From NCBI GenBank assembly GCA_021740625.1, contig JAIOZK010000001.1:248001-312000 (forward strand): 64,000 bases of DNA. The letters are read 5' to 3'. This document shows, one piece after another, positions 1 through 64,000 of the stretch. Numbering within the stretch: position 1 is the first letter of the stretch; every line of letters starts with the position of its first letter. The notes beneath the pieces are model-generated. The model was not told where the DNA came from and did not search any database. It was given only the letters and a program-made list of their open reading frames with translations. The position numbers and the translations under genes were made by a program. This DNA is from Bacteroidales bacterium. Its GTDB lineage: Bacteria > Bacteroidota > Bacteroidia > Bacteroidales > JAIOZK01.

Positions 1-1114
1 TCTTTTTCAACCTTGTTTCAAAATTATGCAGCACACCCTCTTTATCCAGTAAATTCTTGATTTTGATTCTTTCCTCAGGATTCTCATACAGATCAGCAAG
101 TTTTTCATTGATAAGTTCTCCTTTCTCATACCCCAGGATTTGAGCAAAAGCACGATTGCATTCGAGTATATCACCTTCCGGTGTGCCCAGCCCGATCCCT
201 ATAAGTGAATTTTCGAATAAAGACAGATAACGGTCTTTTTCCAGTTGAAGGCTTTTTTGTGCCTTGCTTTTTTGTGTATTGGTTTCCTGGAGATCAGAAT
301 AAAATTTTTGCAATTTTTCGTTGCTCGCAAGCAATTCTTCATTGGAAGTCTGATACTCCTCATTCAAAGCCGCCAGCTCATCATTCTGATCTTTTATATA
401 CTCTTCGCTTTTTTTGAGTTCGCTTATATCTCTCATCAGATCAACATATTTGATGATCTGTCCATTTTGATTAAAAACAGGAGCGGATTTTATGGAAAAA
501 TATTTTTCAAATAGTGGCTCATACCTTTCTACATATTCGGGCTTATGCGATTCTTTACTTTTTATCAACGGACAGAAATCACCGGGTTCATCCACGCAAT
601 GTATTACTTCATAACACTTCCTGCCCACAAGCTCACTTCTCTCTTTTGAGAGTAGATCAAGTGCATTTTGATTGACATCCAGTATTTCAAAATCCCGACT
701 GATTACAATCAAAATATCATCCAGTGCATGGATTGTATTTAACCAGTCATTTTTCAAAATTACTTCCCTTGTGATATCTTTTACTGTGGAGATCACCCCG
801 TCAACTTCGCCTGACTCATTCCTATGAGGATAATAATTTACCAAAAGGAAGCGATCATCCTCGTTTACTCCATATGGAATGACATTTATATATTGGACTT
901 TTTCACCTTGAAGACATCGCTCAAAATGAGGTTTGACTTTTTCTTTGAAATTTTGTTCTCCGACCAGAACCTCAACTTTCCGACCTATGATCTCATCATA
1001 TGTCTTCCCGAAAAAGTCGCAATAGGCTTTGTTAACAAAAACATAGGCATAGTTTTTATCAACAAGAGAGATTGGTTCGGAAATAATATCGAGGATCTCC
1101 TGCTGCACTGTCAT
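1..1114 (-). CDS. PAS-domain sensor protein, 3' end cut off by window
   Basis: The reverse strand is open from the window edge to an ATG at 1114, with an in-frame stop five codons upstream of that ATG. The 371 visible residues hold two complete PAS domains (about 1-115 and 119-232), a glutamine/glutamate-rich coiled-coil linker (about 232-297) and the start of a third PAS domain (about 297-371, with the typical 'FENSLIGIG' opening). There is no signal peptide or membrane segment in the visible part, so it is probably a cytoplasmic sensor. Such repeated PAS domains usually precede a histidine kinase, GGDEF or other output domain, which would lie beyond position 1; histidine kinase is the likelier guess in this phylum. 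The linker probably forms a signalling helix. The PAS calls are firm; the output domain cannot be seen. Confidence 0.85.
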   Translation of the reverse strand, partial: MTVQQEILDIISEPISLVDKNYAYVFVNKAYCDFFGKTYDEIIGRKVEVLVGEQNFKEKVKPHFERCLQGEKVQYINVIPYGVNEDDRFLLVNYYPHRNESGEVDGVISTVKDITREVILKNDWLNTIHALDDILIVISRDFEILDVNQNALDLLSKERSELVGRKCYEVIHCVDEPGDFCPLIKSKESHKPEYVERYEPLFEKYFSIKSAPVFNQNGQIIKYVDLMRDISELKKSEEYIKDQNDELAALNEEYQTSNEELLASNEKLQKFYSDLQETNTQKSKAQKSLQLEKDRYLSLFENSLIGIGLGTPEGDILECNRAFAQILGYEKGELINEKLADLYENPEERIKIKNLLDKEGVLHNFETRLKK

Positions 1115-1342
1115 GATTGTATAAGATTAACCCGTTCGTTAAAACACCTGTTCTTTGCAGTATCAAATAAGGATTCCAAATCCACAAAACTGTAATAGAA
1201 ATGTGTAAATATAGCAAAAATCCAGATATGAATTCAAGTGGAATGCGCATCTGTTGTTTCAGAAGGATCTCAATATTTCCGGGATAGTTCGATTAACCAA
1301 TATCTTTCTGAAATAATTTCGACTGTGTTCAAACAGAAATTT

Positions 1343-2386
1343 TTATTTTACGATCATGCCGAATTCTTTCATCTGCTCCACCATATCCACGGCTGATTTC
1401 TCAATATCCGTATAGTTTAAACCCAGTTCCTTTATACTTTTAGATGCATTCAATTTAATGGGATAACCCACGTTCCTTTTCACAAATCCGCGCTTCATGC
1501 CAAACAACGGGCCGATCAGTGATATCAGCCATTTGGGGGATTCTTTTTTCGGAAGTTTATACTGATTACCATATTTTTCCCGGATGATCTGTGCGTAATC
1601 CAGCATTGTCATACTACGATCGGCCAGGATGTGCCGTCCTGAAACATACTCATTTTCAAGCGCAAGCAGATGGGCTTTAGCCACATCGCGCACATCCACG
1701 AAACCAAACCAGAGCTCGGGCATGCCCGTGGCATATTTACCTCCCAGCAAGTCTTTCATTAAACTGAGACTTTCGGAATCAGACATTTTGGTGAGAGAAG
1801 GACCAATCACAAAAGAAGGATTGATCACCACCAGCTTCCATTCCTTCTGAGCCTCATATATTCTCCAGGCTTCTTTTTCTGCCAGCACCTTGGAATATGA
1901 GTAAGGCTGGTGTTTTATGGAGCTTGTGTTGTTCCAGTGATCTTCCGTAAACGCATCCAGGCCTTTTTCCTGCATATCAATTGCATCACCATGCACCGCC
2001 GCCACACTGGAAGTCAGTACAACTTTTTTCACCGTTCCGGACTTGTTGGCAGCCTGCAAAACATTGCGTGTACCTTTCAGGGCAGGATTGATCAGTTCCT
2101 TCTGGGGATCCTTAAAACGGAGTGTAAAGGGAGAAGCAATATGCATGATGGCGTCACAACCTTTTGCCGCTTCATCAAAAGATCCTTCTTTCAAAAGATC
2201 AGCTTCCCAAATCTCCAGGGCTCCTTTATTCGCTTCTGCGATTTGGAGCAGATGCTCAAATTTGGTTTTATTGCTTGTATTTCTGGAGGTGAGTCTTACT
2301 TTATAGCCTTTTTCGAGTAATTCTTTTACGACCCAGGAACCGATATATCCCGTTCCGCCACTTACCATTATTTTTCTGTTTTCCAT
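1343..2386 (-). CDS. NAD(P)-dependent epimerase/dehydratase, dihydroflavonol-4-reductase-like (extended SDR)
   Basis: A 347-residue extended short-chain dehydrogenase/reductase. The N-terminus has the Rossmann GxxGxxG motif (G10, G13, G16), and the catalytic Tyr-x-x-x-Lys is visible as Y162 and K166. The sequence resembles dihydroflavonol-4-reductase/aldehyde reductase-like enzymes, which reduce aldehydes or ketones with NADPH; the actual substrate cannot be read from sequence. It is cytoplasmic, with no signal peptide or membrane segment. It stands alone: the upstream gap holds a degenerate heptamer repeat and the gene upstream of that has an unrelated function. The length is normal for the family. 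The family assignment is solid; plant-type flavonoid chemistry should not be inferred. Confidence 0.88.
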   Translation of the reverse strand: MENRKIMVSGGTGYIGSWVVKELLEKGYKVRLTSRNTSNKTKFEHLLQIAEANKGALEIWEADLLKEGSFDEAAKGCDAIMHIASPFTLRFKDPQKELINPALKGTRNVLQAANKSGTVKKVVLTSSVAAVHGDAIDMQEKGLDAFTEDHWNNTSSIKHQPYSYSKVLAEKEAWRIYEAQKEWKLVVINPSFVIGPSLTKMSDSESLSLMKDLLGGKYATGMPELWFGFVDVRDVAKAHLLALENEYVSGRHILADRSMTMLDYAQIIREKYGNQYKLPKKESPKWLISLIGPLFGMKRGFVKRNVGYPIKLNASKSIKELGLNYTDIEKSAVDMVEQMKEFGMIVK

Positions 2387-2440
2387 ATCTGTTTTCTTTT
2401 TGATTCAGACAAAGCAAGGAAGGATTTTGTTCAAAGTTAC

Positions 2441-2489
2441 GGGTTCCGTGTTCCGGATTTCTGATTTCGGATTTCGGATTCCGGATTCA
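2441..2489. repeat. degenerate 7-bp tandem repeat, seven units
   Basis: Seven consecutive heptamers fit the pattern RGRTTYC (for example GGATTTC, TGATTTC, GGATTCC) in the gap between two minus-strand genes. The same unit, on the other strand, builds the array at 4932-4980. No coding or hairpin role is apparent. Confidence 0.75.
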
Positions 2490-2541
2490 TGTAGGATTCG
2501 TTTTTTCATGATTCCCATACTCCATGATTTATGCCTCAAGC

Positions 2542-3396
2542 TCATTCAACATTGAATAAAACATCCTGAACGGTAAACTCAGCATAACTGTAAGGACCTT
2601 CTTTACGGTGGTATACCGCGTCGGCATGTTTGGGCAGCATCAATCCGTTAATCTCAGCATAATCTTCAACCGGTGTGGACCAGGGCAACTGCACAAAATC
2701 TTTCCCCCGCAATTCTGAGCGATCATCGCTGATGAAATCGACAAGCTGTCCTTCTTCATTGAATGTAATCTTTGCAGAAATGCTGTGATCACCGTTGGTG
2801 TATACCGCCTTAACATTCAGCGAATCGATTTCCTCCCACTGTATCCTCGTATCAATCAAAGTGCCAGGGGCCATCATGCACATATCGTTGAACATGGTAA
2901 CGGTTTCGCTTTGATCCATTACCGGGCCGCTTGCATCCACCACCTTGAAAAGACCCAGCAATTTAACTACCATGATGGCTTTTTCATTTTTGTAAAGATG
3001 AATACCCCGCACTGGTAAACCAGCTTTTTTAGCCTTGATGTAAAACACCCGGGTCGGATCATCGAAAAAACTGTATTGCTCGGCATGGATCTTCATCCAG
3101 TCTTCATCAGGCCCTCCACGCATCCGTCCTTCAAGGAAAATATGCACATTCCTGACTTTTTGCATTCCTGGCACTCCTGCATAGCGCAAATACTTCTGAA
3201 CAATCTCCGGAAGATGCTGCAGGTCTTTTTCAGTGATCAGATCTGTTTCATTTCCGGCTGTGCGATCGAGGCCAATTCGCACTTCTTGATTAAATTGTTT
3301 TTTCATAGTCTGCGAAAAATATATGGCAACTGTTCCAATAACGAATACAATTGCTATGATCATTATGACTTTTGTTCTATTTCTTAAAACTTTCAT
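2542..3396 (-). CDS. membrane-anchored conserved protein of unknown function (DUF6544-like)
   Basis: A 284-residue protein with one N-terminal hydrophobic segment (about residues 10-30) and no lipobox, so probably anchored in the inner membrane with a periplasmic domain. After the anchor comes a 'LPEIVQKYLRYAG' motif and then a beta-rich domain ending in a 'YAEFTVQDV' strand. This pattern recalls the DUF6544/DUF6920 family of uncharacterised bacterial proteins; I recognise it from motif memory only. No catalytic residues can be named. It stands alone, flanked by the SDR gene downstream and a divergent glycosidase gene. The reading frame is convincing; the function is unknown. Confidence 0.75.
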   Translation of the reverse strand: MKVLRNRTKVIMIIAIVFVIGTVAIYFSQTMKKQFNQEVRIGLDRTAGNETDLITEKDLQHLPEIVQKYLRYAGVPGMQKVRNVHIFLEGRMRGGPDEDWMKIHAEQYSFFDDPTRVFYIKAKKAGLPVRGIHLYKNEKAIMVVKLLGLFKVVDASGPVMDQSETVTMFNDMCMMAPGTLIDTRIQWEEIDSLNVKAVYTNGDHSISAKITFNEEGQLVDFISDDRSELRGKDFVQLPWSTPVEDYAEINGLMLPKHADAVYHRKEGPYSYAEFTVQDVLFNVE

Positions 3397-3507
3397 TCAA
3401 TTTTATTGATTTGCCACCAAGAATACACAAAGATATGCATTAGCTTTGTTAAAATTTTTCATTGAATCAAAAGGCAATTTTGATCCTGATGAAAAAGAAT
3501 ATGAATC

Positions 3508-4896
3508 ATGATGAAAAAATCTACCATTGCTACAATCATTTTTTTGATGATATTTTTTTCCGCCTGCCACATAGACCAAAACCAGGGTAGTAAAATACAG
3601 GAACGCCACGCAGCCACGATCTTTCCCGAGCCTCCCCGTCCTGAAGGACAAAAGGATGTACTGGAATTAAGAGGTGATCCCATCGATACGGTTCGTATTG
3701 CTTTTATCGGGCTGGGAATGCGTGGTGAAGCTGCAGTTCACCGCTACACTTTTCTGGAAAACGTAGACATTAAAATCCTTTGTGATCCTGTGCAGGAACA
3801 TTTGGATAAATGCCAGGAAATACTTCGCGAAAAAGGCCTGCCCGAGCCCGATATCTATACCGGCGAAGAAGACTGGCAAACGATCTGCGAGCGGGATGAT
3901 ATAGACCTGATTTATGTTTGCACCCACTGGGACCTGCATACACCCATTGCCGTTTATGCCATGGAGCATGGGAAACATGTGGCAGTGGAAGTCCCGGCAG
4001 CCCTGACCATTGATGAGTGCTGGCAACTGGTCAACACCGCCGAGAAAACACGCAAACATTGCATGCAGCTCGAGAATTGCAATTATGACTTTTTCGAGAT
4101 AGCTACCCTCGGTATGGCACAAGCCGGACTTTTTGGTGAGATCGTTCACTGCGAAGGAGCCTATATTCATGACCTGCGATGGTTGAACTTCGACGAGGAT
4201 GGCTACTGGAAAATGTGGCGGCTCAAACATTTGGAAATAGAAGATGGAAACACCTACCCTACCCACGGTTTTGGTCCTATCGCCCATATCATGAACCTGC
4301 ACAGGGGGGATAAAATGAATTACCTGGTATCCATGTCGAGCGATCAGTTTGGCATGACCAAATATGCAAAAGAAAAATTCGGTGAGGATTCGGAATATGC
4401 AAAAACTGATTATGCCAAAGGCGATATGAACACCACGCTCATCAAAACAGCCAAAGGTAAAAGCATCATGTTGCAGCATGATGTAACCAGTCCCCGGCCT
4501 TACAGCCGCATCCACCTGGTAAGCGGCACCGAAGGTTTTGCCCGGAAATATCCCAAAAAGGGTATTGCTCTGGAACCCAATGCACATCACTTCTTAACAG
4601 AAGCAAAAATGGATTCTTTGCTGCATCTTTACAGTCCAGATTTTGTGAAAGAAATCAAGGAGAAAGCCAAAGAAGTAGGTGGACATGGCGGCATGGATTT
4701 TATCATGGATTACCGCCTGATCTATTGCCTGCGCAATGGACTGCCACTGGACCAGGATGTTTACGATGCAGCCGAATGGTCATCCATCATAGAGCTATCC
4801 CGCAAATCCGTCGAAAACCAGAGCATGGCCATCAAAGTACCGGATTTTACGAGAGGAGCCTGGAAAAAACTGGAGAAGGTGAGGTATTATGAGTAA
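3508..4896 (+). CDS. lipoprotein GH109-type glycosidase (Gfo/Idh/MocA fold, alpha-N-acetylgalactosaminidase-like)
   Basis: A 462-residue protein with a lipoprotein signal (lipobox 'FSAC', Cys20) followed by a proline-rich linker. A Gfo/Idh/MocA Rossmann domain starts near residue 63, with the dinucleotide motif GLGMRG (G68, G70, G73). Motifs typical of glycoside hydrolase family 109 follow: 'THWDLHTPIAVYAMEHGKH', 'EVPAALT', 'ENCNYDFFE' and 'YPTHGFGPIAHI'. GH109 enzymes hydrolyse alpha-N-acetylgalactosamine using NAD+ as a recycled cofactor, by transient oxidation and elimination. Here the enzyme should face the periplasm or cell surface and could trim host or environmental glycoproteins. Two Met codons (1 and 2) are possible starts. 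The neighbouring genes are unrelated. A non-glycosidic MocA-type oxidoreductase is the alternative, but the motif set and lipoprotein export favour GH109. Confidence 0.85.
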   Translation: MMKKSTIATIIFLMIFFSACHIDQNQGSKIQERHAATIFPEPPRPEGQKDVLELRGDPIDTVRIAFIGLGMRGEAAVHRYTFLENVDIKILCDPVQEHLDKCQEILREKGLPEPDIYTGEEDWQTICERDDIDLIYVCTHWDLHTPIAVYAMEHGKHVAVEVPAALTIDECWQLVNTAEKTRKHCMQLENCNYDFFEIATLGMAQAGLFGEIVHCEGAYIHDLRWLNFDEDGYWKMWRLKHLEIEDGNTYPTHGFGPIAHIMNLHRGDKMNYLVSMSSDQFGMTKYAKEKFGEDSEYAKTDYAKGDMNTTLIKTAKGKSIMLQHDVTSPRPYSRIHLVSGTEGFARKYPKKGIALEPNAHHFLTEAKMDSLLHLYSPDFVKEIKEKAKEVGGHGGMDFIMDYRLIYCLRNGLPLDQDVYDAAEWSSIIELSRKSVENQSMAIKVPDFTRGAWKKLEKVRYYE

Positions 4897-4898
4897 TG

Positions 4899-4919
4899 CT
4901 GGATGCTAGATACTGTGTC
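4899..4919. repeat. short degenerate heptamer repeat
   Basis: Three units with 7-bp period (CTGGATG, CTAGATA, CTGTGTC) directly follow the stop codon of the GH109-type gene. They match the CTGGATN units near 9064 and 9365. Confidence 0.55.
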
Positions 4920-4931
4920 AGTCAATGGAAT

Positions 4932-4980
4932 CTGAAATCTGAAATCTGAAATCTGAAATCTGAAATCTGAAATCTGAAAT
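4932..4980. repeat. perfect 7-bp tandem repeat, seven copies of CTGAAAT
   Basis: Seven uninterrupted copies of CTGAAAT fill the gap between the convergent GH109-type and GtrA genes. The last base of the array is the first base of the reverse-strand stop codon of the GtrA gene. Read on the minus strand the unit is AGATTTC, matching the consensus of the array at 2441-2489. Copy number is likely to vary by slippage. Confidence 0.95.
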
Positions 4981-5645
4981 CACGCCTCATCAAAGATTTC
5001 CTTTTTCGCATCCTGGGTAAGTAAATCGAGTTTGCTTGTCTGAAAGGTAAAATACCGCTGCACCAGATAGCTGTATGCCACAACGAATATCGTGGTGATA
5101 ATTTTCGAAATAGTGGGCCAAATATGCATTACTTCAACGAACAGTTTCAGCAGAAGGTAATTCAGCAGGATGGCACCGGCCACGGTAAGCATATAGCGCA
5201 ACAGTTGTTTCCGTCCACGAAGCAGGGATCTGGTAAAGGTCACATATTTGGCCAGCAGGAATCCTGTAGTAAAAGTGATCGGAAAAACAAAAATAAATGC
5301 CGCAATATAAGGGCTGATGGCAATAAAGCCCAGGTCAACGATCTGCTTATCAAGGATGAAATTGTAGAAGACAAAATAGAGGAAAATATCAAGGACTGTA
5401 TTGAAGCCGCCTGTTGCTGCATAAGTAAAAGTTTCGTGGGGGATGAATTTCCGGAATGGTTTGTAGAACCAGTTAATGATCCCAATAAAATATTTGCTGT
5501 ATTGCAGATAGGCCGGGAAGACTATGCTTGGGGGAGGTTTTTCACCTGCCACAGGTTCTTTATCTTTTTGCTTTTCTGACTTTTCTTGTTTCAACAGTCT
5601 GAATAATTTTATAATAGGTGGGCAAAAGTAATTGAAAAAGTTCAA
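4980..5645 (-). CDS. GtrA family membrane protein
   Basis: The C-terminal 150 residues show the GtrA fold: four hydrophobic helices (about 73-95, 105-130, 147-165 and 170-190) with the typical 'ATGGFNTVLDIFLY' opening and a 'KYVTF' loop. GtrA-like proteins are inner-membrane proteins thought to help move or orient lipid-linked sugars during surface polysaccharide modification. A charged, lysine-rich N-terminal extension of about 60 residues precedes the helices. The 5' end is uncertain: the longest frame starts with TTG at 5645, but a promoter-like TACTTTTG lies inside it at 5623-5630, so a later non-ATG start such as TTG at 5594 is plausible; no in-frame ATG precedes the helices. The family call is firm and the start is not. 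Confidence 0.85.
   Translation of the reverse strand: MNFFNYFCPPIIKLFRLLKQEKSEKQKDKEPVAGEKPPPSIVFPAYLQYSKYFIGIINWFYKPFRKFIPHETFTYAATGGFNTVLDIFLYFVFYNFILDKQIVDLGFIAISPYIAAFIFVFPITFTTGFLLAKYVTFTRSLLRGRKQLLRYMLTVAGAILLNYLLLKLFVEVMHIWPTISKIITTIFVVAYSYLVQRYFTFQTSKLDLLTQDAKKEIFDEA
5623..5630 (-). promoter_or_regulatory. candidate -7 promoter element for the GtrA gene
   Basis: TACTTTTG on the minus strand matches the Bacteroidota -7 consensus TAnnTTTG. It lies within the longest possible GtrA frame, which argues for translation starting further downstream. No clear -33 TTG was seen. Confidence 0.35.
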
Positions 5646-5684
5646 TTCTTCTTTTATCCTCCTGCCTTGACCAAAACTATTTGT

Positions 5685-6047
5685 TTACCGGCCTTCCATC
5701 ATTGACTCGTAAAGGAACTTTCGATCACAGAACTCCAGGATATCGTGCAACTTTTCCTGTACCTCCAGGCTTGGGTTTTCAAATTCATGGGGTGTTATTT
5801 TCCTGCATATGCTTACAACATAGAAGTTAATGAAAGATTCAGTAGTATAATTATATTGCCTTGCATTTAGCCGAAGGTGCTTCATGAAAAGGCTGTCTTT
5901 CCTTAGAGCAGTCTTTAGATTTATTTTTTTGGCAAGTGTCCAATCCTTTAAATCTTGACCCGAATTAATTTCGTCCACACTAATAGCAAGAGATTGAAGG
6001 CAACTGGTTGCATATGTATCTTTAAAAATGTGTTTCATCCACAGCAC
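5685..6047 (-). CDS. hypothetical protein, 120 aa
   Basis: I do not recognise this protein. It begins five bases after the stop codon of the FtsX-type permease on the same strand, so it is probably the last gene of that transcript. The 120-residue product is charged, with mixed helical character and no signal peptide or membrane segment; cysteines occur singly and form no obvious metal site. The start is either GTG at 6047 or ATG at 6038 (three codons later). Codon usage looks ordinary for the window. It could be a species-specific gene or the remnant of a larger one. Confidence 0.55.
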   Translation of the reverse strand: MLWMKHIFKDTYATSCLQSLAISVDEINSGQDLKDWTLAKKINLKTALRKDSLFMKHLRLNARQYNYTTESFINFYVVSICRKITPHEFENPSLEVQEKLHDILEFCDRKFLYESMMEGR

Positions 6048-6052
6048 ACATG

Positions 6053-7294
6053 CTATTCATAGCGCAGCGATTCGATCGGATCAAGGCGTGCAGCTTTTGA
6101 AGCCGGTACAATACCTGATATCAATGCAACAAGAAAGCACAAACTCACCCCCAGTATGATCCACAACCATGGAATAATAAAAGCACCGCCAATGATCAGT
6201 GTAACCACGTTTCCGATTACGATCCCCAGGACAATTCCCAGAATACCGCCCAACTGGGCAATCACGATAGATTCAACCAGAAACTGGTTGCGAATAATGC
6301 GCCGGTTGGCGCCCAGCGCTTTCCGAATACCGATTTCCTGTGTCCTTTCCGTAACGGAAACAAGCATGATATTCATCAGTCCAATGGCAGCCCCCAGCAA
6401 GGTAATAGCACCGATGATTGTAGCCGCCCAGGTTACATACTTCATGGAATTGATCAGCATATCGGCCACCGAATCACTTTTGGCAATTTCGAAGGAGGGA
6501 TCCTCTTCAATCCTGTCTTCCCGGATGATCCTGAACAACCCGGTTGCCTCCCCGATCGCGGGCTCCATCTCCCGCGGATTATTTGCCATCACATTGATGG
6601 AATAATTCATATTGGGCCTTGAAAAATATTGCCTGACATTGTTGATGGGCACGATGCACCTGCGGTCTCCGCTGAATCCCATGCTGGAACCCTTTGATTC
6701 CAGCACTCCAATAATTTTATAACGGCCGCTGCCGATCGAGATCACCTTATCGATGGGATCTTCATTTTCCTTGAACAACTTATCAACCACTTCACTGCCC
6801 AGGATCACAACGTGCGTTCCGTAGAATATTTCATGATTTGTAAAATTCCTGCCCTGCGCAAGCTCAAGTCCGGCTGTTGTCAGATAACCGTCATCCGTAC
6901 CTATGATCCCCACATTGGGATTGGTTTTCTCCGACCTGTATTTAACGGTCGCTGTACCTGTTCCCCAGATGTGAACCGAAACAGCGGCAGGAAAACCAAA
7001 CCTTTCCCTGAACTCCATGGCTTCTTTATAAGTGATGGGTCTGTGGTACCGTGGTTTGGTGGTTTCACCCCCGACATGCACACGCATGCTGCGGTTGCGA
7101 ATTGTAAAGGTATTGGACCCCATCATGGCAAAATTTTGCCTCAGATTCGATTTGATGGAATCGATGGCTGTCAGGATACCCACCAGGGCCATGATACCAA
7201 AGCTTATGATCAATACGGTTAAAATGGTACGCAATAGATGGGATCGAATAGACTCCAGCGATATCCGGATATTTTCTACAACAAGTAATTTCAT
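6053..7294 (-). CDS. ABC transporter permease, MacB/FtsX type
   Basis: A 413-residue permease with the MacB architecture: a first transmembrane helix at about 20-45, a large periplasmic domain (about 50-280) and three helices near 285-310, 345-370 and 380-405. Diagnostic pieces are '[20 protein letters not shown]' at the N-terminus and '[15 protein letters not shown]' in the coupling loop. Such permeases act as homodimers with an ABC ATPase and move lipoproteins, peptides or small molecules by mechanotransmission in the periplasm. No ATPase gene lies next to it here, which is unusual; the partner must be encoded elsewhere or be shared. It follows upp by eight bases on the same strand and precedes a 120-residue hypothetical gene. 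Confidence 0.92.
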
Positions 7295-7302
7295 TGTTCC
7301 TT

Positions 7303-7950
7303 TTATTCTTTTGCTCCATACGCCAGATCGCCGGCATCTCCCAGTCCTGGCACAAGGAAGGCCCTTGCGGTCATCTCATGTTCGATGGCTCCCACCCACA
7401 GACTAACTTTTTCCTTGGAAAATGTTTTCCTGATTTTTTCAATCCCCTCATCGGAAGCAAGCACCGTAACAACATGTATTTGTTTTGCTTCCCCAAAGGC
7501 CGTTAGCTCATGCATGGCCTGCACCATACTTTCTCCGGTAGCAATCATGGAGTCGGTAAGTATAACTGTTTTTCCGTTCAGATCAGGACAGGATACATAT
7601 TCAATCTTGATCGTGAATTCTTCTTTGTTGTACTTGCGGTATGAAGAAATAAAACCATTCTGAGCCTTATCGAACATATTCAGCATACCCTGATGGATGG
7701 GAAGGCCAGCCCTTAACAAAGTAATAAGAACAGGATCATCTGCTATTACCGGTACATTTGAAATGCCAAGACTTGTGCTTATCTCCTTTTCTTCGTACTG
7801 GAATTCTTTACTGATCTCGTAGGCAAAAATTTCTCCAATCCTTTCGAGATTTTTTCGAAATCTCATGCGATCCTTTTGTATCTCAACATCGCGCAATTGT
7901 GCCAGATAGTGATCAAATAGCGTATTTTTATTTCCAAGTATTTTGAGCAT
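7303..7950 (-). CDS. upp: uracil phosphoribosyltransferase
   Basis: A 215-residue enzyme that makes UMP from uracil and PRPP in pyrimidine salvage. The PRPP-binding signature is visible as '[14 protein letters not shown]', and the C-terminal uracil-binding segment ends in '[14 protein letters not shown]', both characteristic of Upp. The length fits the family and the protein is cytoplasmic. A candidate -7 element sits upstream (7987-7994). The gene is eight bases upstream of the FtsX-type permease gene, so the two are likely co-transcribed, although no functional link is evident. Confidence 0.95.
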
Positions 7951-7986
7951 GAGCCCTCCCGAGTTTTGTACCGACTAGCTTCTAAA

Positions 7987-7994
7987 CAAAAATA
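7987..7994 (-). promoter_or_regulatory. candidate -7 promoter element for upp
   Basis: TATTTTTG on the minus strand matches TAnnTTTG about 37 bases upstream of the upp start codon. No clear -33 element is visible. Confidence 0.4.
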
Positions 7995-8046
7995 CAAAAA
8001 GTTTCATGCGAAAGAGACAGGATTCATGATATTTGAGTTGATCATC

Positions 8047-8982
8047 TCAACCAATCAACTTCCTTTTCAAACGAAACAACATCCTGACAGCCCATGGCAG
8101 CCGATCGATGGTCAACTTCGGGTAATTCGTTTGTTTGGCACCGAAACTTTTGTAAAACCGGGAAAGATTGGGATCATTGGAACCGTCGAAATCCAGTGTC
8201 AGGTGGGCATTGGCGTGCCCTTTGATAAAACTGTCGATCAGAAAGGGCATAGCAGCTTGCTTTTTACCCTCCTCCGAAAGGCCGGAAAAAATAAAGATCG
8301 CACGGCGGTTGCTTTTGATGAATACAGCACCGGCCAGCAAATTGTTCTCGCCGGAATAAACTCCAACGACCTCCGCCATATTTTTATAAACGCAACTGTA
8401 TAGCAATCGACGCAAACGGCGATAGTCATTTTCATGCAGATGCCTGATTTGCCGGCCCCGGTTTGCACGGAACAGATCCACCACTTTTTCGATCTTTATA
8501 TTTTTCACAATGGACAATCCCGCTTTTTCCGCTTTCCGGATATTTCGCCGCATGTTTTTTGAATAGGATTTGGCAAGATTCTGATAGGGTTTGATGAGAT
8601 CCAGTTCATGATTGACTTGCTGTTCAACTTTGTATTTTTTCTCATCAGGTTTGTTATAGGCATTCAGGAATATTTCCGTATAGCGGAAACGTTCCGGAAT
8701 CTTCTCCAAAAATGCACTGACAACTTCATGGGTGAGGATATTTTTGGAATAAATTCCAAGTTGCTGGGTAAAAAAGGGCTGATACAGATGATGCACTCCA
8801 AAGCTTTTTTTCCAGGTAAGGGGAAAAACGCGATCGTAATCATCCTGCACAAGCGCTTCCCAGTTTTCTGCAACAATATCCAGGAACCAGGAATAGCCGT
8901 AAATATTTCCGTTGAAAGACTTGCTGATGCAGAGATCCCACTTCCGCTTGTCAATTCTATTGTATGACAGATGTTTGATCAT
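8047..8982 (-). CDS. FemAB/GNAT-like acyltransferase-fold protein
   Basis: A 311-residue protein with no signal peptide. The fold pattern ('NMRRNIRKAEKAGLSIV', then 'LLAGAVFIKSNRRAIFIFSGLSEEGKKQAAMPFLIDSFI') resembles the double-GNAT FemAB/CelD-type proteins that transfer aminoacyl or acyl groups to peptidoglycan or polysaccharide precursors. The substrate is unknown. I placed the start at the ATG at 8982: a longer frame begins with TTG at 9006, but a promoter-like TAATTTTG occupies 9004-9011 and would lie on top of it. The gene is separated by about 410 bases from the glycan-modification-like operon further upstream on the same strand and may be functionally related to it. The family is likely; the role is inferred. 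Confidence 0.72.
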   Translation of the reverse strand: MIKHLSYNRIDKRKWDLCISKSFNGNIYGYSWFLDIVAENWEALVQDDYDRVFPLTWKKSFGVHHLYQPFFTQQLGIYSKNILTHEVVSAFLEKIPERFRYTEIFLNAYNKPDEKKYKVEQQVNHELDLIKPYQNLAKSYSKNMRRNIRKAEKAGLSIVKNIKIEKVVDLFRANRGRQIRHLHENDYRRLRRLLYSCVYKNMAEVVGVYSGENNLLAGAVFIKSNRRAIFIFSGLSEEGKKQAAMPFLIDSFIKGHANAHLTLDFDGSNDPNLSRFYKSFGAKQTNYPKLTIDRLPWAVRMLFRLKRKLIG

Positions 8983-9003
8983 AAAACGCCCGATAGCTGA
9001 AAA

Positions 9004-9011
9004 CAAAATTA
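9004..9011 (-). promoter_or_regulatory. candidate -7 promoter element for the FemAB-like gene
   Basis: TAATTTTG on the minus strand matches TAnnTTTG, 21 bases upstream of the chosen ATG at 8982. It excludes the longer TTG-initiated frame if used. Confidence 0.4.
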
Positions 9012-9063
9012 GAGAAATAAAGTCAGATACAAGAAGAAATGGATTGAAAGTGAATGAGGGTTG

Positions 9064-9077
9064 CTGGATTCAGGATA
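9064..9077. repeat. two-unit heptamer repeat
   Basis: CTGGATT followed by CAGGATA, then CTG. These are the same word family as the repeats at 4899 and 9365. Confidence 0.4.
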
Positions 9078-9364
9078 CTGTTTGCTTGGTAGGTTTAACA
9101 GAAAATGAAACATTATCATTTTTCATGTAAACCTTAGTAGACTGCAATGCAATTGAAACAAAAAAAATCTTATTGCCGCATATTTTTGATTTTCCAACGT
9201 ACAATGATCAGGGAAGTAAAACCGCTAAATAACAAAGTTTCTCATCGCTTAGACAGATACCCGGTGATCCGCTCGGCATTGCCTGTCAATGATTCTTTAT
9301 CTTGTCATACAAAATTATCAAGTCCATCATAACTATGTAATCATAGATTTCTGGTTTCATGCGT

Positions 9365-9385
9365 TATCAAGAATCCAGTATCCAG
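9365..9385. repeat. three-unit heptamer repeat
   Basis: On the minus strand the units are CTGGATA, CTGGATT and CTTGATA, just past the stop codon of the deacetylase-like gene. Confidence 0.5.
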
Positions 9386-9392
9386 CATCATT

Positions 9393-10697
9393 TCACTCTC
9401 CTTTAGCCTCTCTCAAGATCTCCTCGTATGCATCAAGCCGATCCTGATCATCCGCCAATGCGTAATTATGCCAGATGGCCATTAAAGGTATTTTTAGTTT
9501 TCGGGCAGGTTCGATCAATGGTTTTGTCAGGTCGGGAATCACTCCGGGTGCTACATCCAGGTAATCCAGGAAAGTCGTATCCATGAATGCGAAAGGATGC
9601 ACCTTCAGCTTTGTTTTTTCTTCCTTTTCCAGGTCATAAAAGTAAAAAGGAGAAGAGGTGCCCGCCCGGAAACCAATCTGAGAGGCATAACCCATGGAAT
9701 AATCTTCGCTGATGCCAGCATCGATCAGCCTGCGGTATGTTTTAGGGAAATCAAGTTTCAGGAAATGCTGACGGCTTTTGCTAACTGCTTTGCCGGTGAT
9801 GCCCTCAAGCCTACCTATTTCCGTCTTTAAAGTATTTGTATCCTGATCTGAATAATAAGAAGGATGAATTCCCAGCTCCGCATGCTCCGATGTTTCTTTC
9901 AACAAACTTCGCAATCTCCTGTTTTCATGGGAAATATTTTTATCGTATCTGCTGTAATCACCCAGGTTGACAAAGTAAACAGCCTTCAATCCCAGTTCAA
10001 AGTGTAAACTCTTTTGCAGGTCGAAATTATCAAAGGGGTCCTTCTGTAACCCCAGCAAGGTTTTTACCCGCCCCCTGATTTCCCGGGGCTGCAATTTTAA
10101 AAACAATTTCGCAAACCCACCGATGCTGCGCAGAAAGCCCTTACCCAAATGAGCAAATGCCATGTCGATATCATATGTGGGCTGAAAGCTGTATTCCTGC
10201 TCAGGAAAGCGATAAGCGGGAAATTTTTCAATGACCCTGTTTTTGATTTCCAGCATGAGTATATCCACGATGGGTTCCTGCAGCATCCCGCTCCGGAAAA
10301 GGATACTGTTTTCTGCCTTGAATCGACCGTGTATATCTTTTACATAATGCGGCAAGTATTCTTCATATCGTGTGATATGATAAAAGATACATGCCAGGGG
10401 ATCAAAAGGTAATAGCGCTTCCTTATGTTTTACCGGAAAAAGTACCTTGTGTCCTTTCCATTCAAGGATTTCGGGTTGCTGTTTCCTGATGTTATTTTCA
10501 AAAAGTAGCGGAGAAGCCTTAATAAAAAGGGCAGCACCGGGATTGTTTTGTGAATATGCGATTCCTGGTATTTCCGCTTCCAGAAATTCAGAACTGTCGG
10601 TAAACAACCTGTAACCGCATTTCAGAAAATCCCTGAATACGGTATCCAGCGCATACTCAAGCCGGCTGGTTCTTTTATCACAATAAACTGCTACCAT
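9393..10697 (-). CDS. polysaccharide deacetylase-like protein (DUF7033 type), last gene of the carrier-protein operon
   Basis: A 434-residue protein. The N-terminal third resembles the DUF7033 domain that accompanies NodB-like deacetylases in this phylum ('PFDPLACIFYHITRYEEYLP'). The C-terminal part has a carbohydrate-esterase-4-like pattern: 'TYDIDMAFAH' (acidic motif 1), 'LGIHPSYYSD' (histidine motif 2) and a final 'PLMAIWHNYALADD'. This suggests hydrolysis of N- or O-acetyl groups on a glycan, possibly freeing an amine for re-acylation. No signal peptide is seen, so a nucleotide- or lipid-linked precursor is a possible substrate. It overlaps the upstream AAC(3)-like gene by 20 bases, which implies translational coupling. 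The catalytic metal site is not as clear as in classical NodB proteins. Confidence 0.78.
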   Translation of the reverse strand: MVAVYCDKRTSRLEYALDTVFRDFLKCGYRLFTDSSEFLEAEIPGIAYSQNNPGAALFIKASPLLFENNIRKQQPEILEWKGHKVLFPVKHKEALLPFDPLACIFYHITRYEEYLPHYVKDIHGRFKAENSILFRSGMLQEPIVDILMLEIKNRVIEKFPAYRFPEQEYSFQPTYDIDMAFAHLGKGFLRSIGGFAKLFLKLQPREIRGRVKTLLGLQKDPFDNFDLQKSLHFELGLKAVYFVNLGDYSRYDKNISHENRRLRSLLKETSEHAELGIHPSYYSDQDTNTLKTEIGRLEGITGKAVSKSRQHFLKLDFPKTYRRLIDAGISEDYSMGYASQIGFRAGTSSPFYFYDLEKEEKTKLKVHPFAFMDTTFLDYLDVAPGVIPDLTKPLIEPARKLKIPLMAIWHNYALADDQDRLDAYEEILREAKGE

Positions 10698-11550
10698 ATT
10701 TTATTTTGTCGGCAGTTGTCCTGTATTTCCGGATTTTATAAAGATAATCTTTCAACATATCTTTTATGTATGATTTCAGGCTGAAAAATGCAATGCTCCT
10801 GGCCTTGTTGTTACGAATATCTTCCCGTATCAGGTAAAAAGCTTCATCCAGGGGCAGCAGTTGTATCCGCATCCCATTGATCTCAGTTTCTTCCAGGACC
10901 CCATCTTTTTTCATTTTTTCTTCCAGGGGAGCAAAATCAAGTGTCCAGCCACGTTTTTTTGCATAGATACTGTACTCCCTGCGACTTTTGTTCCCATCCT
11001 TGTCGACATAGTCGATCAAAAGGCTTTTATATTTTCTGTATTTAACCTTTTCTGCTTCTTCTACATAATGTGTATAGGTAAGTGCCTTGCTGACTGAAGA
11101 GGAAACAAAGATCATTTTTGCTTCCTTGTCTTTAAAAAAAGCAAAAGGAGAATCATAGGCAAAAGAGCTGCTGTTGCTGAGGTCTTCGAAAAAACCTGCA
11201 TATTTTCCCCAGACCATGAATGAATGCAGGGGATGGTGGGTCCTGACAAAATCTTTTCTTTCGAAAGCTGCCAGTGCCAGGGCACCTGTCCTGGGTTTGG
11301 TATTGCGTATATCGAAACAACTTCCCGGGGGCAGATCATGGTTAAATGCCTGCAACAATAACGTTCCTTGCTTACCGATTTTCTCCATAAAGCTTTCGAT
11401 GAACAGGTTGATATCGAATGAGCCTTCGTATTTTGAAGCCTGTATGGCAAGACGTGTAATATCGGCAGCAAGCACAAGGGTATCTCCCTTTTGCACATCC
11501 AGTTGTTCTGCGATTTTCTGATACGGTATATATCCTTCAGGTATCATCAT
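10678..11550 (-). CDS. AAC(3)-family N-acetyltransferase-like protein
   Basis: A 290-residue member of the aminoglycoside 3-N-acetyltransferase (AAC(3)/YokD) fold family. Visible family features are the N-terminal 'GDTLVLAADITRLA', 'GTLLLQAFNHDLPPG', 'RTHHPLHSFMVWG' and 'DSPFAFFKDKEAKMIFV'. Family members use an acyl-thioester donor to acylate an amine. Many such proteins sit in surface-glycan clusters and acylate amino sugars rather than antibiotics. Here the gene overlaps the GNAT gene by four bases upstream and the deacetylase-like gene by 20 bases downstream and shares an operon with an acyl carrier protein, so a glycan amine acceptor and an ACP-bound donor are the best inference. Antibiotic resistance is not supported by context. 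Confidence 0.82.
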   Translation of the reverse strand: MMIPEGYIPYQKIAEQLDVQKGDTLVLAADITRLAIQASKYEGSFDINLFIESFMEKIGKQGTLLLQAFNHDLPPGSCFDIRNTKPRTGALALAAFERKDFVRTHHPLHSFMVWGKYAGFFEDLSNSSSFAYDSPFAFFKDKEAKMIFVSSSVSKALTYTHYVEEAEKVKYRKYKSLLIDYVDKDGNKSRREYSIYAKKRGWTLDFAPLEEKMKKDGVLEETEINGMRIQLLPLDEAFYLIREDIRNNKARSIAFFSLKSYIKDMLKDYLYKIRKYRTTADKIKYGSSLL

Positions 11551-12032
11551 CCATCAAGAAATTTCCGGAATTGAACGATCTCGTATTCGTAGCCGCTTTT
11601 CTCGAGGTATTTGCGGCTGTATTCGTTATAATAATTCGCCTGCAGCTCGATTTGCCTGATCCCTTTGCCGAAAAACCATTCCTCCAGTTTCCGCATTAAT
11701 TTTTTACCAAGTCCTTTGTTCCGGTGTTCGGGCTCTATATGCTGATGGGTAACAAAGCCCATTTTCTCGCCGCCCAAAAAGTCAGGCATAAAACGGATCA
11801 GTCCATGCACAAAGCCAATCACCTCGCCATTTTCCTCGGCTACGATGACCGCTCCGAAACGATCGAGTGTTTTTTTTACGGATTTCATCCAGATCTTTTC
11901 ACCATCACTGACAAGTGGAGTTTTTAAACCTTTGTCTTTTATATGCTCATACATATCCCGGAAGAGCTTTTCCACGCTCTTGAGTGCCGGATCCTCCGGA
12001 TGGGTAATATTTCTGATTTCCAGATCAGCCAT
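11547..12032 (-). CDS. GNAT family N-acetyltransferase
   Basis: A 161-residue protein with the GNAT fold. Motif A is visible as 'HQHIEPEHRNKGLGKKLMRKLEEWF' (acyl-CoA pyrophosphate loop around R/GxGxK), and motif B follows with 'IELQANYYNEYSRKYLEKSGYEYE'. The enzyme should transfer an acyl group from CoA to an amine; the acceptor is unknown. It begins at the last base of the ACP gene (one-base overlap) and ends four bases inside the AAC(3)-like gene, so it is translationally coupled on both sides. It may supply or modify the amino substrate of the carrier-protein pathway. Cytoplasmic. Confidence 0.88.
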   Translation of the reverse strand: MADLEIRNITHPEDPALKSVEKLFRDMYEHIKDKGLKTPLVSDGEKIWMKSVKKTLDRFGAVIVAEENGEVIGFVHGLIRFMPDFLGGEKMGFVTHQHIEPEHRNKGLGKKLMRKLEEWFFGKGIRQIELQANYYNEYSRKYLEKSGYEYEIVQFRKFLDG

Positions 12033-12283
12033 TATTTTTCAAAAGCCTTTAAAATACCTTTCATGGTCGTAAATTCCGCATCTTCCACTTTCTCTTCAAA
12101 ATTCACTTCCCTTTCAAAATGTTCTTCCATGGCTGTTACCATATCGACAAATGCCATGGAATCGAGCAATCCTGACTGGACAAAATCAAAATCGCGCCTG
12201 ATCTCCCTTTCATGGATCCCCAATATTTCTAAGCGATCTTTTAGATGATTTAGTATAAAATCCCGGATCTCAATTTCGTTCAT
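12032..12283 (-). CDS. acyl carrier protein
   Basis: An 83-residue acidic four-helix carrier protein. The phosphopantetheine attachment site is visible as 'GLLDSMAFVDM', with Ser42 as the modified residue. The surrounding residues differ from fatty-acid AcpP (DSL), and the genetic coupling to an adenylation enzyme (four-base overlap) points to a dedicated carrier similar in role to DltC or a stand-alone NRPS carrier. It would be charged by the adjacent adenylation enzyme and donate the acyl or aminoacyl group to one of the acyltransferases in the operon. A phosphopantetheinyl transferase must act from elsewhere. Confidence 0.88.
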   Translation of the reverse strand: MNEIEIRDFILNHLKDRLEILGIHEREIRRDFDFVQSGLLDSMAFVDMVTAMEEHFEREVNFEEKVEDAEFTTMKGILKAFEK

Positions 12284-13836
12284 AAATATTTCTTTCTTAA
12301 TGAATTTCTGTCGATCTTGCCATTTGCGTTGTATTCAAATGCCGGGACAAAAATAAACTTTTCCGGTACCATATACCAGGGCAGCACCTCGCGGCATATC
12401 TGCAACGCCTGACCTGTGTGCATTTCCCTATCGGTATAAAACAGCACCAATAAACCTGAAGCCTTATTATCTGACTCATGATATGCAGCAACTGTTTCCA
12501 GGCTCATTTTCATTCTCAGGACATGTTCAATTTCATGCAAATTCACGCGGTAGCCGCTGATCTTCACCTCGCTGTCTTTTCTGCCCAGAAAATAAAGCCT
12601 TCCGTCATTAGCCTGCACAGCCAGATCACCGGTCCTGTACCAGGTTGTATTATTTTGACACAAAAATGATTTACGGGTGTTTTCCTGATCCCTGAAATAC
12701 CCATTGATTATTTGTGATCCTCCCAGGCAGAGCTCTCCTGTTTGGCCCTCTTTTAAAGGATTTTTATGATCATCAATAATCATGAACTCCTGGTCAGGGA
12801 ATATTTTTCCTATGCTCAGAATACCATTCATTTCATGACGCATTGCACTTTGACTCATTTCATATTCACTGATCGCTATTGTGGCTTCAGAGGGACCGTA
12901 TAAATTAATCAGCCTGGATTTTTCCGCTGCTTGCTGCCATTTTTCCGCACTTGACAACATCAGGGCTTCACCGCAAAAGAAACTCAGACGCAAGTCAGGA
13001 AACGAGCCTGGTTTCAGCAGGCGGAGTTTTTCCATCATCACTGCCACAGAAGGTACCGAAAACCACACGCTGATCCTTTTTTGCCTGATGTATTTTGACC
13101 AGGCGAAAGGCGTATCCGAGGAAGGAACAACCAGGCAGGCCCCATTTGTCCAGCAAACGAAGAGATCGTGCACACTTAGGTCAAAAGTCAGATCGAAGGT
13201 TTGTGAAAAGCGGTCGGAACTTCTAAACTGATAAGTGGTATTCATATGGTCAAGATATGCACAAACATTGCGGTTCGAAACGGGAACACCTTTGGGTTTG
13301 CCAGTGCTTCCTGAAGTATAGAGCAAATAAGCGATTGCATCTTCACTTTTATCTTCTTCTGGCAATTCACTTGATTTCTCATCATCAATTATAAAAAGCT
13401 TGTGATGACCCAAATCCGGTTTTGCATCCCCGATGTTGAAGACAAAAATATTTAAGCTGGATTTAATCCTAATCAGTATTTTTTGCAGATATTCCAGGTT
13501 TTGTGCATCTACCAGAATGCTGTCAATTCCGGAATGCAGGATCATTTCCTTGCTCCTTTCCGACGGGAATTTTGGGTTCAGGGGAACGTATCCCTTTCCG
13601 GCACCAAGAATTCCCAGGAGGCCGGCATAAGCCGAGAAGCTCCGGTAGGCAAGCAATCCTACAAGATGTTCTTTGGCTCCATACAAAAGCTGAGTTGCAA
13701 TATTCATGGCCGTTTCCTGAAGCTGCCTGTAAGAATAAGACTTGTCTTCAATTTCCAATGCAGTCTGATTGCTATGCATTTTAGCAGCCTGATAAAACCT
13801 TCGGATCAGTATATTATTACCGCTATCATTCTGCAT
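12280..13836 (-). CDS. amino acid adenylation enzyme (stand-alone A domain, DltA-like)
   Basis: A 518-residue member of the ANL superfamily. The core motifs appear in order: A3 'LLYTSGSTGKPKG' (about residue 172), A4 'FDLTFDLSVHDLF', A5 'NLYGPSEATI', A7 'YRTGDL', A8 'GRKDSEVKISGYRVNLHEIE' and A10 'NGKIDRNSL' with the catalytic lysine. The A4 aspartate in an FDLS context is typical of enzymes that activate amino acids, so an aminoacyl-AMP is more likely than a fatty acyl-AMP. The product is then loaded on the ACP encoded next (four-base overlap). There are no condensation or thioesterase domains, so this is not a multimodular NRPS. The gene overlaps the toroid gene upstream by 11 bases. The precise amino acid cannot be predicted by eye. 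Confidence 0.9.
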   Translation of the reverse strand: MQNDSGNNILIRRFYQAAKMHSNQTALEIEDKSYSYRQLQETAMNIATQLLYGAKEHLVGLLAYRSFSAYAGLLGILGAGKGYVPLNPKFPSERSKEMILHSGIDSILVDAQNLEYLQKILIRIKSSLNIFVFNIGDAKPDLGHHKLFIIDDEKSSELPEEDKSEDAIAYLLYTSGSTGKPKGVPVSNRNVCAYLDHMNTTYQFRSSDRFSQTFDLTFDLSVHDLFVCWTNGACLVVPSSDTPFAWSKYIRQKRISVWFSVPSVAVMMEKLRLLKPGSFPDLRLSFFCGEALMLSSAEKWQQAAEKSRLINLYGPSEATIAISEYEMSQSAMRHEMNGILSIGKIFPDQEFMIIDDHKNPLKEGQTGELCLGGSQIINGYFRDQENTRKSFLCQNNTTWYRTGDLAVQANDGRLYFLGRKDSEVKISGYRVNLHEIEHVLRMKMSLETVAAYHESDNKASGLLVLFYTDREMHTGQALQICREVLPWYMVPEKFIFVPAFEYNANGKIDRNSLRKKYL

Positions 13837-15037
13837 GGAAGATCTTCCTGGTTTTGTTTTCCAAAATTAGTGAATCGCAGAAATATTTGGTAGCCCAGTT
13901 CGGAAAGGCAAAAGGTTCATACTTGCCCCAGATTGGGAAAGAACCCGGCAATGCCCCGCGGGTATCGGTTTTATCATATTTCCCCCTATTCTGAATATAG
14001 ATGAGCAGGTCGATCATTTTTGCCGCTGCATCAAAATATTCCCTGTTATTTTTAAGTGCAGCAAGTTTCAGCCAAACAATGGCGATCTGGGCGCATCCTG
14101 TATTCATCATGTATTCTCTTCCTTTCCAATCCTTATCAAAGCGGTTGTTCAGGTAATTGTTTTCAATAAACTTATGCAGGAGTACATCCGTTGGAATGCA
14201 AGCAGATTTGATGTATTTGTCATCATGCAGCGCCATTCCACTATCCAGCAGCCCGTCAATGGTATAGGCGATGGTATGCAGGATGGGTTGGTCATTTCTT
14301 TTAATGGTATTATCGCAATCCTCGAACCAGCCGTTTTCGAGCTGTTTCAGGTCAACGATCCAGTTTAGGTTACGGATAGCATATTTTTTATACTTAACAT
14401 CCCCACTTACTTCTGAGAGGTAAATCAACGGGGCATCCACGTAACTGTCGTAAACCCTGGCCTGTCGCATGAGGGCATTTTTTTTCCAGTAGCCGTTTTC
14501 ATGTTGAATTTCACAAAGCCAGTCCCCTGCCCTCTTAGCAGCATTCAGGTATTGTTCCTTGCCGGTTTTTTTATAAACAGCCAGCATCCCCCGGATAACC
14601 TGCCCGGTGTTAAAAACGACCGGGGGTTTGTTTTCATTCACCTTTCCACCCTGCCAGCCTCCGTTTTCATTTTGTATGCCGAGCAGCCATTCGGCAGCAT
14701 CGATCGTTCTTTCCTCAACAATTTCTTCCGGCAGTACGTCCAGGCTATTGAACAAGGTAGGAATGATATAGCCTGTGGTTTCCGGGTAGGATGCAGACCA
14801 GCCATTGATCAAATGAAAAGAACCCATGCCATCATCCTGCATCATCTGCTGTGCCCTCAGCAACCAATATACGGCAGCCTGCAATGCCTCTTTTTTCTGT
14901 TCGGGGCTGTTCACCGGCACTTCTACTATACGTTTTCGCCTCGATCTTCTGAAATCATTCAGCAGGAAATTGCGCTTTTGATTGTTGATCAAAGCCAAAG
15001 AGAAATACCGGGCATATAATTTCAGGCTGTTTAACAT
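13826..15037 (-). CDS. alpha/alpha-toroid repeat protein, first gene of the carrier-protein operon
   Basis: A 403-residue protein made of repeated helical hairpins carrying a Q-N/H-E-N-G-x-W signature ('LLGIQNENGGWQGG', 'LCEIQHENGYWKKN', 'IVDLKQLENGWFED'), the pattern of alpha/alpha-toroid folds seen in terpene cyclase-like and glycoside-hydrolase-like proteins. Homologues in surface-polysaccharide loci are often mislabelled delta-aminolevulinic acid dehydratase; nothing here resembles HemB. The function is unknown; lyase, hydrolase or binding activity on a glycan or polyprenyl substrate is possible. There is no signal peptide. A -7 promoter element lies 18-25 bases upstream of the start, and all five downstream genes overlap head to tail, so this is the operon's first gene. 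Confidence 0.75.
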   Translation of the reverse strand: MLNSLKLYARYFSLALINNQKRNFLLNDFRRSRRKRIVEVPVNSPEQKKEALQAAVYWLLRAQQMMQDDGMGSFHLINGWSASYPETTGYIIPTLFNSLDVLPEEIVEERTIDAAEWLLGIQNENGGWQGGKVNENKPPVVFNTGQVIRGMLAVYKKTGKEQYLNAAKRAGDWLCEIQHENGYWKKNALMRQARVYDSYVDAPLIYLSEVSGDVKYKKYAIRNLNWIVDLKQLENGWFEDCDNTIKRNDQPILHTIAYTIDGLLDSGMALHDDKYIKSACIPTDVLLHKFIENNYLNNRFDKDWKGREYMMNTGCAQIAIVWLKLAALKNNREYFDAAAKMIDLLIYIQNRGKYDKTDTRGALPGSFPIWGKYEPFAFPNWATKYFCDSLILENKTRKIFHAE

Positions 15038-15054
15038 TTGTTTTCTGTTCTATG

Positions 15055-15062
15055 CAAATATA
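15055..15062 (-). promoter_or_regulatory. candidate -7 promoter element of the six-gene operon
   Basis: TATATTTG on the minus strand fits TAnnTTTG and lies just upstream of the toroid gene. It is the only such element ahead of the six overlapping genes. No -33 TTG is evident. Confidence 0.45.
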
Positions 15063-15155
15063 AGGAAAATGGACATCTGTAGATATTTCATTGTACTCAT
15101 AAAATATTCGTCATAATGAAATAAGAATTGTCAGGACAGCTCTCTATCTTTTTAC

Positions 15156-15163
15156 TATTTTTG
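15156..15163 (+). promoter_or_regulatory. candidate -7 promoter element for dnaX
   Basis: TATTTTTG matches TAnnTTTG, 23 bases before the dnaX ATG. A TTG at 15128-15130 is somewhat too far upstream (25-base spacer) to be a clear -33 element. Confidence 0.4.
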
Positions 15164-15186
15164 AAATCTAAAACAGGATCGCATTC

Positions 15187-16899
15187 ATGGAAAACTTCAT
15201 CGTTTCGGCCAGGAAATACAGACCAGCAACTTTTGATACCGTGGTTGGACAAAAATCCATCACCAACACTTTAAAGAACGCCATCAGGAACGGACATCTT
15301 GCACAGGCTTTCCTGTTTTGCGGTCCGAGGGGTGTTGGCAAAACCACCTGCGCCCGCATCCTTGCCAAAACGATCAACTGCGAAAATGTAAGTGAAAACA
15401 TCGAGCCCTGTAATAAATGCGAATCCTGTGTATCCTTTAACAAATCGGCCTCATTCAATATTCATGAACTGGATGCCGCTTCAAACAATTCGGTGGAGGA
15501 CATACGCAACCTGGTCGACCAGGTACGCATACCCCCGCAGGTTGGGAACTACAAAGTATACATCATTGATGAGGTGCATATGCTTTCGCAGGCTGCTTTC
15601 AATGCCTTCTTAAAAACGCTGGAAGAACCTCCTGCATATGCCAAATTCATCCTGGCCACTACCGAAAAACACAAGATCATCCCGACCATCCTTTCCAGGT
15701 GTCAAATATTTGATTTTAAAAGGATCGGAGTTGATGACATTGCAGAATACCTAGTCTATGTTGCTAAAAATGAAAATGTTGAGGCCGAAGCCAATGCCCT
15801 GCATATCATCGCACAAAAAGCAGACGGGGCCATGCGGGATGCCCTTTCGATTTTCGACCAGATCGTAAGTTTTTCGGGAAACAATATCACTTATCAGAAT
15901 GTAATCGATAACCTGAATGTACTCGATTACGATTATTATTTCAAAATGGTGGATTTTATCCTGAACAATGACACCACCAATGCCCTGCTCACCATCAACG
16001 AGATCATTGAAAATGGTTTCGACGGTCAACATTTCCTGATGGGTTTGGGCGAGCATCTCAGGAACCTGTTGGTGTGCAAGGATACCGAAACCATAAAACT
16101 CCTGGAGGTCAGTGATGATTTCAAAGAAAAATATGCATCCCAGGCGGGCAAATGCGAAATATCCTTTCTACTGAAAGCCCTTGAGATCAATAACAACTGC
16201 GATATTAATTATAAAGCAAGCAACAACAAACGGCTGCACCTGGAGCTTGCAATCATGCAAATGTGCACGATCACACTTTCCGGATTCCTTGCACAGGAGC
16301 CCAATCAAAAACCAGAAACTGTTCAAAAAAAAAAGTCTGAAATAAAGCCGGAACCCAAAGAAGAAAAGCCTGCCCCAGAAAAAGTTTCCCGTTCAGAAGA
16401 ATCACCCCAGAACTATAGAAAAAAGGTAAGTGGTAACGGGAACAATCTGGGAACCATATCCATCAAGCAAGCTTCGCAAAAAAAGGAGGAAGAAACACAA
16501 AAAGCCGAAGAAAACAAAGAGGCATTCAAGCCGGTTTCCAAATTTAGCGAGGATGAACTCAGGGAAGCATGGAAGGTATATGCAATACGCGTTTCTGAAA
16601 AGAACCCCTCTTTTGCAGCAGCCCTCACCAAATACCAGCCTGATCTAAAAGATAACTTCAAAGTCGTCTTTAAAACAGATAATAAGATCTTTGCACAGGA
16701 CAGCGTGTTGCTGGGAGAATTGCTGGGTTATTTAAAGAAAGAACTTAACAATTACCAGGTCACGGTGGAACCTCAGATCACCAGTCAGGAAAAAAATGCG
16801 AAAGCATACACCGACCGTGAAAAATTTGAAAAGATGGCAAAAAAGAACCCCAATCTTATCAAGCTGAAAAATGAACTGGATCTGGAGATAGATTTCTAG
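15187..16899 (+). CDS. dnaX: DNA polymerase III subunit gamma/tau
   Basis: A 570-residue clamp-loader ATPase. It carries the Walker A motif 'GPRGVGKTTC' (K52), a four-cysteine zinc module shortly after it, a DExx Walker B in 'VYIIDEVHML' and the sensor 1 motif 'FILATTEKHKIIPTILSRC'. The AAA+ core and lid span roughly residues 1-380. A charged, lysine/glutamate-rich linker (about 375-450) leads to a tau-like C-terminal domain (about 455-570). The protein loads the beta clamp and couples the polymerase to the helicase. I see no obvious programmed-frameshift run like the E. coli A6G site in the linker apart from an A9 tract at 16326-16334, so a short gamma form is possible but unproven. Confidence 0.96.
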   Translation: MENFIVSARKYRPATFDTVVGQKSITNTLKNAIRNGHLAQAFLFCGPRGVGKTTCARILAKTINCENVSENIEPCNKCESCVSFNKSASFNIHELDAASNNSVEDIRNLVDQVRIPPQVGNYKVYIIDEVHMLSQAAFNAFLKTLEEPPAYAKFILATTEKHKIIPTILSRCQIFDFKRIGVDDIAEYLVYVAKNENVEAEANALHIIAQKADGAMRDALSIFDQIVSFSGNNITYQNVIDNLNVLDYDYYFKMVDFILNNDTTNALLTINEIIENGFDGQHFLMGLGEHLRNLLVCKDTETIKLLEVSDDFKEKYASQAGKCEISFLLKALEINNNCDINYKASNNKRLHLELAIMQMCTITLSGFLAQEPNQKPETVQKKKSEIKPEPKEEKPAPEKVSRSEESPQNYRKKVSGNGNNLGTISIKQASQKKEEETQKAEENKEAFKPVSKFSEDELREAWKVYAIRVSEKNPSFAAALTKYQPDLKDNFKVVFKTDNKIFAQDSVLLGELLGYLKKELNNYQVTVEPQITSQEKNAKAYTDREKFEKMAKKNPNLIKLKNELDLEIDF

Positions 16900-17371
16900 A
16901 CACCCTCAAGTCTTAATCAAACGAAGACTTAGACCGGGCTTTGGCCCAGATACAATTGATATACAGTTGCAAATATATACTGCTGAAAATAAACAGAATT
17001 ATTAATGGGGCTAAAGCCCCTGGAATTTCTTCTGCCCAGGCCGGCCCCCCACGCTGAAGCGTGGGGAAAGTGTTAAGATCAAATCATATTTCAACCAGAA
17101 TGTGGGCAAGACAGGAATATCTGCTACTTACCCCATGCTTCAGCATGGGGTAATTAAAACAAACTAAGAATTATACCGGGCTTCAGCCCGGAAGTATTTT
17201 ACACCTATCAAATAGCTATTGTTCACATTCGAACCCATCCTGTTCATATACGTTCATCTTTTCACAAGCAGTCTATAAAACGCTGCAATCAACCTGCTGA
17301 TTTATAAGACCATATATTCCCTTGCACGGTATTTGATTTTACCGGTAAAACCTTAACCAATTGATAATATT
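16900..17371. other. 472-bp gene-free region with a cluster of REP-like palindromes
   Basis: No reading frame here looks coding. It contains an inverted repeat AAGTCTT/AAGACTT (16908-16930) and five short GC-rich palindromes, listed separately. The rest is AT-rich leader of the M13 peptidase gene. Confidence 0.75.
16935..17191. repeat. five REP-like GC-rich palindromes with a shared core
   Basis: Palindromes occur at about 16935-16949, 17007-17020, 17047-17066, 17131-17150 and 17176-17191. Each has a different stem (CCGGGC, GGGGC, CCCCACGC, CCCCATGC, CCGGGC), but all centre on GCTTYRGC or its complement, and they alternate in orientation. Stem changes are compensated on both arms, which is a sign of selection on hairpin structure. 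Confidence 0.8.
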
Positions 17372-19420
17372 ATGAACAAAAGGACGTATTTATTAGTTCT
17401 GATAGCGATTATTTCAGGATTAATAACAGGATGTATGAGCAAGAAAACACAACATGAAAATTTAGCGATCGACCCGGCCAACATGGATACCACCATAGCT
17501 CCCGGAGATGATTTCTTTCATTACGCAAACGGAGGTTGGATAAAAAACAATCCAATTGGAGATGAGTACAGTCAGTATGGTGCCTTTACAGAATTGGGTG
17601 AATTGACAAAAAAACAACTCAATGAACTGATTGATGAAGTATCCGCGTTGGAGAATGTTGAAAAAGGCAGCTCCGAGCAAAAGATCAGGGATTTTTACAA
17701 TTCGGGTATTGATACGGTCAGGATCAATGAACTTGGCATAAGTCCTATCATGCCTGATTTTGAAAGGATCGATAAAATAAATACACATAAAGGAGTACAG
17801 GATGAAATAGCCTATTTGCACAGTCGGGGTATTTCTCCAGCCTTTTCCTTTTTCGGATCGGTGGATCCGGGCAACAGCATGATAAACATTGCCACTTTTA
17901 ACCAGGGAGGCCTGGGATTGACGGATGTGGAATACTACACCAAAGACGATCCGAAATCAAAAGAGATCAGGAGAAAATATGTATCCCATATAGAACGCAT
18001 GTTCAAACTGACCGGCATCCCTGAAAAGGAAGCAAAAGAATATGCTATTGATATCATGAAATTTGAGACCGGGCTTGCCGAAGCTTCCATGACAAGGCTG
18101 GAAGCAAGAGATCCCATGAAGACATATAATAAAATGAGTTTTGTTAAATTCCAGGAGAAAACACCCGAATACGACTGGCAGGCATATTTTGAAACACTTG
18201 GCATTGAAACCCCGGAAGAATTAAACATCAGGATGCCTGAATTTTTCACCGAGATCAACAACAGCATAAAAAATGTTCCTGTGGACACCTGGGGAAAATA
18301 CCTCAAATGGAATGTGCTGAACAGAAATGCCAATTACCTGAGCGAGGAAATTGAAAAAGCCGATTTCGACTTTTACCAGGCTTACCTGTCGGGTGTTAAG
18401 GAAATGAAACCGCGCTGGAAGAGGATGACAGAAAACCTGAGCGGTTACCTGGGTGAACCCCTGGGCAAAATCTATGTTAAAAAACATTTCCCGCCCGAAG
18501 CCAAGGAACGCATGGAAAACCTGGTGGCAAACCTAAAAACTTCCCTTGGAGACAGAATCCGGGATTTGAAATGGATGAGCGACAGCACGCGTGAAAAAGC
18601 CCTTGAGAAACTGGAAGCCATGACCGTGAAAGTAGGCTACCCCGATGATGATAAGTGGATCGATTATAGCAACTTTGAAGTTGTGGAAGGTGACTGGCTT
18701 GCCAATATATACAATGGCCGTAAGTTCTTCAAACAACGCTCCCTCGACAGAATTGGCGAGCCCGTTGACCGTGACGAATGGATCATGCCCCCGCAAACCG
18801 TGAATGCAGGATATATACCTGTTTACAATCAGATCGTTTTTCCGGCGGGCATTCTGCAACCCCCCTTCTTTTTCATGGATGCAGATGATCCGGTTAATTA
18901 TGGAGCCATTGGCGTGGTGATCGGTCACGAGATGACGCACGGATTTGATGATAAAGGCAGACAATTCGACAAAGATGGAAACCTTACCGACTGGTGGCAA
19001 CCGGCAGATGCTGAAAAGTTTGAAGCCCAGACAAAGATCCTGGTAGACCAGTTCAACAATTTCACCGTGCTGGATTCCCTCCATGTCTCGGGTGAACTAA
19101 CATTGGGTGAAAACATTGCCGATAACGGAGGCCTGAACATTTCCTGGGATGCAATGCAAAAAGCCATTAAAAATTTGGAACCGGCCACCATCCAGGGATT
19201 CACACCGGAACAGCGGTTTTTTCTTGCCTATGCACAGTTGTGGCGGCAGACTATACGAGATGCGGAAATGACCAGAAGGCTGAAAGAAGATGTGCACTCC
19301 CCCGGCATTGCACGGGTGAATGCAGCATTGCCCAATATATGGAATTTTTATAAAGCATTCGGAATTGAAAAAGACGATGAACTATACGTTGCTGAAAAGG
19401 AGAGAGCCGACATTTGGTAG
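17372..19420 (+). CDS. M13 family zinc metallopeptidase (neprilysin/PepO-like) lipoprotein
   Basis: A 682-residue endopeptidase with a lipoprotein signal (lipobox 'ITGC' near residue 21). The M13 N-terminal domain fills about 40-430, and the catalytic domain follows. The zinc site is H519-E520-x-x-H523 in 'VIGHEMTHGFDDKGRQFD', and the third ligand is E580 in 'GENIADNGG', with D584 positioning the site. The length matches bacterial PepO/neprilysin homologues. It should degrade peptides in the periplasm or at the cell surface. It is transcribed alone, behind the palindrome-rich region and ahead of an intrinsic terminator at 19483-19511. All catalytic residues are present. Confidence 0.96.
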   Translation: MNKRTYLLVLIAIISGLITGCMSKKTQHENLAIDPANMDTTIAPGDDFFHYANGGWIKNNPIGDEYSQYGAFTELGELTKKQLNELIDEVSALENVEKGSSEQKIRDFYNSGIDTVRINELGISPIMPDFERIDKINTHKGVQDEIAYLHSRGISPAFSFFGSVDPGNSMINIATFNQGGLGLTDVEYYTKDDPKSKEIRRKYVSHIERMFKLTGIPEKEAKEYAIDIMKFETGLAEASMTRLEARDPMKTYNKMSFVKFQEKTPEYDWQAYFETLGIETPEELNIRMPEFFTEINNSIKNVPVDTWGKYLKWNVLNRNANYLSEEIEKADFDFYQAYLSGVKEMKPRWKRMTENLSGYLGEPLGKIYVKKHFPPEAKERMENLVANLKTSLGDRIRDLKWMSDSTREKALEKLEAMTVKVGYPDDDKWIDYSNFEVVEGDWLANIYNGRKFFKQRSLDRIGEPVDRDEWIMPPQTVNAGYIPVYNQIVFPAGILQPPFFFMDADDPVNYGAIGVVIGHEMTHGFDDKGRQFDKDGNLTDWWQPADAEKFEAQTKILVDQFNNFTVLDSLHVSGELTLGENIADNGGLNISWDAMQKAIKNLEPATIQGFTPEQRFFLAYAQLWRQTIRDAEMTRRLKEDVHSPGIARVNAALPNIWNFYKAFGIEKDDELYVAEKERADIW

Positions 19421-19482
19421 GTTTATAATTAGGTTTATTTAATTGGTTACGCACATTAACACCCCTTCAGGCAACAATCCCA

Positions 19483-19511
19483 GGGGCCTCGGAAAGAGGT
19501 CCCTTCTTTTT
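19483..19511 (+). terminator. intrinsic terminator after the M13 peptidase gene
   Basis: Stem GGGGCCTC/GAGGTCCC (one wobble pair) with a GGAAA loop, followed by TTCTTTTT. Confidence 0.75.
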
Positions 19512-19554
19512 GATATCCAAATTGGAATATTCCACGCATCTTTAAGGAATTGTC

Positions 19555-19562
19555 TACTTTTG
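19555..19562 (+). promoter_or_regulatory. candidate -7 promoter element for the acyltransferase gene
   Basis: TACTTTTG matches TAnnTTTG, 20 bases before the ATG at 19583. It overlaps a possible upstream TTG start at 19550, which it therefore disfavours. Confidence 0.45.
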
Positions 19563-19582
19563 CCCAAAATTCAGATGAATTC

Positions 19583-20149
19583 ATGAAATACATTGCGAAG
19601 TTCATACTCTGGATTATGGGCTGGACGATCAGGGGCGGCATTCCCGGAAAGGAGAAAAAGGCCGTGATTGTAGCAGCTCCGCATACCAGCAACTGGGATT
19701 ATATCATCGGACGACTTGCCTATTTTGTGCTGGGTGTGAACGTTAAATTCCTGATCAAGAAAGAGGTCTTTATCTGGCCCTTTGGCGGTTTGATCAAAAT
19801 GTGGGGCGGCATTCCGGTCGACAGGGGAAGGAAAAGCAATCTGGTTGAACAAATGGTGAACTATTTTAATGAATATGAAACCCTCTATATGGTCATTACC
19901 CCGGAAGGTACCCGCAAAAGGGTGAATCACTGGAAAAGAGGATTCTATTATATCAGTCAGCGGGCGAATGTTCCAATGGCATTAGGCTATGTGGATTATA
20001 AAAAGAAAGAAGGTGGACTGGGGCCCATCATATTTCCCTCAGGTGATTATGAAGCTGATCTGAAGAAGATCCAGGATTTTTACAGGGATAAAACAGCAAG
20101 GCATCCGGAGAAATTTAATTTATCTGCGGAGAATAAGAAAGGGGTCTAA
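19583..20149 (+). CDS. 1-acylglycerol-3-phosphate acyltransferase-like protein (PlsC family)
   Basis: A 188-residue acyltransferase. The catalytic HxxxxD motif is 'APHTSNWD' (His and Asp separated by four residues), and the later blocks 'GGIPVDRG' and 'VITPEGTRKR' match motifs II and III of the PlsC/LPLAT family. It lacks long membrane helices apart from an N-terminal hydrophobic stretch. The shape (short form, 'HTSNWDY') is that of a small subgroup common in Bacteroidota whose acceptor may be a lysophospholipid or another lysolipid. The ATG at 19583 was preferred over a TTG at 19550 because a promoter-like element covers the latter. It is transcribed on its own behind a terminator. Confidence 0.88.
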   Translation: MKYIAKFILWIMGWTIRGGIPGKEKKAVIVAAPHTSNWDYIIGRLAYFVLGVNVKFLIKKEVFIWPFGGLIKMWGGIPVDRGRKSNLVEQMVNYFNEYETLYMVITPEGTRKRVNHWKRGFYYISQRANVPMALGYVDYKKKEGGLGPIIFPSGDYEADLKKIQDFYRDKTARHPEKFNLSAENKKGV

Positions 20150-20244
20150 GACCCGCCGACCAATAATCATGACCAGGACATCCGATATCCTGCATCTACA
20201 GTCCTTTCTTTTGGATTTATTCTTATAAATGAAAACAAATACTA

Positions 20245-20352
20245 TCATGATAGACAGGCTCTGCTGGGGAGCAACCTGATCGAAAGCAGCAAAATGTGAG
20301 GAAGCCAGTAAAACGCACGCGCATCGAAGCTGGTTGGCTCGAGGCTTTTTTT
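20245..20352 (+). ncRNA. candidate structured small RNA, possibly a small SRP (4.5S-like) RNA
   Basis: A long nested hairpin can be drawn: 20269-20275 pairs with 20333-20340 (one bulge), CAGC at 20287-20290 with GCUG at 20329-20332 and AUGUG at 20294-20298 with CGCAU at 20320-20324. A run of seven T follows at 20346-20352. The 5' part (GGCTCTGCTGG...GCAAC), an internal CGAAAGCAGC and the 3' part (GCATCGAAGCTGG) loosely recall bacterial small SRP RNA, but the canonical apical GGAA/AGCAG arrangement is not clean. It could equally be the 3' untranslated region of the acyltransferase mRNA. Confidence 0.4.
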
Positions 20353-20516
20353 ATTATTTATCCTTAACTGAAATAAGCTGCAGATGGATTTTGACAGAAG
20401 CTGCTTTCAAGTGTTTTTCACACGTTTCACCCCACTTAAGAAGACCCAATCGTAACAATTTGAAGAAATTAATAACCCTTGCAAAGAAATTTCCCTTTAA
20501 ACCAATATTAAACCAT

Positions 20517-20558
20517 AAAAAAACCAGAAAGTTACTTTTGCGTAACTTTCTGGTTTTT
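20517..20558 (-). terminator. intrinsic terminator of the tRNA-Val gene
   Basis: A perfect 15-bp stem (20521-20535 with 20542-20556) lies four bases past the tRNA 3' end and is followed on the minus strand by a T-rich tract. Confidence 0.85.
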
Positions 20559-20562
20559 AGCG

Positions 20563-20637
20563 TGGGAGCTACTGGATTCGAACCAGTGACCCCCTGCTTG
20601 TAAGGCAGGTGCTCTGAACCAACTGAGCTAAGCTCCC
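20563..20637 (-). tRNA. tRNA-Val (anticodon UAC)
   Basis: The minus strand gives a 75-base cloverleaf: acceptor stem GGGAGCT/AGCTCCC, D arm with AGCTCAGTTGGTTCAGAGC, anticodon arm CCTGCCTTACAAGCAGG with anticodon TAC, and TPsiC arm CTGGTTCGAATCCAG. The discriminator base is A, and CCA is not encoded. UAC reads valine codons GUA/GUG and, with modification, others. Confidence 0.97.
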
Positions 20638-20715
20638 GCTTTGGAGGGTGCAAATATAAAACGATTTTTTCTTCTGATGAAAGCTTTTAAGAAAATATTT
20701 TTGTGGATTATTTTG

Positions 20716-20787
20716 TTTCACGCCAATAGTCGCAAAGACACAGTTGTTATAAAAATAAATCCCTGGTCTTTGCGGCCTTGCGTGAAA
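20716..20787. repeat. imperfect inverted repeat, 72 bp
   Basis: TTTCACGC...CGCAAAGAC on the left is mirrored by GTCTTTGCG...GCGTGAAA on the right, with short mismatched blocks. It lies just past the stop codon of the 84-residue membrane protein gene and upstream of the tRNA. It could be a hairpin or a small mobile remnant. Confidence 0.65.
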
Positions 20788-20794
20788 TAAAAGA

Positions 20795-21049
20795 TTAGCG
20801 AGACAATCCCAACATGGCAGCGCCAAAGATAACACCGATTATGATCCAGATGACGATACTAATGGCTAACCAAATTAAGGATGCTTTCGCCCAGTTGGCT
20901 TTGTTGGGATTGGTGCTGGAGCCAAAACCCCAGACAAAAAGCATGATCAGGTTTACAAGGGGAATGATCATGATCAATAATGTGACAAACCAATCTCCTA
21001 CAGTCACTACGGGAGATTGTCCCTGGTTTTGATTCTCTGTATTTTCCAT
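20795..21049 (-). CDS. small two-helix membrane protein, 84 aa
   Basis: I do not recognise a named family. The 84-residue product has a polar, glutamine/asparagine-rich N-terminus (about 1-18), a first transmembrane helix (about 20-42), a short polar loop with 'NPNKANWAKASL' and a second helix (about 55-80). Similar small proteins are common in Bacteroidota genomes and remain uncharacterised. It stands alone between the tRNA and a secreted hypothetical protein on the same strand. The frame is supported by the clean alternation of hydrophobic and polar segments. Confidence 0.75.
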   Translation of the reverse strand: MENTENQNQGQSPVVTVGDWFVTLLIMIIPLVNLIMLFVWGFGSSTNPNKANWAKASLIWLAISIVIWIIIGVIFGAAMLGLSR

Positions 21050-21136
21050 AACGAATAAATTTGATTTAGAACAAATATAGATAAGATGTCGGACAATAGC
21101 AAAAAATCAGGATGAATGTAATGTGAAAATAATATA

Positions 21137-21646
21137 CTATTCGTTTAAGCTGATCATATTTAGGATCTGTCGCATAATATCTGAGAATTTTCTCCATTTG
21201 TGCTTGCTGATGTCGTAAGACATTTTTTCATCTCCACCAAGCACTAAAATAACAGGAGCATTCTCAACGGCATAAAATTCCTTTATCACTTCCAGGGGGA
21301 CTTGAGCAGTATAGCGATGCCTCCAGTCCTTTTTATCTTTCTCAATGAACAAACGATGGGTCTTATAAGAATGGCTTTTGTTGCTGAAGTTAAATACAAG
21401 TGAGTCTGCTACCATGGCAAGGGGAGAATAATATGTATAGTTCATGGTCAGGCTGTCTTCGCCCAGTTGGTAGGTGAGATCGTAAATAAATTCTTCATTT
21501 CCCTTTACACCTTGAAAACCATCAAATGGCTTGATAAAATAAATCATGTTGTTTTCAAGCTTGCTTGTTTTATAATATTTGGAAAGCTTTTGCGCTTGCA
21601 AGCCGAAAGCGATGGTACAAAACAACAGAATGGCTAATGTTCTCAT
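21137..21646 (-). CDS. secreted hypothetical protein, 169 aa
   Basis: The protein has a typical Sec signal peptide ending in 'FGLQAQ' (about residues 1-18), so the mature part is periplasmic or outer-membrane associated. The rest is beta-rich with aromatic residues and ends in a basic helix. I see no known motif, lipobox or beta-barrel terminal signature. It stands alone on the minus strand, downstream of the terminator that follows the TRL-like gene. The reading frame is credible; the function is unknown. Confidence 0.7.
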   Translation of the reverse strand: MRTLAILLFCTIAFGLQAQKLSKYYKTSKLENNMIYFIKPFDGFQGVKGNEEFIYDLTYQLGEDSLTMNYTYYSPLAMVADSLVFNFSNKSHSYKTHRLFIEKDKKDWRHRYTAQVPLEVIKEFYAVENAPVILVLGGDEKMSYDISKHKWRKFSDIMRQILNMISLNE

Positions 21647-21660
21647 AACATTAAAATAAA

Positions 21661-21697
21661 ACTGCCCGTTGCGGCCTTACAACGCACAACGGGCAGT
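21661..21697 (-). terminator. intrinsic terminator after the TRL-like gene
   Basis: An 11-bp perfect stem (ACTGCCCGTTG/CAACGGGCAGT) is followed on the minus strand by TTTATTTT. Confidence 0.85.
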
Positions 21698-21714
21698 CCG
21701 GTTTTCAATTCATT

Positions 21715-22026
21715 TTATTCACCGTAAACATAAACGGTAAATGTTGCATATAATCCCAGGATATTGGTTGATTCATAATCTACGTGATGAATCTTTGTAA
21801 TACCTGCTGATTTTGCAGCCGCATCAATGCTTGCATCTCCTGTTGCAACAGCGCCCAGGATAGATGTTGCCTGTGCAGTACCTACCTTTGAAGCTCCGGA
21901 ATTACCGGTCACAGCCAGAGGAGCTTTCACGTCCTGGTAAAGGGTTGCAAATACAGGTGATTGAACCATTGCGCATCCTGATAAAAGGAACATCGCGATT
22001 ACAGAAACAAATAATAGTTTTTTCAT
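21715..22026 (-). CDS. TRL-like family lipoprotein
   Basis: A 103-residue small lipoprotein: signal peptide with lipobox 'LSGC' and a mature domain with the TRL-like pattern ('GSASKVG..ATSILG' type repeats, here 'SKVGTAQATSILGAVATGDASIDAAAKSAGITKIHHVDY'). The family was named after a tRNA-associated locus, and here a tRNA gene lies about 1.1 kb away. The function is unknown; the fold recalls small outer-membrane or stress-related lipoproteins. I preferred the ATG at 22026 (MKK...) to the one two codons earlier. It is followed by a strong terminator, consistent with an independent, possibly abundant transcript. Confidence 0.85.
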   Translation of the reverse strand: MKKLLFVSVIAMFLLSGCAMVQSPVFATLYQDVKAPLAVTGNSGASKVGTAQATSILGAVATGDASIDAAAKSAGITKIHHVDYESTNILGLYATFTVYVYGE

Positions 22027-22224
22027 AATCATTTAGGTTTTAGGTTACTTAATCTTAATTTAAACTTGTTTTAAGTAATAAGATTCAAATGTAAACATAA
22101 TATCATTAACAGCCATAAACAGTTTTGTTATTTTTTCGTTATCGGAAACATCGGTACCCCAGCATAAATTTCATTCCTTTGCACAAAATAAAACTCGGGA
22201 ATTCACATTATCTTTTAAAAACTT

Positions 22225-22749
22225 ATGAAAAAGCATCTTATTACATTCTTCATCGGATTGGCATTTAGCGTCGCATCTTTTGCACAGGCACCTCTGGAAA
22301 CCGGACAGGTTCAACTGAACGCCGGATTTGGCCTTTCGGGTTGGGGAGTTCCAATTTATGCCGGAGCCGAATTTGGTGTTGCCGACAACATCACTGCCGG
22401 GGGAGATATTTCTTTCAGACAATATAACGAAGGCTGGTGGAAATATGATTATACCCACACCATCATTACCATTTCGGGCTATGGCAATTATCACTTCAAC
22501 GAATTGCTGGAAATCCCTTCATATCTGGATTTCTATGCAGGTCTTTCACTGGGATATTCTATCTGGAATACAAAATACAAAGGGCCCGGGCCGGAATATA
22601 CTTACAACGGAAACCTTGGATCGGGTTTATACCTTTACCTGCAAGCGGGAGGACGTTATTTCTTCACCGAACGCTTTGCTGCAAACCTGCAGCTTGGAGC
22701 GGGCAGTACGGCTGGTGCGCGCTTGGGAATTACCTACATTATTAAATAG
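22225..22749 (+). CDS. outer membrane beta-barrel protein, 174 aa
   Basis: A signal peptide ends at 'ASFAQ' (about residue 20). The mature part alternates hydrophobic and polar residues with many Gly, Tyr and Trp residues, in strands of 8-12 residues ('ITAGGDISFRQY', 'HTIITISGYGNYHF', 'LDFYAGLSLGYSIW', 'RFAANLQLGAGSTAGARLGITYII'). This predicts a small eight-stranded barrel of the OmpA/OmpX-like type. The function (porin, adhesin or structural) is unknown. The gene stands alone, divergent from the TRL-like lipoprotein gene. Confidence 0.82.
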   Translation: MKKHLITFFIGLAFSVASFAQAPLETGQVQLNAGFGLSGWGVPIYAGAEFGVADNITAGGDISFRQYNEGWWKYDYTHTIITISGYGNYHFNELLEIPSYLDFYAGLSLGYSIWNTKYKGPGPEYTYNGNLGSGLYLYLQAGGRYFFTERFAANLQLGAGSTAGARLGITYIIK

Positions 22750-22865
22750 ATATTCAATGTAAGCAGGCTCCGCTCAAGCCAGGGTAAACAATCAAAATAA
22801 CAAGCCCTCAGCATGTTCCTTCAGGGCAGGTTTACAAAGATTATCCTAACTTTACACAAAAACAG

Positions 22866-23588
22866 ATGGATTATTTCAATTACATAGAGATCATCCTGCT
22901 GGTGATCCTGCTGATCATCCTGGTAAAAATATCCATGACACCCGCTTCCTATCCCGGGTCATGGAAAACAGCGGTCAGGGCAAAAAAGGTTCCCGCTCAT
23001 CTGATCAGGCTGCTCAGGACTTATCCTGATAAGCAGCGTTTATTTATTTTCTGGCTACAGATCAAAAGGATACAGGATCAAAATATTGAAGGGGATTTTG
23101 CCGAACTGGGTGTTTACAAAGGTGAATCAGCCAGGCTGATCAATGCAATGGCTCCCGGCAAAAGATTGCATCTCTTCGACACTTTCGAAGGATTTGATGA
23201 GAAAGACCTGAAAAATGAAAAGGGTGAAGCATCCACTTACACCAAAGCTAATTTTGCCGACACTTCGGTGGAAACTGTAAAACAGCGCCTGCATCATGAT
23301 AAAATGCTTGTTTTTCACCCTGGGTATTTCCCAGAAACCGCAAAGAAGATACCTGATCAAAAATACGCATTCGTTAATATTGATGTGGATCTTTACAATC
23401 CAACCCTGGCAGGCTTGCAATATTTCTATCCAAGGCTTTCAAAAGGCGGGGTATTGATATTGCATGACTACAACGCTAAATGGCCCATGCTCATGAAGGC
23501 AATCGATGATTTTGTCAGAACCATTCCGGAAAATCCGGCACTTTTGCCCGACCGCAACAATTCCTTAATGATCGTTAAAAACAATTAA
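22866..23588 (+). CDS. TylF/MycF-like class I methyltransferase
   Basis: A 240-residue protein with an N-terminal hydrophobic helix (about 8-22) that may anchor it in the membrane. The SAM-binding segment is 'GDFAELGVYKGESA', followed by 'LHLFDTFEGF' and the metal-binding-type 'FVNIDVDLYNPT' and 'GGVLILHDY'. This matches the TylF/MycF family, in which Mg2+-dependent enzymes O-methylate sugars. A sugar substrate in a glycolipid or surface polysaccharide is likely, given the membrane anchor, but is not proven. It precedes the TamL-like gene by 77 bases, with a separate promoter element between them. Confidence 0.85.
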   Translation: MDYFNYIEIILLVILLIILVKISMTPASYPGSWKTAVRAKKVPAHLIRLLRTYPDKQRLFIFWLQIKRIQDQNIEGDFAELGVYKGESARLINAMAPGKRLHLFDTFEGFDEKDLKNEKGEASTYTKANFADTSVETVKQRLHHDKMLVFHPGYFPETAKKIPDQKYAFVNIDVDLYNPTLAGLQYFYPRLSKGGVLILHDYNAKWPMLMKAIDDFVRTIPENPALLPDRNNSLMIVKNN

Positions 23589-23635
23589 ATATAAATGTTC
23601 AAGCTGTCGGGTACAATACCATCGGGTCGAATTCG

Positions 23636-23643
23636 TATTTTTG
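23636..23643 (+). promoter_or_regulatory. candidate -7 promoter element for the TamL-like gene
   Basis: TATTTTTG matches TAnnTTTG 22 bases before the TTG start at 23666. No clear -33 element. Confidence 0.4.
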
Positions 23644-23665
23644 CAAAGCCCAATCAATTAAGAAT

Positions 23666-26032
23666 TTGAACAGGATAACAAAAAATACTGTATTTCTCTT
23701 GTTAGCCAGTCTGCTTGTAACTGCCTGCAATATCTCCAGACATCTTACTGATAATCAAGACCTGCTGACAAAAAACAAGATGGAAATAGTGGGTAAACTG
23801 AAGGAAGTACAGAGCAGTGAAATAAAATCACTCATCAGGCAGCATCCCAATTCCAGTTTTCTGGGTATGGCCAGGATTAAGATGTGGTTATACCTCTGGA
23901 CTGATCATGAAGATCGCAACAAATTTACAAAGTGGATCAATACCAAGCTGGGAGAAAAGCCTGTGATATTCGATCAAAGACTTGCCGAAGCTTCGCGCTC
24001 ACAGATTCAAAGGTATCTCGAGAATGTAGGATATTTCAAATCGAAAGTCCGGTATAATAAAAAATTCATTAACAAGCGAAAGAACAAACTTGCCGTTGAT
24101 TATCAGGTCGACCTGAAAGAACCCTACAGGATTCACGAGATTTCTTACGAAATACCCGATGAGAATATCCGGTTTTATGTTTTATACAACAAAGAAAAAT
24201 CCTTGTTGAAAAGAGGTGATATATACAATGCCTATACCTTGGAAGAGGAAAGGAACCGCATCAGCCAGCTTTTAAAAAACAATGGTTATTATGAATTCAA
24301 CAAAGAATACATTTATTTTGAGGTAGATTCTACCATCGGAAACCACAAGCTGGATATTATCGTTAATATTTCAAATATTTCAATACAGGAAAGCTTTGAA
24401 GATTCGACTCGGTATGTGGATCATCAGAAGTATTATATCAACCGGATTTTCATCAATACGGATTATAACCCGCTGGCCAGAAAAACTATCCCCTACGACA
24501 CACTGCATGTAAAGATCTCCGCAGGAAACAAGGATTCCATCCCTTACAATTTTATTTATAAAAACAAAATGAAGATAAAACCCCAGTCGGTAACACAGTC
24601 AATATTTATTGATCCCGGCAGGTTTTTCATACTCAACGACGTACAACGCACCTACCAGCGGCTGAACGATATCAGGCTGTTCAAATATGCCAATATTCAA
24701 TTCAGCAAGGTCGAAAACCAGGATAGTCTTCCGGGAAACAGAAAATACATAGATTGCAACATTCAGCTATCGCGCTCCAAGGTCCAGGCATACACCATCG
24801 AAGCCGAGGGAACGAATACCGGCGGCAATCTTGGGATTGGAGGCAACCTGACCTATCAGAACAAAAACATTTTCAGAGGTGCTGAAATACTCTCCGTCAG
24901 GCTGAAAGGTTCGATGGAAGTTCAAAAATTAAGCAGGGCTGAAAAAGAAGGCGGAGACAAAAGTTTTCTGTTTTTCAACACCCTAGAAACGGGAGCCGAA
25001 GTAGGCCTGTACTTTCCCAGATTCCTGGTACCTGTACGTCAGACAATATTTCCAAAATATTTCAAACCAAAAACCTCCATTACCACAGGTATCAACTACC
25101 AGCGCCGTCCCAAATACGACCGATATATTACGAATCTTTCTTTTGGCTACGACTGGAATGAATCCGCAACCAAAAAGCATATTCTTTTCCCCCTTGATAT
25201 CAACCTTGTAAAGGTTAATCCTTCAGCTGAATTCGATTCCATATTGAACAAGCTGGAAGATGAAAGATTGAAAAACCAGTTCACCGACCACCTGATCCTT
25301 GCTGCCAAGTATTCCTTCATATATAACAACCAGCAGATCAGTAAACTGAAAAATTTCCTGTATTTCCGGGGAAATCTCGAAACTTCGGGGAACATATTGC
25401 GCCTGACAGACCGCATCGTAAACGCCCCCAAAAATGAAAACGGTAACTATAGCTTGTTCAACATCAGGTATGCCCAGTATATCAGGGCCGACATTGATTT
25501 ACGCTATTATATACTGCTGAGTGAAGAATCAAGGGTCGCCACCCGATTATTACTTGGCATAGGAGTACCTTATGGCAATTCTGATGCATTGCCCTTTGAA
25601 AAAGGTTTTTATGGCGGGGGTGCCAATGGCATGCGGGCCTGGAGATTCAGGTCTCTGGGACCGGGATCTTATATCAATGATGATACCGATTTTGATCGCA
25701 TGGGCGATATAAAAATGGAAGCCAATGTTGAATACCGGTTTCCTATATATGATTTTTTAAAAGGTGCCTTCTTTGTTGATATTGGCAACATCTGGCTGCT
25801 CGACAAGGATCCTAGCTTTCCCGGCGGACAGTTCCAGTTCAGCAATTTTGCCAGGGAAATGGCCATCGGTGGCGGTTTCGGACTGCGTTTCGATTTTGGA
25901 TTTTTCCTTTTCAGGATAGATGGGGCCGTTCCTTTCAGGGATCCTTCACAACCAGCAGGTGACCGATGGGTGTTTAATAAAATTAAATTTGACAAGATCA
26001 ACTGGAATTTCGGTATCGGATACCCGTTCTAA
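23666..26032 (+). CDS. BamA/TamA-family outer membrane lipoprotein (TamL-like)
   Basis: A 788-residue Omp85-superfamily protein with a lipoprotein signal (lipobox 'VTAC', Cys21), which distinguishes the Bacteroidota TamL type from BamA. POTRA-like domains lie at about 35-230 and 300-375, and a 16-stranded barrel region fills about 385-788, ending in 'WNFGIGYPF' with the terminal Phe typical of barrel proteins. The 'GGANGMRAWRFRSLGPG' segment is the conserved Omp85 lid-loop (VRGF-like) motif. TamL is thought to work with inner-membrane TamB in envelope biogenesis; no tamB gene is adjacent here. Translation must begin with TTG: there is an in-frame stop just upstream and no suitable ATG before the signal peptide. 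Confidence 0.9.
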   Translation: MNRITKNTVFLLLASLLVTACNISRHLTDNQDLLTKNKMEIVGKLKEVQSSEIKSLIRQHPNSSFLGMARIKMWLYLWTDHEDRNKFTKWINTKLGEKPVIFDQRLAEASRSQIQRYLENVGYFKSKVRYNKKFINKRKNKLAVDYQVDLKEPYRIHEISYEIPDENIRFYVLYNKEKSLLKRGDIYNAYTLEEERNRISQLLKNNGYYEFNKEYIYFEVDSTIGNHKLDIIVNISNISIQESFEDSTRYVDHQKYYINRIFINTDYNPLARKTIPYDTLHVKISAGNKDSIPYNFIYKNKMKIKPQSVTQSIFIDPGRFFILNDVQRTYQRLNDIRLFKYANIQFSKVENQDSLPGNRKYIDCNIQLSRSKVQAYTIEAEGTNTGGNLGIGGNLTYQNKNIFRGAEILSVRLKGSMEVQKLSRAEKEGGDKSFLFFNTLETGAEVGLYFPRFLVPVRQTIFPKYFKPKTSITTGINYQRRPKYDRYITNLSFGYDWNESATKKHILFPLDINLVKVNPSAEFDSILNKLEDERLKNQFTDHLILAAKYSFIYNNQQISKLKNFLYFRGNLETSGNILRLTDRIVNAPKNENGNYSLFNIRYAQYIRADIDLRYYILLSEESRVATRLLLGIGVPYGNSDALPFEKGFYGGGANGMRAWRFRSLGPGSYINDDTDFDRMGDIKMEANVEYRFPIYDFLKGAFFVDIGNIWLLDKDPSFPGGQFQFSNFAREMAIGGGFGLRFDFGFFLFRIDGAVPFRDPSQPAGDRWVFNKIKFDKINWNFGIGYPF

Positions 26033-26062
26033 AAGTCAGCACGAAAGAAACAGGAAAGACCT

Positions 26063-27487
26063 ATGCCCAGAAAAGAAGTCAGCGAACGTATCATCTCTCT
26101 TCTCGAATACGAGCCCACTGCTGGCCAGGCTAATGCGGGTATGTTGCTGTCTGAATTTTTACATGAACATGAACAGACATTGCTTTTGCTAAAAGGTTAT
26201 GCAGGAACCGGGAAAACAAGCCTGGTTAGTGCACTGGTACGCTTTCTTCCCGAGATCAGGGCGAAGTCGGTTTTACTGGCGCCCACAGGAAGAGCTGCCA
26301 AGGTTCTGGCAAGCTATTCAGGCAGCAGGGCCTATACCATACACAAAAAGATCTACCGCCAGTTCACCACCCCTGATGGACGCTCAGCCCTCGCTCTGCA
26401 AAACAATCCAGCGATTAACACCATTTACATCGTGGATGAAGCTTCTATGATCCCTGATAACAATATACCTGAAGATTTTGGTTTTTTCTCCCCGCGCAAT
26501 ATCCTGGATGACCTGATCGAATACGTTTATCAGGGAAAGAACAACCGTCTCATCCTGATCGGAGACACAGCACAACTTCCCCCGGTGGGACTGGATATTA
26601 GCCCTGCCCTGGATTTAAAGTATTTAAAAACAGCCTATTCATTTAAGTACTATTCCATTGAGCTTACGGAGGTTGTCAGGCAGAAAAAAGAATCGGACAT
26701 TCTCAACAACGCCACATTGATAAGGAAAAAGTTGTCAGAAGATTCGCTGACCTTACCACTCTTTCTAAAACCAGCCAGCGATGTGAGCAGCATCAATGGC
26801 ACCGAACTGGAAGAGCATCTGCACACGGCATTCTCAAGAAAAGAAGGAGAAGGTACCGTAATCATTACCCGTTCTAACAAAAGGGCCAACATTTTTAACC
26901 AGGAGATTAGGAACAGAATTCTTTTCCGTGAGGAAGAGATTTCAACGGGTGATCTATTAATGGTTGTTAAAAACAATTATTTCTGGCTGCCAAAGGATTC
27001 CAAAGCAGGATTTATTGCCAATGGCGACCTGGCAGAGATCGTGCGGATCAGGAAGATCGAAGAAATACACGGATTCAGGTTTGCCGACATTAGCATTCGC
27101 CTGATCGATTATCCCGAAGAAAACGACCTGGATGTTAAGATCATCATGGATACCATTCTGGAAGAGGGGGCCTCCCTGTCAAAGACAAAAAAGGAAACGC
27201 TTTTCCAGGAAATCCTGAAAGATTTTGATGAGATACCCGAAAAACAAAAGAAAAGAGAAAAGATTAAGCAAAATCCCTATTATAATGCACTGGAAGTTAA
27301 ATTCGCATATGCTCTCACATGCCATAAAACCCAGGGCGGACAATGGGATCATGTATTTATTGATGCTCCCTATCTGAAAGATGATCAGATTGACAAGGAA
27401 TTTATCAGGTGGTTGTATACTGCCATTACCAGAGCCCGGCAGCAGCTTTACCTGGTAAACTTCAAAGAGGAGTTTTTTGCAGGCTGA
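26063..27487 (+). CDS. RecD-like ATP-dependent helicase (superfamily 1B)
   Basis: A 474-residue helicase with a Walker A motif 'GYAGTGKTSLV' (K51), Walker B 'IYIVDEASMI', motif III 'LILIGDTAQLPPVG', motif IV-like 'IITRSNKRANIFNQ' and the C-terminal UvrD_C_2 block 'FAYALTCHKTQGGQWDHVFID' with 'YTAITRARQQLYLV'. This is the RecD/TraA branch, without the N-terminal extension of RecD2. Such short forms are widespread in Bacteroidota and probably act in DNA repair or recombination. It lies 30 bases after the TamL-like gene and converges on ispF, with five bases between the stop codons. Confidence 0.92.
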   Translation: MPRKEVSERIISLLEYEPTAGQANAGMLLSEFLHEHEQTLLLLKGYAGTGKTSLVSALVRFLPEIRAKSVLLAPTGRAAKVLASYSGSRAYTIHKKIYRQFTTPDGRSALALQNNPAINTIYIVDEASMIPDNNIPEDFGFFSPRNILDDLIEYVYQGKNNRLILIGDTAQLPPVGLDISPALDLKYLKTAYSFKYYSIELTEVVRQKKESDILNNATLIRKKLSEDSLTLPLFLKPASDVSSINGTELEEHLHTAFSRKEGEGTVIITRSNKRANIFNQEIRNRILFREEEISTGDLLMVVKNNYFWLPKDSKAGFIANGDLAEIVRIRKIEEIHGFRFADISIRLIDYPEENDLDVKIIMDTILEEGASLSKTKKETLFQEILKDFDEIPEKQKKREKIKQNPYYNALEVKFAYALTCHKTQGGQWDHVFIDAPYLKDDQIDKEFIRWLYTAITRARQQLYLVNFKEEFFAG

Positions 27488-27492
27488 TTCAA

Positions 27493-27969
27493 TTATTTCC
27501 GGTTGATCAGGCAAACAGCAAAAGCTGCCACGGCATCACCCTCGCCAATAAGCCCCGTCTTTTCGTTCGTTTTTGCTTTTACGGAAATTTGAGAAGTTTC
27601 CAGTTGCAACACAGCTGCAAGCTGTTTCCTCATGGATTCAATATGGGGTGCCAGTTTCGGTTTCTCGAGGATCACGGTAGTATCAATATTTTGGATGGAA
27701 TATCTTTCTTTTTGTAACAACAACATAACTTCCTTTAGGAGTTCTTTGCTATCAACATTTTTATAATCACTGGATGTATCCGGAAAATGCTTTCCTATAT
27801 CGCCCAAACAGGCTGCTCCAAGCAAAGCATCGCAAATTGCATGTATTAATGTATCTCCATCCGAGTGTGCAACGGCACCTTTCTCATGCTCGATCCTGAT
27901 CCCCCCCAGCCAAAGATCATATCCTGATTCCAGCCTGTGCAAATCATATCCAAAGCCTGTCCGGAGCAT
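27493..27969 (-). CDS. ispF: 2-C-methyl-D-erythritol 2,4-cyclodiphosphate synthase
   Basis: A 158-residue enzyme of the MEP isoprenoid pathway; it cyclises CDP-ME 2-phosphate to MEcPP and releases CMP. The metal ligands are visible in 'GYDLHRLE' (Asp and His) and 'HSDGDTLIHAICDALLGA' (second His). 'FPDTSSDYKNVDS' and the C-terminal 'KAKTNEKTGLIGEGDAVAAFAV' are family hallmarks. The length is standard, and the trimeric enzyme is cytoplasmic. It directly follows porV (two bases between genes), an arrangement that places it in the same transcript as the type IX secretion genes. Confidence 0.97.
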   Translation of the reverse strand: MLRTGFGYDLHRLESGYDLWLGGIRIEHEKGAVAHSDGDTLIHAICDALLGAACLGDIGKHFPDTSSDYKNVDSKELLKEVMLLLQKERYSIQNIDTTVILEKPKLAPHIESMRKQLAAVLQLETSQISVKAKTNEKTGLIGEGDAVAAFAVCLINRK

Positions 27970-27971
27970 TT

Positions 27972-29183
27972 TTAATTATTCTGTCCGCTGAAAGCTTCAA
28001 AATCGAGGTAAAGTGAAAAACGAAGGGTGTTTTCCAGGGGATTCTGTTGCTCAAGCGGAATGAGGTACGAAACATCCAGTCCGAAAAGATTGTAACGCAA
28101 TCCGGCTCCCAGGGTAAAGAATTTCCGGTTGCCTTTGGTACGGTCTTCATAGAAAAATCCACCCCTGATGGCAAACTGCTGATCATACCAGTATTCGACA
28201 CCGAATGAATACATCAGTTCACGCATTTCCTCACTGAAACCTCCTGGTGCATCATAAAAAGACTGTAACATTCCCTTGATAACCGAAACATCCGGATCCA
28301 TTCCTTCAGCAACTACAAGTTTATTGTCGGGACCGATAATAAAATTCCCGGAAGTATCCTTGGCATAGATCGGAGGAGTAGGTACAAGCAACTTATTGAT
28401 GTCCACCATAAATGAAAGCTGATTGAATTCGTCCAGATCGAGTGTTATGGAAGGTCCCAATCTGAGGTTGGTTGGCAGAAAATCTTTGGTGGCATCATTA
28501 TCTGTATAGGATATCTTATTACCAATATTGGAAATGTTTACCCCCCATGCAAGTACTGCATTCACATCAAAAAGGTTGATTTCTTTGCGCCAGTATACTG
28601 AAACATCAGCAGCAACGGATGTACCCGCCTTGGTATCCTGTGAACCTACTGTTTGTCCGAGTGTAAGGTTGGAATAGATAAAACGGCCTGCTACAGCGCC
28701 GGAAAGGTTGGTTGTCAGTTTCCGGGAGTAAGTTGCCGCGAATGAAAATTCATTGGGCTGGTAGGTACCAATGTCAAGTCCGTTATTGTCGGTAAATACA
28801 ATATCACCCAGTGAGAAGTAACGCAATGAAGCAGCGATCACCTGGTTCTGGTCGAAGCGATAATAACCTGTGAGGTAAGCAAGGTTGATGTCATTTACCA
28901 GATCTCTTAGCCAGGGACTGTAACTGGCTGATATTCCCATTTTCCCGTCGATGAAAGCGTATTTGGCAGGATTCCAGTGCATGCTGTTTGCATCCGGGGT
29001 GGAAGAAACGCCTGCATCTCCCATGGCTCCGCCTCTTGCATCAGGTGCAATGGTAAGAAAAGGAACTGCTGTTGTGATGGGATTAAGCTCTAAATCTTTT
29101 CCACTTAATTCGTCGTAATTGCCCTGTCCGGAAACCTGAAAAATGATTAGGAATAAACCTAAAAATGAAGCTAATTTTCTCAT
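27972..29183 (-). CDS. porV: type IX secretion system outer membrane protein PorV
   Basis: A 403-residue FadL-like barrel protein. After the signal peptide ('LIIFQVSGQG') comes the PorV hallmark 'PFLTIAPDARGGAMGDAGVSSTPDANSMHWNPAKYAF'. PorV shuttles cargo from the translocon to the attachment complex and binds the C-terminal sorting domains that PorU removes. It lies directly downstream of the two PorU-type genes on the same strand, the usual porU-porV neighbourhood in this phylum. I chose the ATG at 29183, which gives a standard signal peptide; an ATG at 29201 is also possible. The assignment is firm. Confidence 0.94.
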   Translation of the reverse strand: MRKLASFLGLFLIIFQVSGQGNYDELSGKDLELNPITTAVPFLTIAPDARGGAMGDAGVSSTPDANSMHWNPAKYAFIDGKMGISASYSPWLRDLVNDINLAYLTGYYRFDQNQVIAASLRYFSLGDIVFTDNNGLDIGTYQPNEFSFAATYSRKLTTNLSGAVAGRFIYSNLTLGQTVGSQDTKAGTSVAADVSVYWRKEINLFDVNAVLAWGVNISNIGNKISYTDNDATKDFLPTNLRLGPSITLDLDEFNQLSFMVDINKLLVPTPPIYAKDTSGNFIIGPDNKLVVAEGMDPDVSVIKGMLQSFYDAPGGFSEEMRELMYSFGVEYWYDQQFAIRGGFFYEDRTKGNRKFFTLGAGLRYNLFGLDVSYLIPLEQQNPLENTLRFSLYLDFEAFSGQNN

Positions 29184-29250
29184 TCTATTTAAATTATGCA
29201 TGTGAAGGTAAAATTAATGAGTTTTAAACGTACGTATATTCTTAATATTG

Positions 29251-32200
29251 TTAATTGATGATGACTAATTTATTTGCCAGGATTCTCTTGTTACCGTCTG
29301 CATCGGTAAGTTTCAGGATGTAAATATAAGTACCGTTATCGAGAAGCTCACCCTTTACATTCCTGCCGTTCCATTCAAGCTCGGCTATGGAATTACCGTC
29401 TTGAAGAACACCGGCAAAATCGTTCAATAAACGACCCTGCAAAGAAAATATTTTTAATTCAAAGTTCAAGGGACTTTCATAGTCATCTGTTCGGATCTTA
29501 AAAGTAGTATTTCCCTGGAAGGGATTGGGATAATTTGAAATTTGCGAGTTCGCGACCTGGGTGTTACCAATCACGAAATCAATGCTTTTTGTACTGGAAT
29601 TATTATACACATCCCATACTTTCATACTCAGCGTATGTGTCCCTGCATCCAGATTATTTAACGGAAAAATAACACTGCCGCTGGTAAAATCATCCATGGC
29701 AGGTGTGTAAAAATCATTTACGATATAGGAATTCCCGGGATCATTGTCGATGGTAATGCTGATGTCGTGGCCAATTCCGTTCCCAAAAAAGTTAATGCCA
29801 CTGGGATCAGAAATATCTGCAATCAAAACCGGATCTATCCCCACCTGGTCTCCGGATTTAAATCTGGTATGATTCAAATACATGTCCAGATCAGGCCCTT
29901 CATGATCAATTGCTGGATTCTCGTTATATCCTCCCACACTGACAACTTTGTACCCGTTGGCATCTTCATAGGTAGCCGTATCCAAAGCATAATAAAGTAT
30001 CTTTCCATTACCATAGGAAAAATCAATATCCCGGGGCACTACGAATTCAAATTCAAAATCACCCCTGGTAACACTGGCTCTGCCTTCGAATAGACATTTA
30101 TCTCTTACCTTGTAATTGACTGGTGAACTATTATTATCATTGCCTAATGTACTGTATGCAGTGTATTTATCATAAATCCTGGGAACCACATATCCATTAA
30201 AATCTTCCAGTTTGTTGCCGTTTGCATCAAGGATTTTTCCTTTAATGTAAATCTTTGAAAGGGCTTTCAATGTGTCTATCTGCCTCTGTTCACCTGACTC
30301 AACCGAGGTTGTGATGGCACGGTAGCGGGGGTAAGCCAGCTTCATCGCAGGATCACCCAGCAAAACAAAGTTCTTGATAAAATTACTGGATACTTCTTTT
30401 GACAGCCTCATAATATCGCCTAACCTGGGCATATCGCCCCGTATGCTGTCGAATGTATTTTGATAAAGACGTTTGTTGAGGGTGAAGTTTGTGGAAGAAT
30501 ACGACAAACGGGTGGTGGTAAACAAAGCGATCCCACCTCCTTGCTCATTCAGGAATACCAGCTCGCCAGCCGACTCAAACTCCTGGTTGTCGAAACGACT
30601 GAACTCGCATGTAGCCGTGATAAAAACAGGAAGTTTATCCAGATTATCCCAGGAATTTACGGTAGGAATATTGAGTACTTTTTCAGATGACCATCCCAAT
30701 TCTCCTCCATGACCCGTGTAATTGAAAAGCAGAGCTCCATTTCTAACTGCTTCGTCAATATTTTCATTCACTTCCGGGTAACGGTCTCCACCGGGCAGGG
30801 ATATTTGCTGGTAAGCATCATGATATATTTTATTCACATGGTATTGCTTACTGGCCGTATCAATGATGGCTGCCAATTTTTCGGCCTGGTTCACATGTGT
30901 GTTTCCGTCCTCATCATCTGCGATAAAATAAATCTCATTTCGCCAGTCATCCGTGTTTTCAGCCGATGCAACAATATAGGACCTGATCTTTTCCACGGCC
31001 ATCCCGGCCTGTTCTGCGGTGTTTACCGGAATCCTTCCAACACCAAGATCAGGAGACCCGATTGCATCAAATCCTTCAGTAGGATCCATCAAGGCATAAA
31101 AATCATCCGTAACAAATGAATAGGTTATTTTTAAAGATTCTGTAGACTGGTAGGCGGTAATAAAATTTGGATACAATCCTTCATCCCTGCCTTTGGGATC
31201 ATAGGATCCATCGCCGAAAAGCATCAAATACCTGGGCCTGTTAACATTTGTGGCCCGGTTGTATATCATCTTCACATAATCTCTTATTGCTGTCGGATCC
31301 TGCTTACCGGATGAAAACTCATTGTAAATCTGTTCTGTACTTGCCAGCACATAGCTCAAACCATCATAATTCTGATGCAGGTCTCCAAGTTGCTTTGCAT
31401 ACTCTTCGAACAAAGGATGTGTAACAATGATCAGTTCGGCAGGCTGATGGGCATGCAAATTTTGGTTTGGGATCTCACCGATCACCTCAACCTGCTCAAA
31501 GCTGCTGCCATCCCATGCAACAAATTCACGGATGGTATCCGTTTTCAGGACAAAACTCATTTCCTCACCATTGTTATTCACCTGCAATGACACAATGTTG
31601 GATGGATCGGTCACTTCCCATACATGCATCTCCTCAGCGGGATTGGCCATAAGAAATTCCGATATCCTGTTGGCCCCTATGGAAGAAGGATCGCTGAAAA
31701 ACATTTGTCCGCCGTCAAATACCAGATCCCTGCTCAGGTTCATCTCAACATAATCAATCCAAAGATTGGAATTATTATCATAAGGTGTGAAATGCAGATC
31801 GATCATCAGCTCATCCCCGGTAGGTGTAAAAGAATAGGTCTTTGTTTCAGACAGGGAATACTGGGAACTCCCCAGATGCACCGTGGGCAATTCAATCTCG
31901 TCAATTTCTTCATCATTTACTTTTACATTTAAAAAGCTTTCATTGGGCGTGCGCACAGTGTAGGAAAGGTTAAGCCTGGCTGTTTTTTCGCTGTTGATGT
32001 TTTCAAATCCGAAATCCAGACTGAGCGTATTTTCATCTTTCAGAGAGGGGCCTAACCAGAGCTTACCGGTTTTCAGGAGATTGTGCAGGTCTTCTTCGTA
32101 TAATTTAAATTCAGCAAATGTAGCAGACTGATAATTTGCTGTCAGCCCGGAGGCTGCTTCCTGCTCAATTCGTTTTCCTTCGGCCTGCCCGTAAGTCAGG

Positions 32201-33069
32201 TAGTAATATGTATGGTCGTCGTACAAATGGGTCTGATGACTGTAAAGCTTTTTAAAAGGATTATATTCCCAGCGGACAGCGCCCAAACCGTAAAACAAAA
32301 TATAATCACCTTCATTAAATACATTGTCTTCATCACCATGAATAAAGATTGCATTTTCAAGCAGGTCATCCGTTCTTGCAACATTGTTCCTTTCGGGCAA
32401 CATTCCGTTGCCATTTCCAAACAACTGAATTTTGTCCGGGTCAATTCCATCCAGATTGATCCCAGCTTCAAGCAGATCTTCAAAACTGATTTTATGTATC
32501 CCGCTATTGTGAATCTTTATTTTGATCCAATTGCCTGAGGAAAGCACTGATTCGTCAGCAATAACATTGTTCCTGGGATTCGCTATTCCGGCTGTCTTTT
32601 CTGTTATTTCCACAGAAAGCATGAATTTCTGCAACAACTCCAAAGCTTGTGCAGCAGGATCCAAACGCATAGGCAAAACCTGCACGAACAATTGCCACCC
32701 TTCATTGTATTTCTCAATTTTATAAGATGTCAGGGGAATCGAATCAATCCTTTGATGATCAATAAGTGCTGCATTTTCAGGCAGTTGAACATCCTGATAG
32801 ACACAATCGTTTAAGCTGATATCCACCTCTACATGATTTGATTCCAGGGGTATGGCTTTGGAATAAACGGGCAAAAGCCCAAATGCATCCGAAAGTTGAT
32901 AGCCCTGGAATGTAATGGAATACTCATTCATTTCAGGAAACAAACTTTCGCTTTGTGGTTCATTCCACCTGAGCTGAACCTCTTGCTTTACTTGTCCGTA
33001 AAGAAGATTGGATAAAAGTATCGCCACGAAAAGAAAAATAGCTGTATGTTGTTTACTCATTCTATTCAT
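29251..33069 (-). CDS. porU: type IX secretion C-terminal signal peptidase PorU (first copy)
   Basis: A 1272-residue gingipain-family (C25) protein. It has a signal peptide, a beta-rich N-terminal region (about 30-480), the peptidase domain (about 540-900) with the catalytic dyad His787 ('YTGHGGELGW') and Cys821 ('ITATCEFSRFD'), Ig-like domains, and a type A C-terminal sorting domain ('NYPNPFQGNTTF' to the end). PorU is the sortase-like enzyme of the attachment complex: it cuts off cargo sorting domains and joins the cargo to A-LPS. Both catalytic residues are intact. It lies immediately upstream of porV and downstream of a second, full-length homologue. As the copy next to porV it is the likelier orthologue of canonical PorU. 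Confidence 0.93.
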   Translation of the reverse strand: MNRMSKQHTAIFLFVAILLSNLLYGQVKQEVQLRWNEPQSESLFPEMNEYSITFQGYQLSDAFGLLPVYSKAIPLESNHVEVDISLNDCVYQDVQLPENAALIDHQRIDSIPLTSYKIEKYNEGWQLFVQVLPMRLDPAAQALELLQKFMLSVEITEKTAGIANPRNNVIADESVLSSGNWIKIKIHNSGIHKISFEDLLEAGINLDGIDPDKIQLFGNGNGMLPERNNVARTDDLLENAIFIHGDEDNVFNEGDYILFYGLGAVRWEYNPFKKLYSHQTHLYDDHTYYYLTYGQAEGKRIEQEAASGLTANYQSATFAEFKLYEEDLHNLLKTGKLWLGPSLKDENTLSLDFGFENINSEKTARLNLSYTVRTPNESFLNVKVNDEEIDEIELPTVHLGSSQYSLSETKTYSFTPTGDELMIDLHFTPYDNNSNLWIDYVEMNLSRDLVFDGGQMFFSDPSSIGANRISEFLMANPAEEMHVWEVTDPSNIVSLQVNNNGEEMSFVLKTDTIREFVAWDGSSFEQVEVIGEIPNQNLHAHQPAELIIVTHPLFEEYAKQLGDLHQNYDGLSYVLASTEQIYNEFSSGKQDPTAIRDYVKMIYNRATNVNRPRYLMLFGDGSYDPKGRDEGLYPNFITAYQSTESLKITYSFVTDDFYALMDPTEGFDAIGSPDLGVGRIPVNTAEQAGMAVEKIRSYIVASAENTDDWRNEIYFIADDEDGNTHVNQAEKLAAIIDTASKQYHVNKIYHDAYQQISLPGGDRYPEVNENIDEAVRNGALLFNYTGHGGELGWSSEKVLNIPTVNSWDNLDKLPVFITATCEFSRFDNQEFESAGELVFLNEQGGGIALFTTTRLSYSSTNFTLNKRLYQNTFDSIRGDMPRLGDIMRLSKEVSSNFIKNFVLLGDPAMKLAYPRYRAITTSVESGEQRQIDTLKALSKIYIKGKILDANGNKLEDFNGYVVPRIYDKYTAYSTLGNDNNSSPVNYKVRDKCLFEGRASVTRGDFEFEFVVPRDIDFSYGNGKILYYALDTATYEDANGYKVVSVGGYNENPAIDHEGPDLDMYLNHTRFKSGDQVGIDPVLIADISDPSGINFFGNGIGHDISITIDNDPGNSYIVNDFYTPAMDDFTSGSVIFPLNNLDAGTHTLSMKVWDVYNNSSTKSIDFVIGNTQVANSQISNYPNPFQGNTTFKIRTDDYESPLNFELKIFSLQGRLLNDFAGVLQDGNSIAELEWNGRNVKGELLDNGTYIYILKLTDADGNKRILANKLVIIN

Positions 33070-33112
33070 TCATTTAAACAATAGACACAAAAAGCCTGAA
33101 CCCGGTTGCACC

Positions 33113-36100
33113 TTAATAATTTGTTAAAATAAGTTTGGCCGTTTTTTCATTCACTTCTCCACGCTCATTTTTCACAATCAGCCGGTAAAGATAAAAACCC
33201 TCTTTTAATTTGGCACCATTTACCGTATTACCTTCCCACTTTATGGGCGCGGATTTATACCCTCCTGTCACCATTTTTCGCTTGATTTTACTTACCAGCC
33301 TGCCTTGCAGGGAGAATATCTGAATTTCAACATCAAGTTCTTCTCCTGCCTGATTATGCTCAAACACAAAAGAAGTTTCATGTGCAAAGGGATTGGGAAA
33401 ATTCATCAGTTTCTCAATCCTGAAATCCGAGGATTTCACCACCACAAAATCAATTTCGCTTTCGGAGGAATTATTATACACATCCCAGACTTTGAGTTTG
33501 AGGGTATGTTCTCCCTCGGGTAAATTCAGGAAAGGATACAATATGCTTCCATTGGTATAATCCCCCAGGTCGGCCTCATAAAAATCATTCAGGACATAGG
33601 GTGTTTCATTTTGGCCATCGATCACCGCGGTAATATCATGTCCTATGCCATTGCCTACTGTGTTGATCCCACTTTGATCCGAAAGAAAAGCCAGCAGGTG
33701 AGGATCCTGATCGGTAATTCCGCCTTCGATAAAACTGGTATCATTCATAAAAAGGCTTATTTGGGGTCCTACCGTATCCGGGGCATTGATATCACTGAAG
33801 CCACCCACGATAATATTTTCATTATACCCTGCACCATCTTTTCCCTGATAAGCAGCATACATGCTGATGCGTCCGAAACCATAATTATAGGCAATGTCTT
33901 TGGGCACAATAAAGGTAAATTCAAACTCACCATGCTGAGCTGGTGTTTTTCCTTTGTACACTATATTCTTCCTGAGATAAAAATCTTTTGGGGTACTGTT
34001 GTTATCCTGCCCGTAAGTAGTCAGTCGGCTGGCTTTGTCAAAAACAGTGGTATAAACAGTACCATTGAAATCCTCTAGTTTGTATCCGTCGCAACTGTAA
34101 ACAGTACCTTTCATATTAACCTCAGCCAGTGCTTTCAGCGTATCCGGCACCTCACTTACTTCAAATCCGTTGATTTCGGTAGTGATCACAGAATCGAGTG
34201 GATATGCCATTTTGAGCGCTGGATCACCCAACAATACATACTTTCTTTTATTAATCCCGGTAGAAACAGCCGTTTTGGACATTCTCAATATATCGCCCAG
34301 TCTGGGATATTCACCTTCGATTTTCTCAAAAGCTTTGCGATAGAATTGCTTGTTCAGAGCCAGGTTTGATCCGGCATAGGTGGCCCTGGCTGTAGTAAAC
34401 ATTGCAATGGCTCCACCTTGCTGGTTCAGGAATACGTATTCACCGGCCGAAGTGCGGGTGGGGTCATCGTATCGGGCAAACTCACAGGTGGCAGTGATGA
34501 AGATTGGCAGGTTATCATAATTGGTCCAGTTGTTTATATCACTAATGGACAGGATTTGCTCGTGCGCCAGCCCGAGTTCGCCACCATGACCTGTATAATT
34601 AACCACCAGGGCGCCCTGTTCCATCCTGTTGTTTAATTTTTCGGTTACCTCCGGGTAACGCTGACCGCTCGGGGTACTTTCCTGTGTGTAAGAATCCAGG
34701 TATATTTTGTCGATATTTAAGTTTTTTACCTCCATATCAACATACTCGGCCAGTTCTTCTGCCTGTCTGACATGCAGGTTGCCGTCTTCGTCGTCGGCAA
34801 TAAAACTTACCCATGTGCGCCAGGGTCTCATCACATTTTCAGGATTGCCGGCATAATGCAATATCTTATCCACGATGGCATCTGCCTCCTGACTGCTTCT
34901 TACAGGTATTCTTCCGATACCGAGATCCAATTCTTCAACAGGAATATTCAGACCTTCACCTTCATCCAGCAAACCATAATAATCATCTGTCACATAAGAA
35001 TTGATCATGTCGTAAGATGCAACCGACTCCCAGCTTGGGACAAAGTTGGTATTTTCCGGCAACCTGTCTTTATAATCATATGAGGCATCCCCGAATAGCA
35101 TCAGGTATTTGAATTCATTTCCATCCGAACGATCGTAGAGCATTTTCATAAAATTCCTGATGGCTGTAACATCCTGGGCTCCTGAAGAAAATTCATTGTA
35201 TACTTCCTGCGGAGTACAAAGAAAAATATTCATATTCTCATCGTTCCTGTGAAAATCAGCGAGCCTTTTGGCAGCATTCATAAAACCCGGGTAGGCGATA
35301 ACAACCATCTCAGGTGTTGGTATCCCATGGAGGTTCTGATTGGCAACTTTTTCGACAAAATCAGCTTTGAGGAAAGCCGAGCCATCGTATGCAAGAAATT
35401 CTTTCAAAACATCCGTTTCTGCCTTAAACCGGTAAGTAGAACCGCTGTAACTACCTTTGATTTCTCTGGGTTGAATCGGATCTGTGACATCCCAGACACG
35501 CAAATTCGCGCTGGCCTCACCGATATTGAATTCTGCTACCCTGTTAGTTCCTACTGATTCTGTACTTCTGAAGAGGAACTGGGCCTTTCCCTGTTTCAAT
35601 TCACGGATGAAGTTCAGTTCCAAATAATCCAGCCATGAGGTGCCGCTTGAATGAGTCCTTATATAGTCGAGAACCAGGTCAATTTTATTCGAAGCCGGGT
35701 CAAAGCTGGCATTCATTACTTTGCTACGTGCAAAATCATTGAGCGATCCCTCGATAACTTTTTGAATCAACACCTGTGAAATGGTACTGCCACTTGCAAT
35801 TAGCTTGAAAGAACTGCTTTCAAACGAGCGGGCCACAACATTCGCCTTTACCTTCACCGGAAAAGATGTATTCAGGTGCTCAATCGTTTTGCTGTATTTA
35901 AACTCATCATTTCCCAATGGCTCCAACCACTTGCGGCCAGTCCCGAGAATATTCACATCATCATTCTTGTGAAAAAGAAAATCATTGTAATTATTGATAC
36001 TGATGTTGGAGAGCATGGAATTATTGTCGACCGTTTCGATTCGCCTTCCCGATCCCATATCTGTCGTAATAAAATAATAGGTATGATCGGAATACACATT

Positions 36101-36925
36101 GAAGTTTTCATGAAAGGTATTGTCGGCAGGATTAAAATACCATTTTCCCGGAGCCTGACCATAAAACAAAATATAATCACCCGGATCAAAACTGTTATCA
36201 TTTTCTCCGGCCACAAAGATCGCATTCTGCATCAGGTCGTCATATACAGGCGTATCATTCGATTCCGGCAACATGCCACCACCGTTACCATATACATTAA
36301 TATTCCTGGGATTGATGGCATCCACATCCAACCCCATCTCCGTAAGGTCATTATATGTTATTTTGTATATTCCGTTTTCTGACAACCTGATCTTATACCA
36401 GTTTCCGGTAGCAAGCACTGAGTTTTCAGCATAGTCCCGGATACTTTGCATTTCAGGTGTTACCGCTTTCAGCCTGATGTTTAAATCGAACTTTTTTAGC
36501 AGATACAAAGTATCAGTCTGAAAGTCATACATGAGGGGGTGCAGGGATACATTCAGGATGCGGTCATCTCTGGTTTTGCCCGTGCTAATCGTGCTTGTAA
36601 TCTTTTCCGGAAGTGAGTGCAAATTTAGTTTTTCATATTCTCCCAAATAAATAGCATCAAATTCTTTATTTAGGACCTCAACTTTCGCATGACCCCTGTC
36701 AGTTGGCAGTACAATTCTTTTCTGATATGCGGGGATTGAAAAAATACCTTGTTTATATATGGCATCCTTGAAGTGAATTGCCTGAGAAAGATGTTCATTG
36801 CTTTCAAGTTCGTAATGATCGATCTGCCAGGAGATTTGACAGGAAGTTCGGATACTGTCCTGGGAGATAAGGGACAGATGAAAGGCCAAAACAATTAATA
36901 AAAGCAAAACTTTTCTATAATTCAT
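33113..36925 (-). CDS. second PorU-type C25 peptidase, tandem paralogue
   Basis: A 1270-residue protein collinear with its neighbour over the whole length: signal peptide, N-terminal beta region, C25 peptidase domain, Ig-like modules and C-terminal sorting domain ('NFPNPFAHETSF'). The catalytic dyad is intact, with His780 ('YTGHGGELGL') and Cys814 ('ITATCEFARYD'), at the same 34-residue spacing as in the other copy. It is clearly diverged, so this is an old duplication rather than an assembly artefact. Possible roles are a second sortase with different cargo specificity or a backup. It begins the minus-strand porU2-porU-porV-ispF run and diverges from porP. Which copy is the true functional PorU cannot be told by eye. 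Confidence 0.88.
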   Translation of the reverse strand: MNYRKVLLLLIVLAFHLSLISQDSIRTSCQISWQIDHYELESNEHLSQAIHFKDAIYKQGIFSIPAYQKRIVLPTDRGHAKVEVLNKEFDAIYLGEYEKLNLHSLPEKITSTISTGKTRDDRILNVSLHPLMYDFQTDTLYLLKKFDLNIRLKAVTPEMQSIRDYAENSVLATGNWYKIRLSENGIYKITYNDLTEMGLDVDAINPRNINVYGNGGGMLPESNDTPVYDDLMQNAIFVAGENDNSFDPGDYILFYGQAPGKWYFNPADNTFHENFNVYSDHTYYFITTDMGSGRRIETVDNNSMLSNISINNYNDFLFHKNDDVNILGTGRKWLEPLGNDEFKYSKTIEHLNTSFPVKVKANVVARSFESSSFKLIASGSTISQVLIQKVIEGSLNDFARSKVMNASFDPASNKIDLVLDYIRTHSSGTSWLDYLELNFIRELKQGKAQFLFRSTESVGTNRVAEFNIGEASANLRVWDVTDPIQPREIKGSYSGSTYRFKAETDVLKEFLAYDGSAFLKADFVEKVANQNLHGIPTPEMVVIAYPGFMNAAKRLADFHRNDENMNIFLCTPQEVYNEFSSGAQDVTAIRNFMKMLYDRSDGNEFKYLMLFGDASYDYKDRLPENTNFVPSWESVASYDMINSYVTDDYYGLLDEGEGLNIPVEELDLGIGRIPVRSSQEADAIVDKILHYAGNPENVMRPWRTWVSFIADDEDGNLHVRQAEELAEYVDMEVKNLNIDKIYLDSYTQESTPSGQRYPEVTEKLNNRMEQGALVVNYTGHGGELGLAHEQILSISDINNWTNYDNLPIFITATCEFARYDDPTRTSAGEYVFLNQQGGAIAMFTTARATYAGSNLALNKQFYRKAFEKIEGEYPRLGDILRMSKTAVSTGINKRKYVLLGDPALKMAYPLDSVITTEINGFEVSEVPDTLKALAEVNMKGTVYSCDGYKLEDFNGTVYTTVFDKASRLTTYGQDNNSTPKDFYLRKNIVYKGKTPAQHGEFEFTFIVPKDIAYNYGFGRISMYAAYQGKDGAGYNENIIVGGFSDINAPDTVGPQISLFMNDTSFIEGGITDQDPHLLAFLSDQSGINTVGNGIGHDITAVIDGQNETPYVLNDFYEADLGDYTNGSILYPFLNLPEGEHTLKLKVWDVYNNSSESEIDFVVVKSSDFRIEKLMNFPNPFAHETSFVFEHNQAGEELDVEIQIFSLQGRLVSKIKRKMVTGGYKSAPIKWEGNTVNGAKLKEGFYLYRLIVKNERGEVNEKTAKLILTNY

Positions 36926-37096
36926 TTAATTTATGGTTAGGGTTATTGTGTAATGTTTTGTTTCCAATATAATTGAGTTCTAAACGTTTTGGAGGTAGCA
37001 ATATTGCGGTTTCATTGAAAATGCTTCCCAAAAAACACAGATGATTTAAAAATTGTTTGTATAATTGTAAGCGCAAAAACTACCGAGATTTAACTT

Positions 37097-38104
37097 ATGT
37101 ACAAGGTACTGATAAAACTAATTATTACGACTACATTGCTCATGGGACTGGGAAAAAGTTATGCTCAGGATCCGAATTTTTCACAGTTTTATGCAAACCC
37201 CGTCTATTTAAACCCGGCATTGACAGGAGCTACGGAATGTGGCAGGATCATTTTGAATTACAGAAATCAATGGCCCTCTATCAGCAATGCTTATGTAACT
37301 TACAATGCCAGCTACGATCAGGTTATCAATGGCATCAACAGCGGCGTCGGATTATCTTTTGTCGGTGATGTGGAAGGAGACGGTGCCATCAACACCAATT
37401 ACATCAGCGGATATTACTCATACAAACTAAAGATCAGCGAATCAGTGATGTTGAGTGCAGGTTTTCAGGGCACTTATGTTCAACAAAAACTGAACTGGGA
37501 TCAACTGGTTTTCGGAGATCAGATCGATCCGGGTACAGGAAATATTAGCCCGATCTCATCGGAAACCCCTCCAGAGAATCTTGACAAATCCTTTGTGGAT
37601 TTTTCCACAGGAATGGTCATTGGTTACCTGGATAAGTTCTTCGGCGGTGTTGCAGTACATCACCTGACAGAGCCCAACGACGGCTTTTACAAAGAAACCG
37701 GCAGCAATTTGCCCATGAAGATCACCGTACATGGAGGCACCAACCTCAACCTGAGCCAGGGTGGCACCGGAGAGGGCTTCGGAGAGGACCTGATACTTTC
37801 CCCAAACCTGCTCTATCAGCAACAGGACAAGTTCCATCAGCTCAATGTTGGTGCATACGTTAAGAAATACCCTTTTGTCGGAGGGGTTTGGTTAAGGCAT
37901 AATTTTGAGAACGCAGATGCCGCCATCGCTTTGATAGGCATTACTTATAATAATTACAGGATTGGCTATAGTTACGACTTTAGCCTTTCCAAACTCAGCA
38001 ACCGGAGCGGTGGTGCACATGAGATTTCCTTTGCCTGGCAATTCTGCGTTTACAAAGGAGAAAATAGAAGAAAGATCAGGGCAATAAAAGCTCCAACATT
38101 TTAG
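37097..38104 (+). CDS. porP: type IX secretion membrane protein, PorP/SprF family
   Basis: A 335-residue outer-membrane protein. After the signal peptide ('GLGKSYAQDP') comes the family signature 'FSQFYANPVYLNPALTGA', and barrel strands continue to the C-terminus ('GYSYDFSLSKLSNRSGGAHEISFAWQFC'). PorP/SprF proteins belong to the T9SS outer-membrane complex or serve specific type B cargo. Several paralogues usually exist per genome, so this one may be the core PorP or a SprF-like copy; the position next to gldJ and the porU/porV block favours a core role. It is 46 bases ahead of gldJ, probably in one transcript. Confidence 0.9.
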   Translation: MYKVLIKLIITTTLLMGLGKSYAQDPNFSQFYANPVYLNPALTGATECGRIILNYRNQWPSISNAYVTYNASYDQVINGINSGVGLSFVGDVEGDGAINTNYISGYYSYKLKISESVMLSAGFQGTYVQQKLNWDQLVFGDQIDPGTGNISPISSETPPENLDKSFVDFSTGMVIGYLDKFFGGVAVHHLTEPNDGFYKETGSNLPMKITVHGGTNLNLSQGGTGEGFGEDLILSPNLLYQQQDKFHQLNVGAYVKKYPFVGGVWLRHNFENADAAIALIGITYNNYRIGYSYDFSLSKLSNRSGGAHEISFAWQFCVYKGENRRKIRAIKAPTF

Positions 38105-38150
38105 TTATTAACAAGAATTTTGAAAAAACAAATCATTAATTACATTGACA

Positions 38151-39635
38151 ATGAACAGGATTAACAGAAATCTCGCATTACTTTTCGTAATGACTGCAGC
38201 AATTTCCTTATTCTCTTGTAGTGAACCCACCCCGTCAAGAACCACAGGATGGCCTTACAATACCCCAGAGGCAGGTGGATTTGAAGTTTCCGAAACACGG
38301 GAACAATTTGCAGGTCCTGGCCTCATCTTTATTGAAGGTGGTACATTCGTGATGGGATCAACCCAGGAAGACCTTATGTTCGACTGGGATAATTTTCCCC
38401 GCAGGGTAACCATACCGTCCTTCTACATTGATGAAACGGAGGTCAGCAATCTTGCATACCTGGAATACCTGTACTGGTTGAACAGAGTTTTCGGCGAGGA
38501 TTACCCCGAGGTATACCGGGAAGCCCTGCCCGACACACTTGTTTGGCGCGACCGCCTGGCATACAACGAACCACTGGTCGAAATGTACCTCCGCCATCCT
38601 GCATATCACGACTATCCGGTGGTGGGCGTTACATGGGTGCAGGCCAACAATTACTGCTCATGGAGATCTGACCGTGTAAACGAAATGCTGCTCGTAGAGG
38701 AAGGAATCCTGGAATGGGACCCCGACCAGAAAAATGAAAACAATTTCAACACGGAAGCCTATCTTGCCGGACAATACGAAGGACTTGTAAAAGAAGGCAA
38801 GGAAAACCTGGATCCAACAGGTTCAGACATCCGGCAGGTGAGAATAGAAGATGGAATCCTTTTACCCCGCTACAGGCTTCCCACCGAAGCCGAATGGGAA
38901 TATGCAGCACTTGGTCTCATCGGGAACACGCTTTACGAAAGAGTTGTTGAAAGAAGAGTGTATCCGTGGAATGGACAACAAGTAAGAACAGACGACAGAA
39001 AATATTACGGTAGCTTTGTTTCTAACTTCAAACGGGGAAGAGGTGATTATATGGGTGTTGCCGGCAACCTGAACGATGGAGCTGACATCCCTGCTCCAGT
39101 AGGCAGCTACTGGCCCAATGATTACGGTTTGTACAATATGGCTGGCAACGTAAGCGAATGGACACTGGATGTTTATCGCCCCCTCTCCTACCTTGATTTC
39201 TCCGATTACAGCCCTTATCGCGGCAATGTTTTCAAAAAGAAAGAAGTTGATTTCGAAGGTTTCCTCGTGGAAAAAGACAGCCTGGGAAGAATACAATATG
39301 AAGAAGTTACAACAGAAGAAAGCCTGACCAGAAGAAATTATAGAAAAGCAGATAACATCAATTATAAAGACGGTGACCACCAGTCTCAGATCACCACTGA
39401 CTGGCTGTCTGAACCCGATCAATCAAACACTTCAGAAGAAATGTATGAATATGGTGTTACCTCATTGATCAGCGATGAAGCCAGAGTCTACAAAGGCGGA
39501 AGCTGGAAAGACAGGGCTTACTATCTCAGCCCTGGCGCCAGGAGATTTCTTGACCAGAACGAGGCTTCCTCAACCATTGGCTTCAGATGTGCAATGACAC
39601 GTGTGGGCAGTCCTGAGCCACCGCAAGGCCGGTAA
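38151..39635 (+). CDS. gldJ: gliding motility/type IX secretion lipoprotein GldJ
   Basis: A 494-residue lipoprotein (lipobox 'LFSC', Cys23) with a formylglycine-generating-enzyme-like (SUMF1) domain. Hallmarks are 'FIEGGTFVMGS', 'YRLPTEAEWEYAA', 'NVSEWT' and 'GGSWKDRAYYLSPGARRF'. The stretch after the lipid anchor ('TTGWPYNTPEAGGFE') is typical of GldJ rather than GldK. GldJ is an outer-membrane lipoprotein required for T9SS function and for stable GldK. The order porP-gldJ-murF, with porU/porV adjacent, matches conserved synteny in the phylum. The ATG at 38151 is preferred over a TTG two codons earlier. An intrinsic terminator follows. Confidence 0.92.
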   Translation: MNRINRNLALLFVMTAAISLFSCSEPTPSRTTGWPYNTPEAGGFEVSETREQFAGPGLIFIEGGTFVMGSTQEDLMFDWDNFPRRVTIPSFYIDETEVSNLAYLEYLYWLNRVFGEDYPEVYREALPDTLVWRDRLAYNEPLVEMYLRHPAYHDYPVVGVTWVQANNYCSWRSDRVNEMLLVEEGILEWDPDQKNENNFNTEAYLAGQYEGLVKEGKENLDPTGSDIRQVRIEDGILLPRYRLPTEAEWEYAALGLIGNTLYERVVERRVYPWNGQQVRTDDRKYYGSFVSNFKRGRGDYMGVAGNLNDGADIPAPVGSYWPNDYGLYNMAGNVSEWTLDVYRPLSYLDFSDYSPYRGNVFKKKEVDFEGFLVEKDSLGRIQYEEVTTEESLTRRNYRKADNINYKDGDHQSQITTDWLSEPDQSNTSEEMYEYGVTSLISDEARVYKGGSWKDRAYYLSPGARRFLDQNEASSTIGFRCAMTRVGSPEPPQGR

Positions 39636-39658
39636 ATAAGTATTAAAATATTTTTAAA

Positions 39659-39687
39659 CCCCATTTCTCCAGGAGATGGGGTTTTTT
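39659..39687 (+). terminator. intrinsic terminator after gldJ
   Basis: Stem CCCCAT/ATGGGG with additional pairing (CTCC/GGAG) inside, followed by TTTTTT. It separates porP-gldJ from murF. Confidence 0.85.
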
Positions 39688-39704
39688 GTATTTTTAGAAA
39701 TCAT

Positions 39705-40994
39705 ATGGATTTGAAAGAACTTTACCGGATATACCAGAACCATCCTGATATCAGTACAGATAGCAGGGAGGAGATAAATAATGGCATTTTCTTCGCCCTG
39801 AAGGGAGAAAACTTCAACGGAAACCGCTATGCAGAAAAGGCCTTGCAGAAAGGTGCAGCATATGCAATTATTGATCAAAAGGAATACATGAAAGGGGATG
39901 GCTGCATACTGGTTGATGATGTCCTGACCACTTTGCAACAACTGGCCCTCTTCCACCGTCATCAATTGAAAATCCCTGTTATTGGTATAACAGGCTCGAA
40001 CGGAAAGACCACCACCAAAGAATTGATCGCGAAGGTACTGGCAAAAAAGTTCAAAACTGAATTTACAAGGGGAAACCTGAACAATCACATCGGTGCACCT
40101 GTCAGCATCCTCAGGATAAAACAAGACACGGAGATAGCCGTGATTGAAATGGGTGCCAACCACCAGGGAGAGATTTCGGACCTCTGCCAGATCACAGAAC
40201 CCCACTTTGGTCTGATCACAAATATTGGCAAAGCACACCTGGAAGGTTTCGGAGATTTTGAAGGCGTTGTCAAAGCCAAATCAGAACTCTATAAATACAT
40301 CTTACAAAACCATGGAAGCGTCTTTGTAAACAATAACAATCCCCTGTTGAACGAACTGAGCAAAAGTATCCCGAGGATCACTTATGGAGCCATGCCGGAT
40401 GCTGACTGCCACGGAAAGATTAAAAACCGGGATGGTTTTCTCAAGATCACCTGGAACTCGGCCCTGGGCAATAAAACCATACAGACACAACTTTATGGTG
40501 CATATAATTTTGAAAATATTATGGCAGCCATATGTATTGGTAACTATTTTGGCGTTCAACAGGATGATATTATAAAAGCGATTGAAGATTACCAGCCCCA
40601 TAACCAGCGGTCTGAGATTATCAATACCAGGAGGAATGTAATTTACATGGATGCATACAATGCCAATCCCAGCAGCATGGAGCTTGCCATTCGCGAATTC
40701 CTGCACATGCCCGGTGAAAAGAAGAGCCTGGTACTGGGAGATATGCTTGAACTGGGTTCCTATGCGGAAGAAGAACATGCTGTTGTTTTAAACATCTTGC
40801 GGGATGAAGAAAATATCCGGGTATACCTGGTCGGACCGGAGTTTTGCAAGGCAAACCGGAATAGGACCTTCGAGAACTTCAACAACACGGAAGAACTCAT
40901 CAAACATTTGGAAAAAGAAAAACCTTCCGGACGCAAGTTCCTGGTAAAGGGTTCCCGGGGGATAAAACTTGAAAAGGTAATTCCTCATTTGTGA
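39705..40994 (+). CDS. murF: UDP-N-acetylmuramoyl-tripeptide--D-alanyl-D-alanine ligase
   Basis: A 429-residue Mur ligase that adds D-Ala-D-Ala to UDP-MurNAc-tripeptide, the last cytoplasmic step of peptidoglycan precursor synthesis. The ATP-binding loop is 'GITGSNGKTTTKE'; 'EMGANHQGEIS' and 'YMDAYNANPSSMELA' are MurF-typical. N-terminal, central and C-terminal domains are all present at normal length. It follows the gldJ terminator and overlaps the start of anmK by four bases, so synthesis and recycling of muropeptides are coupled in one transcript. Confidence 0.96.
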   Translation: MDLKELYRIYQNHPDISTDSREEINNGIFFALKGENFNGNRYAEKALQKGAAYAIIDQKEYMKGDGCILVDDVLTTLQQLALFHRHQLKIPVIGITGSNGKTTTKELIAKVLAKKFKTEFTRGNLNNHIGAPVSILRIKQDTEIAVIEMGANHQGEISDLCQITEPHFGLITNIGKAHLEGFGDFEGVVKAKSELYKYILQNHGSVFVNNNNPLLNELSKSIPRITYGAMPDADCHGKIKNRDGFLKITWNSALGNKTIQTQLYGAYNFENIMAAICIGNYFGVQQDDIIKAIEDYQPHNQRSEIINTRRNVIYMDAYNANPSSMELAIREFLHMPGEKKSLVLGDMLELGSYAEEEHAVVLNILRDEENIRVYLVGPEFCKANRNRTFENFNNTEELIKHLEKEKPSGRKFLVKGSRGIKLEKVIPHL

Positions 40995-42049
40995 AAACCC
41001 ATCGCATCATCGGCATGATGTCGGGAACATCGCTCGACGGAACGGATATTGCTTGTTGTGAGTTCCGTGAAGAACAGGGTAAGTATCACTTTGATGTCCT
41101 GCATGCTGAAACCATAGCCTATGATCATAGCTGGAAAACAAAACTTCAGGAGCTTCCCCATGTTTCCGCGATCAACCTGATTTATGAACATCGGGAATAC
41201 GGCAGATATTTAGGCTTTCTGGCCAAGCAAATGGCACTTAAGTATCAATTTCAGCCCCAGCTCCTGGCTTCTCACGGTCATACCATCTTTCACCAGCCCG
41301 AGAACAATATCACTTTTCAACTCGGGGATGGAAATGCCCTGGCCATTGCGGCAGGCTTTCCGGTGATAGCAGATTTCCGAACCCGGGATATTCTTTTTGG
41401 GGGCCAGGGAGCACCGCTGGTTCCCGTGGGAGATCAATTGCTTTTTCATGAATACAGCATGTGTATCAACATTGGCGGTTTTTCCAATTGCAGTTATGAA
41501 AAAGGAAACAGGCGTATCGCTTTTGATATTTGTCCGGCCAACATGGCGCTGAATTATTTTGCAGAAAAAGCTGGTCAGGAATTTGATAAAGATGGAAAGA
41601 TTGCAAAAAAGGGCAGGGTCCATGAGCAACTTCTTAATGACCTGAATGATCTTGAATTTTATCAAAAGCAACCCCCGAAATCACTGGGGAGGGAATGGTT
41701 CGAAACACATTATCTCAAAGTATTTGATCAATACGATATATCAACCCATGATCAATTGAGGACAGCAACGGAGCATTGTGCCATGCAGATTGCCAGAGCC
41801 ATCGAACAGGTAGAAAGTGGCAAGATACTCATTAGCGGGGGAGGCGCAAAAAGTAAGTTCCTGGTCGAAAGGATCAGAACGTTGAGTCAGAACAAAATCA
41901 TTATACCGGATGAAACAATAATTGATTACAAAGAAGCGCTGGTGTTTGCTTTTCTGGGACTGCTTCGATGGGAAAATAAAATCAATTGTTATGCCTCGGT
42001 AACAGGAGCTTCACGCAATAGTTCCTGCGGCAATATCTTTTGCCCATAA
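40991..42049 (+). CDS. anmK: anhydro-N-acetylmuramic acid kinase
   Basis: A 352-residue sugar kinase that phosphorylates and opens 1,6-anhydro-MurNAc recovered from cell-wall turnover, giving MurNAc-6-phosphate. The signature 'GMMSGTSLDGTDIA' at the N-terminus, 'RDILFGGQGAPLVPVGD' and 'ISGGGAKSKFLVERI' identify the family. The start is GTG at 40991, in the 4-base overlap GTGA with the murF stop, so it is translationally coupled. Length is normal. A bidirectional terminator follows. Confidence 0.95.
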   Translation: MKTHRIIGMMSGTSLDGTDIACCEFREEQGKYHFDVLHAETIAYDHSWKTKLQELPHVSAINLIYEHREYGRYLGFLAKQMALKYQFQPQLLASHGHTIFHQPENNITFQLGDGNALAIAAGFPVIADFRTRDILFGGQGAPLVPVGDQLLFHEYSMCINIGGFSNCSYEKGNRRIAFDICPANMALNYFAEKAGQEFDKDGKIAKKGRVHEQLLNDLNDLEFYQKQPPKSLGREWFETHYLKVFDQYDISTHDQLRTATEHCAMQIARAIEQVESGKILISGGGAKSKFLVERIRTLSQNKIIIPDETIIDYKEALVFAFLGLLRWENKINCYASVTGASRNSSCGNIFCP

Positions 42050-42050
42050 A

Positions 42051-42077
42051 AAAAAGGGAAGAAACCCCTCCCTTTTT
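42051..42077. terminator. bidirectional terminator between convergent genes
   Basis: Stem AAAAAGGGA/TCCCTTTTT lies between the stop codons of anmK (plus) and the Spy-like gene (minus) and can serve both. Confidence 0.8.
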
Positions 42078-42106
42078 AGCTCATAACCAAATGTTAACCA
42101 AATCCA

Positions 42107-42649
42107 TTAATCATCATCTTTTTCCCAATACGGGCAATCGGGATGTGGGCCACGGAAGCCTTTCGGTCCCGGACCAGGACGGTTAAAACCTTGGTGCATT
42201 CCTGTACCAAATCGTTGTGCATGCTGATCAAACATCATTTTTTGCTTCTCATTCAGGATTTCCCTGATCTTCTGCCGGTGGGCTGCATGTTTTTTCATAA
42301 CATCTCCCTGCAAATCGGTAATCTCATCAATTTTAGCATTGATCTTTTTAAGATCCACCTCATCGCCTGTACTTAGTGCTTTCAGTTCAGCTTTTTTAAT
42401 ATCCAGTTGGTTTTTGACAGGCGTTATTTCACTGAAAAAATCCGTCTTCATCTTTTCGATCTGTTCCTCTTGTCCTTCAGTCAGGTCAGGAAGTCTCATG
42501 CATAATGATTCCCTGTCCATGTTCCTGAAACCTTTCTTTTTCATCCTGCCCATACCTGGCTGGGCAAATACAGTACTTGCAGCAAGTACCATGATCAACA
42601 ATGCAATAACACCTGATCTAAAACTTTTACCATTCATTAAACTTTTCAT
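42107..42649 (-). CDS. Spy/CpxP-like periplasmic protein
   Basis: A 180-residue protein with a signal peptide ('AASTVFAQPG') and a helical region containing the LTxxQ-type motif 'LPDLTEGQEEQIEKMKTDF', followed by a second helix pair with 'INAKIDEI' and 'EILNEKQKMMFDQHAQ'. The C-terminus is rich in Gly, Pro, Phe and His and could bind metal. This matches Spy/CpxP/CnrX-like proteins that act as periplasmic chaperones or metal-stress sensors. It is the last gene of the sigma/anti-sigma operon, 31 bases after a second protein of the same general type. Confidence 0.85.
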   Translation of the reverse strand: MKSLMNGKSFRSGVIALLIMVLAASTVFAQPGMGRMKKKGFRNMDRESLCMRLPDLTEGQEEQIEKMKTDFFSEITPVKNQLDIKKAELKALSTGDEVDLKKINAKIDEITDLQGDVMKKHAAHRQKIREILNEKQKMMFDQHAQRFGTGMHQGFNRPGPGPKGFRGPHPDCPYWEKDDD

Positions 42650-42680
42650 TTTTTTATTGATTTTAATTATACTTTAAAGA

Positions 42681-43220
42681 TTAATTATTTCTCTTATCCT
42701 GTCCATGACGATATTTTCTTCCACGATCCGGTCCTCTCCTTCTATCATGAGATGGCATATCATCATATGCGCTCATGCTTTGAATAAATTTCCGGAAAAA
42801 CTCTTTTTGCTCGGGTCTTATCTTCCCCTTCATTTCCAGGAAATGGCGTACCGTTTGCATTTTCAGACTGCTGTGTAACTCGCCGTATTCTGCAGCCAGC
42901 TTCATAAGCTTTATCGTATCCGGTTCTGATTTTGTAATCTCCTCCAGGACCTCTCTGCGATTTATGGCCATGTCTTCACGAATTCCGGCTACTGCTTCTC
43001 TGAACCCCATGTGCATTTTAGCAAAACAATCCCTTTGCTCCTCATTGAGTTTCAAGCGATCCTGCAAAAAACGCGGTGGTCTTTCGGGAATAAATCCAGC
43101 ACTGAACTCAGGTCTTTCAAAAAACCTGAAGTAAAGCATGGTACCCATTGCTGAGGCATTGATAATCAGCAATACGATCAGGATCCATATCAGGGCTTTA
43201 TGGCTTTTAAAATAATTCAT
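42681..43220 (-). CDS. membrane-anchored periplasmic Spy/CnrX-like sensor protein
   Basis: A 179-residue protein with one N-terminal transmembrane helix (about 10-30) and a periplasmic helical domain with 'LQDRLKLNEEQRDCFAKMHMGFREAV' and 'KGKIRPEQKEFFRKFIQ', the LNxxQ/RPEQ pattern of heavy-metal sensors of the CnrX/ZraP group. The tail is rich in Arg, Asp and His. It starts at the last base of the anti-sigma gene (one-base overlap), which strongly suggests that it controls the anti-sigma factor or shares its signal. Metal binding is inferred only. Confidence 0.85.
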   Translation of the reverse strand: MNYFKSHKALIWILIVLLIINASAMGTMLYFRFFERPEFSAGFIPERPPRFLQDRLKLNEEQRDCFAKMHMGFREAVAGIREDMAINRREVLEEITKSEPDTIKLMKLAAEYGELHSSLKMQTVRHFLEMKGKIRPEQKEFFRKFIQSMSAYDDMPSHDRRRGPDRGRKYRHGQDKRNN

Positions 43221-43681
43221 TACTTTTCATTTTCATTCAACAAATATGATTCAATGGGTTCATTATCTATACCACCAAAATAAACAGACTCGGTATAATA
43301 ATCATATTCTGATTCATAGCCGTTGCCTGCAGCAGCCTGGTCGGTAAATTGGGTTCCGATCAAAATCCCGGATACAATGCTTAACAGTATGAGTAAACCT
43401 GCAGCAATGGTTTTCAGTACACCTGAAAAAACGGGCAGTAACTTCCCCGATCTTGCTACTTCTTCGTTTTGGATTTTCTGCTCCAGGCGGGTATAAAAGA
43501 ATGGGTTGGGCTGAACTTCGCTTTCACTCTTTAAAAAAGCCCATGTTTGCTTAAACTCAGAAAACATCTTACTGCATTCTTTACAGGATGAAAGATGTTT
43601 TTCAAACCTTTCTTTTTCATCCCGACTGAGATTATGCTCAAGGTACGCGGCAGTGTTTTTCCTGATAAATTTGCAATTCAT
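43220..43681 (-). CDS. membrane anti-sigma factor with zinc-finger (ZAS) domain
   Basis: A 153-residue protein. The N-terminal cytoplasmic part has the anti-sigma zinc-binding signature H-x3-C-x2-C ('HLSSCKECSKMF'), and a single transmembrane helix follows (about 85-108, 'IAAGLLILLSIVSGILIGT'). It should bind and hold the adjacent ECF sigma factor until a periplasmic signal arrives. I chose the ATG at 43681 ('MNCKF') because a promoter-like element at 43693-43727 overlaps the other possible ATG at 43693. The order sigma, anti-sigma, sensor, Spy-like suggests an envelope- or metal-stress response. Confidence 0.9.
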   Translation of the reverse strand: MNCKFIRKNTAAYLEHNLSRDEKERFEKHLSSCKECSKMFSEFKQTWAFLKSESEVQPNPFFYTRLEQKIQNEEVARSGKLLPVFSGVLKTIAAGLLILLSIVSGILIGTQFTDQAAAGNGYESEYDYYTESVYFGGIDNEPIESYLLNENEK

Positions 43682-43692
43682 TTCCTGTAACA

Positions 43693-43727
43693 TTTATACG
43701 TTTGACACCAAAAATTTTTAAAACTTG
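43693..43727 (-). promoter_or_regulatory. candidate ECF-type regulatory element before the anti-sigma gene
   Basis: On the minus strand it reads CAAGTTT, ten bases, TGGTGTCAAA, one base, GTATAAA. The same arrangement occurs ahead of the sigma gene at 44337-44373, so it is likely recognised by the encoded sigma factor or another shared regulator. Confidence 0.5.
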
Positions 43728-43730
43728 CAT

Positions 43731-44309
43731 TTATTTTATTTTTTTCTCATAATACCTGAACAGTTTTTTCTGCAGGTTCTTCCTTGCCCGATGGATCAAT
43801 GACTCCACAGAAGGCAGTGATACGTCCATAACAGCAGCAACCTCTTTATACGACATTTCATTGATCTTATTCAGCGTAAATGCAATCCGCTGGTTCTTGG
43901 GCAAACTGTCAATGCTGTTGTAAAGTATTTCCTTCCGTTCCTTGTTTTCAGGGTTATCCGGACTATCCCCGGGATTGTTGGCCAAAGATTGATCTGAAGC
44001 AGCCAATCTTCCTGTTATCATTTCCATGCTTCCCCAGTATTGTTTGCGCTTTTTACTTCTGATGAAATTTAGTGATTTATTCACAGCGATCCTGTATACC
44101 CAGGTTGACACTTCCGAATCCCCCCTGAACTTTTGTACAGACCTGTACACTTCCAGAAAAACGTCCTGCGAAATGTCCTGTGCATCCTCTTCATTATGAA
44201 CAAAACCATTGCTGGTTTTCAACACCATCGGGTAGTAAGCCTCTACTATCTGTCTAAAAGCATTCTGGTCTCCTTGCCGTATTCTATCAAGCAGTTTCCC
44301 CTGATCCAT
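43731..44309 (-). CDS. ECF-type RNA polymerase sigma factor
   Basis: A 192-residue sigma-70 family protein. Region 2 is visible in 'NEEDAQDISQDVFLEVYRSVQKFRGDSEVSTWVYRIAVNKSLNFIRSKKRK' and region 4 in 'LPKNQRIAFTLNKINEMSYKEVAAVMDVSLPSVESLIHRARKNLQKKL' (each shown here only as identifying segments). The reading frame extends upstream to 44495, but the first 62 residues there do not resemble a sigma factor, and a promoter-like element (44337-44373) lies within it, so the ATG at 44309 is the probable start. It heads an operon with its anti-sigma factor and two Spy/CnrX-like proteins. Confidence 0.92.
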   Translation of the reverse strand: MDQGKLLDRIRQGDQNAFRQIVEAYYPMVLKTSNGFVHNEEDAQDISQDVFLEVYRSVQKFRGDSEVSTWVYRIAVNKSLNFIRSKKRKQYWGSMEMITGRLAASDQSLANNPGDSPDNPENKERKEILYNSIDSLPKNQRIAFTLNKINEMSYKEVAAVMDVSLPSVESLIHRARKNLQKKLFRYYEKKIK

Positions 44310-44336
44310 GCAAATGATTTTCTTGTAAAAATTGCG

Positions 44337-44373
44337 TTTATACCCATTTGACACCATGAATTTAATAAACTTG
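44337..44373 (-). promoter_or_regulatory. candidate autoregulatory ECF-type element before the sigma gene
   Basis: Minus strand CAAGTTT, ten bases, TGGTGTCAAA, three bases, GTATAAA. It shares all three blocks and the ten-base spacing with the element at 43693-43727. Transcription from it would give a leader of roughly 25 bases before the ATG at 44309. Confidence 0.5.
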
Positions 44374-44595
44374 TACTGATATTCTATTTTTTTGAGCAAG
44401 ATTGGAAAAGTGAATTGCCTCCCTTGAAATTTGTTTTGGTTCAAAATTTCCAGATCGATAATGAATCCAGGCTTGCTAAGAAATAATTCAGGCAATTTTA
44501 AGTTATTTAACTAACATGAAAATGTTGGTAAAACAAAAGCTGTTTGCTATCGACAGTCACTTTATACTATAATTTTACATCCAAAAATTCAAAAT

Positions 44596-45276
44596 ATGTT
44601 GGGAACAGTTTTATTACAGGCAGCAACGGCTGCCCAGGCTGAGCAGGGAGAGATCACAATTTCCATCTGGGAGCTCGCTTTAAAAGGTGGTTGGATCATA
44701 GCAATACTGGCCGTATTTTCAATCATTGCTGTTTACATTTTTATTGAGAGGTATCTTGTAATAGGCAAAGCCTCTAAGGAAGACCGGAACTTTATGAACA
44801 ACATCCGTGATTTTATCCACAGCGGTCAGATCGATGCAGCTATATCACTTTGCAAGAACAACAGAAGCCCCATTGCAAGGATGATAGAAAAAGGGGTCTC
44901 AAGGATTGGAAGACCGCTGGGTGATATCAATGCAGCCATTGAAAATGTCGGGAAACTACAGGTTTCCAGGTTGGAAAAAAACATTGCCGGACTGGCCACC
45001 ATTGCCGGTGCTTCTCCCATGCTGGGCTTCCTGGGAACTGTGATTGGTATGATCAAAGCCTTCTACGATATGTCAATGGCCGGTAACAATATCGATATTG
45101 CATTGCTGTCGAGTGGTATTTACCAGGCCATGGTTACTACTGTTGCCGGATTGATCGTTGGAATTCTTGGCTATGTGCTATACAATATCCTGGTAGCCCG
45201 CGTCGAAAAACTGGTTTATAAGCTCGAGGCCAGGGCAACCGAATTCATGGATCTGCTGCACGAACCCGCAAAATAA
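44596..45276 (+). CDS. exbB: MotA/TolQ/ExbB proton channel family protein
   Basis: A 226-residue inner-membrane protein with three helices (about 28-50, 130-155 and 170-195). The family signature is 'LATIAGASPMLGFLGTVIGMIKAF', and 'LLSSGIYQAMVTTVAGLIVGI' closes the channel core. With ExbD it forms the proton-driven motor that energises TonB. It is followed after eight bases by exbD and then tonB, a standard cluster, so TonB-linked uptake is more likely than Tol-Pal. Transcription diverges from the sigma operon. Confidence 0.93.
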   Translation: MLGTVLLQAATAAQAEQGEITISIWELALKGGWIIAILAVFSIIAVYIFIERYLVIGKASKEDRNFMNNIRDFIHSGQIDAAISLCKNNRSPIARMIEKGVSRIGRPLGDINAAIENVGKLQVSRLEKNIAGLATIAGASPMLGFLGTVIGMIKAFYDMSMAGNNIDIALLSSGIYQAMVTTVAGLIVGILGYVLYNILVARVEKLVYKLEARATEFMDLLHEPAK

Positions 45277-45284
45277 GAAGCATC

Positions 45285-45698
45285 ATGGCAATTAAACCAA
45301 GAAATAAAAGAGATTTACAGTTCAACATGGCCTCCTTTTCGGACCTGGTGTTTTTGTTGCTGATCTTTTTCATGCTCACATCTACACTGGTTGCACCCAA
45401 TGCCATCAAGCTATTGCTTCCACAGAGCAACAGCCGTACCATGGCCACGCAAACCGTTACGGTTTACATCAACGAAAGGATGGACTATTTTGTGGGAGAA
45501 ACCCCGGTTAGCCTGAACCGTCTTGAAAGTGTAATCGATGACAGGTTGAAGGGTGAAATCAAAGCTTCTATCGTTCTCAGGTCAGATCAGACGGTTCCTG
45601 TACAATATGTGGTTAATGTTATCGATGCGGTGAACAACATCAACAACAAATACAACACAAAACACAAAGTAATCCTGGCCACAAGGCCGAACCGCTAA
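45285..45698 (+). CDS. exbD: ExbD/TolR biopolymer transport protein
   Basis: A 137-residue protein with one transmembrane helix (about 18-38, 'FSDLVFLLLIFFMLTSTLV'). The aspartate in 'SFSDLVFLLLIFF' is the essential proton-path residue of the family. The periplasmic domain ends in 'VVNVIDAVNNINNKYNTKHKVILATRPN'. It couples proton flow through ExbB to TonB movement. It starts eight bases after exbB and is one base ahead of tonB. Confidence 0.93.
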   Translation: MAIKPRNKRDLQFNMASFSDLVFLLLIFFMLTSTLVAPNAIKLLLPQSNSRTMATQTVTVYINERMDYFVGETPVSLNRLESVIDDRLKGEIKASIVLRSDQTVPVQYVVNVIDAVNNINNKYNTKHKVILATRPNR

Positions 45699-45699
45699 A

Positions 45700-46641
45700 A
45701 TGCAAAACGAAAAAGACAAAATAAAAGCCACGATAGGCACCATCATCTTTCACTTGCTGGCTTTGCTGGCTTTGATCATATTTGGTTTGTCGACACCATT
45801 GCCATTACCAGGTGAGGAAGGAGTAGAAGTCAACCTGGGTTATACCGACCAGGGCATGGGGCTTCGCCAGGAAACAAAGGAGCCATCCACATCTCCTCCA
45901 CAACCCAAACCACAGGAAAAGATTGTTGAAGAGGAAATAATCGACGAAAGCAGTCCTGAAGAAGTAATGGAAGATCCCGTGATTGAGGATGTACAGGAGG
46001 AAGAATTGCTTACCCAGGACACCGAGGAAGCCCCGGCACTCGAAAATCCTGAAGAGAAGGAAGAAATCGAAGAAATCCCGGATGACAAAAAAGAACCTGA
46101 GAAAAAGCCGGAACCCAAAGAGGAAGAACCCGAAGAAAGAAAAGAAGAATCCAAACAACCCCAAACAGAAACTGAACAGGAGCCTGAGCAGGTGGAAGAA
46201 AAAGAACCTGAACCCAAGGTGAATCCCCGTGCCCTTTACCAGGGACCCACCAAATCCGAAGGTCAGGGAGGCAACGAAGGCCAGACCGGTGAAGCCGGCA
46301 ACCAGGGCAAACCACATGGAGATGTGAATTCGGAGAATTACGATGGACAGGGAGGTTCCGGAAGTGGCATTAAATATGATCTTGGAGGTCGCGGTCATAA
46401 ATTGTTACCAAAACCAGCTTATACATCGGAAGACCAGGGCAAAGTAGTGGTAACCATCTGGGTCGACAGGATGGGACGTGTTACCAAAGCCATTGCCGGA
46501 GCAAAAGGAACTACAGTAAGTGATCTGCAACTCAGGAAGCTGGCGAAAGATGCGGCCCTTCGGGCAAAATTCAATCCTGATCCGGAAGCCCCGGAAATTC
46601 AAAAAGGAACCATTACATATAACTTTATTAAATTGAAATAG
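45700..46641 (+). CDS. tonB: TonB family energy transducer
   Basis: A 313-residue protein with one N-terminal transmembrane helix (about 10-30) and a long periplasmic spacer rich in Pro, Glu and Lys (about 60-175), then a Gly/Gln-rich segment and a C-terminal TonB domain from about residue 235 ('LPKPAYTSEDQGKVVVTIWVDRMGRV') with the conserved basic/aromatic end 'KGTITYNFIKLK'. It transmits proton-motive force to TonB-dependent receptors in the outer membrane. The last base of its stop codon is the first base of an inverted-repeat element (46641-46772). Confidence 0.92.
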   Translation: MQNEKDKIKATIGTIIFHLLALLALIIFGLSTPLPLPGEEGVEVNLGYTDQGMGLRQETKEPSTSPPQPKPQEKIVEEEIIDESSPEEVMEDPVIEDVQEEELLTQDTEEAPALENPEEKEEIEEIPDDKKEPEKKPEPKEEEPEERKEESKQPQTETEQEPEQVEEKEPEPKVNPRALYQGPTKSEGQGGNEGQTGEAGNQGKPHGDVNSENYDGQGGSGSGIKYDLGGRGHKLLPKPAYTSEDQGKVVVTIWVDRMGRVTKAIAGAKGTTVSDLQLRKLAKDAALRAKFNPDPEAPEIQKGTITYNFIKLK

Positions 46642-46772
46642 AGCTTGTCCAAAAAAGTGCCCTGCAGCCATCTGGGTCATATCGAGTGAAATCGAGATGC
46701 GCTGATAATCAACGATTTTTAGGCTTCGACTTCGCTAAGCCTGACGAAATATCGTACTTTTCGGATAAGCTC
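46641..46772. mobile_element. MITE-like element with 17-18 bp terminal inverted repeats
   Basis: The left end GAGCTTGTCCAAAAAAGT and the right end (complement GAGCTTATCCGAAAAGT) are near-identical inverted repeats enclosing 132 bp in total with no reading frame. The element starts on the final G of the tonB TAG stop codon, which keeps tonB intact. A further internal stem (AGGCTTCG.../CGCTAAGCCT) is visible. No target-site duplication was confirmed. It could also act as a long hairpin terminator. Confidence 0.6.
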
Positions 46773-46878
46773 TCACCATTTGCAAATTCTATCCTGTAAA
46801 CCATTAGGTTCATTGTAATGATAACCTGATTCATATTATCTTTATGTGACAATAACCAAAATTTAATAAGATGAGATC

Positions 46879-47250
46879 ATGGATGCTGTGGATTTGAATA
46901 CCATTAACTTTACTTTACAGTACGCAAGAGGTATCAGTAAAGTTGAAAAGAAGGGAAAAAAAGAACAAACCGTTAGTTATGCATTGCCCGGGCGGAAAGC
47001 CTTGAAAATAAAGTCGCCAGAAATTAAAAATTTTACTACGGGAATTGTAATGGTTGAGATTTTCGTTGGCAGGGATGGAAACGTCATCCATGCCAGGGTT
47101 GTACCAGATAAATCGACAATACACAACAAAGCAATCGTCACAAATGTTGAACAGGCGGCGCAAGAATCAAAATTCTCCGCTGACCCCGATGCACCGAAGA
47201 AGACAAAAGGATATTTTACGTACCGCTTTATTAAGGTAGGCAGTGAATAA
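46879..47250 (+). CDS. orphan soluble TonB C-terminal domain protein
   Basis: A 123-residue protein whose second half is a TonB C-terminal domain: 'GIVMVEIFVGRDGNVIHARV' and 'SKFSADPDAPKKTKGYFTYRFIKV' align with the end of the tonB product encoded just upstream ('GKVVVTIWVDRMGRV' and 'AKFNPDPEAPEIQKGTITYNFIKL'). It has neither a transmembrane helix nor a signal peptide nor the proline-rich spacer. It is therefore either a cytoplasmic remnant of a duplicated tonB or a protein with a new role. The MITE-like element lies between the two. A terminator overlaps its stop codon. The frame is sound; whether it functions is unclear. Confidence 0.65.
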   Translation: MDAVDLNTINFTLQYARGISKVEKKGKKEQTVSYALPGRKALKIKSPEIKNFTTGIVMVEIFVGRDGNVIHARVVPDKSTIHNKAIVTNVEQAAQESKFSADPDAPKKTKGYFTYRFIKVGSE

Positions 47251-47277
47251 AAAGCAGGGTCTAAGACCCTGCTTTTT
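47249..47277 (+). terminator. intrinsic terminator after the orphan TonB-domain gene
   Basis: An 11-bp stem AAAAAGCAGGG/CCCTGCTTTTT with loop TCTAAGA. It lies inside the extended folC frame and so supports the later folC start. Confidence 0.85.
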
Positions 47278-47278
47278 C

Positions 47279-47286
47279 TATCTTTG
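47279..47286 (+). promoter_or_regulatory. candidate -7 promoter element for folC
   Basis: TATCTTTG matches TAnnTTTG and ends only four bases before the ATG at 47291. If used, the folC transcript would be nearly leaderless. Confidence 0.45.
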
Positions 47287-47290
47287 CATC

Positions 47291-48589
47291 ATGAACTACG
47301 AACAAACCCTGGATTATCTATACAGCCAACTGCCCATGTTTCAGCGTATAGGTGCAGCAGCTTATAAAGCCGATCTGAATAGCACCTATGCCCTCCTGAA
47401 GGTACTTGGCAATCCTCACAGAAATTTCAGATCTGTTCACATTGCCGGAACCAATGGCAAAGGTTCTGTTTCACACATGATCGCCTCAGTGCTGCAGGAA
47501 GCAGGCTACAAAACAGGCCTTTATACATCTCCACATTTAAAGGATTTCCGGGAACGGATCAGGATCAACGGGAAAATGATCCCCAAAAGCAGGGTTGTAT
47601 CCTTTGTTAAAAAACACAAGAATGAATTCCAGAGAATAGGTCCTTCCTTTTTTGAAATGACGGTGGGGATGGCATTTAATCATTTTGAAAAAGAAAATGT
47701 TGATATTGCGATCCTGGAAACAGGGATGGGTGGTCGCCTGGATTCCACCAATGTTGTTCAGCCGGAACTTTCCGTAATTACCAATATATCATTTGATCAT
47801 ACAACATTTCTTGGAGATACCCTGGAGAAAATCGCTGAGGAGAAAGCAGGCATTATTAAGGAAAACACCCCTGTTGTGATCGGTGAATTGCAGGAAGAAA
47901 CCCAAGAAGTTTTTCTGAAAAAAGCTGCCGAAAAAACGGCCATAATTTCCTTTGCCGATCAAAACCTGGCTATCCAATTTGTAGATGAATTTACGGAGAA
48001 TGATCAGCTTCATTACCTGCTTAATATTTCCAAAGGAGGCAGTCCCTACCTGATCAGTATTGAACTGCCATTGACAGGATATTACCAATTTAAAAATCTT
48101 CTGACAACACTTCAATCTCTGGAAATCCTAACACAAAGAAACTACAGGATAAGATCGAGGCATATTTACCAGGGAATTAAAAAAGTTAAAGAAAACACAG
48201 GATTCCTGGGCCGCTGGCTGATTTTGAGCAGGGACCCGCTTACTATTTGCGACATCGCCCACAACCTTGAAGGGATCAGAAATATATTAGAGCAAATAAA
48301 AGGCCTGCAATATGAGCAACTCCATTTCGTCCTGGGCATGGTCAACGATAAAGATATCAATAAGATTCTGGACATGCTTCCAGAAGATGCCACATATTAT
48401 TTCTGCAAAGCTGATATTCCAAGGGGATTGGACGCAAAAAAGCTGCAAAGCAAGGCAGCATTGTCTAAATTAAAAGGTAACTCATTCGAATCTGTAGATG
48501 AAGCTTTCAAAGCTGCAAAAACAGCAGCCCACAAAAATGACCTGATATTTATCGGAGGCAGCACTTTCACCGTCGCCGAAGTCCTGTAA
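47291..48589 (+). CDS. folC: bifunctional folylpolyglutamate synthase/dihydrofolate synthase
   Basis: A 432-residue Mur-ligase-family enzyme that adds glutamate to dihydropteroate and folates. The ATP loop is 'GTNGKGSVSHMIASVL'; 'LETGMGGRLDSTNVV' and 'FLGDTLEKIAEEKAGIIK' are FolC hallmarks. Length is normal. A longer frame reaches back to 47243, but it runs through the preceding terminator and promoter element, so the ATG at 47291 is the start. A folC gene after exbB-exbD-tonB is a recurring arrangement in Bacteroidota. Confidence 0.95.
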   Translation: MNYEQTLDYLYSQLPMFQRIGAAAYKADLNSTYALLKVLGNPHRNFRSVHIAGTNGKGSVSHMIASVLQEAGYKTGLYTSPHLKDFRERIRINGKMIPKSRVVSFVKKHKNEFQRIGPSFFEMTVGMAFNHFEKENVDIAILETGMGGRLDSTNVVQPELSVITNISFDHTTFLGDTLEKIAEEKAGIIKENTPVVIGELQEETQEVFLKKAAEKTAIISFADQNLAIQFVDEFTENDQLHYLLNISKGGSPYLISIELPLTGYYQFKNLLTTLQSLEILTQRNYRIRSRHIYQGIKKVKENTGFLGRWLILSRDPLTICDIAHNLEGIRNILEQIKGLQYEQLHFVLGMVNDKDINKILDMLPEDATYYFCKADIPRGLDAKKLQSKAALSKLKGNSFESVDEAFKAAKTAAHKNDLIFIGGSTFTVAEVL

Positions 48590-48620
48590 ATAACACAAAT
48601 ACAAGCACCCCCGCATATTC

Positions 48621-49862
48621 TTAATTATTAATTATTTCCACCCCTGCCTTCCGCATCTCCTCCCAGAATTTCGGATAGGATTTTTCAACTTCCTCATGGT
48701 TTTTCAGTTCTATCTCCCCGAAATGCAGTGCAAGCAGAACCAGGGACATGATCAGTCGATGATCGTTGCGGCAATCAAGAATTCCGGGTTTGTTTGCTTC
48801 TGAACCTGTCAGCTCAAGAGTTGTTTGTCTATCGCCCCGATGCCGAACATTCATGCTTTTAAGGATTTCCAAAAGGGCAGTTAAACGATCCGATTCTTTG
48901 TAGATCAAATTGTCCAGACCGGTGAATTCTGCTTTTTGTCTGCGTATGGCACAGGCAAAGATCACGGGAAGAGCAAGATCAATGTTATCCCTGAAGTCGA
49001 AACTGAATTTTTCTGTGGTTTTTGTACCCTTTGAAAGCTTTGCTCCTTCTAGGGAGAATTCAGTTTTAATACCCAGAAGCTGAAAAACATCAGGAAGTAT
49101 TGCATCCCCCTGCAGCTCAGATTTTTTCAATTGTGGAATAAAAACTTCATTCACCTCAGATACCATTAAAAGCTCATACCAGAAGGATGCTGCCGACCAG
49201 TCTTTTTCATTTGCTATTTTAACTTTTTTAAAAGCTGAGGGCAAAACATGCAATGAATTATTCCGAGCAACCACATGAATCCCGGCCTTTCTCAAAAGCT
49301 CAGCAGTCATGTTGATATAGGACATTGATGGGGGTGAGTCTCCAAACCTGAGCCTGACGCCATTTTTTGTCTCGGAAGCAACCAACAGCACTGCACTCGC
49401 AAATTGACTGCTTTGGGAAAGATCCATGGTAGTTTCTCCACCTTTCAATTTACCTCCCCTGATGAGGAGGGGACAACGCCCTGATTCTGCAGCATATTCA
49501 ATATGAGCACCCAGATTTCTCAAAGTCATCACCAGCTCTTTAATGGGTCTTTCCTTCAATCGTTTGGAACCGGTGATCAAACAGTTCCCGGGAACAAGAC
49601 TGAGATAGGCAGTCATGAAGCGCAGGACTGCCCCACTGTTACCAGCATCCAATACCGTAGGAATTCCCGAAATATTGCAGTTCTCGATCCATTCAAGATT
49701 TTTCTTCAAGCGCAGGGAATCATCCGAGTCTGACAGTTGGTCATATGTCACCAAACCATCAGACAGTGCATTCATTATGAGCAGTCGTGTAGAAATACTT
49801 TTTGAAAAAGGAACTTCAATTTCAAGGGATCGAATTACATTTGATTTCCTGATTTTTAACAT
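48621..49862 (-). CDS. aroA: 3-phosphoshikimate 1-carboxyvinyltransferase (EPSP synthase)
   Basis: A 413-residue enzyme that joins phosphoenolpyruvate to shikimate-3-phosphate. Active-site segments are 'PFSKSISTRLLIMNAL' (Lys, Ser, Arg), 'DAGNSGAVLRFMTAYL', 'DNIDLALPVIFACA' (catalytic Asp) and 'KESDRLTALLEIL' with 'DHRLIMSLVLLAL'. The sequence is of the short, divergent Bacteroidota type. It is the last gene of the porX-tsaE-ald-aroB-aroA run and overlaps aroB by seven bases, so the two shikimate steps are co-translated. It converges with folC. Confidence 0.95.
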   Translation of the reverse strand: MLKIRKSNVIRSLEIEVPFSKSISTRLLIMNALSDGLVTYDQLSDSDDSLRLKKNLEWIENCNISGIPTVLDAGNSGAVLRFMTAYLSLVPGNCLITGSKRLKERPIKELVMTLRNLGAHIEYAAESGRCPLLIRGGKLKGGETTMDLSQSSQFASAVLLVASETKNGVRLRFGDSPPSMSYINMTAELLRKAGIHVVARNNSLHVLPSAFKKVKIANEKDWSAASFWYELLMVSEVNEVFIPQLKKSELQGDAILPDVFQLLGIKTEFSLEGAKLSKGTKTTEKFSFDFRDNIDLALPVIFACAIRRQKAEFTGLDNLIYKESDRLTALLEILKSMNVRHRGDRQTTLELTGSEANKPGILDCRNDHRLIMSLVLLALHFGEIELKNHEEVEKSYPKFWEEMRKAGVEIINN

Positions 49863-50905
49863 GATCCTTTATTTTGATAAAACCTGAAACTTTCGTGAAT
49901 TAAATCAATACCAACTTCCTGCTCAACAATGCAGGAACCAATATCTTCAATAAGACTAAACAGCAACTTGCCATTTTTGTTCTTTTTATCATGGTAAACC
50001 TTATTGATGATACGATCTGTTTGATGATTCTCCCAACTTACCTTATGAAATCTTTTGTTGACCTGGCAAACAATATCTTCAAGTGCGGATAGGGGAAAAT
50101 CCAGTATTTTGGATGAAATGTATGCTTCGCAGATCATACCTGCTGCCACTGCCTCACCATGCAATAAGCCGGGCTGCAAAAAGGATTCAATTGCATGCCC
50201 GATGCTGTGGCCGAAATTGAGCATTTTTCTTTCCTTCTTTTCCATGGGATCCTTTTCAACGATCTCCATTTTGATCTGAATGGATTTATCAATCAGGTTC
50301 AGGAACTCCTTGTTTGCAGTTGTAAGGTCAAATGTTTTCAAGAACTCCCAGTATGCAGGATCGCTGATAATTGCATGTTTCATGGCCTCTGCAAATCCAC
50401 TTTTCAGTTCCCTGTGGGGCAGGCTTTTTAAAAAATCAGGAAAGACCAGTACCTTTTCGGGCCATGCAAAAGTGCCCACCTGGTTTTTGACTTCCTCAAA
50501 GTTAATACCTGTTTTACCGCCGATTGCAGCATCGATCTGAGCCGTAAGGCTTGTCGGCACATGAATAAAATCAATTCCCCGTTTAAAAACCGAAGCTGCA
50601 AACCCGCCCAGGTCGGTGATCATCCCTCCTCCCATGTTGATCAGCAGGGAATTTCTGTCAAAACCAGCGGCTAGCAGTTCACCCCAGATCTTTTCCGCCG
50701 ATCCAATGTTTTTATTCTCCTCTCCTGCCGGTATGCTAATGTTAGTTCCCGGCACATTTCCCAGTAAGGGTAGACAGTGATCGCGGGTGTTTTCATCCGT
50801 CAGGATAGCAATTTTTGAATAAGCTGCTGAACTTTCCCTGAACAGGCGTAGCAGATCTTCCTGGCTGTTAAGTAAATGAATATTTCCGGAGAATTCCCCT
50901 TGCAT
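49856..50905 (-). CDS. aroB: 3-dehydroquinate synthase
   Basis: A 349-residue NAD+- and metal-dependent enzyme, second step of the shikimate pathway. Visible features: 'DENTRDHCLPLL' near the N-terminus, 'NMGGGMITDLGGFAASVFKRGIDFIHVPTSLTAQIDAAIGGKTGIN' in the NAD and substrate site (identifying segments only), and the metal ligands in 'GFAEAMKHAI' and 'LNFGHSIGHAIE'. Length is standard. It overlaps aroA by seven bases and follows ald by 38 bases. Confidence 0.96.
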   Translation of the reverse strand: MQGEFSGNIHLLNSQEDLLRLFRESSAAYSKIAILTDENTRDHCLPLLGNVPGTNISIPAGEENKNIGSAEKIWGELLAAGFDRNSLLINMGGGMITDLGGFAASVFKRGIDFIHVPTSLTAQIDAAIGGKTGINFEEVKNQVGTFAWPEKVLVFPDFLKSLPHRELKSGFAEAMKHAIISDPAYWEFLKTFDLTTANKEFLNLIDKSIQIKMEIVEKDPMEKKERKMLNFGHSIGHAIESFLQPGLLHGEAVAAGMICEAYISSKILDFPLSALEDIVCQVNKRFHKVSWENHQTDRIINKVYHDKKNKNGKLLFSLIEDIGSCIVEQEVGIDLIHESFRFYQNKGSC

Positions 50906-50943
50906 AAGTTTTAAAAGAATAAAGGTAATTCTTTTCGTCGATT

Positions 50944-52140
50944 CTAAAAAGCCGCCATCAGTAAATCCAGATCCTGGAAAGGCAGGTCGTAAAACTGGCT
51001 GATATGTTTTTTGGTCAGTGTCCCATTGTAAAGGAACACTCCCCTGCTGATTCCATAATCATTTCTGAGCATATTCTTGATTCCACCTTCCTCACCAATC
51101 TTGATGATGACAGGTGTGAAAAAGTTGCTTAGTGCATAGGAAGCCGTATGCGGAAATTTGGATGCAATGTTGGGAACACAGTAATGGGTAACATCGAATT
51201 TTTTAAACACAGGATTTTTATGCGTGGTAAGGTCTGAAGTTTCGAAACATCCACCCTGGTCGATGCTGACATCAATGATCATGGAACCCTGCTTCATCTG
51301 TCGCACCATATCTTCTGTGACAATGCAATCTGTAATTCCCTCGTCGGCATAGATGGCACCGATCACGACATCCGCAGATTTGAGTGCTTTCATCAGGATC
51401 TTTGGCTGGATGATAGAGGTATATACTGAACTTCCGATATCAGTCTGAATTTTGCGGAGTTTGTAAATGTTGTTATCGTATACTTTCACAGTACAACCCA
51501 AACAAACGGCAGTACGAGCGGCATTCAAACCAACGGTTCCGGCACCGATCACCACTACCTCGCTCGGTGTTATGCCGGGAAAACCGCCCAGCATATTTCC
51601 TTTGCCGTATTCACCCGTGCACTGATATTCACCGGCAATCAGCATGACGGATTTTCCCACAATCTCACTCATGGCCAGCAAAACCGGGTAGGAATCGCTC
51701 TTGTCCTTGATGTATTCAAAAGCAAGTGCGGTTGTTTTCTTTTCGATCTGTTTTTTAAAAAAATTTTTGTTCTGGCTGGTCAGTTGCAATGAAGAGATGA
51801 TGGTTTGCTGATATCTCAGGAGATCAATCTCATTTTCTGACAGGGGCGAAACTTTCAGGATGATGTCGGCCTGGTAAACTTCGTCTGCTGTGTTGACAAT
51901 CTGCCCACCTTCTTCACTGTAGTTATGATCACTGAAATGCGCTGTATCTCCGGCTCCACGCTCGATCAATACTTCGTGTCCCTGCTGAACGATCTGCCCA
52001 ACAGCATTCGGAACCAATGCAATCCTTTTTTCAAGAGCCGTTACTTCTTTTGGTATGCCAATGGTGAGTTTTTTCCGGGATTTAATCACCTCGAGCATTT
52101 CCTCCTGGGGTATCAGTTTTTCTTTGCGGCCAAGATCCAT
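50944..52140 (-). CDS. ald: alanine dehydrogenase
   Basis: A 398-residue NAD+-dependent enzyme interconverting L-alanine and pyruvate plus ammonia. The substrate-binding 'IGIPKEVTALEKRIALVPNAV' opening, the active-site His-containing 'FEYIKDKSD...AMSEIVG' region, and the Rossmann motif 'VVIGAGTVGLNAARTAVCLG' are present. It belongs to the Bacteroidota-type Ald/PNT family with a short N-terminal extension. It lies three bases after tsaE and is in the porX run. A transhydrogenase alpha subunit is the nearest alternative but would be membrane-linked and paired with a beta subunit. Confidence 0.92.
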   Translation of the reverse strand: MDLGRKEKLIPQEEMLEVIKSRKKLTIGIPKEVTALEKRIALVPNAVGQIVQQGHEVLIERGAGDTAHFSDHNYSEEGGQIVNTADEVYQADIILKVSPLSENEIDLLRYQQTIISSLQLTSQNKNFFKKQIEKKTTALAFEYIKDKSDSYPVLLAMSEIVGKSVMLIAGEYQCTGEYGKGNMLGGFPGITPSEVVVIGAGTVGLNAARTAVCLGCTVKVYDNNIYKLRKIQTDIGSSVYTSIIQPKILMKALKSADVVIGAIYADEGITDCIVTEDMVRQMKQGSMIIDVSIDQGGCFETSDLTTHKNPVFKKFDVTHYCVPNIASKFPHTASYALSNFFTPVIIKIGEEGGIKNMLRNDYGISRGVFLYNGTLTKKHISQFYDLPFQDLDLLMAAF

Positions 52141-52143
52141 ATC

Positions 52144-52572
52144 TTACTGATTTACAACTGTAAAACTACGTTCTCCTTTCTTACCAATTTCTACAATCTT
52201 AAGGTATACGCAATTCCCCGGTAAAAGTTCCTCCACCTTTTCGGGCCATTCGATAAAACAATAATGCCCGCTATAAAAATAATCCTCGTAACCCAGGTCG
52301 TAGGCTTCTTCCAGCTTGTTAATCCTGTAAAAATCAAAATGATATACAGCTTCTCCTTCACGCGTCTGGTATTCATTTACAAGGCTGAAAGTAGGACTGC
52401 TAACGTTTTCATCCACACCAAGCACACGACACAGGGATTTGATAAAAGTTGTTTTGCCGGCCCCCATCACAGCATGCAGGGCAAATACCCTTTTGCCGGG
52501 ATTCTGCTCAAGCAGCTCTCTTGCAATTTTATCCAGTGCTGCCAATGATTTACAAATCCACTCCTGCCCCAT
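52144..52572 (-). CDS. tsaE: tRNA threonylcarbamoyladenosine biosynthesis ATPase TsaE
   Basis: A 142-residue P-loop protein. The Walker A motif is 'LHAVMGAGKTTFIKSLC', and 'SSPTFSLVNEYQT' and 'CFIEWPEKVEELLP' are TsaE hallmarks. It drives the cycle of the TsaBDE complex that makes t6A37 in ANN-decoding tRNAs. It sits seven bases after porX and three bases before ald, as in many Bacteroidota genomes. Confidence 0.96.
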   Translation of the reverse strand: MGQEWICKSLAALDKIARELLEQNPGKRVFALHAVMGAGKTTFIKSLCRVLGVDENVSSPTFSLVNEYQTREGEAVYHFDFYRINKLEEAYDLGYEDYFYSGHYCFIEWPEKVEELLPGNCVYLKIVEIGKKGERSFTVVNQ

Positions 52573-52579
52573 GAGATCG

Positions 52580-54142
52580 CTATTTTGCTTTTAAGCTGAT
52601 AAACGGCACCAGCAATTCTTCAATGGAAATGCCTCCATGCTGAAAAGTATTCTTGTAATAGTTAACATAGTAGTTGTAATTATTGGGATAAGCAAAGAAA
52701 TCATTGGTGCGGCAAAAGGCATATGAAGTGCTTACATTGGCTCTTGGCAGAAAAACTGTTTCAGGCTGTTCAACTTCAAATACATCCTTTTTATTATAGT
52801 TCAGGCTCCTGCCGAATTTATATCGCAAATTGGTATTTGTTTCCCTGTCACCAACAATCTTCACCGGATTATTTACGCGCACAGAACCATGATCTGTAGT
52901 GATCAGTACATCAATTTTATTTTCGGCCAGGTAGGTAAATATATCATATAAGCTGGAGTGTTCAAACCAGGAAAGCATCAAAGAACGATAGGCTGCCTCA
53001 TCTTCGGCCAGTTCCCGGATGATCTCCATTTCGGTTCGTGCATGCGAAAGCATATCCACGAAGTTATAAACGATCACGTTGAGTTTGTTTGACATCAGGT
53101 TGGGAAGTGACTCGGCAAGTTTTTTCCCTACATTCAAATTCAGCACTTTGTTGTATGAGTACTTGATATTCCTGCCGAATCTTTTCAATTGTTGTCCAAG
53201 CAACTCTCCCTCGTACTGGTTCTTGGTACCTTCTTCCCATTCATTGGTCCAGTATTGCGGATATTTCTTTTCTATTTCAGAAGGAAGCAAACCTGCAAAG
53301 ATCGAATTCCTGGCGTATTGCGTTGTTGAAGGTAAGATGCTGTAGTATATATCATCATTTTCAATCCTGAAGTTTTCCTCGATCAGGGGCTGAATGATCT
53401 TCCATTGATCATAGCGTAAATTATCGATCAGGATAAGGAAAAGTGGGTTGTCGTTTTTATCAAGCCTCGGAAAAACTTCCTCACGCATCAGCGTATGCGA
53501 CATTACCGGTTTTGAATCACGCTTTCCGTGTATCCAGTCAAGGTAGTTCTTTTCAATGAATTTTGAAAAAACCTGGTTGGCCTCTTCTTTCTGCATTTTC
53601 AGAACCTCCCTGATGCCTTCGTCTTTTGACCGTTCCAGTTCAATTTCCCAGCGGGTTAACTTTTTATAGATCTCGCTCCATTCCTGGTAATCCAGGTTGT
53701 TTGAAATTTCCATGCCGATGTTGCGGAATTCCTGCTGATAAGACAGGGTGGATTTCTCGCTGACAAGTTTTTTGTTCTCCAGATTCTTTTTCAGGGAAAG
53801 TAATATCTGGTTAGGTTTTACAGGCTTGATGAGGTAATCGGCAATATTGGAACCGATGGCATCTTCCATGATGGATTCCTCTTCACTTTTGGTGATCATG
53901 ACTACCGGAAGGTTGGGATATTGGTTCTTGATCTGCTCAAGCGTTTCTATTCCCGACATACCGGGCATTTGCTCATCCAGGAAGACAATATCATATGCGC
54001 GGGATTTGATCATATCAAGGGCTTCATCCCCATTGTTGCTGGTATCTACTTCATAGCCCTTTTGTTCAAGGAACATCACATGTGGTTTCAGGATCTCAAT
54101 TTCATCATCGGCCCACAAAATCTTTACTTTATCCATGTTCAA
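52580..54142 (-). CDS. porX: type IX secretion response regulator PorX (PglZ-type phosphatase output)
   Basis: A 520-residue protein with a CheY-like receiver domain (1-125) whose phospho-acceptor is Asp56 in 'VFLDEQMPGMS', a helical linker, and a C-terminal PglZ/alkaline-phosphatase-like domain ('LILIDNLRYDQW', 'VLITTDHGSVRVNN'). This combination defines PorX, which with the kinase PorY and sigma factor SigP controls T9SS genes and whose output domain cleaves oligonucleotides or phosphodiesters. It heads the porX-tsaE-ald-aroB-aroA unit. An alternative ATG lies two codons in. The porY partner is not in the window. Confidence 0.94.
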   Translation of the reverse strand: MNMDKVKILWADDEIEILKPHVMFLEQKGYEVDTSNNGDEALDMIKSRAYDIVFLDEQMPGMSGIETLEQIKNQYPNLPVVMITKSEEESIMEDAIGSNIADYLIKPVKPNQILLSLKKNLENKKLVSEKSTLSYQQEFRNIGMEISNNLDYQEWSEIYKKLTRWEIELERSKDEGIREVLKMQKEEANQVFSKFIEKNYLDWIHGKRDSKPVMSHTLMREEVFPRLDKNDNPLFLILIDNLRYDQWKIIQPLIEENFRIENDDIYYSILPSTTQYARNSIFAGLLPSEIEKKYPQYWTNEWEEGTKNQYEGELLGQQLKRFGRNIKYSYNKVLNLNVGKKLAESLPNLMSNKLNVIVYNFVDMLSHARTEMEIIRELAEDEAAYRSLMLSWFEHSSLYDIFTYLAENKIDVLITTDHGSVRVNNPVKIVGDRETNTNLRYKFGRSLNYNKKDVFEVEQPETVFLPRANVSTSYAFCRTNDFFAYPNNYNYYVNYYKNTFQHGGISIEELLVPFISLKAK

Positions 54143-54308
54143 TATGTTTGATTAAAAATAATGGAATAAATCGTATTAATGAAATGTAATATTGTATTTT
54201 TTATTGTTCTGTAAAATACTTAATAGTACAAATTTACAATGCAAGAGAAATTATTTTTATCTTGCAGCCGGAATTCTGAAAACACGAAAACTACAACTTA
54301 CTGAAGAG

Positions 54309-55334
54309 ATGGAGTTCACAGCAAAACAGATTGCAGAAATACTAAACGGAAGCATTGAGGGGGATGAAAATGCCAGGGTGAATAGAGTATCAAAGATTGA
54401 AGAGGGCGAACCCGGTTCACTTTCATTTCTGGCCAATCGAAAATACACACCATACATATACAAAACGAATGCAAGCATCGTCATTGTTGGTAATGATTTT
54501 GTTCCTGAAAAAGAAATCAACTCCACGCTGATCCGTGTTGAGGATGCCTATACGGCTTTTGCAAGGATACTGGAAACCTACAATCAAATCAGGCAGGATA
54601 AAAAAGGAATATCCGATAAAGCGTCGATAGCGGCATCGGCCAGCATCGGCAAGGATGTATATATCGGCGATTTTGTCAGCATAGGTGAAAACGTACGCAT
54701 TGATGATGATGTAAAGATATATGCCAATTCCTTTGTCGGAGATAATTCCGAAATCGGTAAGGGAAGCAAGTTAATGATGGGAGTAAAGATCTATGATGGC
54801 ATGCAAATCGGTAAAAACTGCACACTGCATGCAGGCGTAGTAATTGGTTGCGACGGATTCGGCTTTGCCGCCCAGGCCGATAATAATTATAAAAAGGTAC
54901 CCCAGATCGGAAATGTAATCATTGAAGACAATGTGGAAATAGGTGCCAACACTACCATCGACCGTGCGACCCTTGGATCTACCATGATCCGAAAAGGGGT
55001 TAAACTTGACAACCTGATACAGATCGCGCACAATGTTGATATTGGAGAAAACACAGTAATTGCAGCCATGGTTGGTATTGCAGGTTCTACCAAAATCGGC
55101 AAGAATTGCATGATCGGGGCACAGGCCGGAATTGTGGGGCACATCATCATTGCAAACGATGTTAAAATAGCCGCCCAGGCGGGTATTCCGAACAGCATCA
55201 GGAAAGAAGGTGAAATTGTCATTGGCTCGCCGGCTTTCGACATTGCCAAATTCAAAAGGTCTTTTGTTCACTTCCGGAACCTTCCCGGCATCGTCGAAAG
55301 ACTCAAAGAAATTGAAAACAAACTGAAAGATTAA
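54309..55334 (+). CDS. lpxD: UDP-3-O-acylglucosamine N-acyltransferase
   Basis: A 341-residue left-handed beta-helix enzyme of lipid A synthesis; it adds the N-linked hydroxyacyl chain from ACP. The N-terminal uridine-binding domain (about 1-100, '[13 protein letters not shown]') is followed by hexapeptide repeats and the catalytic histidine in '[12 protein letters not shown]'; 'GCDGFGFA' is also typical. The ATG at 54309 starts the usual N-terminus ('[12 protein letters not shown]'); the frame upstream has no family similarity. It precedes lpxC-fabZ on the same strand. Confidence 0.94.
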
Positions 55335-55401
55335 CAATACCCTGTTTCAAAGATTCTATGCCAATTTCAGGCAGATTTGTCGGCATATACCCAAATAATT
55401 T

Positions 55402-55409
55402 TATCTTTG
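55402..55409 (+). promoter_or_regulatory. candidate promoter for lpxC-fabZ
   Basis: TATCTTTG (-7, TAnnTTTG) with a TTTG at 55376-55379 at a 22-base spacing as a possible -33 element, eleven bases before the ATG. Confidence 0.5.
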
Positions 55410-55419
55410 TCGGCAAATT

Positions 55420-56817
55420 ATGTCCGACAAGCAAAAAACGATAAACAAGCCAGTTACAGTTTCGGGAACGGGCCTACATACGGGCAGATATGCCAATCTG
55501 ACATTTAAACCTGCGCCTGAAAACCATGGCATTATGTTTCAACGTGTCGATGTAAAGGAAAAACCCATCATAGCGGTGGATGTTGATGCCGTTGTGGATA
55601 CTTCCAGAGGTACAACAATTGAAAAAAACGGATACCGGGTTTATACCATAGAACATGTAATGGCAGCCCTTGCCGGTGCGCAGATCGACAATGTATTGAT
55701 TGAAATTGACCAGGTTGAAACACCAATCAAAGATGGTAGCAGCCGGTATTTTTATGAAGCGATAAAGTCGGCCGGAATTGTTGAACAAATAGCCGACAAG
55801 CGCTACATAGAAGTCAAAGAAGAGATTATTTACAAAGATCCCAAAAACAATGTTGAATTAAAGATCAGCCCCGACAAGAAATTCAAAGTGGATGTTGATA
55901 TTGATTATGAAACCAAGGTGCTGGGCAAACAAAATGCTGTCCTGGAAAACATTGATGATTTCGAGAAAGAGATCTCAAAATGCCGGACTTTTGTTTTCCT
56001 GCACGAACTGGAATTTTTGCTGAACAACAACCTGATCAAGGGGGGTGATCTGAGCAATGCAATCGTATTCGTCAACCGCCTGGTATCCCAGCAGGAACTG
56101 GACCGTCTTGCAGACCTGTTCAACAAACCCAAGGTCAAAGTGTTAAAGGAAGGGATCCTGAACAACCTTGAGTTACATTTTCCGAATGAACCTGCTCGTC
56201 ATAAATTGCTTGATGTTGTTGGAGACCTCTCCCTGCTGGGGAAACCCATCAGGGGAAGGATCACGGCCAAAAGGCCCGGGCATCACTCCAATGTTGAATT
56301 TGCCAAATTAATTAAAAAACATATTAATCATTTAAAAATGAGCACAGAACCTAAGTTCGATTTGAACAAAGAGCCTGTCCTGGATGTAAAAGGCATACAA
56401 AGGCTTTTGCCGCACCGGCCACCTTTTCTGTTTATCGACAAAATCCTGGAAATGACTGACACACGCGTTGTCGGGTTAAAAAATGTGACCATGAATGAGA
56501 CATTCTTCGTGGGGCATTTTCCCAACGAACCAGTCATGCCGGGTGTTATTCAAATTGAAGCCATGGCGCAGTGCGGAGGTGTTCTCGTCCTGAATCCTTA
56601 CCCGGATCCGGAAAATTATACAACCCTTTTTTTAAAAATCGAAAATGTAAAATTCAGAAAGATTGTTGTACCAGGCGATACCATTGTATTCGACCTGGAG
56701 CTTATTTCACCTGTCAGAAGAGGAATTGCCCACATGAGTGGAAAAGCATACGTAGGCAATCATGTTGTTATGGAAGCACAGATGATGGCTTCGATCAAAA
56801 GAATTGAAGGAAAATAA
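55420..56817 (+). CDS. lpxC-fabZ: bifunctional UDP-3-O-acyl-GlcNAc deacetylase / 3-hydroxyacyl-ACP dehydratase
   Basis: A 465-residue fusion typical of Bacteroidota. Residues about 1-305 are LpxC, the zinc deacetylase that commits to lipid A ('SGTGLHTG', 'EHVMAALAG' with a zinc His, 'GHHSNVEFAKL'). Residues about 320-465 are FabZ, with 'LLPHRPPFLFIDKI' (catalytic His) and 'GHFPNEPVMPGVIQIEAMAQ' (catalytic Glu). Joining the two balances lipid A and fatty acid flux at the hydroxyacyl-ACP branch. It lies between lpxD and lpxA. Confidence 0.96.
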   Translation: MSDKQKTINKPVTVSGTGLHTGRYANLTFKPAPENHGIMFQRVDVKEKPIIAVDVDAVVDTSRGTTIEKNGYRVYTIEHVMAALAGAQIDNVLIEIDQVETPIKDGSSRYFYEAIKSAGIVEQIADKRYIEVKEEIIYKDPKNNVELKISPDKKFKVDVDIDYETKVLGKQNAVLENIDDFEKEISKCRTFVFLHELEFLLNNNLIKGGDLSNAIVFVNRLVSQQELDRLADLFNKPKVKVLKEGILNNLELHFPNEPARHKLLDVVGDLSLLGKPIRGRITAKRPGHHSNVEFAKLIKKHINHLKMSTEPKFDLNKEPVLDVKGIQRLLPHRPPFLFIDKILEMTDTRVVGLKNVTMNETFFVGHFPNEPVMPGVIQIEAMAQCGGVLVLNPYPDPENYTTLFLKIENVKFRKIVVPGDTIVFDLELISPVRRGIAHMSGKAYVGNHVVMEAQMMASIKRIEGK

Positions 56818-56838
56818 AAAAACAGAAGTTTTTCAGCA

Positions 56839-57636
56839 ATGAATCAACCCTTAGCATACGTACACCCGCAGGCCAAAATTGCCAGCAATGTTGTTATTGA
56901 ACCATTTGTCAACATTGAGAAAAATGTTGTCATCGAAGAAGGTACCTGGATCGGTTCCAATGTAACCATCATGGAAGGTGCACGGATCGGGAAGAACTGT
57001 AAAATTTTCCCGGGTGCCGTGATCGCAGCGATACCGCAGGATCTGAAATTCGACGATGAAGATACCATTGTCAAGATCGGCGACAACACCACCATTCGCG
57101 AATTTGTAACCATCAACCGGGGTACAAAGGCAAGCTACAAAACAGTTGTTGGCAACAATTGCATGCTCATGGCCTATGTACATGTTGCGCACGATTGCTT
57201 CATCGGCAACAATGTGATCCTGGCCAACAATGCAACCCTGGCCGGTCATATCACCATCGACGACTGGGCCATCATCGGGGGCATGGCCGCCATACATCAG
57301 TTTGTTAAGATTGGCGCCCATTCCTTTGTTTCCGGAGGTGCCCTGGCCCGAAAAGACATTCCTCCTTTTGTGAAAGCAGCCCGCGAACCCCTCTCCTATG
57401 TGGGTGTAAATTCCATTGGTTTGCGGCGCAGGGGATATTCCAACGAGCAAATCAACCAGATACAGGATATCTACCGCATCATATTTGTAAAAGGTTATAA
57501 TGTGTCCCAGGGGATCTCTATCGTGGAAGCCGATGTGCCGGCAACCCCTGAAAGAGATGACATCCTTTCCTTCATCGCAAAATCTACCCGCGGACTGATG
57601 AAGGGATACGGGAAAGTACAAAAGACCGGTGAGTAG
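56839..57636 (+). CDS. lpxA: UDP-N-acetylglucosamine acyltransferase
   Basis: A 265-residue left-handed beta-helix enzyme, the first step of lipid A synthesis. Hexapeptide repeats run from about 10 to 190; the catalytic His is in 'AYVHVAHDCFIGN', and the C-terminal helical part contains 'NSIGLRRRGYSNEQINQIQDIYRI'. Length is standard. It follows lpxC-fabZ by 21 bases and is co-transcribed with it. Confidence 0.96.
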   Translation: MNQPLAYVHPQAKIASNVVIEPFVNIEKNVVIEEGTWIGSNVTIMEGARIGKNCKIFPGAVIAAIPQDLKFDDEDTIVKIGDNTTIREFVTINRGTKASYKTVVGNNCMLMAYVHVAHDCFIGNNVILANNATLAGHITIDDWAIIGGMAAIHQFVKIGAHSFVSGGALARKDIPPFVKAAREPLSYVGVNSIGLRRRGYSNEQINQIQDIYRIIFVKGYNVSQGISIVEADVPATPERDDILSFIAKSTRGLMKGYGKVQKTGE

Positions 57637-57689
57637 TGGATCACCGGCCGTGCAATCTCCATACAGCATCACATTTCCTATTTTTTGAT

Positions 57690-57697
57690 TACTTTTG
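57690..57697 (+). promoter_or_regulatory. candidate -7 promoter element for efp
   Basis: TACTTTTG matches TAnnTTTG, 32 bases before the efp ATG at 57730. It lies inside a possible upstream frame extension, which it disfavours. Confidence 0.45.
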
Positions 57698-57729
57698 CAC
57701 TTAATTTCAGAAAAGCAAAACATTCAACT

Positions 57730-58296
57730 ATGGCAACTACTTCAGATTTTAGAAATGGCTTATGCATTGAACATAATGGTGAACTATGGACCATTGTCGA
57801 GTTTCAACATGTGAAGCCCGGCAAAGGACCAGCCTTCGTGCGGACCAAACTGAAAAGCCTGAAAAGCGGCAAAGTTCTGTCACATACTTTTACCGCCGGT
57901 GTCAAGATCAACACGCAACGCATCGAGCGGAGACCTTACCAGTTTTTGTACAAAGATGGCACACAGTATCATTTTATGAATTCAGAAACTTTTGAGCAAA
58001 CCTTCATTGAAGAGGAGCTGATCAATGCTCCACATTTGATGAAAGAAGGACAGCAGGTAGAAATCCTCGTACATGATGAAACAGAAACCCCTTTGAGCTG
58101 CGAGTTGCCACCTTATGTTGATCTGAAGATCACATATACCGAGCCAGGCGAAAAAGGAAATACAGCTACCAATGCTTTCAAGGATGCCACCGTAGAAACC
58201 GGGGCTACCGTAAAAGTTCCCCTTTTCATCAACAATGAAGAAAAGATCAAAGTAGATACACGGACCGGCGAATACTCAGAACGCGTTAAAGAATAA
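57730..58296 (+). CDS. efp: translation elongation factor P
   Basis: A 188-residue three-domain protein that relieves ribosome stalling at proline runs. The functional loop is '[12 protein letters not shown]' with the tip lysine at about position 34, and the family signature '[26 protein letters not shown]' closes domain III. No modification enzyme gene is adjacent. The ATG at 57730 gives the standard N-terminus ('[10 protein letters not shown]'). It stands between lpxA and a second LpxD-type gene, a conserved arrangement in the phylum. Confidence 0.96.
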
Positions 58297-58307
58297 ACCC
58301 GAATTCT

Positions 58308-59237
58308 ATGAAATTTGAAAGCCCTCTCAGTCTCAAGGGACTGGCGGATATGATCGGTGCAGAACCCGTCGGCAATGATGATTTTAAAATAACGGGGATC
58401 AATGAGATCCATATGGTAGAGCCTGGGGATATCACTTTCGTTGACCATCCCAAATACTATGACAAAGCCCTGAACAGCAAGGCTACCACCATACTCATCA
58501 ACAAAAAAGTAAAGCAGCCTGAGGGAAAAGCCTTATTAATATCGGATGATCCATTCAGAGATTATGTCAGGATTGTTAAAAAATTCAGACCTTTCAGGAA
58601 AAGCAACAATTTCATCTCCAATACGGCAGAAATTGGAGAAGGAACCATCATACAGCCCGGATCTTTCATTGGCAATCATGTCAGGATCGGGAAAAACTGC
58701 CTGATCCATTCCAATGTCAGCATTTATGATCATACCTTGATCGGCGACAAGGTGATCATCCATGCCAATTCGGTGCTGGGTGCTGATGCCTATTATTTCC
58801 AAAAAAAGAATGGAGCGTTCCGCAAGATGGAATCCTGCGGCCGGGTTGTGATCAGGGATAAAGTCGAGATCGGAGCCCTCTGTTCCATCGACAAAGGAGT
58901 ATCCGGGGATACCATCATAGATGAAGATACCAAGCTCGATAATCACTGCCAGATCGGACACGACACTTATATTGGCAAGCACTGCCTGATCGGCTCTCAT
59001 GCCGCTATTGCAGGTGTTACACGCATCGAAGACGATGTGATCCTTTGGGGACGCGTTTCCATAAACAAGGATATCGTAATTGGAAAAGGAGCCATATTGC
59101 TTGCCACCTCAGCAGTTGGCAAAAGCCTGGAAGGCGGTAAGACTTATTTCGGTGCACCTGCAGAAGAAGTCAGAACGAAATGGAAGCAACTGGCAGCCTT
59201 GAAAAAATTACCTGATTTTCTGAATAAGCATACATAA
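58308..59237 (+). CDS. second LpxD-type UDP-3-O-acylglucosamine N-acyltransferase homologue
   Basis: A 309-residue protein with the two-part LpxD plan: an N-terminal domain ('INEIHMVEPGDITFVDHPKYYDKAL') and hexapeptide repeats from about residue 105, with a histidine in the catalytic position ('NHCQIGHDTYIG'). It differs from the lpxD product of this window at the substrate loop ('LGADAYYFQKKNG' instead of 'GCDGFGFA'), so it may act on another acyl chain or another amino sugar. It begins eleven bases after efp and is probably co-transcribed. The family assignment is firm; the substrate is unknown. Confidence 0.9.
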   Translation: MKFESPLSLKGLADMIGAEPVGNDDFKITGINEIHMVEPGDITFVDHPKYYDKALNSKATTILINKKVKQPEGKALLISDDPFRDYVRIVKKFRPFRKSNNFISNTAEIGEGTIIQPGSFIGNHVRIGKNCLIHSNVSIYDHTLIGDKVIIHANSVLGADAYYFQKKNGAFRKMESCGRVVIRDKVEIGALCSIDKGVSGDTIIDEDTKLDNHCQIGHDTYIGKHCLIGSHAAIAGVTRIEDDVILWGRVSINKDIVIGKGAILLATSAVGKSLEGGKTYFGAPAEEVRTKWKQLAALKKLPDFLNKHT

Positions 59238-59259
59238 ACAAACCTCAAAATTCGACATT

Positions 59260-59325
59260 GGGTGTTCGATATTCGAAGTTATAATGAAGAATATCGAATA
59301 ATGAATTTCGAATTTCGAAGTAAAT
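59260..59325. repeat. inverted and 7-bp-period repeats
   Basis: TTCGATATTC at about 59272-59281 is mirrored by GAATATCGAA about ten bases later, followed by GAATTTC units in tandem. It resembles the heptamer arrays elsewhere in the window. Confidence 0.5.
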
Positions 59326-59360
59326 GTCCTGATCCCTGCTCTTCATGAAGCATTCATATC

Positions 59361-60449
59361 CTACCTACTACTGATCTTGTAATTTAACCCCAGACCGTAG
59401 GAAGTAGAAAGATAGTACAATCTTTTTTCTCCAAAGAAAACAATCTCCATATCAGCAAATGCCCTGAGGTAGAAGTTACCCATCTCATACTTTATGCCCG
59501 GGGTAAAGGAGATGGTGGTTGGATAATCAAAATTGGGGAAAATATTAAAAGATCCTCTGATGGTCGGACTAAACCCGTTTTTGGGATGAATATAAGAATA
59601 AGAGATCGGGATTTTAAAACTGGATATAAAATCCATTGATTCAGGTGGATCAAGCATTTTTAGTACACCTATCCCAAAAAAACCTTTTTCACTGAAACGC
59701 GGATTCATGAAATAAGCATTGACACCAACAAAGGGCCATATATTTTCATCACCAATCAATTTTTTCCTGTAATGTGTATTTTGCACACTTGCCTCAACAA
59801 TAATGGCCCAGGGCATCCTTTTTTCATAGATGATACATTCCTCGTCCTTGCAAACCATGTTGTGATAACTCTCACCGAAACGGATCATTTTTTTGTGCGT
59901 CGGCTGGTTGATGTTTTGAATTTGATCCTCAAGCTGAGGGGCATCGGAAGTATAATAACTTAAAATACCTGTGTACGGTTTCCGCACCACCTGCATCATC
60001 TTTCCATCCTGGTCAATAATGTCTTTGACATATCTTAACTCCTTCAGGGGCAAGCTATCCCTGCCCACAAAATAATGTCCCTGCCTTCCCTTATCCTGAT
60101 AAAAATATATATCAAGTTCTCCGTCGAGCAGGAATTCCAGGAAAAGTTTTTCCTCCTTACCATTGACAAGTACTTCTTTTGAAATGTAGAATTTCCCATC
60201 AACAAAATGGTAGGCATAAATCTCAGCGGGAAAATACCTTTCCACCGAATCACCTTCCCCAATCCTGAAATCGCAATAATGAGAATTTTGATAGTAGCTT
60301 TTGTTGTCGATCTCACCAAAAAGGGTATCGTTTTCTGTTAACTGAACATAAGCTTCCCGAAAGGTTTTCTGGGCAAACGTCAGTTGTATAGCAAACAACG
60401 AAACAAAAAGCAAAATGTTCTTTTCGGAAAATAATGAGCGGTTGGGCAT
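59361..60449 (-). CDS. secreted hypothetical protein with probable outer-membrane beta-strand domain
   Basis: A 362-residue protein with a signal peptide ending at 'QLTFAQ' (about residue 26). The first half has repeated short beta motifs; the second half (about 210-362) alternates hydrophobic and aromatic residues in strands ('FFGIGVLKM', 'KIPISYSYIHP', 'TTISFTPGIKYEMGNFYLRAFADMEIVFFG'), as in outer membrane barrels, and ends in 'SYGLGLNYKISSR'. I recognise no named family. It stands between the lpxD-like gene and the amylase gene. Confidence 0.75.
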   Translation of the reverse strand: MPNRSLFSEKNILLFVSLFAIQLTFAQKTFREAYVQLTENDTLFGEIDNKSYYQNSHYCDFRIGEGDSVERYFPAEIYAYHFVDGKFYISKEVLVNGKEEKLFLEFLLDGELDIYFYQDKGRQGHYFVGRDSLPLKELRYVKDIIDQDGKMMQVVRKPYTGILSYYTSDAPQLEDQIQNINQPTHKKMIRFGESYHNMVCKDEECIIYEKRMPWAIIVEASVQNTHYRKKLIGDENIWPFVGVNAYFMNPRFSEKGFFGIGVLKMLDPPESMDFISSFKIPISYSYIHPKNGFSPTIRGSFNIFPNFDYPTTISFTPGIKYEMGNFYLRAFADMEIVFFGEKRLYYLSTSYGLGLNYKISSR

Positions 60450-60501
60450 TTCAAATATAATTTGGTTCCGGTCTCAAATATAAGAAATGTCTACAACATA
60501 C

Positions 60502-63309
60502 TTACTTTGTTAACAGGATCTTTTCCACCTCCTGATGATCTCCTGCAACAAGTTTCAGTATATACATTCCAGATGGCAGGTTGAGATCATAGGATTGCCT
60601 GTACTCACCAGAAATCAACCCGTCGTAAAGATTGCGGATCACTTTTCCGGTGTGATCGATCAGTTCGAGCCTTGCAGCGACAGGTGTGTCGGAGGCATAA
60701 TCTATCTGTAACCGACCTGTTGACGGATTCGGGTAGATTTTACTCACAATGCCGAAAGCCTCCGGTTCCTCCGTGAAGGTCCCCGTTTCGGGTGTTGCCA
60801 GCTTCACATCCGTATAGAAATGATATTCACCCGGATCCAGGCTCAACAGCACACCGCTTTCCGATGCCGTCAGCGAGTCGCCTGAAAAATAATCATACCA
60901 CATACCGCCATGCTGAAACTGGGTGAGCACCTGCCCTTCTTCCACATCAAAGTTCCCGACCACCAGCACATTCATATCCTCGCCATTCAGCCGGATTTGT
61001 TTCATGGTCCCATTCACATCCAGATCATAATCATCAGTTTTGAAGACTTCGTATGACTTTTTCAAATCTATCAAACTTGCATATATCTCATATAAATAAT
61101 TCCTCCTGTAATCACTATAATAATCCCATCGGACCGGTTTTTCGCCCAGGCGTCCATTATAATCGATTGAATAATCATATGCCAATTCTCCAAACTGCCA
61201 TATCATCTTGGGCCCAGGGATGGGAATAAAGAAAGCAGTTGCCATTGCCAGCCGGTCGATAGCTGTTGTTGTATCCGTAATATCATAATCACCGGATGAA
61301 TTTCCATAGGTGATATTTTTAAACATCAGCCGTTCTTCATCGTGGCTTTCCATATATCCCACAACATGGGGGGCACTCCAGCCCCTTTCCTGGTATGAGA
61401 TCCAGGAGAAATCTGATTTCCCTCCATCATTGTGAGCCATGGCAGCTTCGCCGTAAGCGTGGTTCAGGTTGCCCCAGAGGAGAATGCCATATTCTGCCAG
61501 TTCCTTTTCTTCTGAGTTTTCGGCAAGATGTTCAAAGATGACGACCGTATTGGGATTTCTTTCCCAAATCTCGTCGGTCATCCTTTTGAGCAGTGCGATC
61601 CTGTCGGCGTCGTAATTGCTGCCCCAGGGATCGTTGTCGCCCTTGATGTTGTTACCAATGCCTTTGGTAAAATCGAAACGGAATCCGTCCACTTTATATT
61701 CGTTGATCCAGAAGCTGTTGATACTGTCAACCAGTTGCTTGGTGTATTCGCTTTCATGATCGAAATCATTGCCCCACTGTGCATCCGGGTTTGTAAAATT
61801 ATGCTCACGGTTGTACCAGGGATTGTCTTCCGTGGGCTTATCGCCATCAAAATAAAGTTGCACGAAAGGCGACTGGTCGTAGGAATGGTTCAGCACCATA
61901 TCGATGAAAACGGCAATGCCCCGGTCATGACATGCATCGATGAATTTCTTCAGGTCATTTTTGGGTCCATAGTATTTATCCGGGGCGAAATAGAAGGAAG
62001 GGTTGTATCCCCAACTGCTGTTTCCTTCGAATTCGTTCACGGGCATGAGTTCGATGGCATTAACGCCCAGGTGTTCCAGGTAGCCCAATGTATCTATCAA
62101 AGATTGGTAGGTATGTTGTGTTGTAAAATCCCGGATCAACATTTCGTAAATCACAAGTTCTTCTACTGGCGCAGGTACGAAATTTTCAATCTGCCAGTTG
62201 TATTCTTCCTGAGCGGTTTGCAATACAGAAGCAATTCCTGTGGTTTTTCCTTCGGGATATTCAATCAGCCCGGGATAGGTATTATCACTGATCCATTTGT
62301 CATTCCATGGATCACTGATCTTCTCGGTATAGGGATCGGCAATTTTGATCTCTCCATCCACAAAATACTGGAAGATGTATTCCTCTTGTGGTGTAAGTCC
62401 ATCTAACTCCAGCCAGAAATATTCTCCATCCGGCGTCATCTTCATGAAATAATTTTCTTCCAGTTGCCAGTTGTTAAAATCCCCGATGACGAAAACGAAT
62501 TCCTTACCGGGAGCTGTCAGGCAAAGGCTTGCCGAATGATCATCCGTGTAATTTATACCGGGCCGGATGCCTGCGGGCAATGCTTCCTGCAAAACTTCTC
62601 CCCGCACGTAATAATACATGGAATCGGCTACCATGCCCGTATCGTTTGTAGCCACAGCTTTCACCCATACCTTTCCAGGTTCTGCTGCTTCGGTGCTGTC
62701 GATCAGAACATCCTCAGTTGTCTGGGCAAAAAGAGCATCATCGATGTACAGTGAGATATCATTGGCATAATTGGCAGCGATCTCGAAGTAAATCTTATCC
62801 CCGCTTTCCACGACTAACTCATCCTGGTGCGGTTGAATGAATACCACATTGAGCTCGGCATTGTAAACATCCACGAAGATGTCAGTTCCGCCTTCATCTT
62901 TGCCCTCAAGTTGGGAATACTCACTCCGGAAAACGAAAACCATTTGCAGTATTTCCTCTCCCTGCGGAACGCCGTAATATTCCCGAATACTGGGTGTGAT
63001 GTTGAGGGAATACAGCTCATCATCGATCCTGTTAAGTTTTGTTTCGGGGGTATTTTGTCCCCAATCGGTTTTCACGTATTTCCAGTCGCTACCGGAAGTA
63101 CTCTCATTGGTGATCACACCAGTGTGGGCGTACACATCCCCATCATAGCCCTCCAGGCCACCACTCCCCTGGGTGGCATCATAGATGATCTCCAGACTGT
63201 CGCCTTGAACGGGAAACTGCGGTATGGTGGTGATCAATTGCGCATTGGATTGCAGTATTCCAAAAAGGATGATAAGTAAATTTGCGAATAATAGTCTTCC
63301 GGTATTCAT
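60502..63309 (-). CDS. secreted GH13 alpha-amylase-family enzyme with type IX sorting domain
   Basis: A 935-residue protein: signal peptide, two Ig/CBM-like beta domains (about 30-360, including a CBM48-type 'FVIGDFNNWQLEENYF' segment), a GH13 barrel (about 380-770) and a C-terminal T9SS sorting domain (about 855-935, 'IYPNPSTGRLQIDY'). The four GH13 regions are intact: D470 ('DMVLNHS'), nucleophile D546 ('GFRFDF'), acid/base E593 ('VIFEHLAEN') and D657 ('ESHDEERL'). It probably attacks starch or related alpha-glucans outside the cell. The ATG at 63309 gives a normal signal peptide. It is exported by Sec and then by the T9SS encoded at 28-39 kb. Confidence 0.93.
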   Translation of the reverse strand: MNTGRLLFANLLIILFGILQSNAQLITTIPQFPVQGDSLEIIYDATQGSGGLEGYDGDVYAHTGVITNESTSGSDWKYVKTDWGQNTPETKLNRIDDELYSLNITPSIREYYGVPQGEEILQMVFVFRSEYSQLEGKDEGGTDIFVDVYNAELNVVFIQPHQDELVVESGDKIYFEIAANYANDISLYIDDALFAQTTEDVLIDSTEAAEPGKVWVKAVATNDTGMVADSMYYYVRGEVLQEALPAGIRPGINYTDDHSASLCLTAPGKEFVFVIGDFNNWQLEENYFMKMTPDGEYFWLELDGLTPQEEYIFQYFVDGEIKIADPYTEKISDPWNDKWISDNTYPGLIEYPEGKTTGIASVLQTAQEEYNWQIENFVPAPVEELVIYEMLIRDFTTQHTYQSLIDTLGYLEHLGVNAIELMPVNEFEGNSSWGYNPSFYFAPDKYYGPKNDLKKFIDACHDRGIAVFIDMVLNHSYDQSPFVQLYFDGDKPTEDNPWYNREHNFTNPDAQWGNDFDHESEYTKQLVDSINSFWINEYKVDGFRFDFTKGIGNNIKGDNDPWGSNYDADRIALLKRMTDEIWERNPNTVVIFEHLAENSEEKELAEYGILLWGNLNHAYGEAAMAHNDGGKSDFSWISYQERGWSAPHVVGYMESHDEERLMFKNITYGNSSGDYDITDTTTAIDRLAMATAFFIPIPGPKMIWQFGELAYDYSIDYNGRLGEKPVRWDYYSDYRRNYLYEIYASLIDLKKSYEVFKTDDYDLDVNGTMKQIRLNGEDMNVLVVGNFDVEEGQVLTQFQHGGMWYDYFSGDSLTASESGVLLSLDPGEYHFYTDVKLATPETGTFTEEPEAFGIVSKIYPNPSTGRLQIDYASDTPVAARLELIDHTGKVIRNLYDGLISGEYRQSYDLNLPSGMYILKLVAGDHQEVEKILLTK

Positions 63310-63407
63310 ACTTTTTAATTTAGGTAACAATCATATTGTCATCAAAGTTCATGCAGTAAAAACAAAAGTATCAATATTTTAATAATTTTTAACGGAAAAG
63401 CAGTCAT

Positions 63408-63438
63408 AAAAAAACCCGGCATGAAAAAGCCGGGTTTT
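63408..63438 (-). terminator. intrinsic terminator after the sorted secreted protein gene
   Basis: Stem AAAACCCGGC/GCCGGGTTTT with loop ATGAAAAA; seven T follow on the minus strand. Confidence 0.85.
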
Positions 63439-63457
63439 GAAATAGAAATAATACTTT

Positions 63458-64000
63458 TTATTTGATAAACTTCTGTGTTGCAACAACTCCTTTTTCATCG
63501 TAGAAATTCACGAAATAAATTCCGTTCTCAAAGTTTTCTGTTTCAATTTGAATGGTTTCATTATTCACGTCAATCTCCTGAATTCTTTGTCCGGTTGTAT
63601 TAAAGATCTCAATTCTGTTAACATTTTCAAGATCTGTTATATTTAAAATATGTGTAACCGGGTTTGGATACATTTTAAAAGTGTTTTTTGCAACATTCTC
63701 TCCGATACCAATGTTAGTTTCCAAAGGTACGGTTATATCCATACAAGACATGGTAGAATCATAGGGCGTCATCTTGCCTTCTGCATCCCAGGTTCCATTA
63801 TTAAATACCATGTTAATAGCACTTACAATCGAACCTTCTTCCACACCATAAAAATCTGCTGGAATATAAGTGATACTCCACAATGAGTCGGATACCTTTG
63901 AGAGTTCAGCCGATTGACCATTGGCACCCGTTGCATCAAAATCTACAACATTTTGCCAGGCGGAACCGTCAATTGTAACTCCTGAATGGATAAATACTTT
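63458..64000 (-). CDS. secreted protein with type IX C-terminal sorting domain, 5' end outside window
   Basis: The minus-strand frame is open from the window edge for 181 codons. The first part ('KVFIHSGVTIDGSAWQNVV', 'YIPADFYGV', 'VFNNGTWDAEGK') resembles the beta modules found next to amylase-type or other glycan-active domains in this phylum. The end (from about 63690) is a type A sorting domain: 'KMYPNPVTHILNI', 'IEIFNTTGQRI' and a final 'KFIK'. The protein is therefore cargo of the T9SS. The catalytic part, if any, lies beyond 64000. The neighbouring GH13 gene suggests a shared role in polysaccharide use. Confidence 0.88.
   Translation of the reverse strand, partial: KVFIHSGVTIDGSAWQNVVDFDATGANGQSAELSKVSDSLWSITYIPADFYGVEEGSIVSAINMVFNNGTWDAEGKMTPYDSTMSCMDITVPLETNIGIGENVAKNTFKMYPNPVTHILNITDLENVNRIEIFNTTGQRIQEIDVNNETIQIETENFENGIYFVNFYDEKGVVATQKFIK

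Follow-up and report, generated by a model that had tools for sequence, protein, structure and literature searches.

Two porU genes beside porV

Two long open reading frames stand in tandem on the minus strand of the 64,000-nucleotide stretch of DNA analysed here (the window), and all features described below lie on this strand. The gene order is porU-A, porU-B, porV. The upstream copy, porU-A (33113..36925), encodes a type IX secretion sortase of 1270 residues, and the downstream copy, porU-B (29251..33069), which adjoins porV, encodes 1272 residues. The outer-membrane shuttle/anchor barrel gene porV (27972..29201) follows 49 bases past porU-B and scored 504.1 bits with NF033710, twice the cut-off of 250 bits; an ispF-like gene of the YgbB family (27493..27969; PF02542, 221 bits) comes next in the same-strand cluster. 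No terminator-like site was found in the 43-base gap between the two porU copies (33070..33112), and a promoter scan returned 30 sites against 25.7 (sd 5.2) in shuffled sequences, which is no excess. Because the three genes are close together and on the same strand, we infer that porU-A, porU-B and porV are co-transcribed. The porU gene of Porphyromonas gingivalis lies beside porV as well.

Both copies were identified with the NCBIfam equivalog model for PorU, NF033707, where porU-A reached 1339.1 bits and porU-B 1206.8 bits, about three times the cut-off of 420. They span the Pfam C25 model from its position 1 or 2 through to the last, and they are identical to each other at 484 of 1273 positions (38%). 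The initial annotation, made from the sequence alone, had described two diverged PorU-type peptidases in tandem next to porV, and its coordinates and lengths as well as the divergence and the neighbouring gene were all confirmed. The sole sequence match in the PDB was P. gingivalis PorU (6za2) for both porU-A (E 2.9e-154) and porU-B (E 9.5e-140), and this structure was also the top Foldseek match of their AlphaFold models (E 5.0e-87 and 9.4e-83). The TM-scores of the models against 6za2 were only 0.52-0.55 with an rmsd of 15-18.5 over about 1180 columns, probably owing to differing domain orientations. The copies share with P. gingivalis PorU the domain layout from the pre-catalytic region to the C-terminal domain (CTD). 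With NF052318, a model of the N-terminal 'long form' that is absent from some PorU, A scored 36.6 and B 34.3 bits, below the cut-off of 40.

The C25 catalytic domain (PF01364) covers residues 540-906 of A (34208..35308) and 547-911 of B (30337..31431). The catalytic residues His780 (34586-34588) and Cys814 (34484-34486) of A share their alignment columns with His787 (30709-30711) and Cys821 (30607-30609) of B, in agreement with the 34-residue spacing noted earlier, and the same dyad is present in P. gingivalis PorU. The CTD, a beta-sandwich in A, was placed from the 6za2 alignment and the strands of the models, together with NF033707 in A (33116..33400, with an approximate start) and TIGR04183 in B (29254..29532). 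TIGR04183 barely reached its cut-off of 23 in B (23.1 bits at residues 1180-1259), and no match to it was reported in A at E up to 0.001. Since the alignment of both copies with 6za2 stops no more than two residues short of the C-terminus of this 1156-residue chain, the earlier view that each keeps a sorting domain stands.

Besides A and B, nine further proteins of this genome contain a C25 domain, which could suggest that one of the copies is not a PorU but a secreted protease of the gingipain kind or a member of NCBI's PorU2 family. However, both pass the PorU equivalog cut-off and fall well below that of PorU2 (NF052324; 182.8 bits for A and 195.6 for B against 450), which no protein of this genome reached in the profile search. 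In a catalytic-domain tree, for which the tool warned of long branches and in which one protease row covers only 45% of the columns, all 22 PorU rows including both window copies were split at 98/97 from the six further C25 proteins (out of nine) that have loci. These proteases form a clade apart from the PorU copies, and the second copy did not group with gingipain-like proteases, the outcome by which the initial annotation would have been refuted. A gingipain-like origin of either copy was rejected on this split, and the reading that one copy is not a PorU has hardly any credibility left. The gingipains themselves (RgpB, 1cvr; Kgp, 6i9a) share the C25 catalytic fold but are cargo proteases, and the profile and fold matches of A and B to them are far weaker. 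PorU2 and PorV2 (NF052324, NF052325) are likewise a pair of PorU- and PorV-related proteins, whereas the window holds two canonical PorU. We are thus nearly certain that A and B are two genuine PorU derived from an old duplication.

A tandem spread across the order

The initial annotation held that genomes with this secretion system usually carry one porU, which a sample of the phylum, within its limits, bears out, but an intact tandem was found in 31 of the 155 genomes fetched from the same order, about one in five (32 of 156 once the genome of the window is included). The survey started from 182 genomes with some match, 26 of which were left unfetched; among the 155, 17 were unjudgeable owing to contig ends, and 101 were counted as single-copy, one of them (G150) with its gene split by a stop. 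The tandem carriers span 23 families. The intergenic gap is shorter than 300 bases in 29 of the 31 tandems, and porV directly follows the second copy in 25. Across 61 pairs, the two copies share a median identity of 41% (range 26-65%). No report of such a tandem PorU pair was found in the literature searched. These observations suggest that these bacteria use two sortases where the studied species use one, and they make 'the porU gene' an ambiguous label in about a fifth of the fetched genomes of the order.

The history of the copies was read from two mixture-model trees. In a 46-row tree built on 17 chosen loci out of the 61 with pairs, and with an unsettled bootstrap, all 18 downstream rows formed one clade (99/99) and 16 of the 17 upstream copies another (95/90). 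The remaining upstream copy, that of G047, falls outside the A clade, although a constraint grouping all 17 upstream copies was not rejected (p-AU 0.344). In a 62-row tree with SH-aLRT support only, drawn from 25 chosen loci out of the 61, a single clade at 99 again held 23 downstream rows of 22 loci; of the 22 copies upstream at these loci, 21 shared a second clade at 96. The two copies of each of the f90, f28 and f102 loci lie together within the B clade, a placement that may reflect long-branch attraction. In a 320-row FastTree phylogeny and an 82-row LG tree, several pairs on long branches fell elsewhere and two clean clades were not obtained; our conclusions rest on the mixture-model trees. 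The two clades of the latter show that one old duplication accounts for most pairs, in the majority of the tandem-bearing families, and some lineages have duplicated porU separately. A lineage-wide duplication, which the initial annotation had raised as a question, is thereby supported and reaches far beyond one genome.

In all 17 pairs compared, B is farther than A from one-copy PorU. B is the faster evolving of the two, and A seems to be the core copy. At least three one-copy loci within the A clade (L072, G110, G092) have no B between A and porV, so that B is dispensable.

Residues that separate the copies

The alignment shows the His/Cys dyad in all 61 upstream copies, in all 197 single copies and in 61 of 62 downstream copies. 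The exception, the downstream copy of L092, has the dyad replaced by Tyr and Ala and belongs to a separate duplication. It shows that a copy can lose its catalytic residues, and one copy in the window could in principle be catalytically dead and serve as a scaffold or regulator. With the dyad present in both window copies and in all the other downstream copies, this is very improbable. The profile scores and the dyad columns thus uphold the earlier description of two real sortases with intact dyads, and A and B are very probably both active, as far as their sequences can tell.

Residues that distinguish the copies were sought in 47 of the 61 pairs; these belong to the main clade of the 320-row tree or to a ten-locus group around L047. 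Near-fixed differences between A and B occur both within the catalytic domain and outside it. Two places in the domain are diagnostic. The first is a loop that aligns with the gingipain R S1 lid and comprises residues 847-851 of A (RATYA; 34373..34387) and 854-858 of B (RLSYS; 30496..30510). The second is Lys895 in A (34241..34243; Lys in 43 of 47 upstream copies) against Asn900 in B (30370..30372; Asn in 45 of 47 downstream copies, with a gap in the other two). P. gingivalis PorU is described as single, whereas the two copies here differ by near-fixed residues at this loop and at 895/900. The upstream copy of G047, despite its position in the tree, bears the A lid and Lys895. Among the pairs left out of the analysis, L212, L220, L227 and L245 have the A and B lids and the upstream Lys, though L220 and L227 have His instead of Asn at the second site of their downstream copy; in L264 and L287 the lids differ by Thr versus Ser; in L272 both lids have Thr; and L286, L293, L295, L298, L304, L092 and L098 lack the A/B lid pattern.

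In gingipain R, the counterparts of the diagnostic loop residues are Asp281-Trp284, according to a remote alignment (domain E 7.5e-6). Two reports describe Gln282 and Trp284 of gingipain R as touching the P1 residue (PMC9559808, PMC4357240). The top three discriminating positions are all within the catalytic domain. Among the top 40, however, 17 belong to this domain, with its 360 columns, and 20 to the Ig-like region and CTD, with 351, so that the catalytic domain, taken whole, shows no enrichment.

Two sortases, probably on one attachment complex

PorZ and PorQ are not doubled along with PorU. PorZ gave one strong match per genome in 34 of 34 two-copy genomes tested (two with a broken member), and PorQ gave one match above cut-off in 33 of the 34. 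A doubled attachment complex was rejected on these counts, and because PorZ and PorQ are undoubled, two separate attachment complexes are unlikely.

We consider it most likely that one attachment complex is served by two active sortases whose active-site specificities have shifted. PorU-A, upstream, and PorU-B, beside porV, arose when porU was duplicated in tandem long ago within the order. By analogy with P. gingivalis PorU, each would leave the cell through the type IX secretion system itself and remain on the outer surface because its own CTD is left uncut and attached to PorV. PorV would deliver cargo to PorU, the cargo CTD would be removed via a thioester on the PorU Cys, and the cargo would then pass to an amine, either one on A-LPS from PorZ, leading to anchoring, or one in the medium, leading to release. 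Because near-fixed differences separate the copies at the S1-lid-aligned loop and at the neighbouring site, A and B may cut or transfer different cargo junctions on a common set of PorZ and PorQ. This explanation as a whole, from the old duplication to two sortases handling different junctions, is one that we favour slightly. One report describes cleavage by P. gingivalis PorU as sequence-independent (PMC4804311), which weakens a role for S1 specificity, and a review mentions a loose motif for PorU cleavage (PMC10202324).

In a sizeable share of the order, the copies could also differ in their acceptors on a single PorZ/PorQ set, one joining cargo to A-LPS and the other releasing it or using another amine. 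We regard this as doubtful; if true, sortase identity, and not cargo alone, would act as the switch that decides whether a protein is anchored or released.

Two copies might simply provide more sortase for a very large secretome and have diverged by drift. Indeed, all 150 scored cargo candidates (of 232) in the window's own genome carry type A sorting tails, and the greater distance of B from one-copy PorU would be compatible with drift. However, the low pair identity and the opposed near-fixed residues are unexpected under mere dosage, and cargo candidate numbers did not differ (medians 151 and 106, p 0.46) between 34 two-copy genomes and 46 chosen others (44 judged single; G184 and G066 undetermined), with first-look candidates as a rough proxy of cargo number in place of confirmed tails, since at most 62 per genome were scored. 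A link between the tandem and cargo number was rejected on this comparison, and dosage or redundancy seems to us an improbable reason for the persistence of both copies. Whether labour is divided by junction or acceptor, rather than the copies providing plain dosage, could, on the sequences, go either way. The initial annotation's proposal that the two sortases serve different cargo or different anchors may hold, aided by the paralogue-fixed residues of the lid loop and not by cargo number.

Finally, A and B might be obligate partners, forming a heterodimer in one complex and keeping each other latent until both are on PorV, so that control of latency and not choice of cargo would maintain both. 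The same review describes P. gingivalis PorU as inhibited by hairpin-mediated dimerisation (PMC10202324), and the 6za2 entry is titled 'dimeric latent PorU'. The adjoining genes with their short gaps, the single PorZ and PorQ, and the equal density of discriminating positions in the Ig-like region and CTD and in the catalytic domain would all fit such a partnership. On the other hand, a single PorU is enough in one-copy genomes, and B is missing from at least three A-clade loci; we therefore think this unlikely.

Models of type IX secretion are built on species described with one PorU. A natural, long-separated pair with intact dyads and one PorZ/PorQ set offers a direct comparison and a short list of exchangeable residues. 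Adjacent paralogues of a component of this secretion system also occur in Flavobacterium johnsoniae, where one report describes GldN and GldO as neighbouring and partly redundant (PMC9127263); those are ring proteins, whereas porU-A and porU-B encode the sortase.

Two PorU sortases in tandem beside porV

The window carries two full-length porU open frames in tandem on the reverse strand: the upstream copy, termed A (33113-36925), encodes 1270 aa and the downstream copy, termed B (29251-33069), 1272 aa. On the same strand, porV (27972-29201) begins 49 bases after B and is followed by an ispF-like gene (27493-27969), and a PorP/SprF-family gene (37097-38104) and a GldJ-type gene (38145-39635) lie upstream of A in divergent orientation. 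In the window sequence, only 43 bases separate A from B. Because a scan of the A/B and B/porV gaps found no terminator-like site in either, A, B, and porV likely form one operon.

As the initial annotation had proposed, both proteins qualify as PorU, scoring 1339.1 (A) and 1206.8 bits (B) with the NCBIfam PorU model NF033707 (cut-off 420). The PorU2 family (NF052324) was rejected, with 182.8 and 195.6 bits, respectively, against a cut-off of 450. Porphyromonas gingivalis PorU (6za2) was the only PDB sequence match for either protein (E up to 0.001) and the first fold match of both AlphaFold models (A residues 165-1270, mean pLDDT 86.5; B residues 170-1272, mean pLDDT 85.1), with E-values of 5.0e-87 for A and 9.4e-83 for B. 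The overall TM-scores of only 0.52-0.55 and rmsd of 15-18.5 probably reflect differing domain orientations in the models. A and B are 38% identical, and His780/Cys814 of A occupy the same alignment columns as His787/Cys821 of B, bearing out the claim that both copies kept the catalytic residues.

The genome contains eleven C25 matches, namely A, B, and nine others. A gingipain-like origin of the second copy, the alternative raised initially, was rejected: in a catalytic-domain tree that took in the six of the nine given loci, all 22 PorU rows stood apart from these six (98/97), with a long-branch warning among the six and one of their rows filling only 45% of the columns.

Distribution and phylogeny of the tandem

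In a sample of 197 genomes of the order, the window's included and at most three candidates scored per genome, 182 had some NF033707 match and 175 had one above the cut-off. We fetched 160 stretches from 155 other genomes picked for having a listed match. These comprised 31 intact tandems, three others in which a member was broken or cut off, 101 genomes with a single copy (one stop-split), and three with two dispersed copies, 17 being unclassifiable owing to contig ends. A genome counted as single-copy if its one PorU had 1 kb or more of sequence upstream, plus an adjoining porV or 1.5 kb downstream. The 31 intact tandems were spread over 23 families, bringing the count to 32 of 156 genomes with the window's own. 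porV directly followed the second copy in 25 of the 31, no porV-like frame was found after it in the other six, and the inter-copy gap was below 300 bases in 29. The window's family consists of two genomes, each with exactly two PorU above the cut-off. In a phylum sample of 296 genomes, mostly with two candidates scored per genome, only the window's genome occurred twice among the matches listed (down to 934 bits), weaker second copies being possible below that score.

Among 80 named loci, 34 were aligned with both an upstream and a downstream copy, including one with three PorU in a row. In this locus (L046:4307-15163, +), porV follows the three frames, and the two downstream ones are mutual closest relatives. 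Another locus (L098:6483-17950, +) consists of a run of two PorV-family frames, two porU genes, and a further porV; here, both shuttle and sortase are multiplied.

A lineage-wide duplication, raised initially as a question, was supported by PorU phylogeny. In an IQ-TREE mixture-model tree of 46 rows from 17 chosen loci, whose bootstrap had yet to settle fully, one clade (99/99) took in all 18 downstream rows from the 17 loci, and a second (95/90) united 16 of the 17 upstream copies with one single-copy PorU. The remaining upstream copy (G047) fell outside, and holding all upstream copies together was not rejected (p-AU 0.344). A larger tree of 62 rows, with eight loci added and SH-aLRT support only, placed 23 downstream rows of 22 loci in one clade (99) and 21 of the 22 upstream copies in the other (96, plus one single). 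The downstream clade also included both copies of three groups of loci (f90, f28, and f102), perhaps by long-branch attraction. Two earlier trees did not resolve the A/B split throughout. In one of them, the two copies were mutually nearest within L286 and L295 (f90), L293 (f28), and L098; the other repeated this pairing for L286, L293, and L098, with L295 absent. porU was therefore duplicated separately in several lineages. As judged from these sequences, one old duplication lies behind the main A and B clades, with younger ones besides.

In all 17 pairs compared (sign test, p 1.5e-5), the downstream copy was more distant from single-copy references than the upstream copy. Identity within 61 pairs ranged from 26 to 65% (median 41%). 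A appears to be the core copy, since at least three A-clade loci (L072, G110, and G092) have a lone A-type PorU directly followed by porV. L110 and G094 have a similar appearance, and no complete locus with B alone was seen among the loci examined.

We found no report of two canonical PorU in one genome in the literature open to search, most subscription papers and all preprints lying outside it. The main text of a phylogenetic study of T9SS parts (PMC7323717) contains no words starting with "duplicat" or "paralog".

Residues separating the two copies

The catalytic dyad was intact in 61/61 upstream, 61/62 downstream, and 197/197 single copies. Only one downstream copy (L092:12828-16706, +), which belongs to a separate duplication, deviates: Tyr and Ala replace the catalytic His and Cys, and this probably dead paralogue adjoins an intact sortase. 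In a genome of the window's genus (G096), B has 1136 aa (L170:6604-10011, -) compared with 1303 for its partner A, as if the N-terminal extra domain had been lost. Rows shorter than 1180 aa, some cut by contig ends, made up 19 of the 62 downstream rows and 12 of the 61 upstream rows.

We compared residues in 47 of the 61 pairs, with labels swapped within pairs as the control. The best discriminating positions (A numbering) were 895 (Lys in 43/47 A, Asn in 45/47 B), 849 (Thr in 47/47 A, Ala or Ser in 44/47 B), and 848 (Ala or Pro in 43/47 A, Leu in 39/47 B). The motif R-[AP]-T-[YF] occurred in 45 of 50 upstream rows and R-L-A-[YF] in 27 of 48 downstream rows, the commonest type among singles being R-[LV]-V-[YF] (89/197). 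Four singles (L026, L034, L036, and L061) combine a B-like RLSF in this loop with otherwise mostly A- or single-type residues.

A profile of A and its kin placed residues 848-851 on D-Q-Y-W of gingipain R (1cvr; domain E 7.5e-6), that is, residues 281-284 as numbered from Trp284 and Met288 in PMC9559808 and PMC4357240. According to these papers, Gln282 and Trp284 contact the P1 residue, and Trp284 forms the lid of the S1 pocket. Because the diagnostic positions 848 and 849 fall in this stretch, A and B would differ by near-fixed residues at the P1 side of the substrate, if the gingipain R alignment holds. Of the 40 most discriminating positions, the catalytic domain (360 columns) holds 17, the Ig-like region (247 columns) 14, and the CTD (104 columns) 6; other surfaces therefore changed as much as the catalytic domain, which speaks against a tidy active-site account of the divergence.

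Attachment partners, cargo, and a proposed division of labour

The partner survey covered 34 two-copy genomes, two of which have a broken member, and 46 others (44 judged single and two not classified), 80 genomes in all. Each two-copy genome had one strong PorZ match (G095 has an additional weak one, 27 bits, in a 1122-aa frame), and PorQ exceeded the cut-off once in 33 of the 34, G079 having none. By these profile matches, the sortase alone is doubled, and PorZ and PorQ are not. In the window's genome, a single PorV equivalog and a single PorQ are accompanied by one more PorV/PorQ-family protein above the family cut-off, whose gene adjoins that of a 1444-aa protein ending in a PorZ-like tail. 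These two genes (contig C26, L308:5742-11188, -) overlap if translation starts at the first ATG, and possibly encode another protein-barrel anchor pair like PorZ-PorQ. Since weak PorQ-model matches also occur in one-copy genomes, e.g., G035, G061, and G139, the extra family member is not tied to B.

All 150 scored cargo candidates (of 232) in the window's genome carry type A sorting tails. The number of candidates did not differ between two-copy and other genomes (medians 151 and 106, p 0.46). Within the window, an alpha-amylase-family protein (60502-63330, -) bears a T9SS sorting tail.

In P. gingivalis, as described in PMC10202324, PorV carries cargo to PorU, which cleaves the CTD via a thioester and then transfers the cargo to an amine that is borne by A-LPS or present in the medium. 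PorU retains its own CTD and remains on PorV, and the dimer state inhibits it. By analogy, we infer that A and B would work alike, each performing PorU-type CTD cleavage and transfer on common PorZ and PorQ, and that they would prefer different junctions or acceptors.

Elsewhere in the window, a PglZ domain is joined to a response-regulator receiver domain (52580-54142, -). At 42107-44495 (-), two small proteins that weakly match ZraP/Spy neighbour an ECF sigma factor and a gene with a weak anti-sigma match, perhaps as an envelope-stress cluster.
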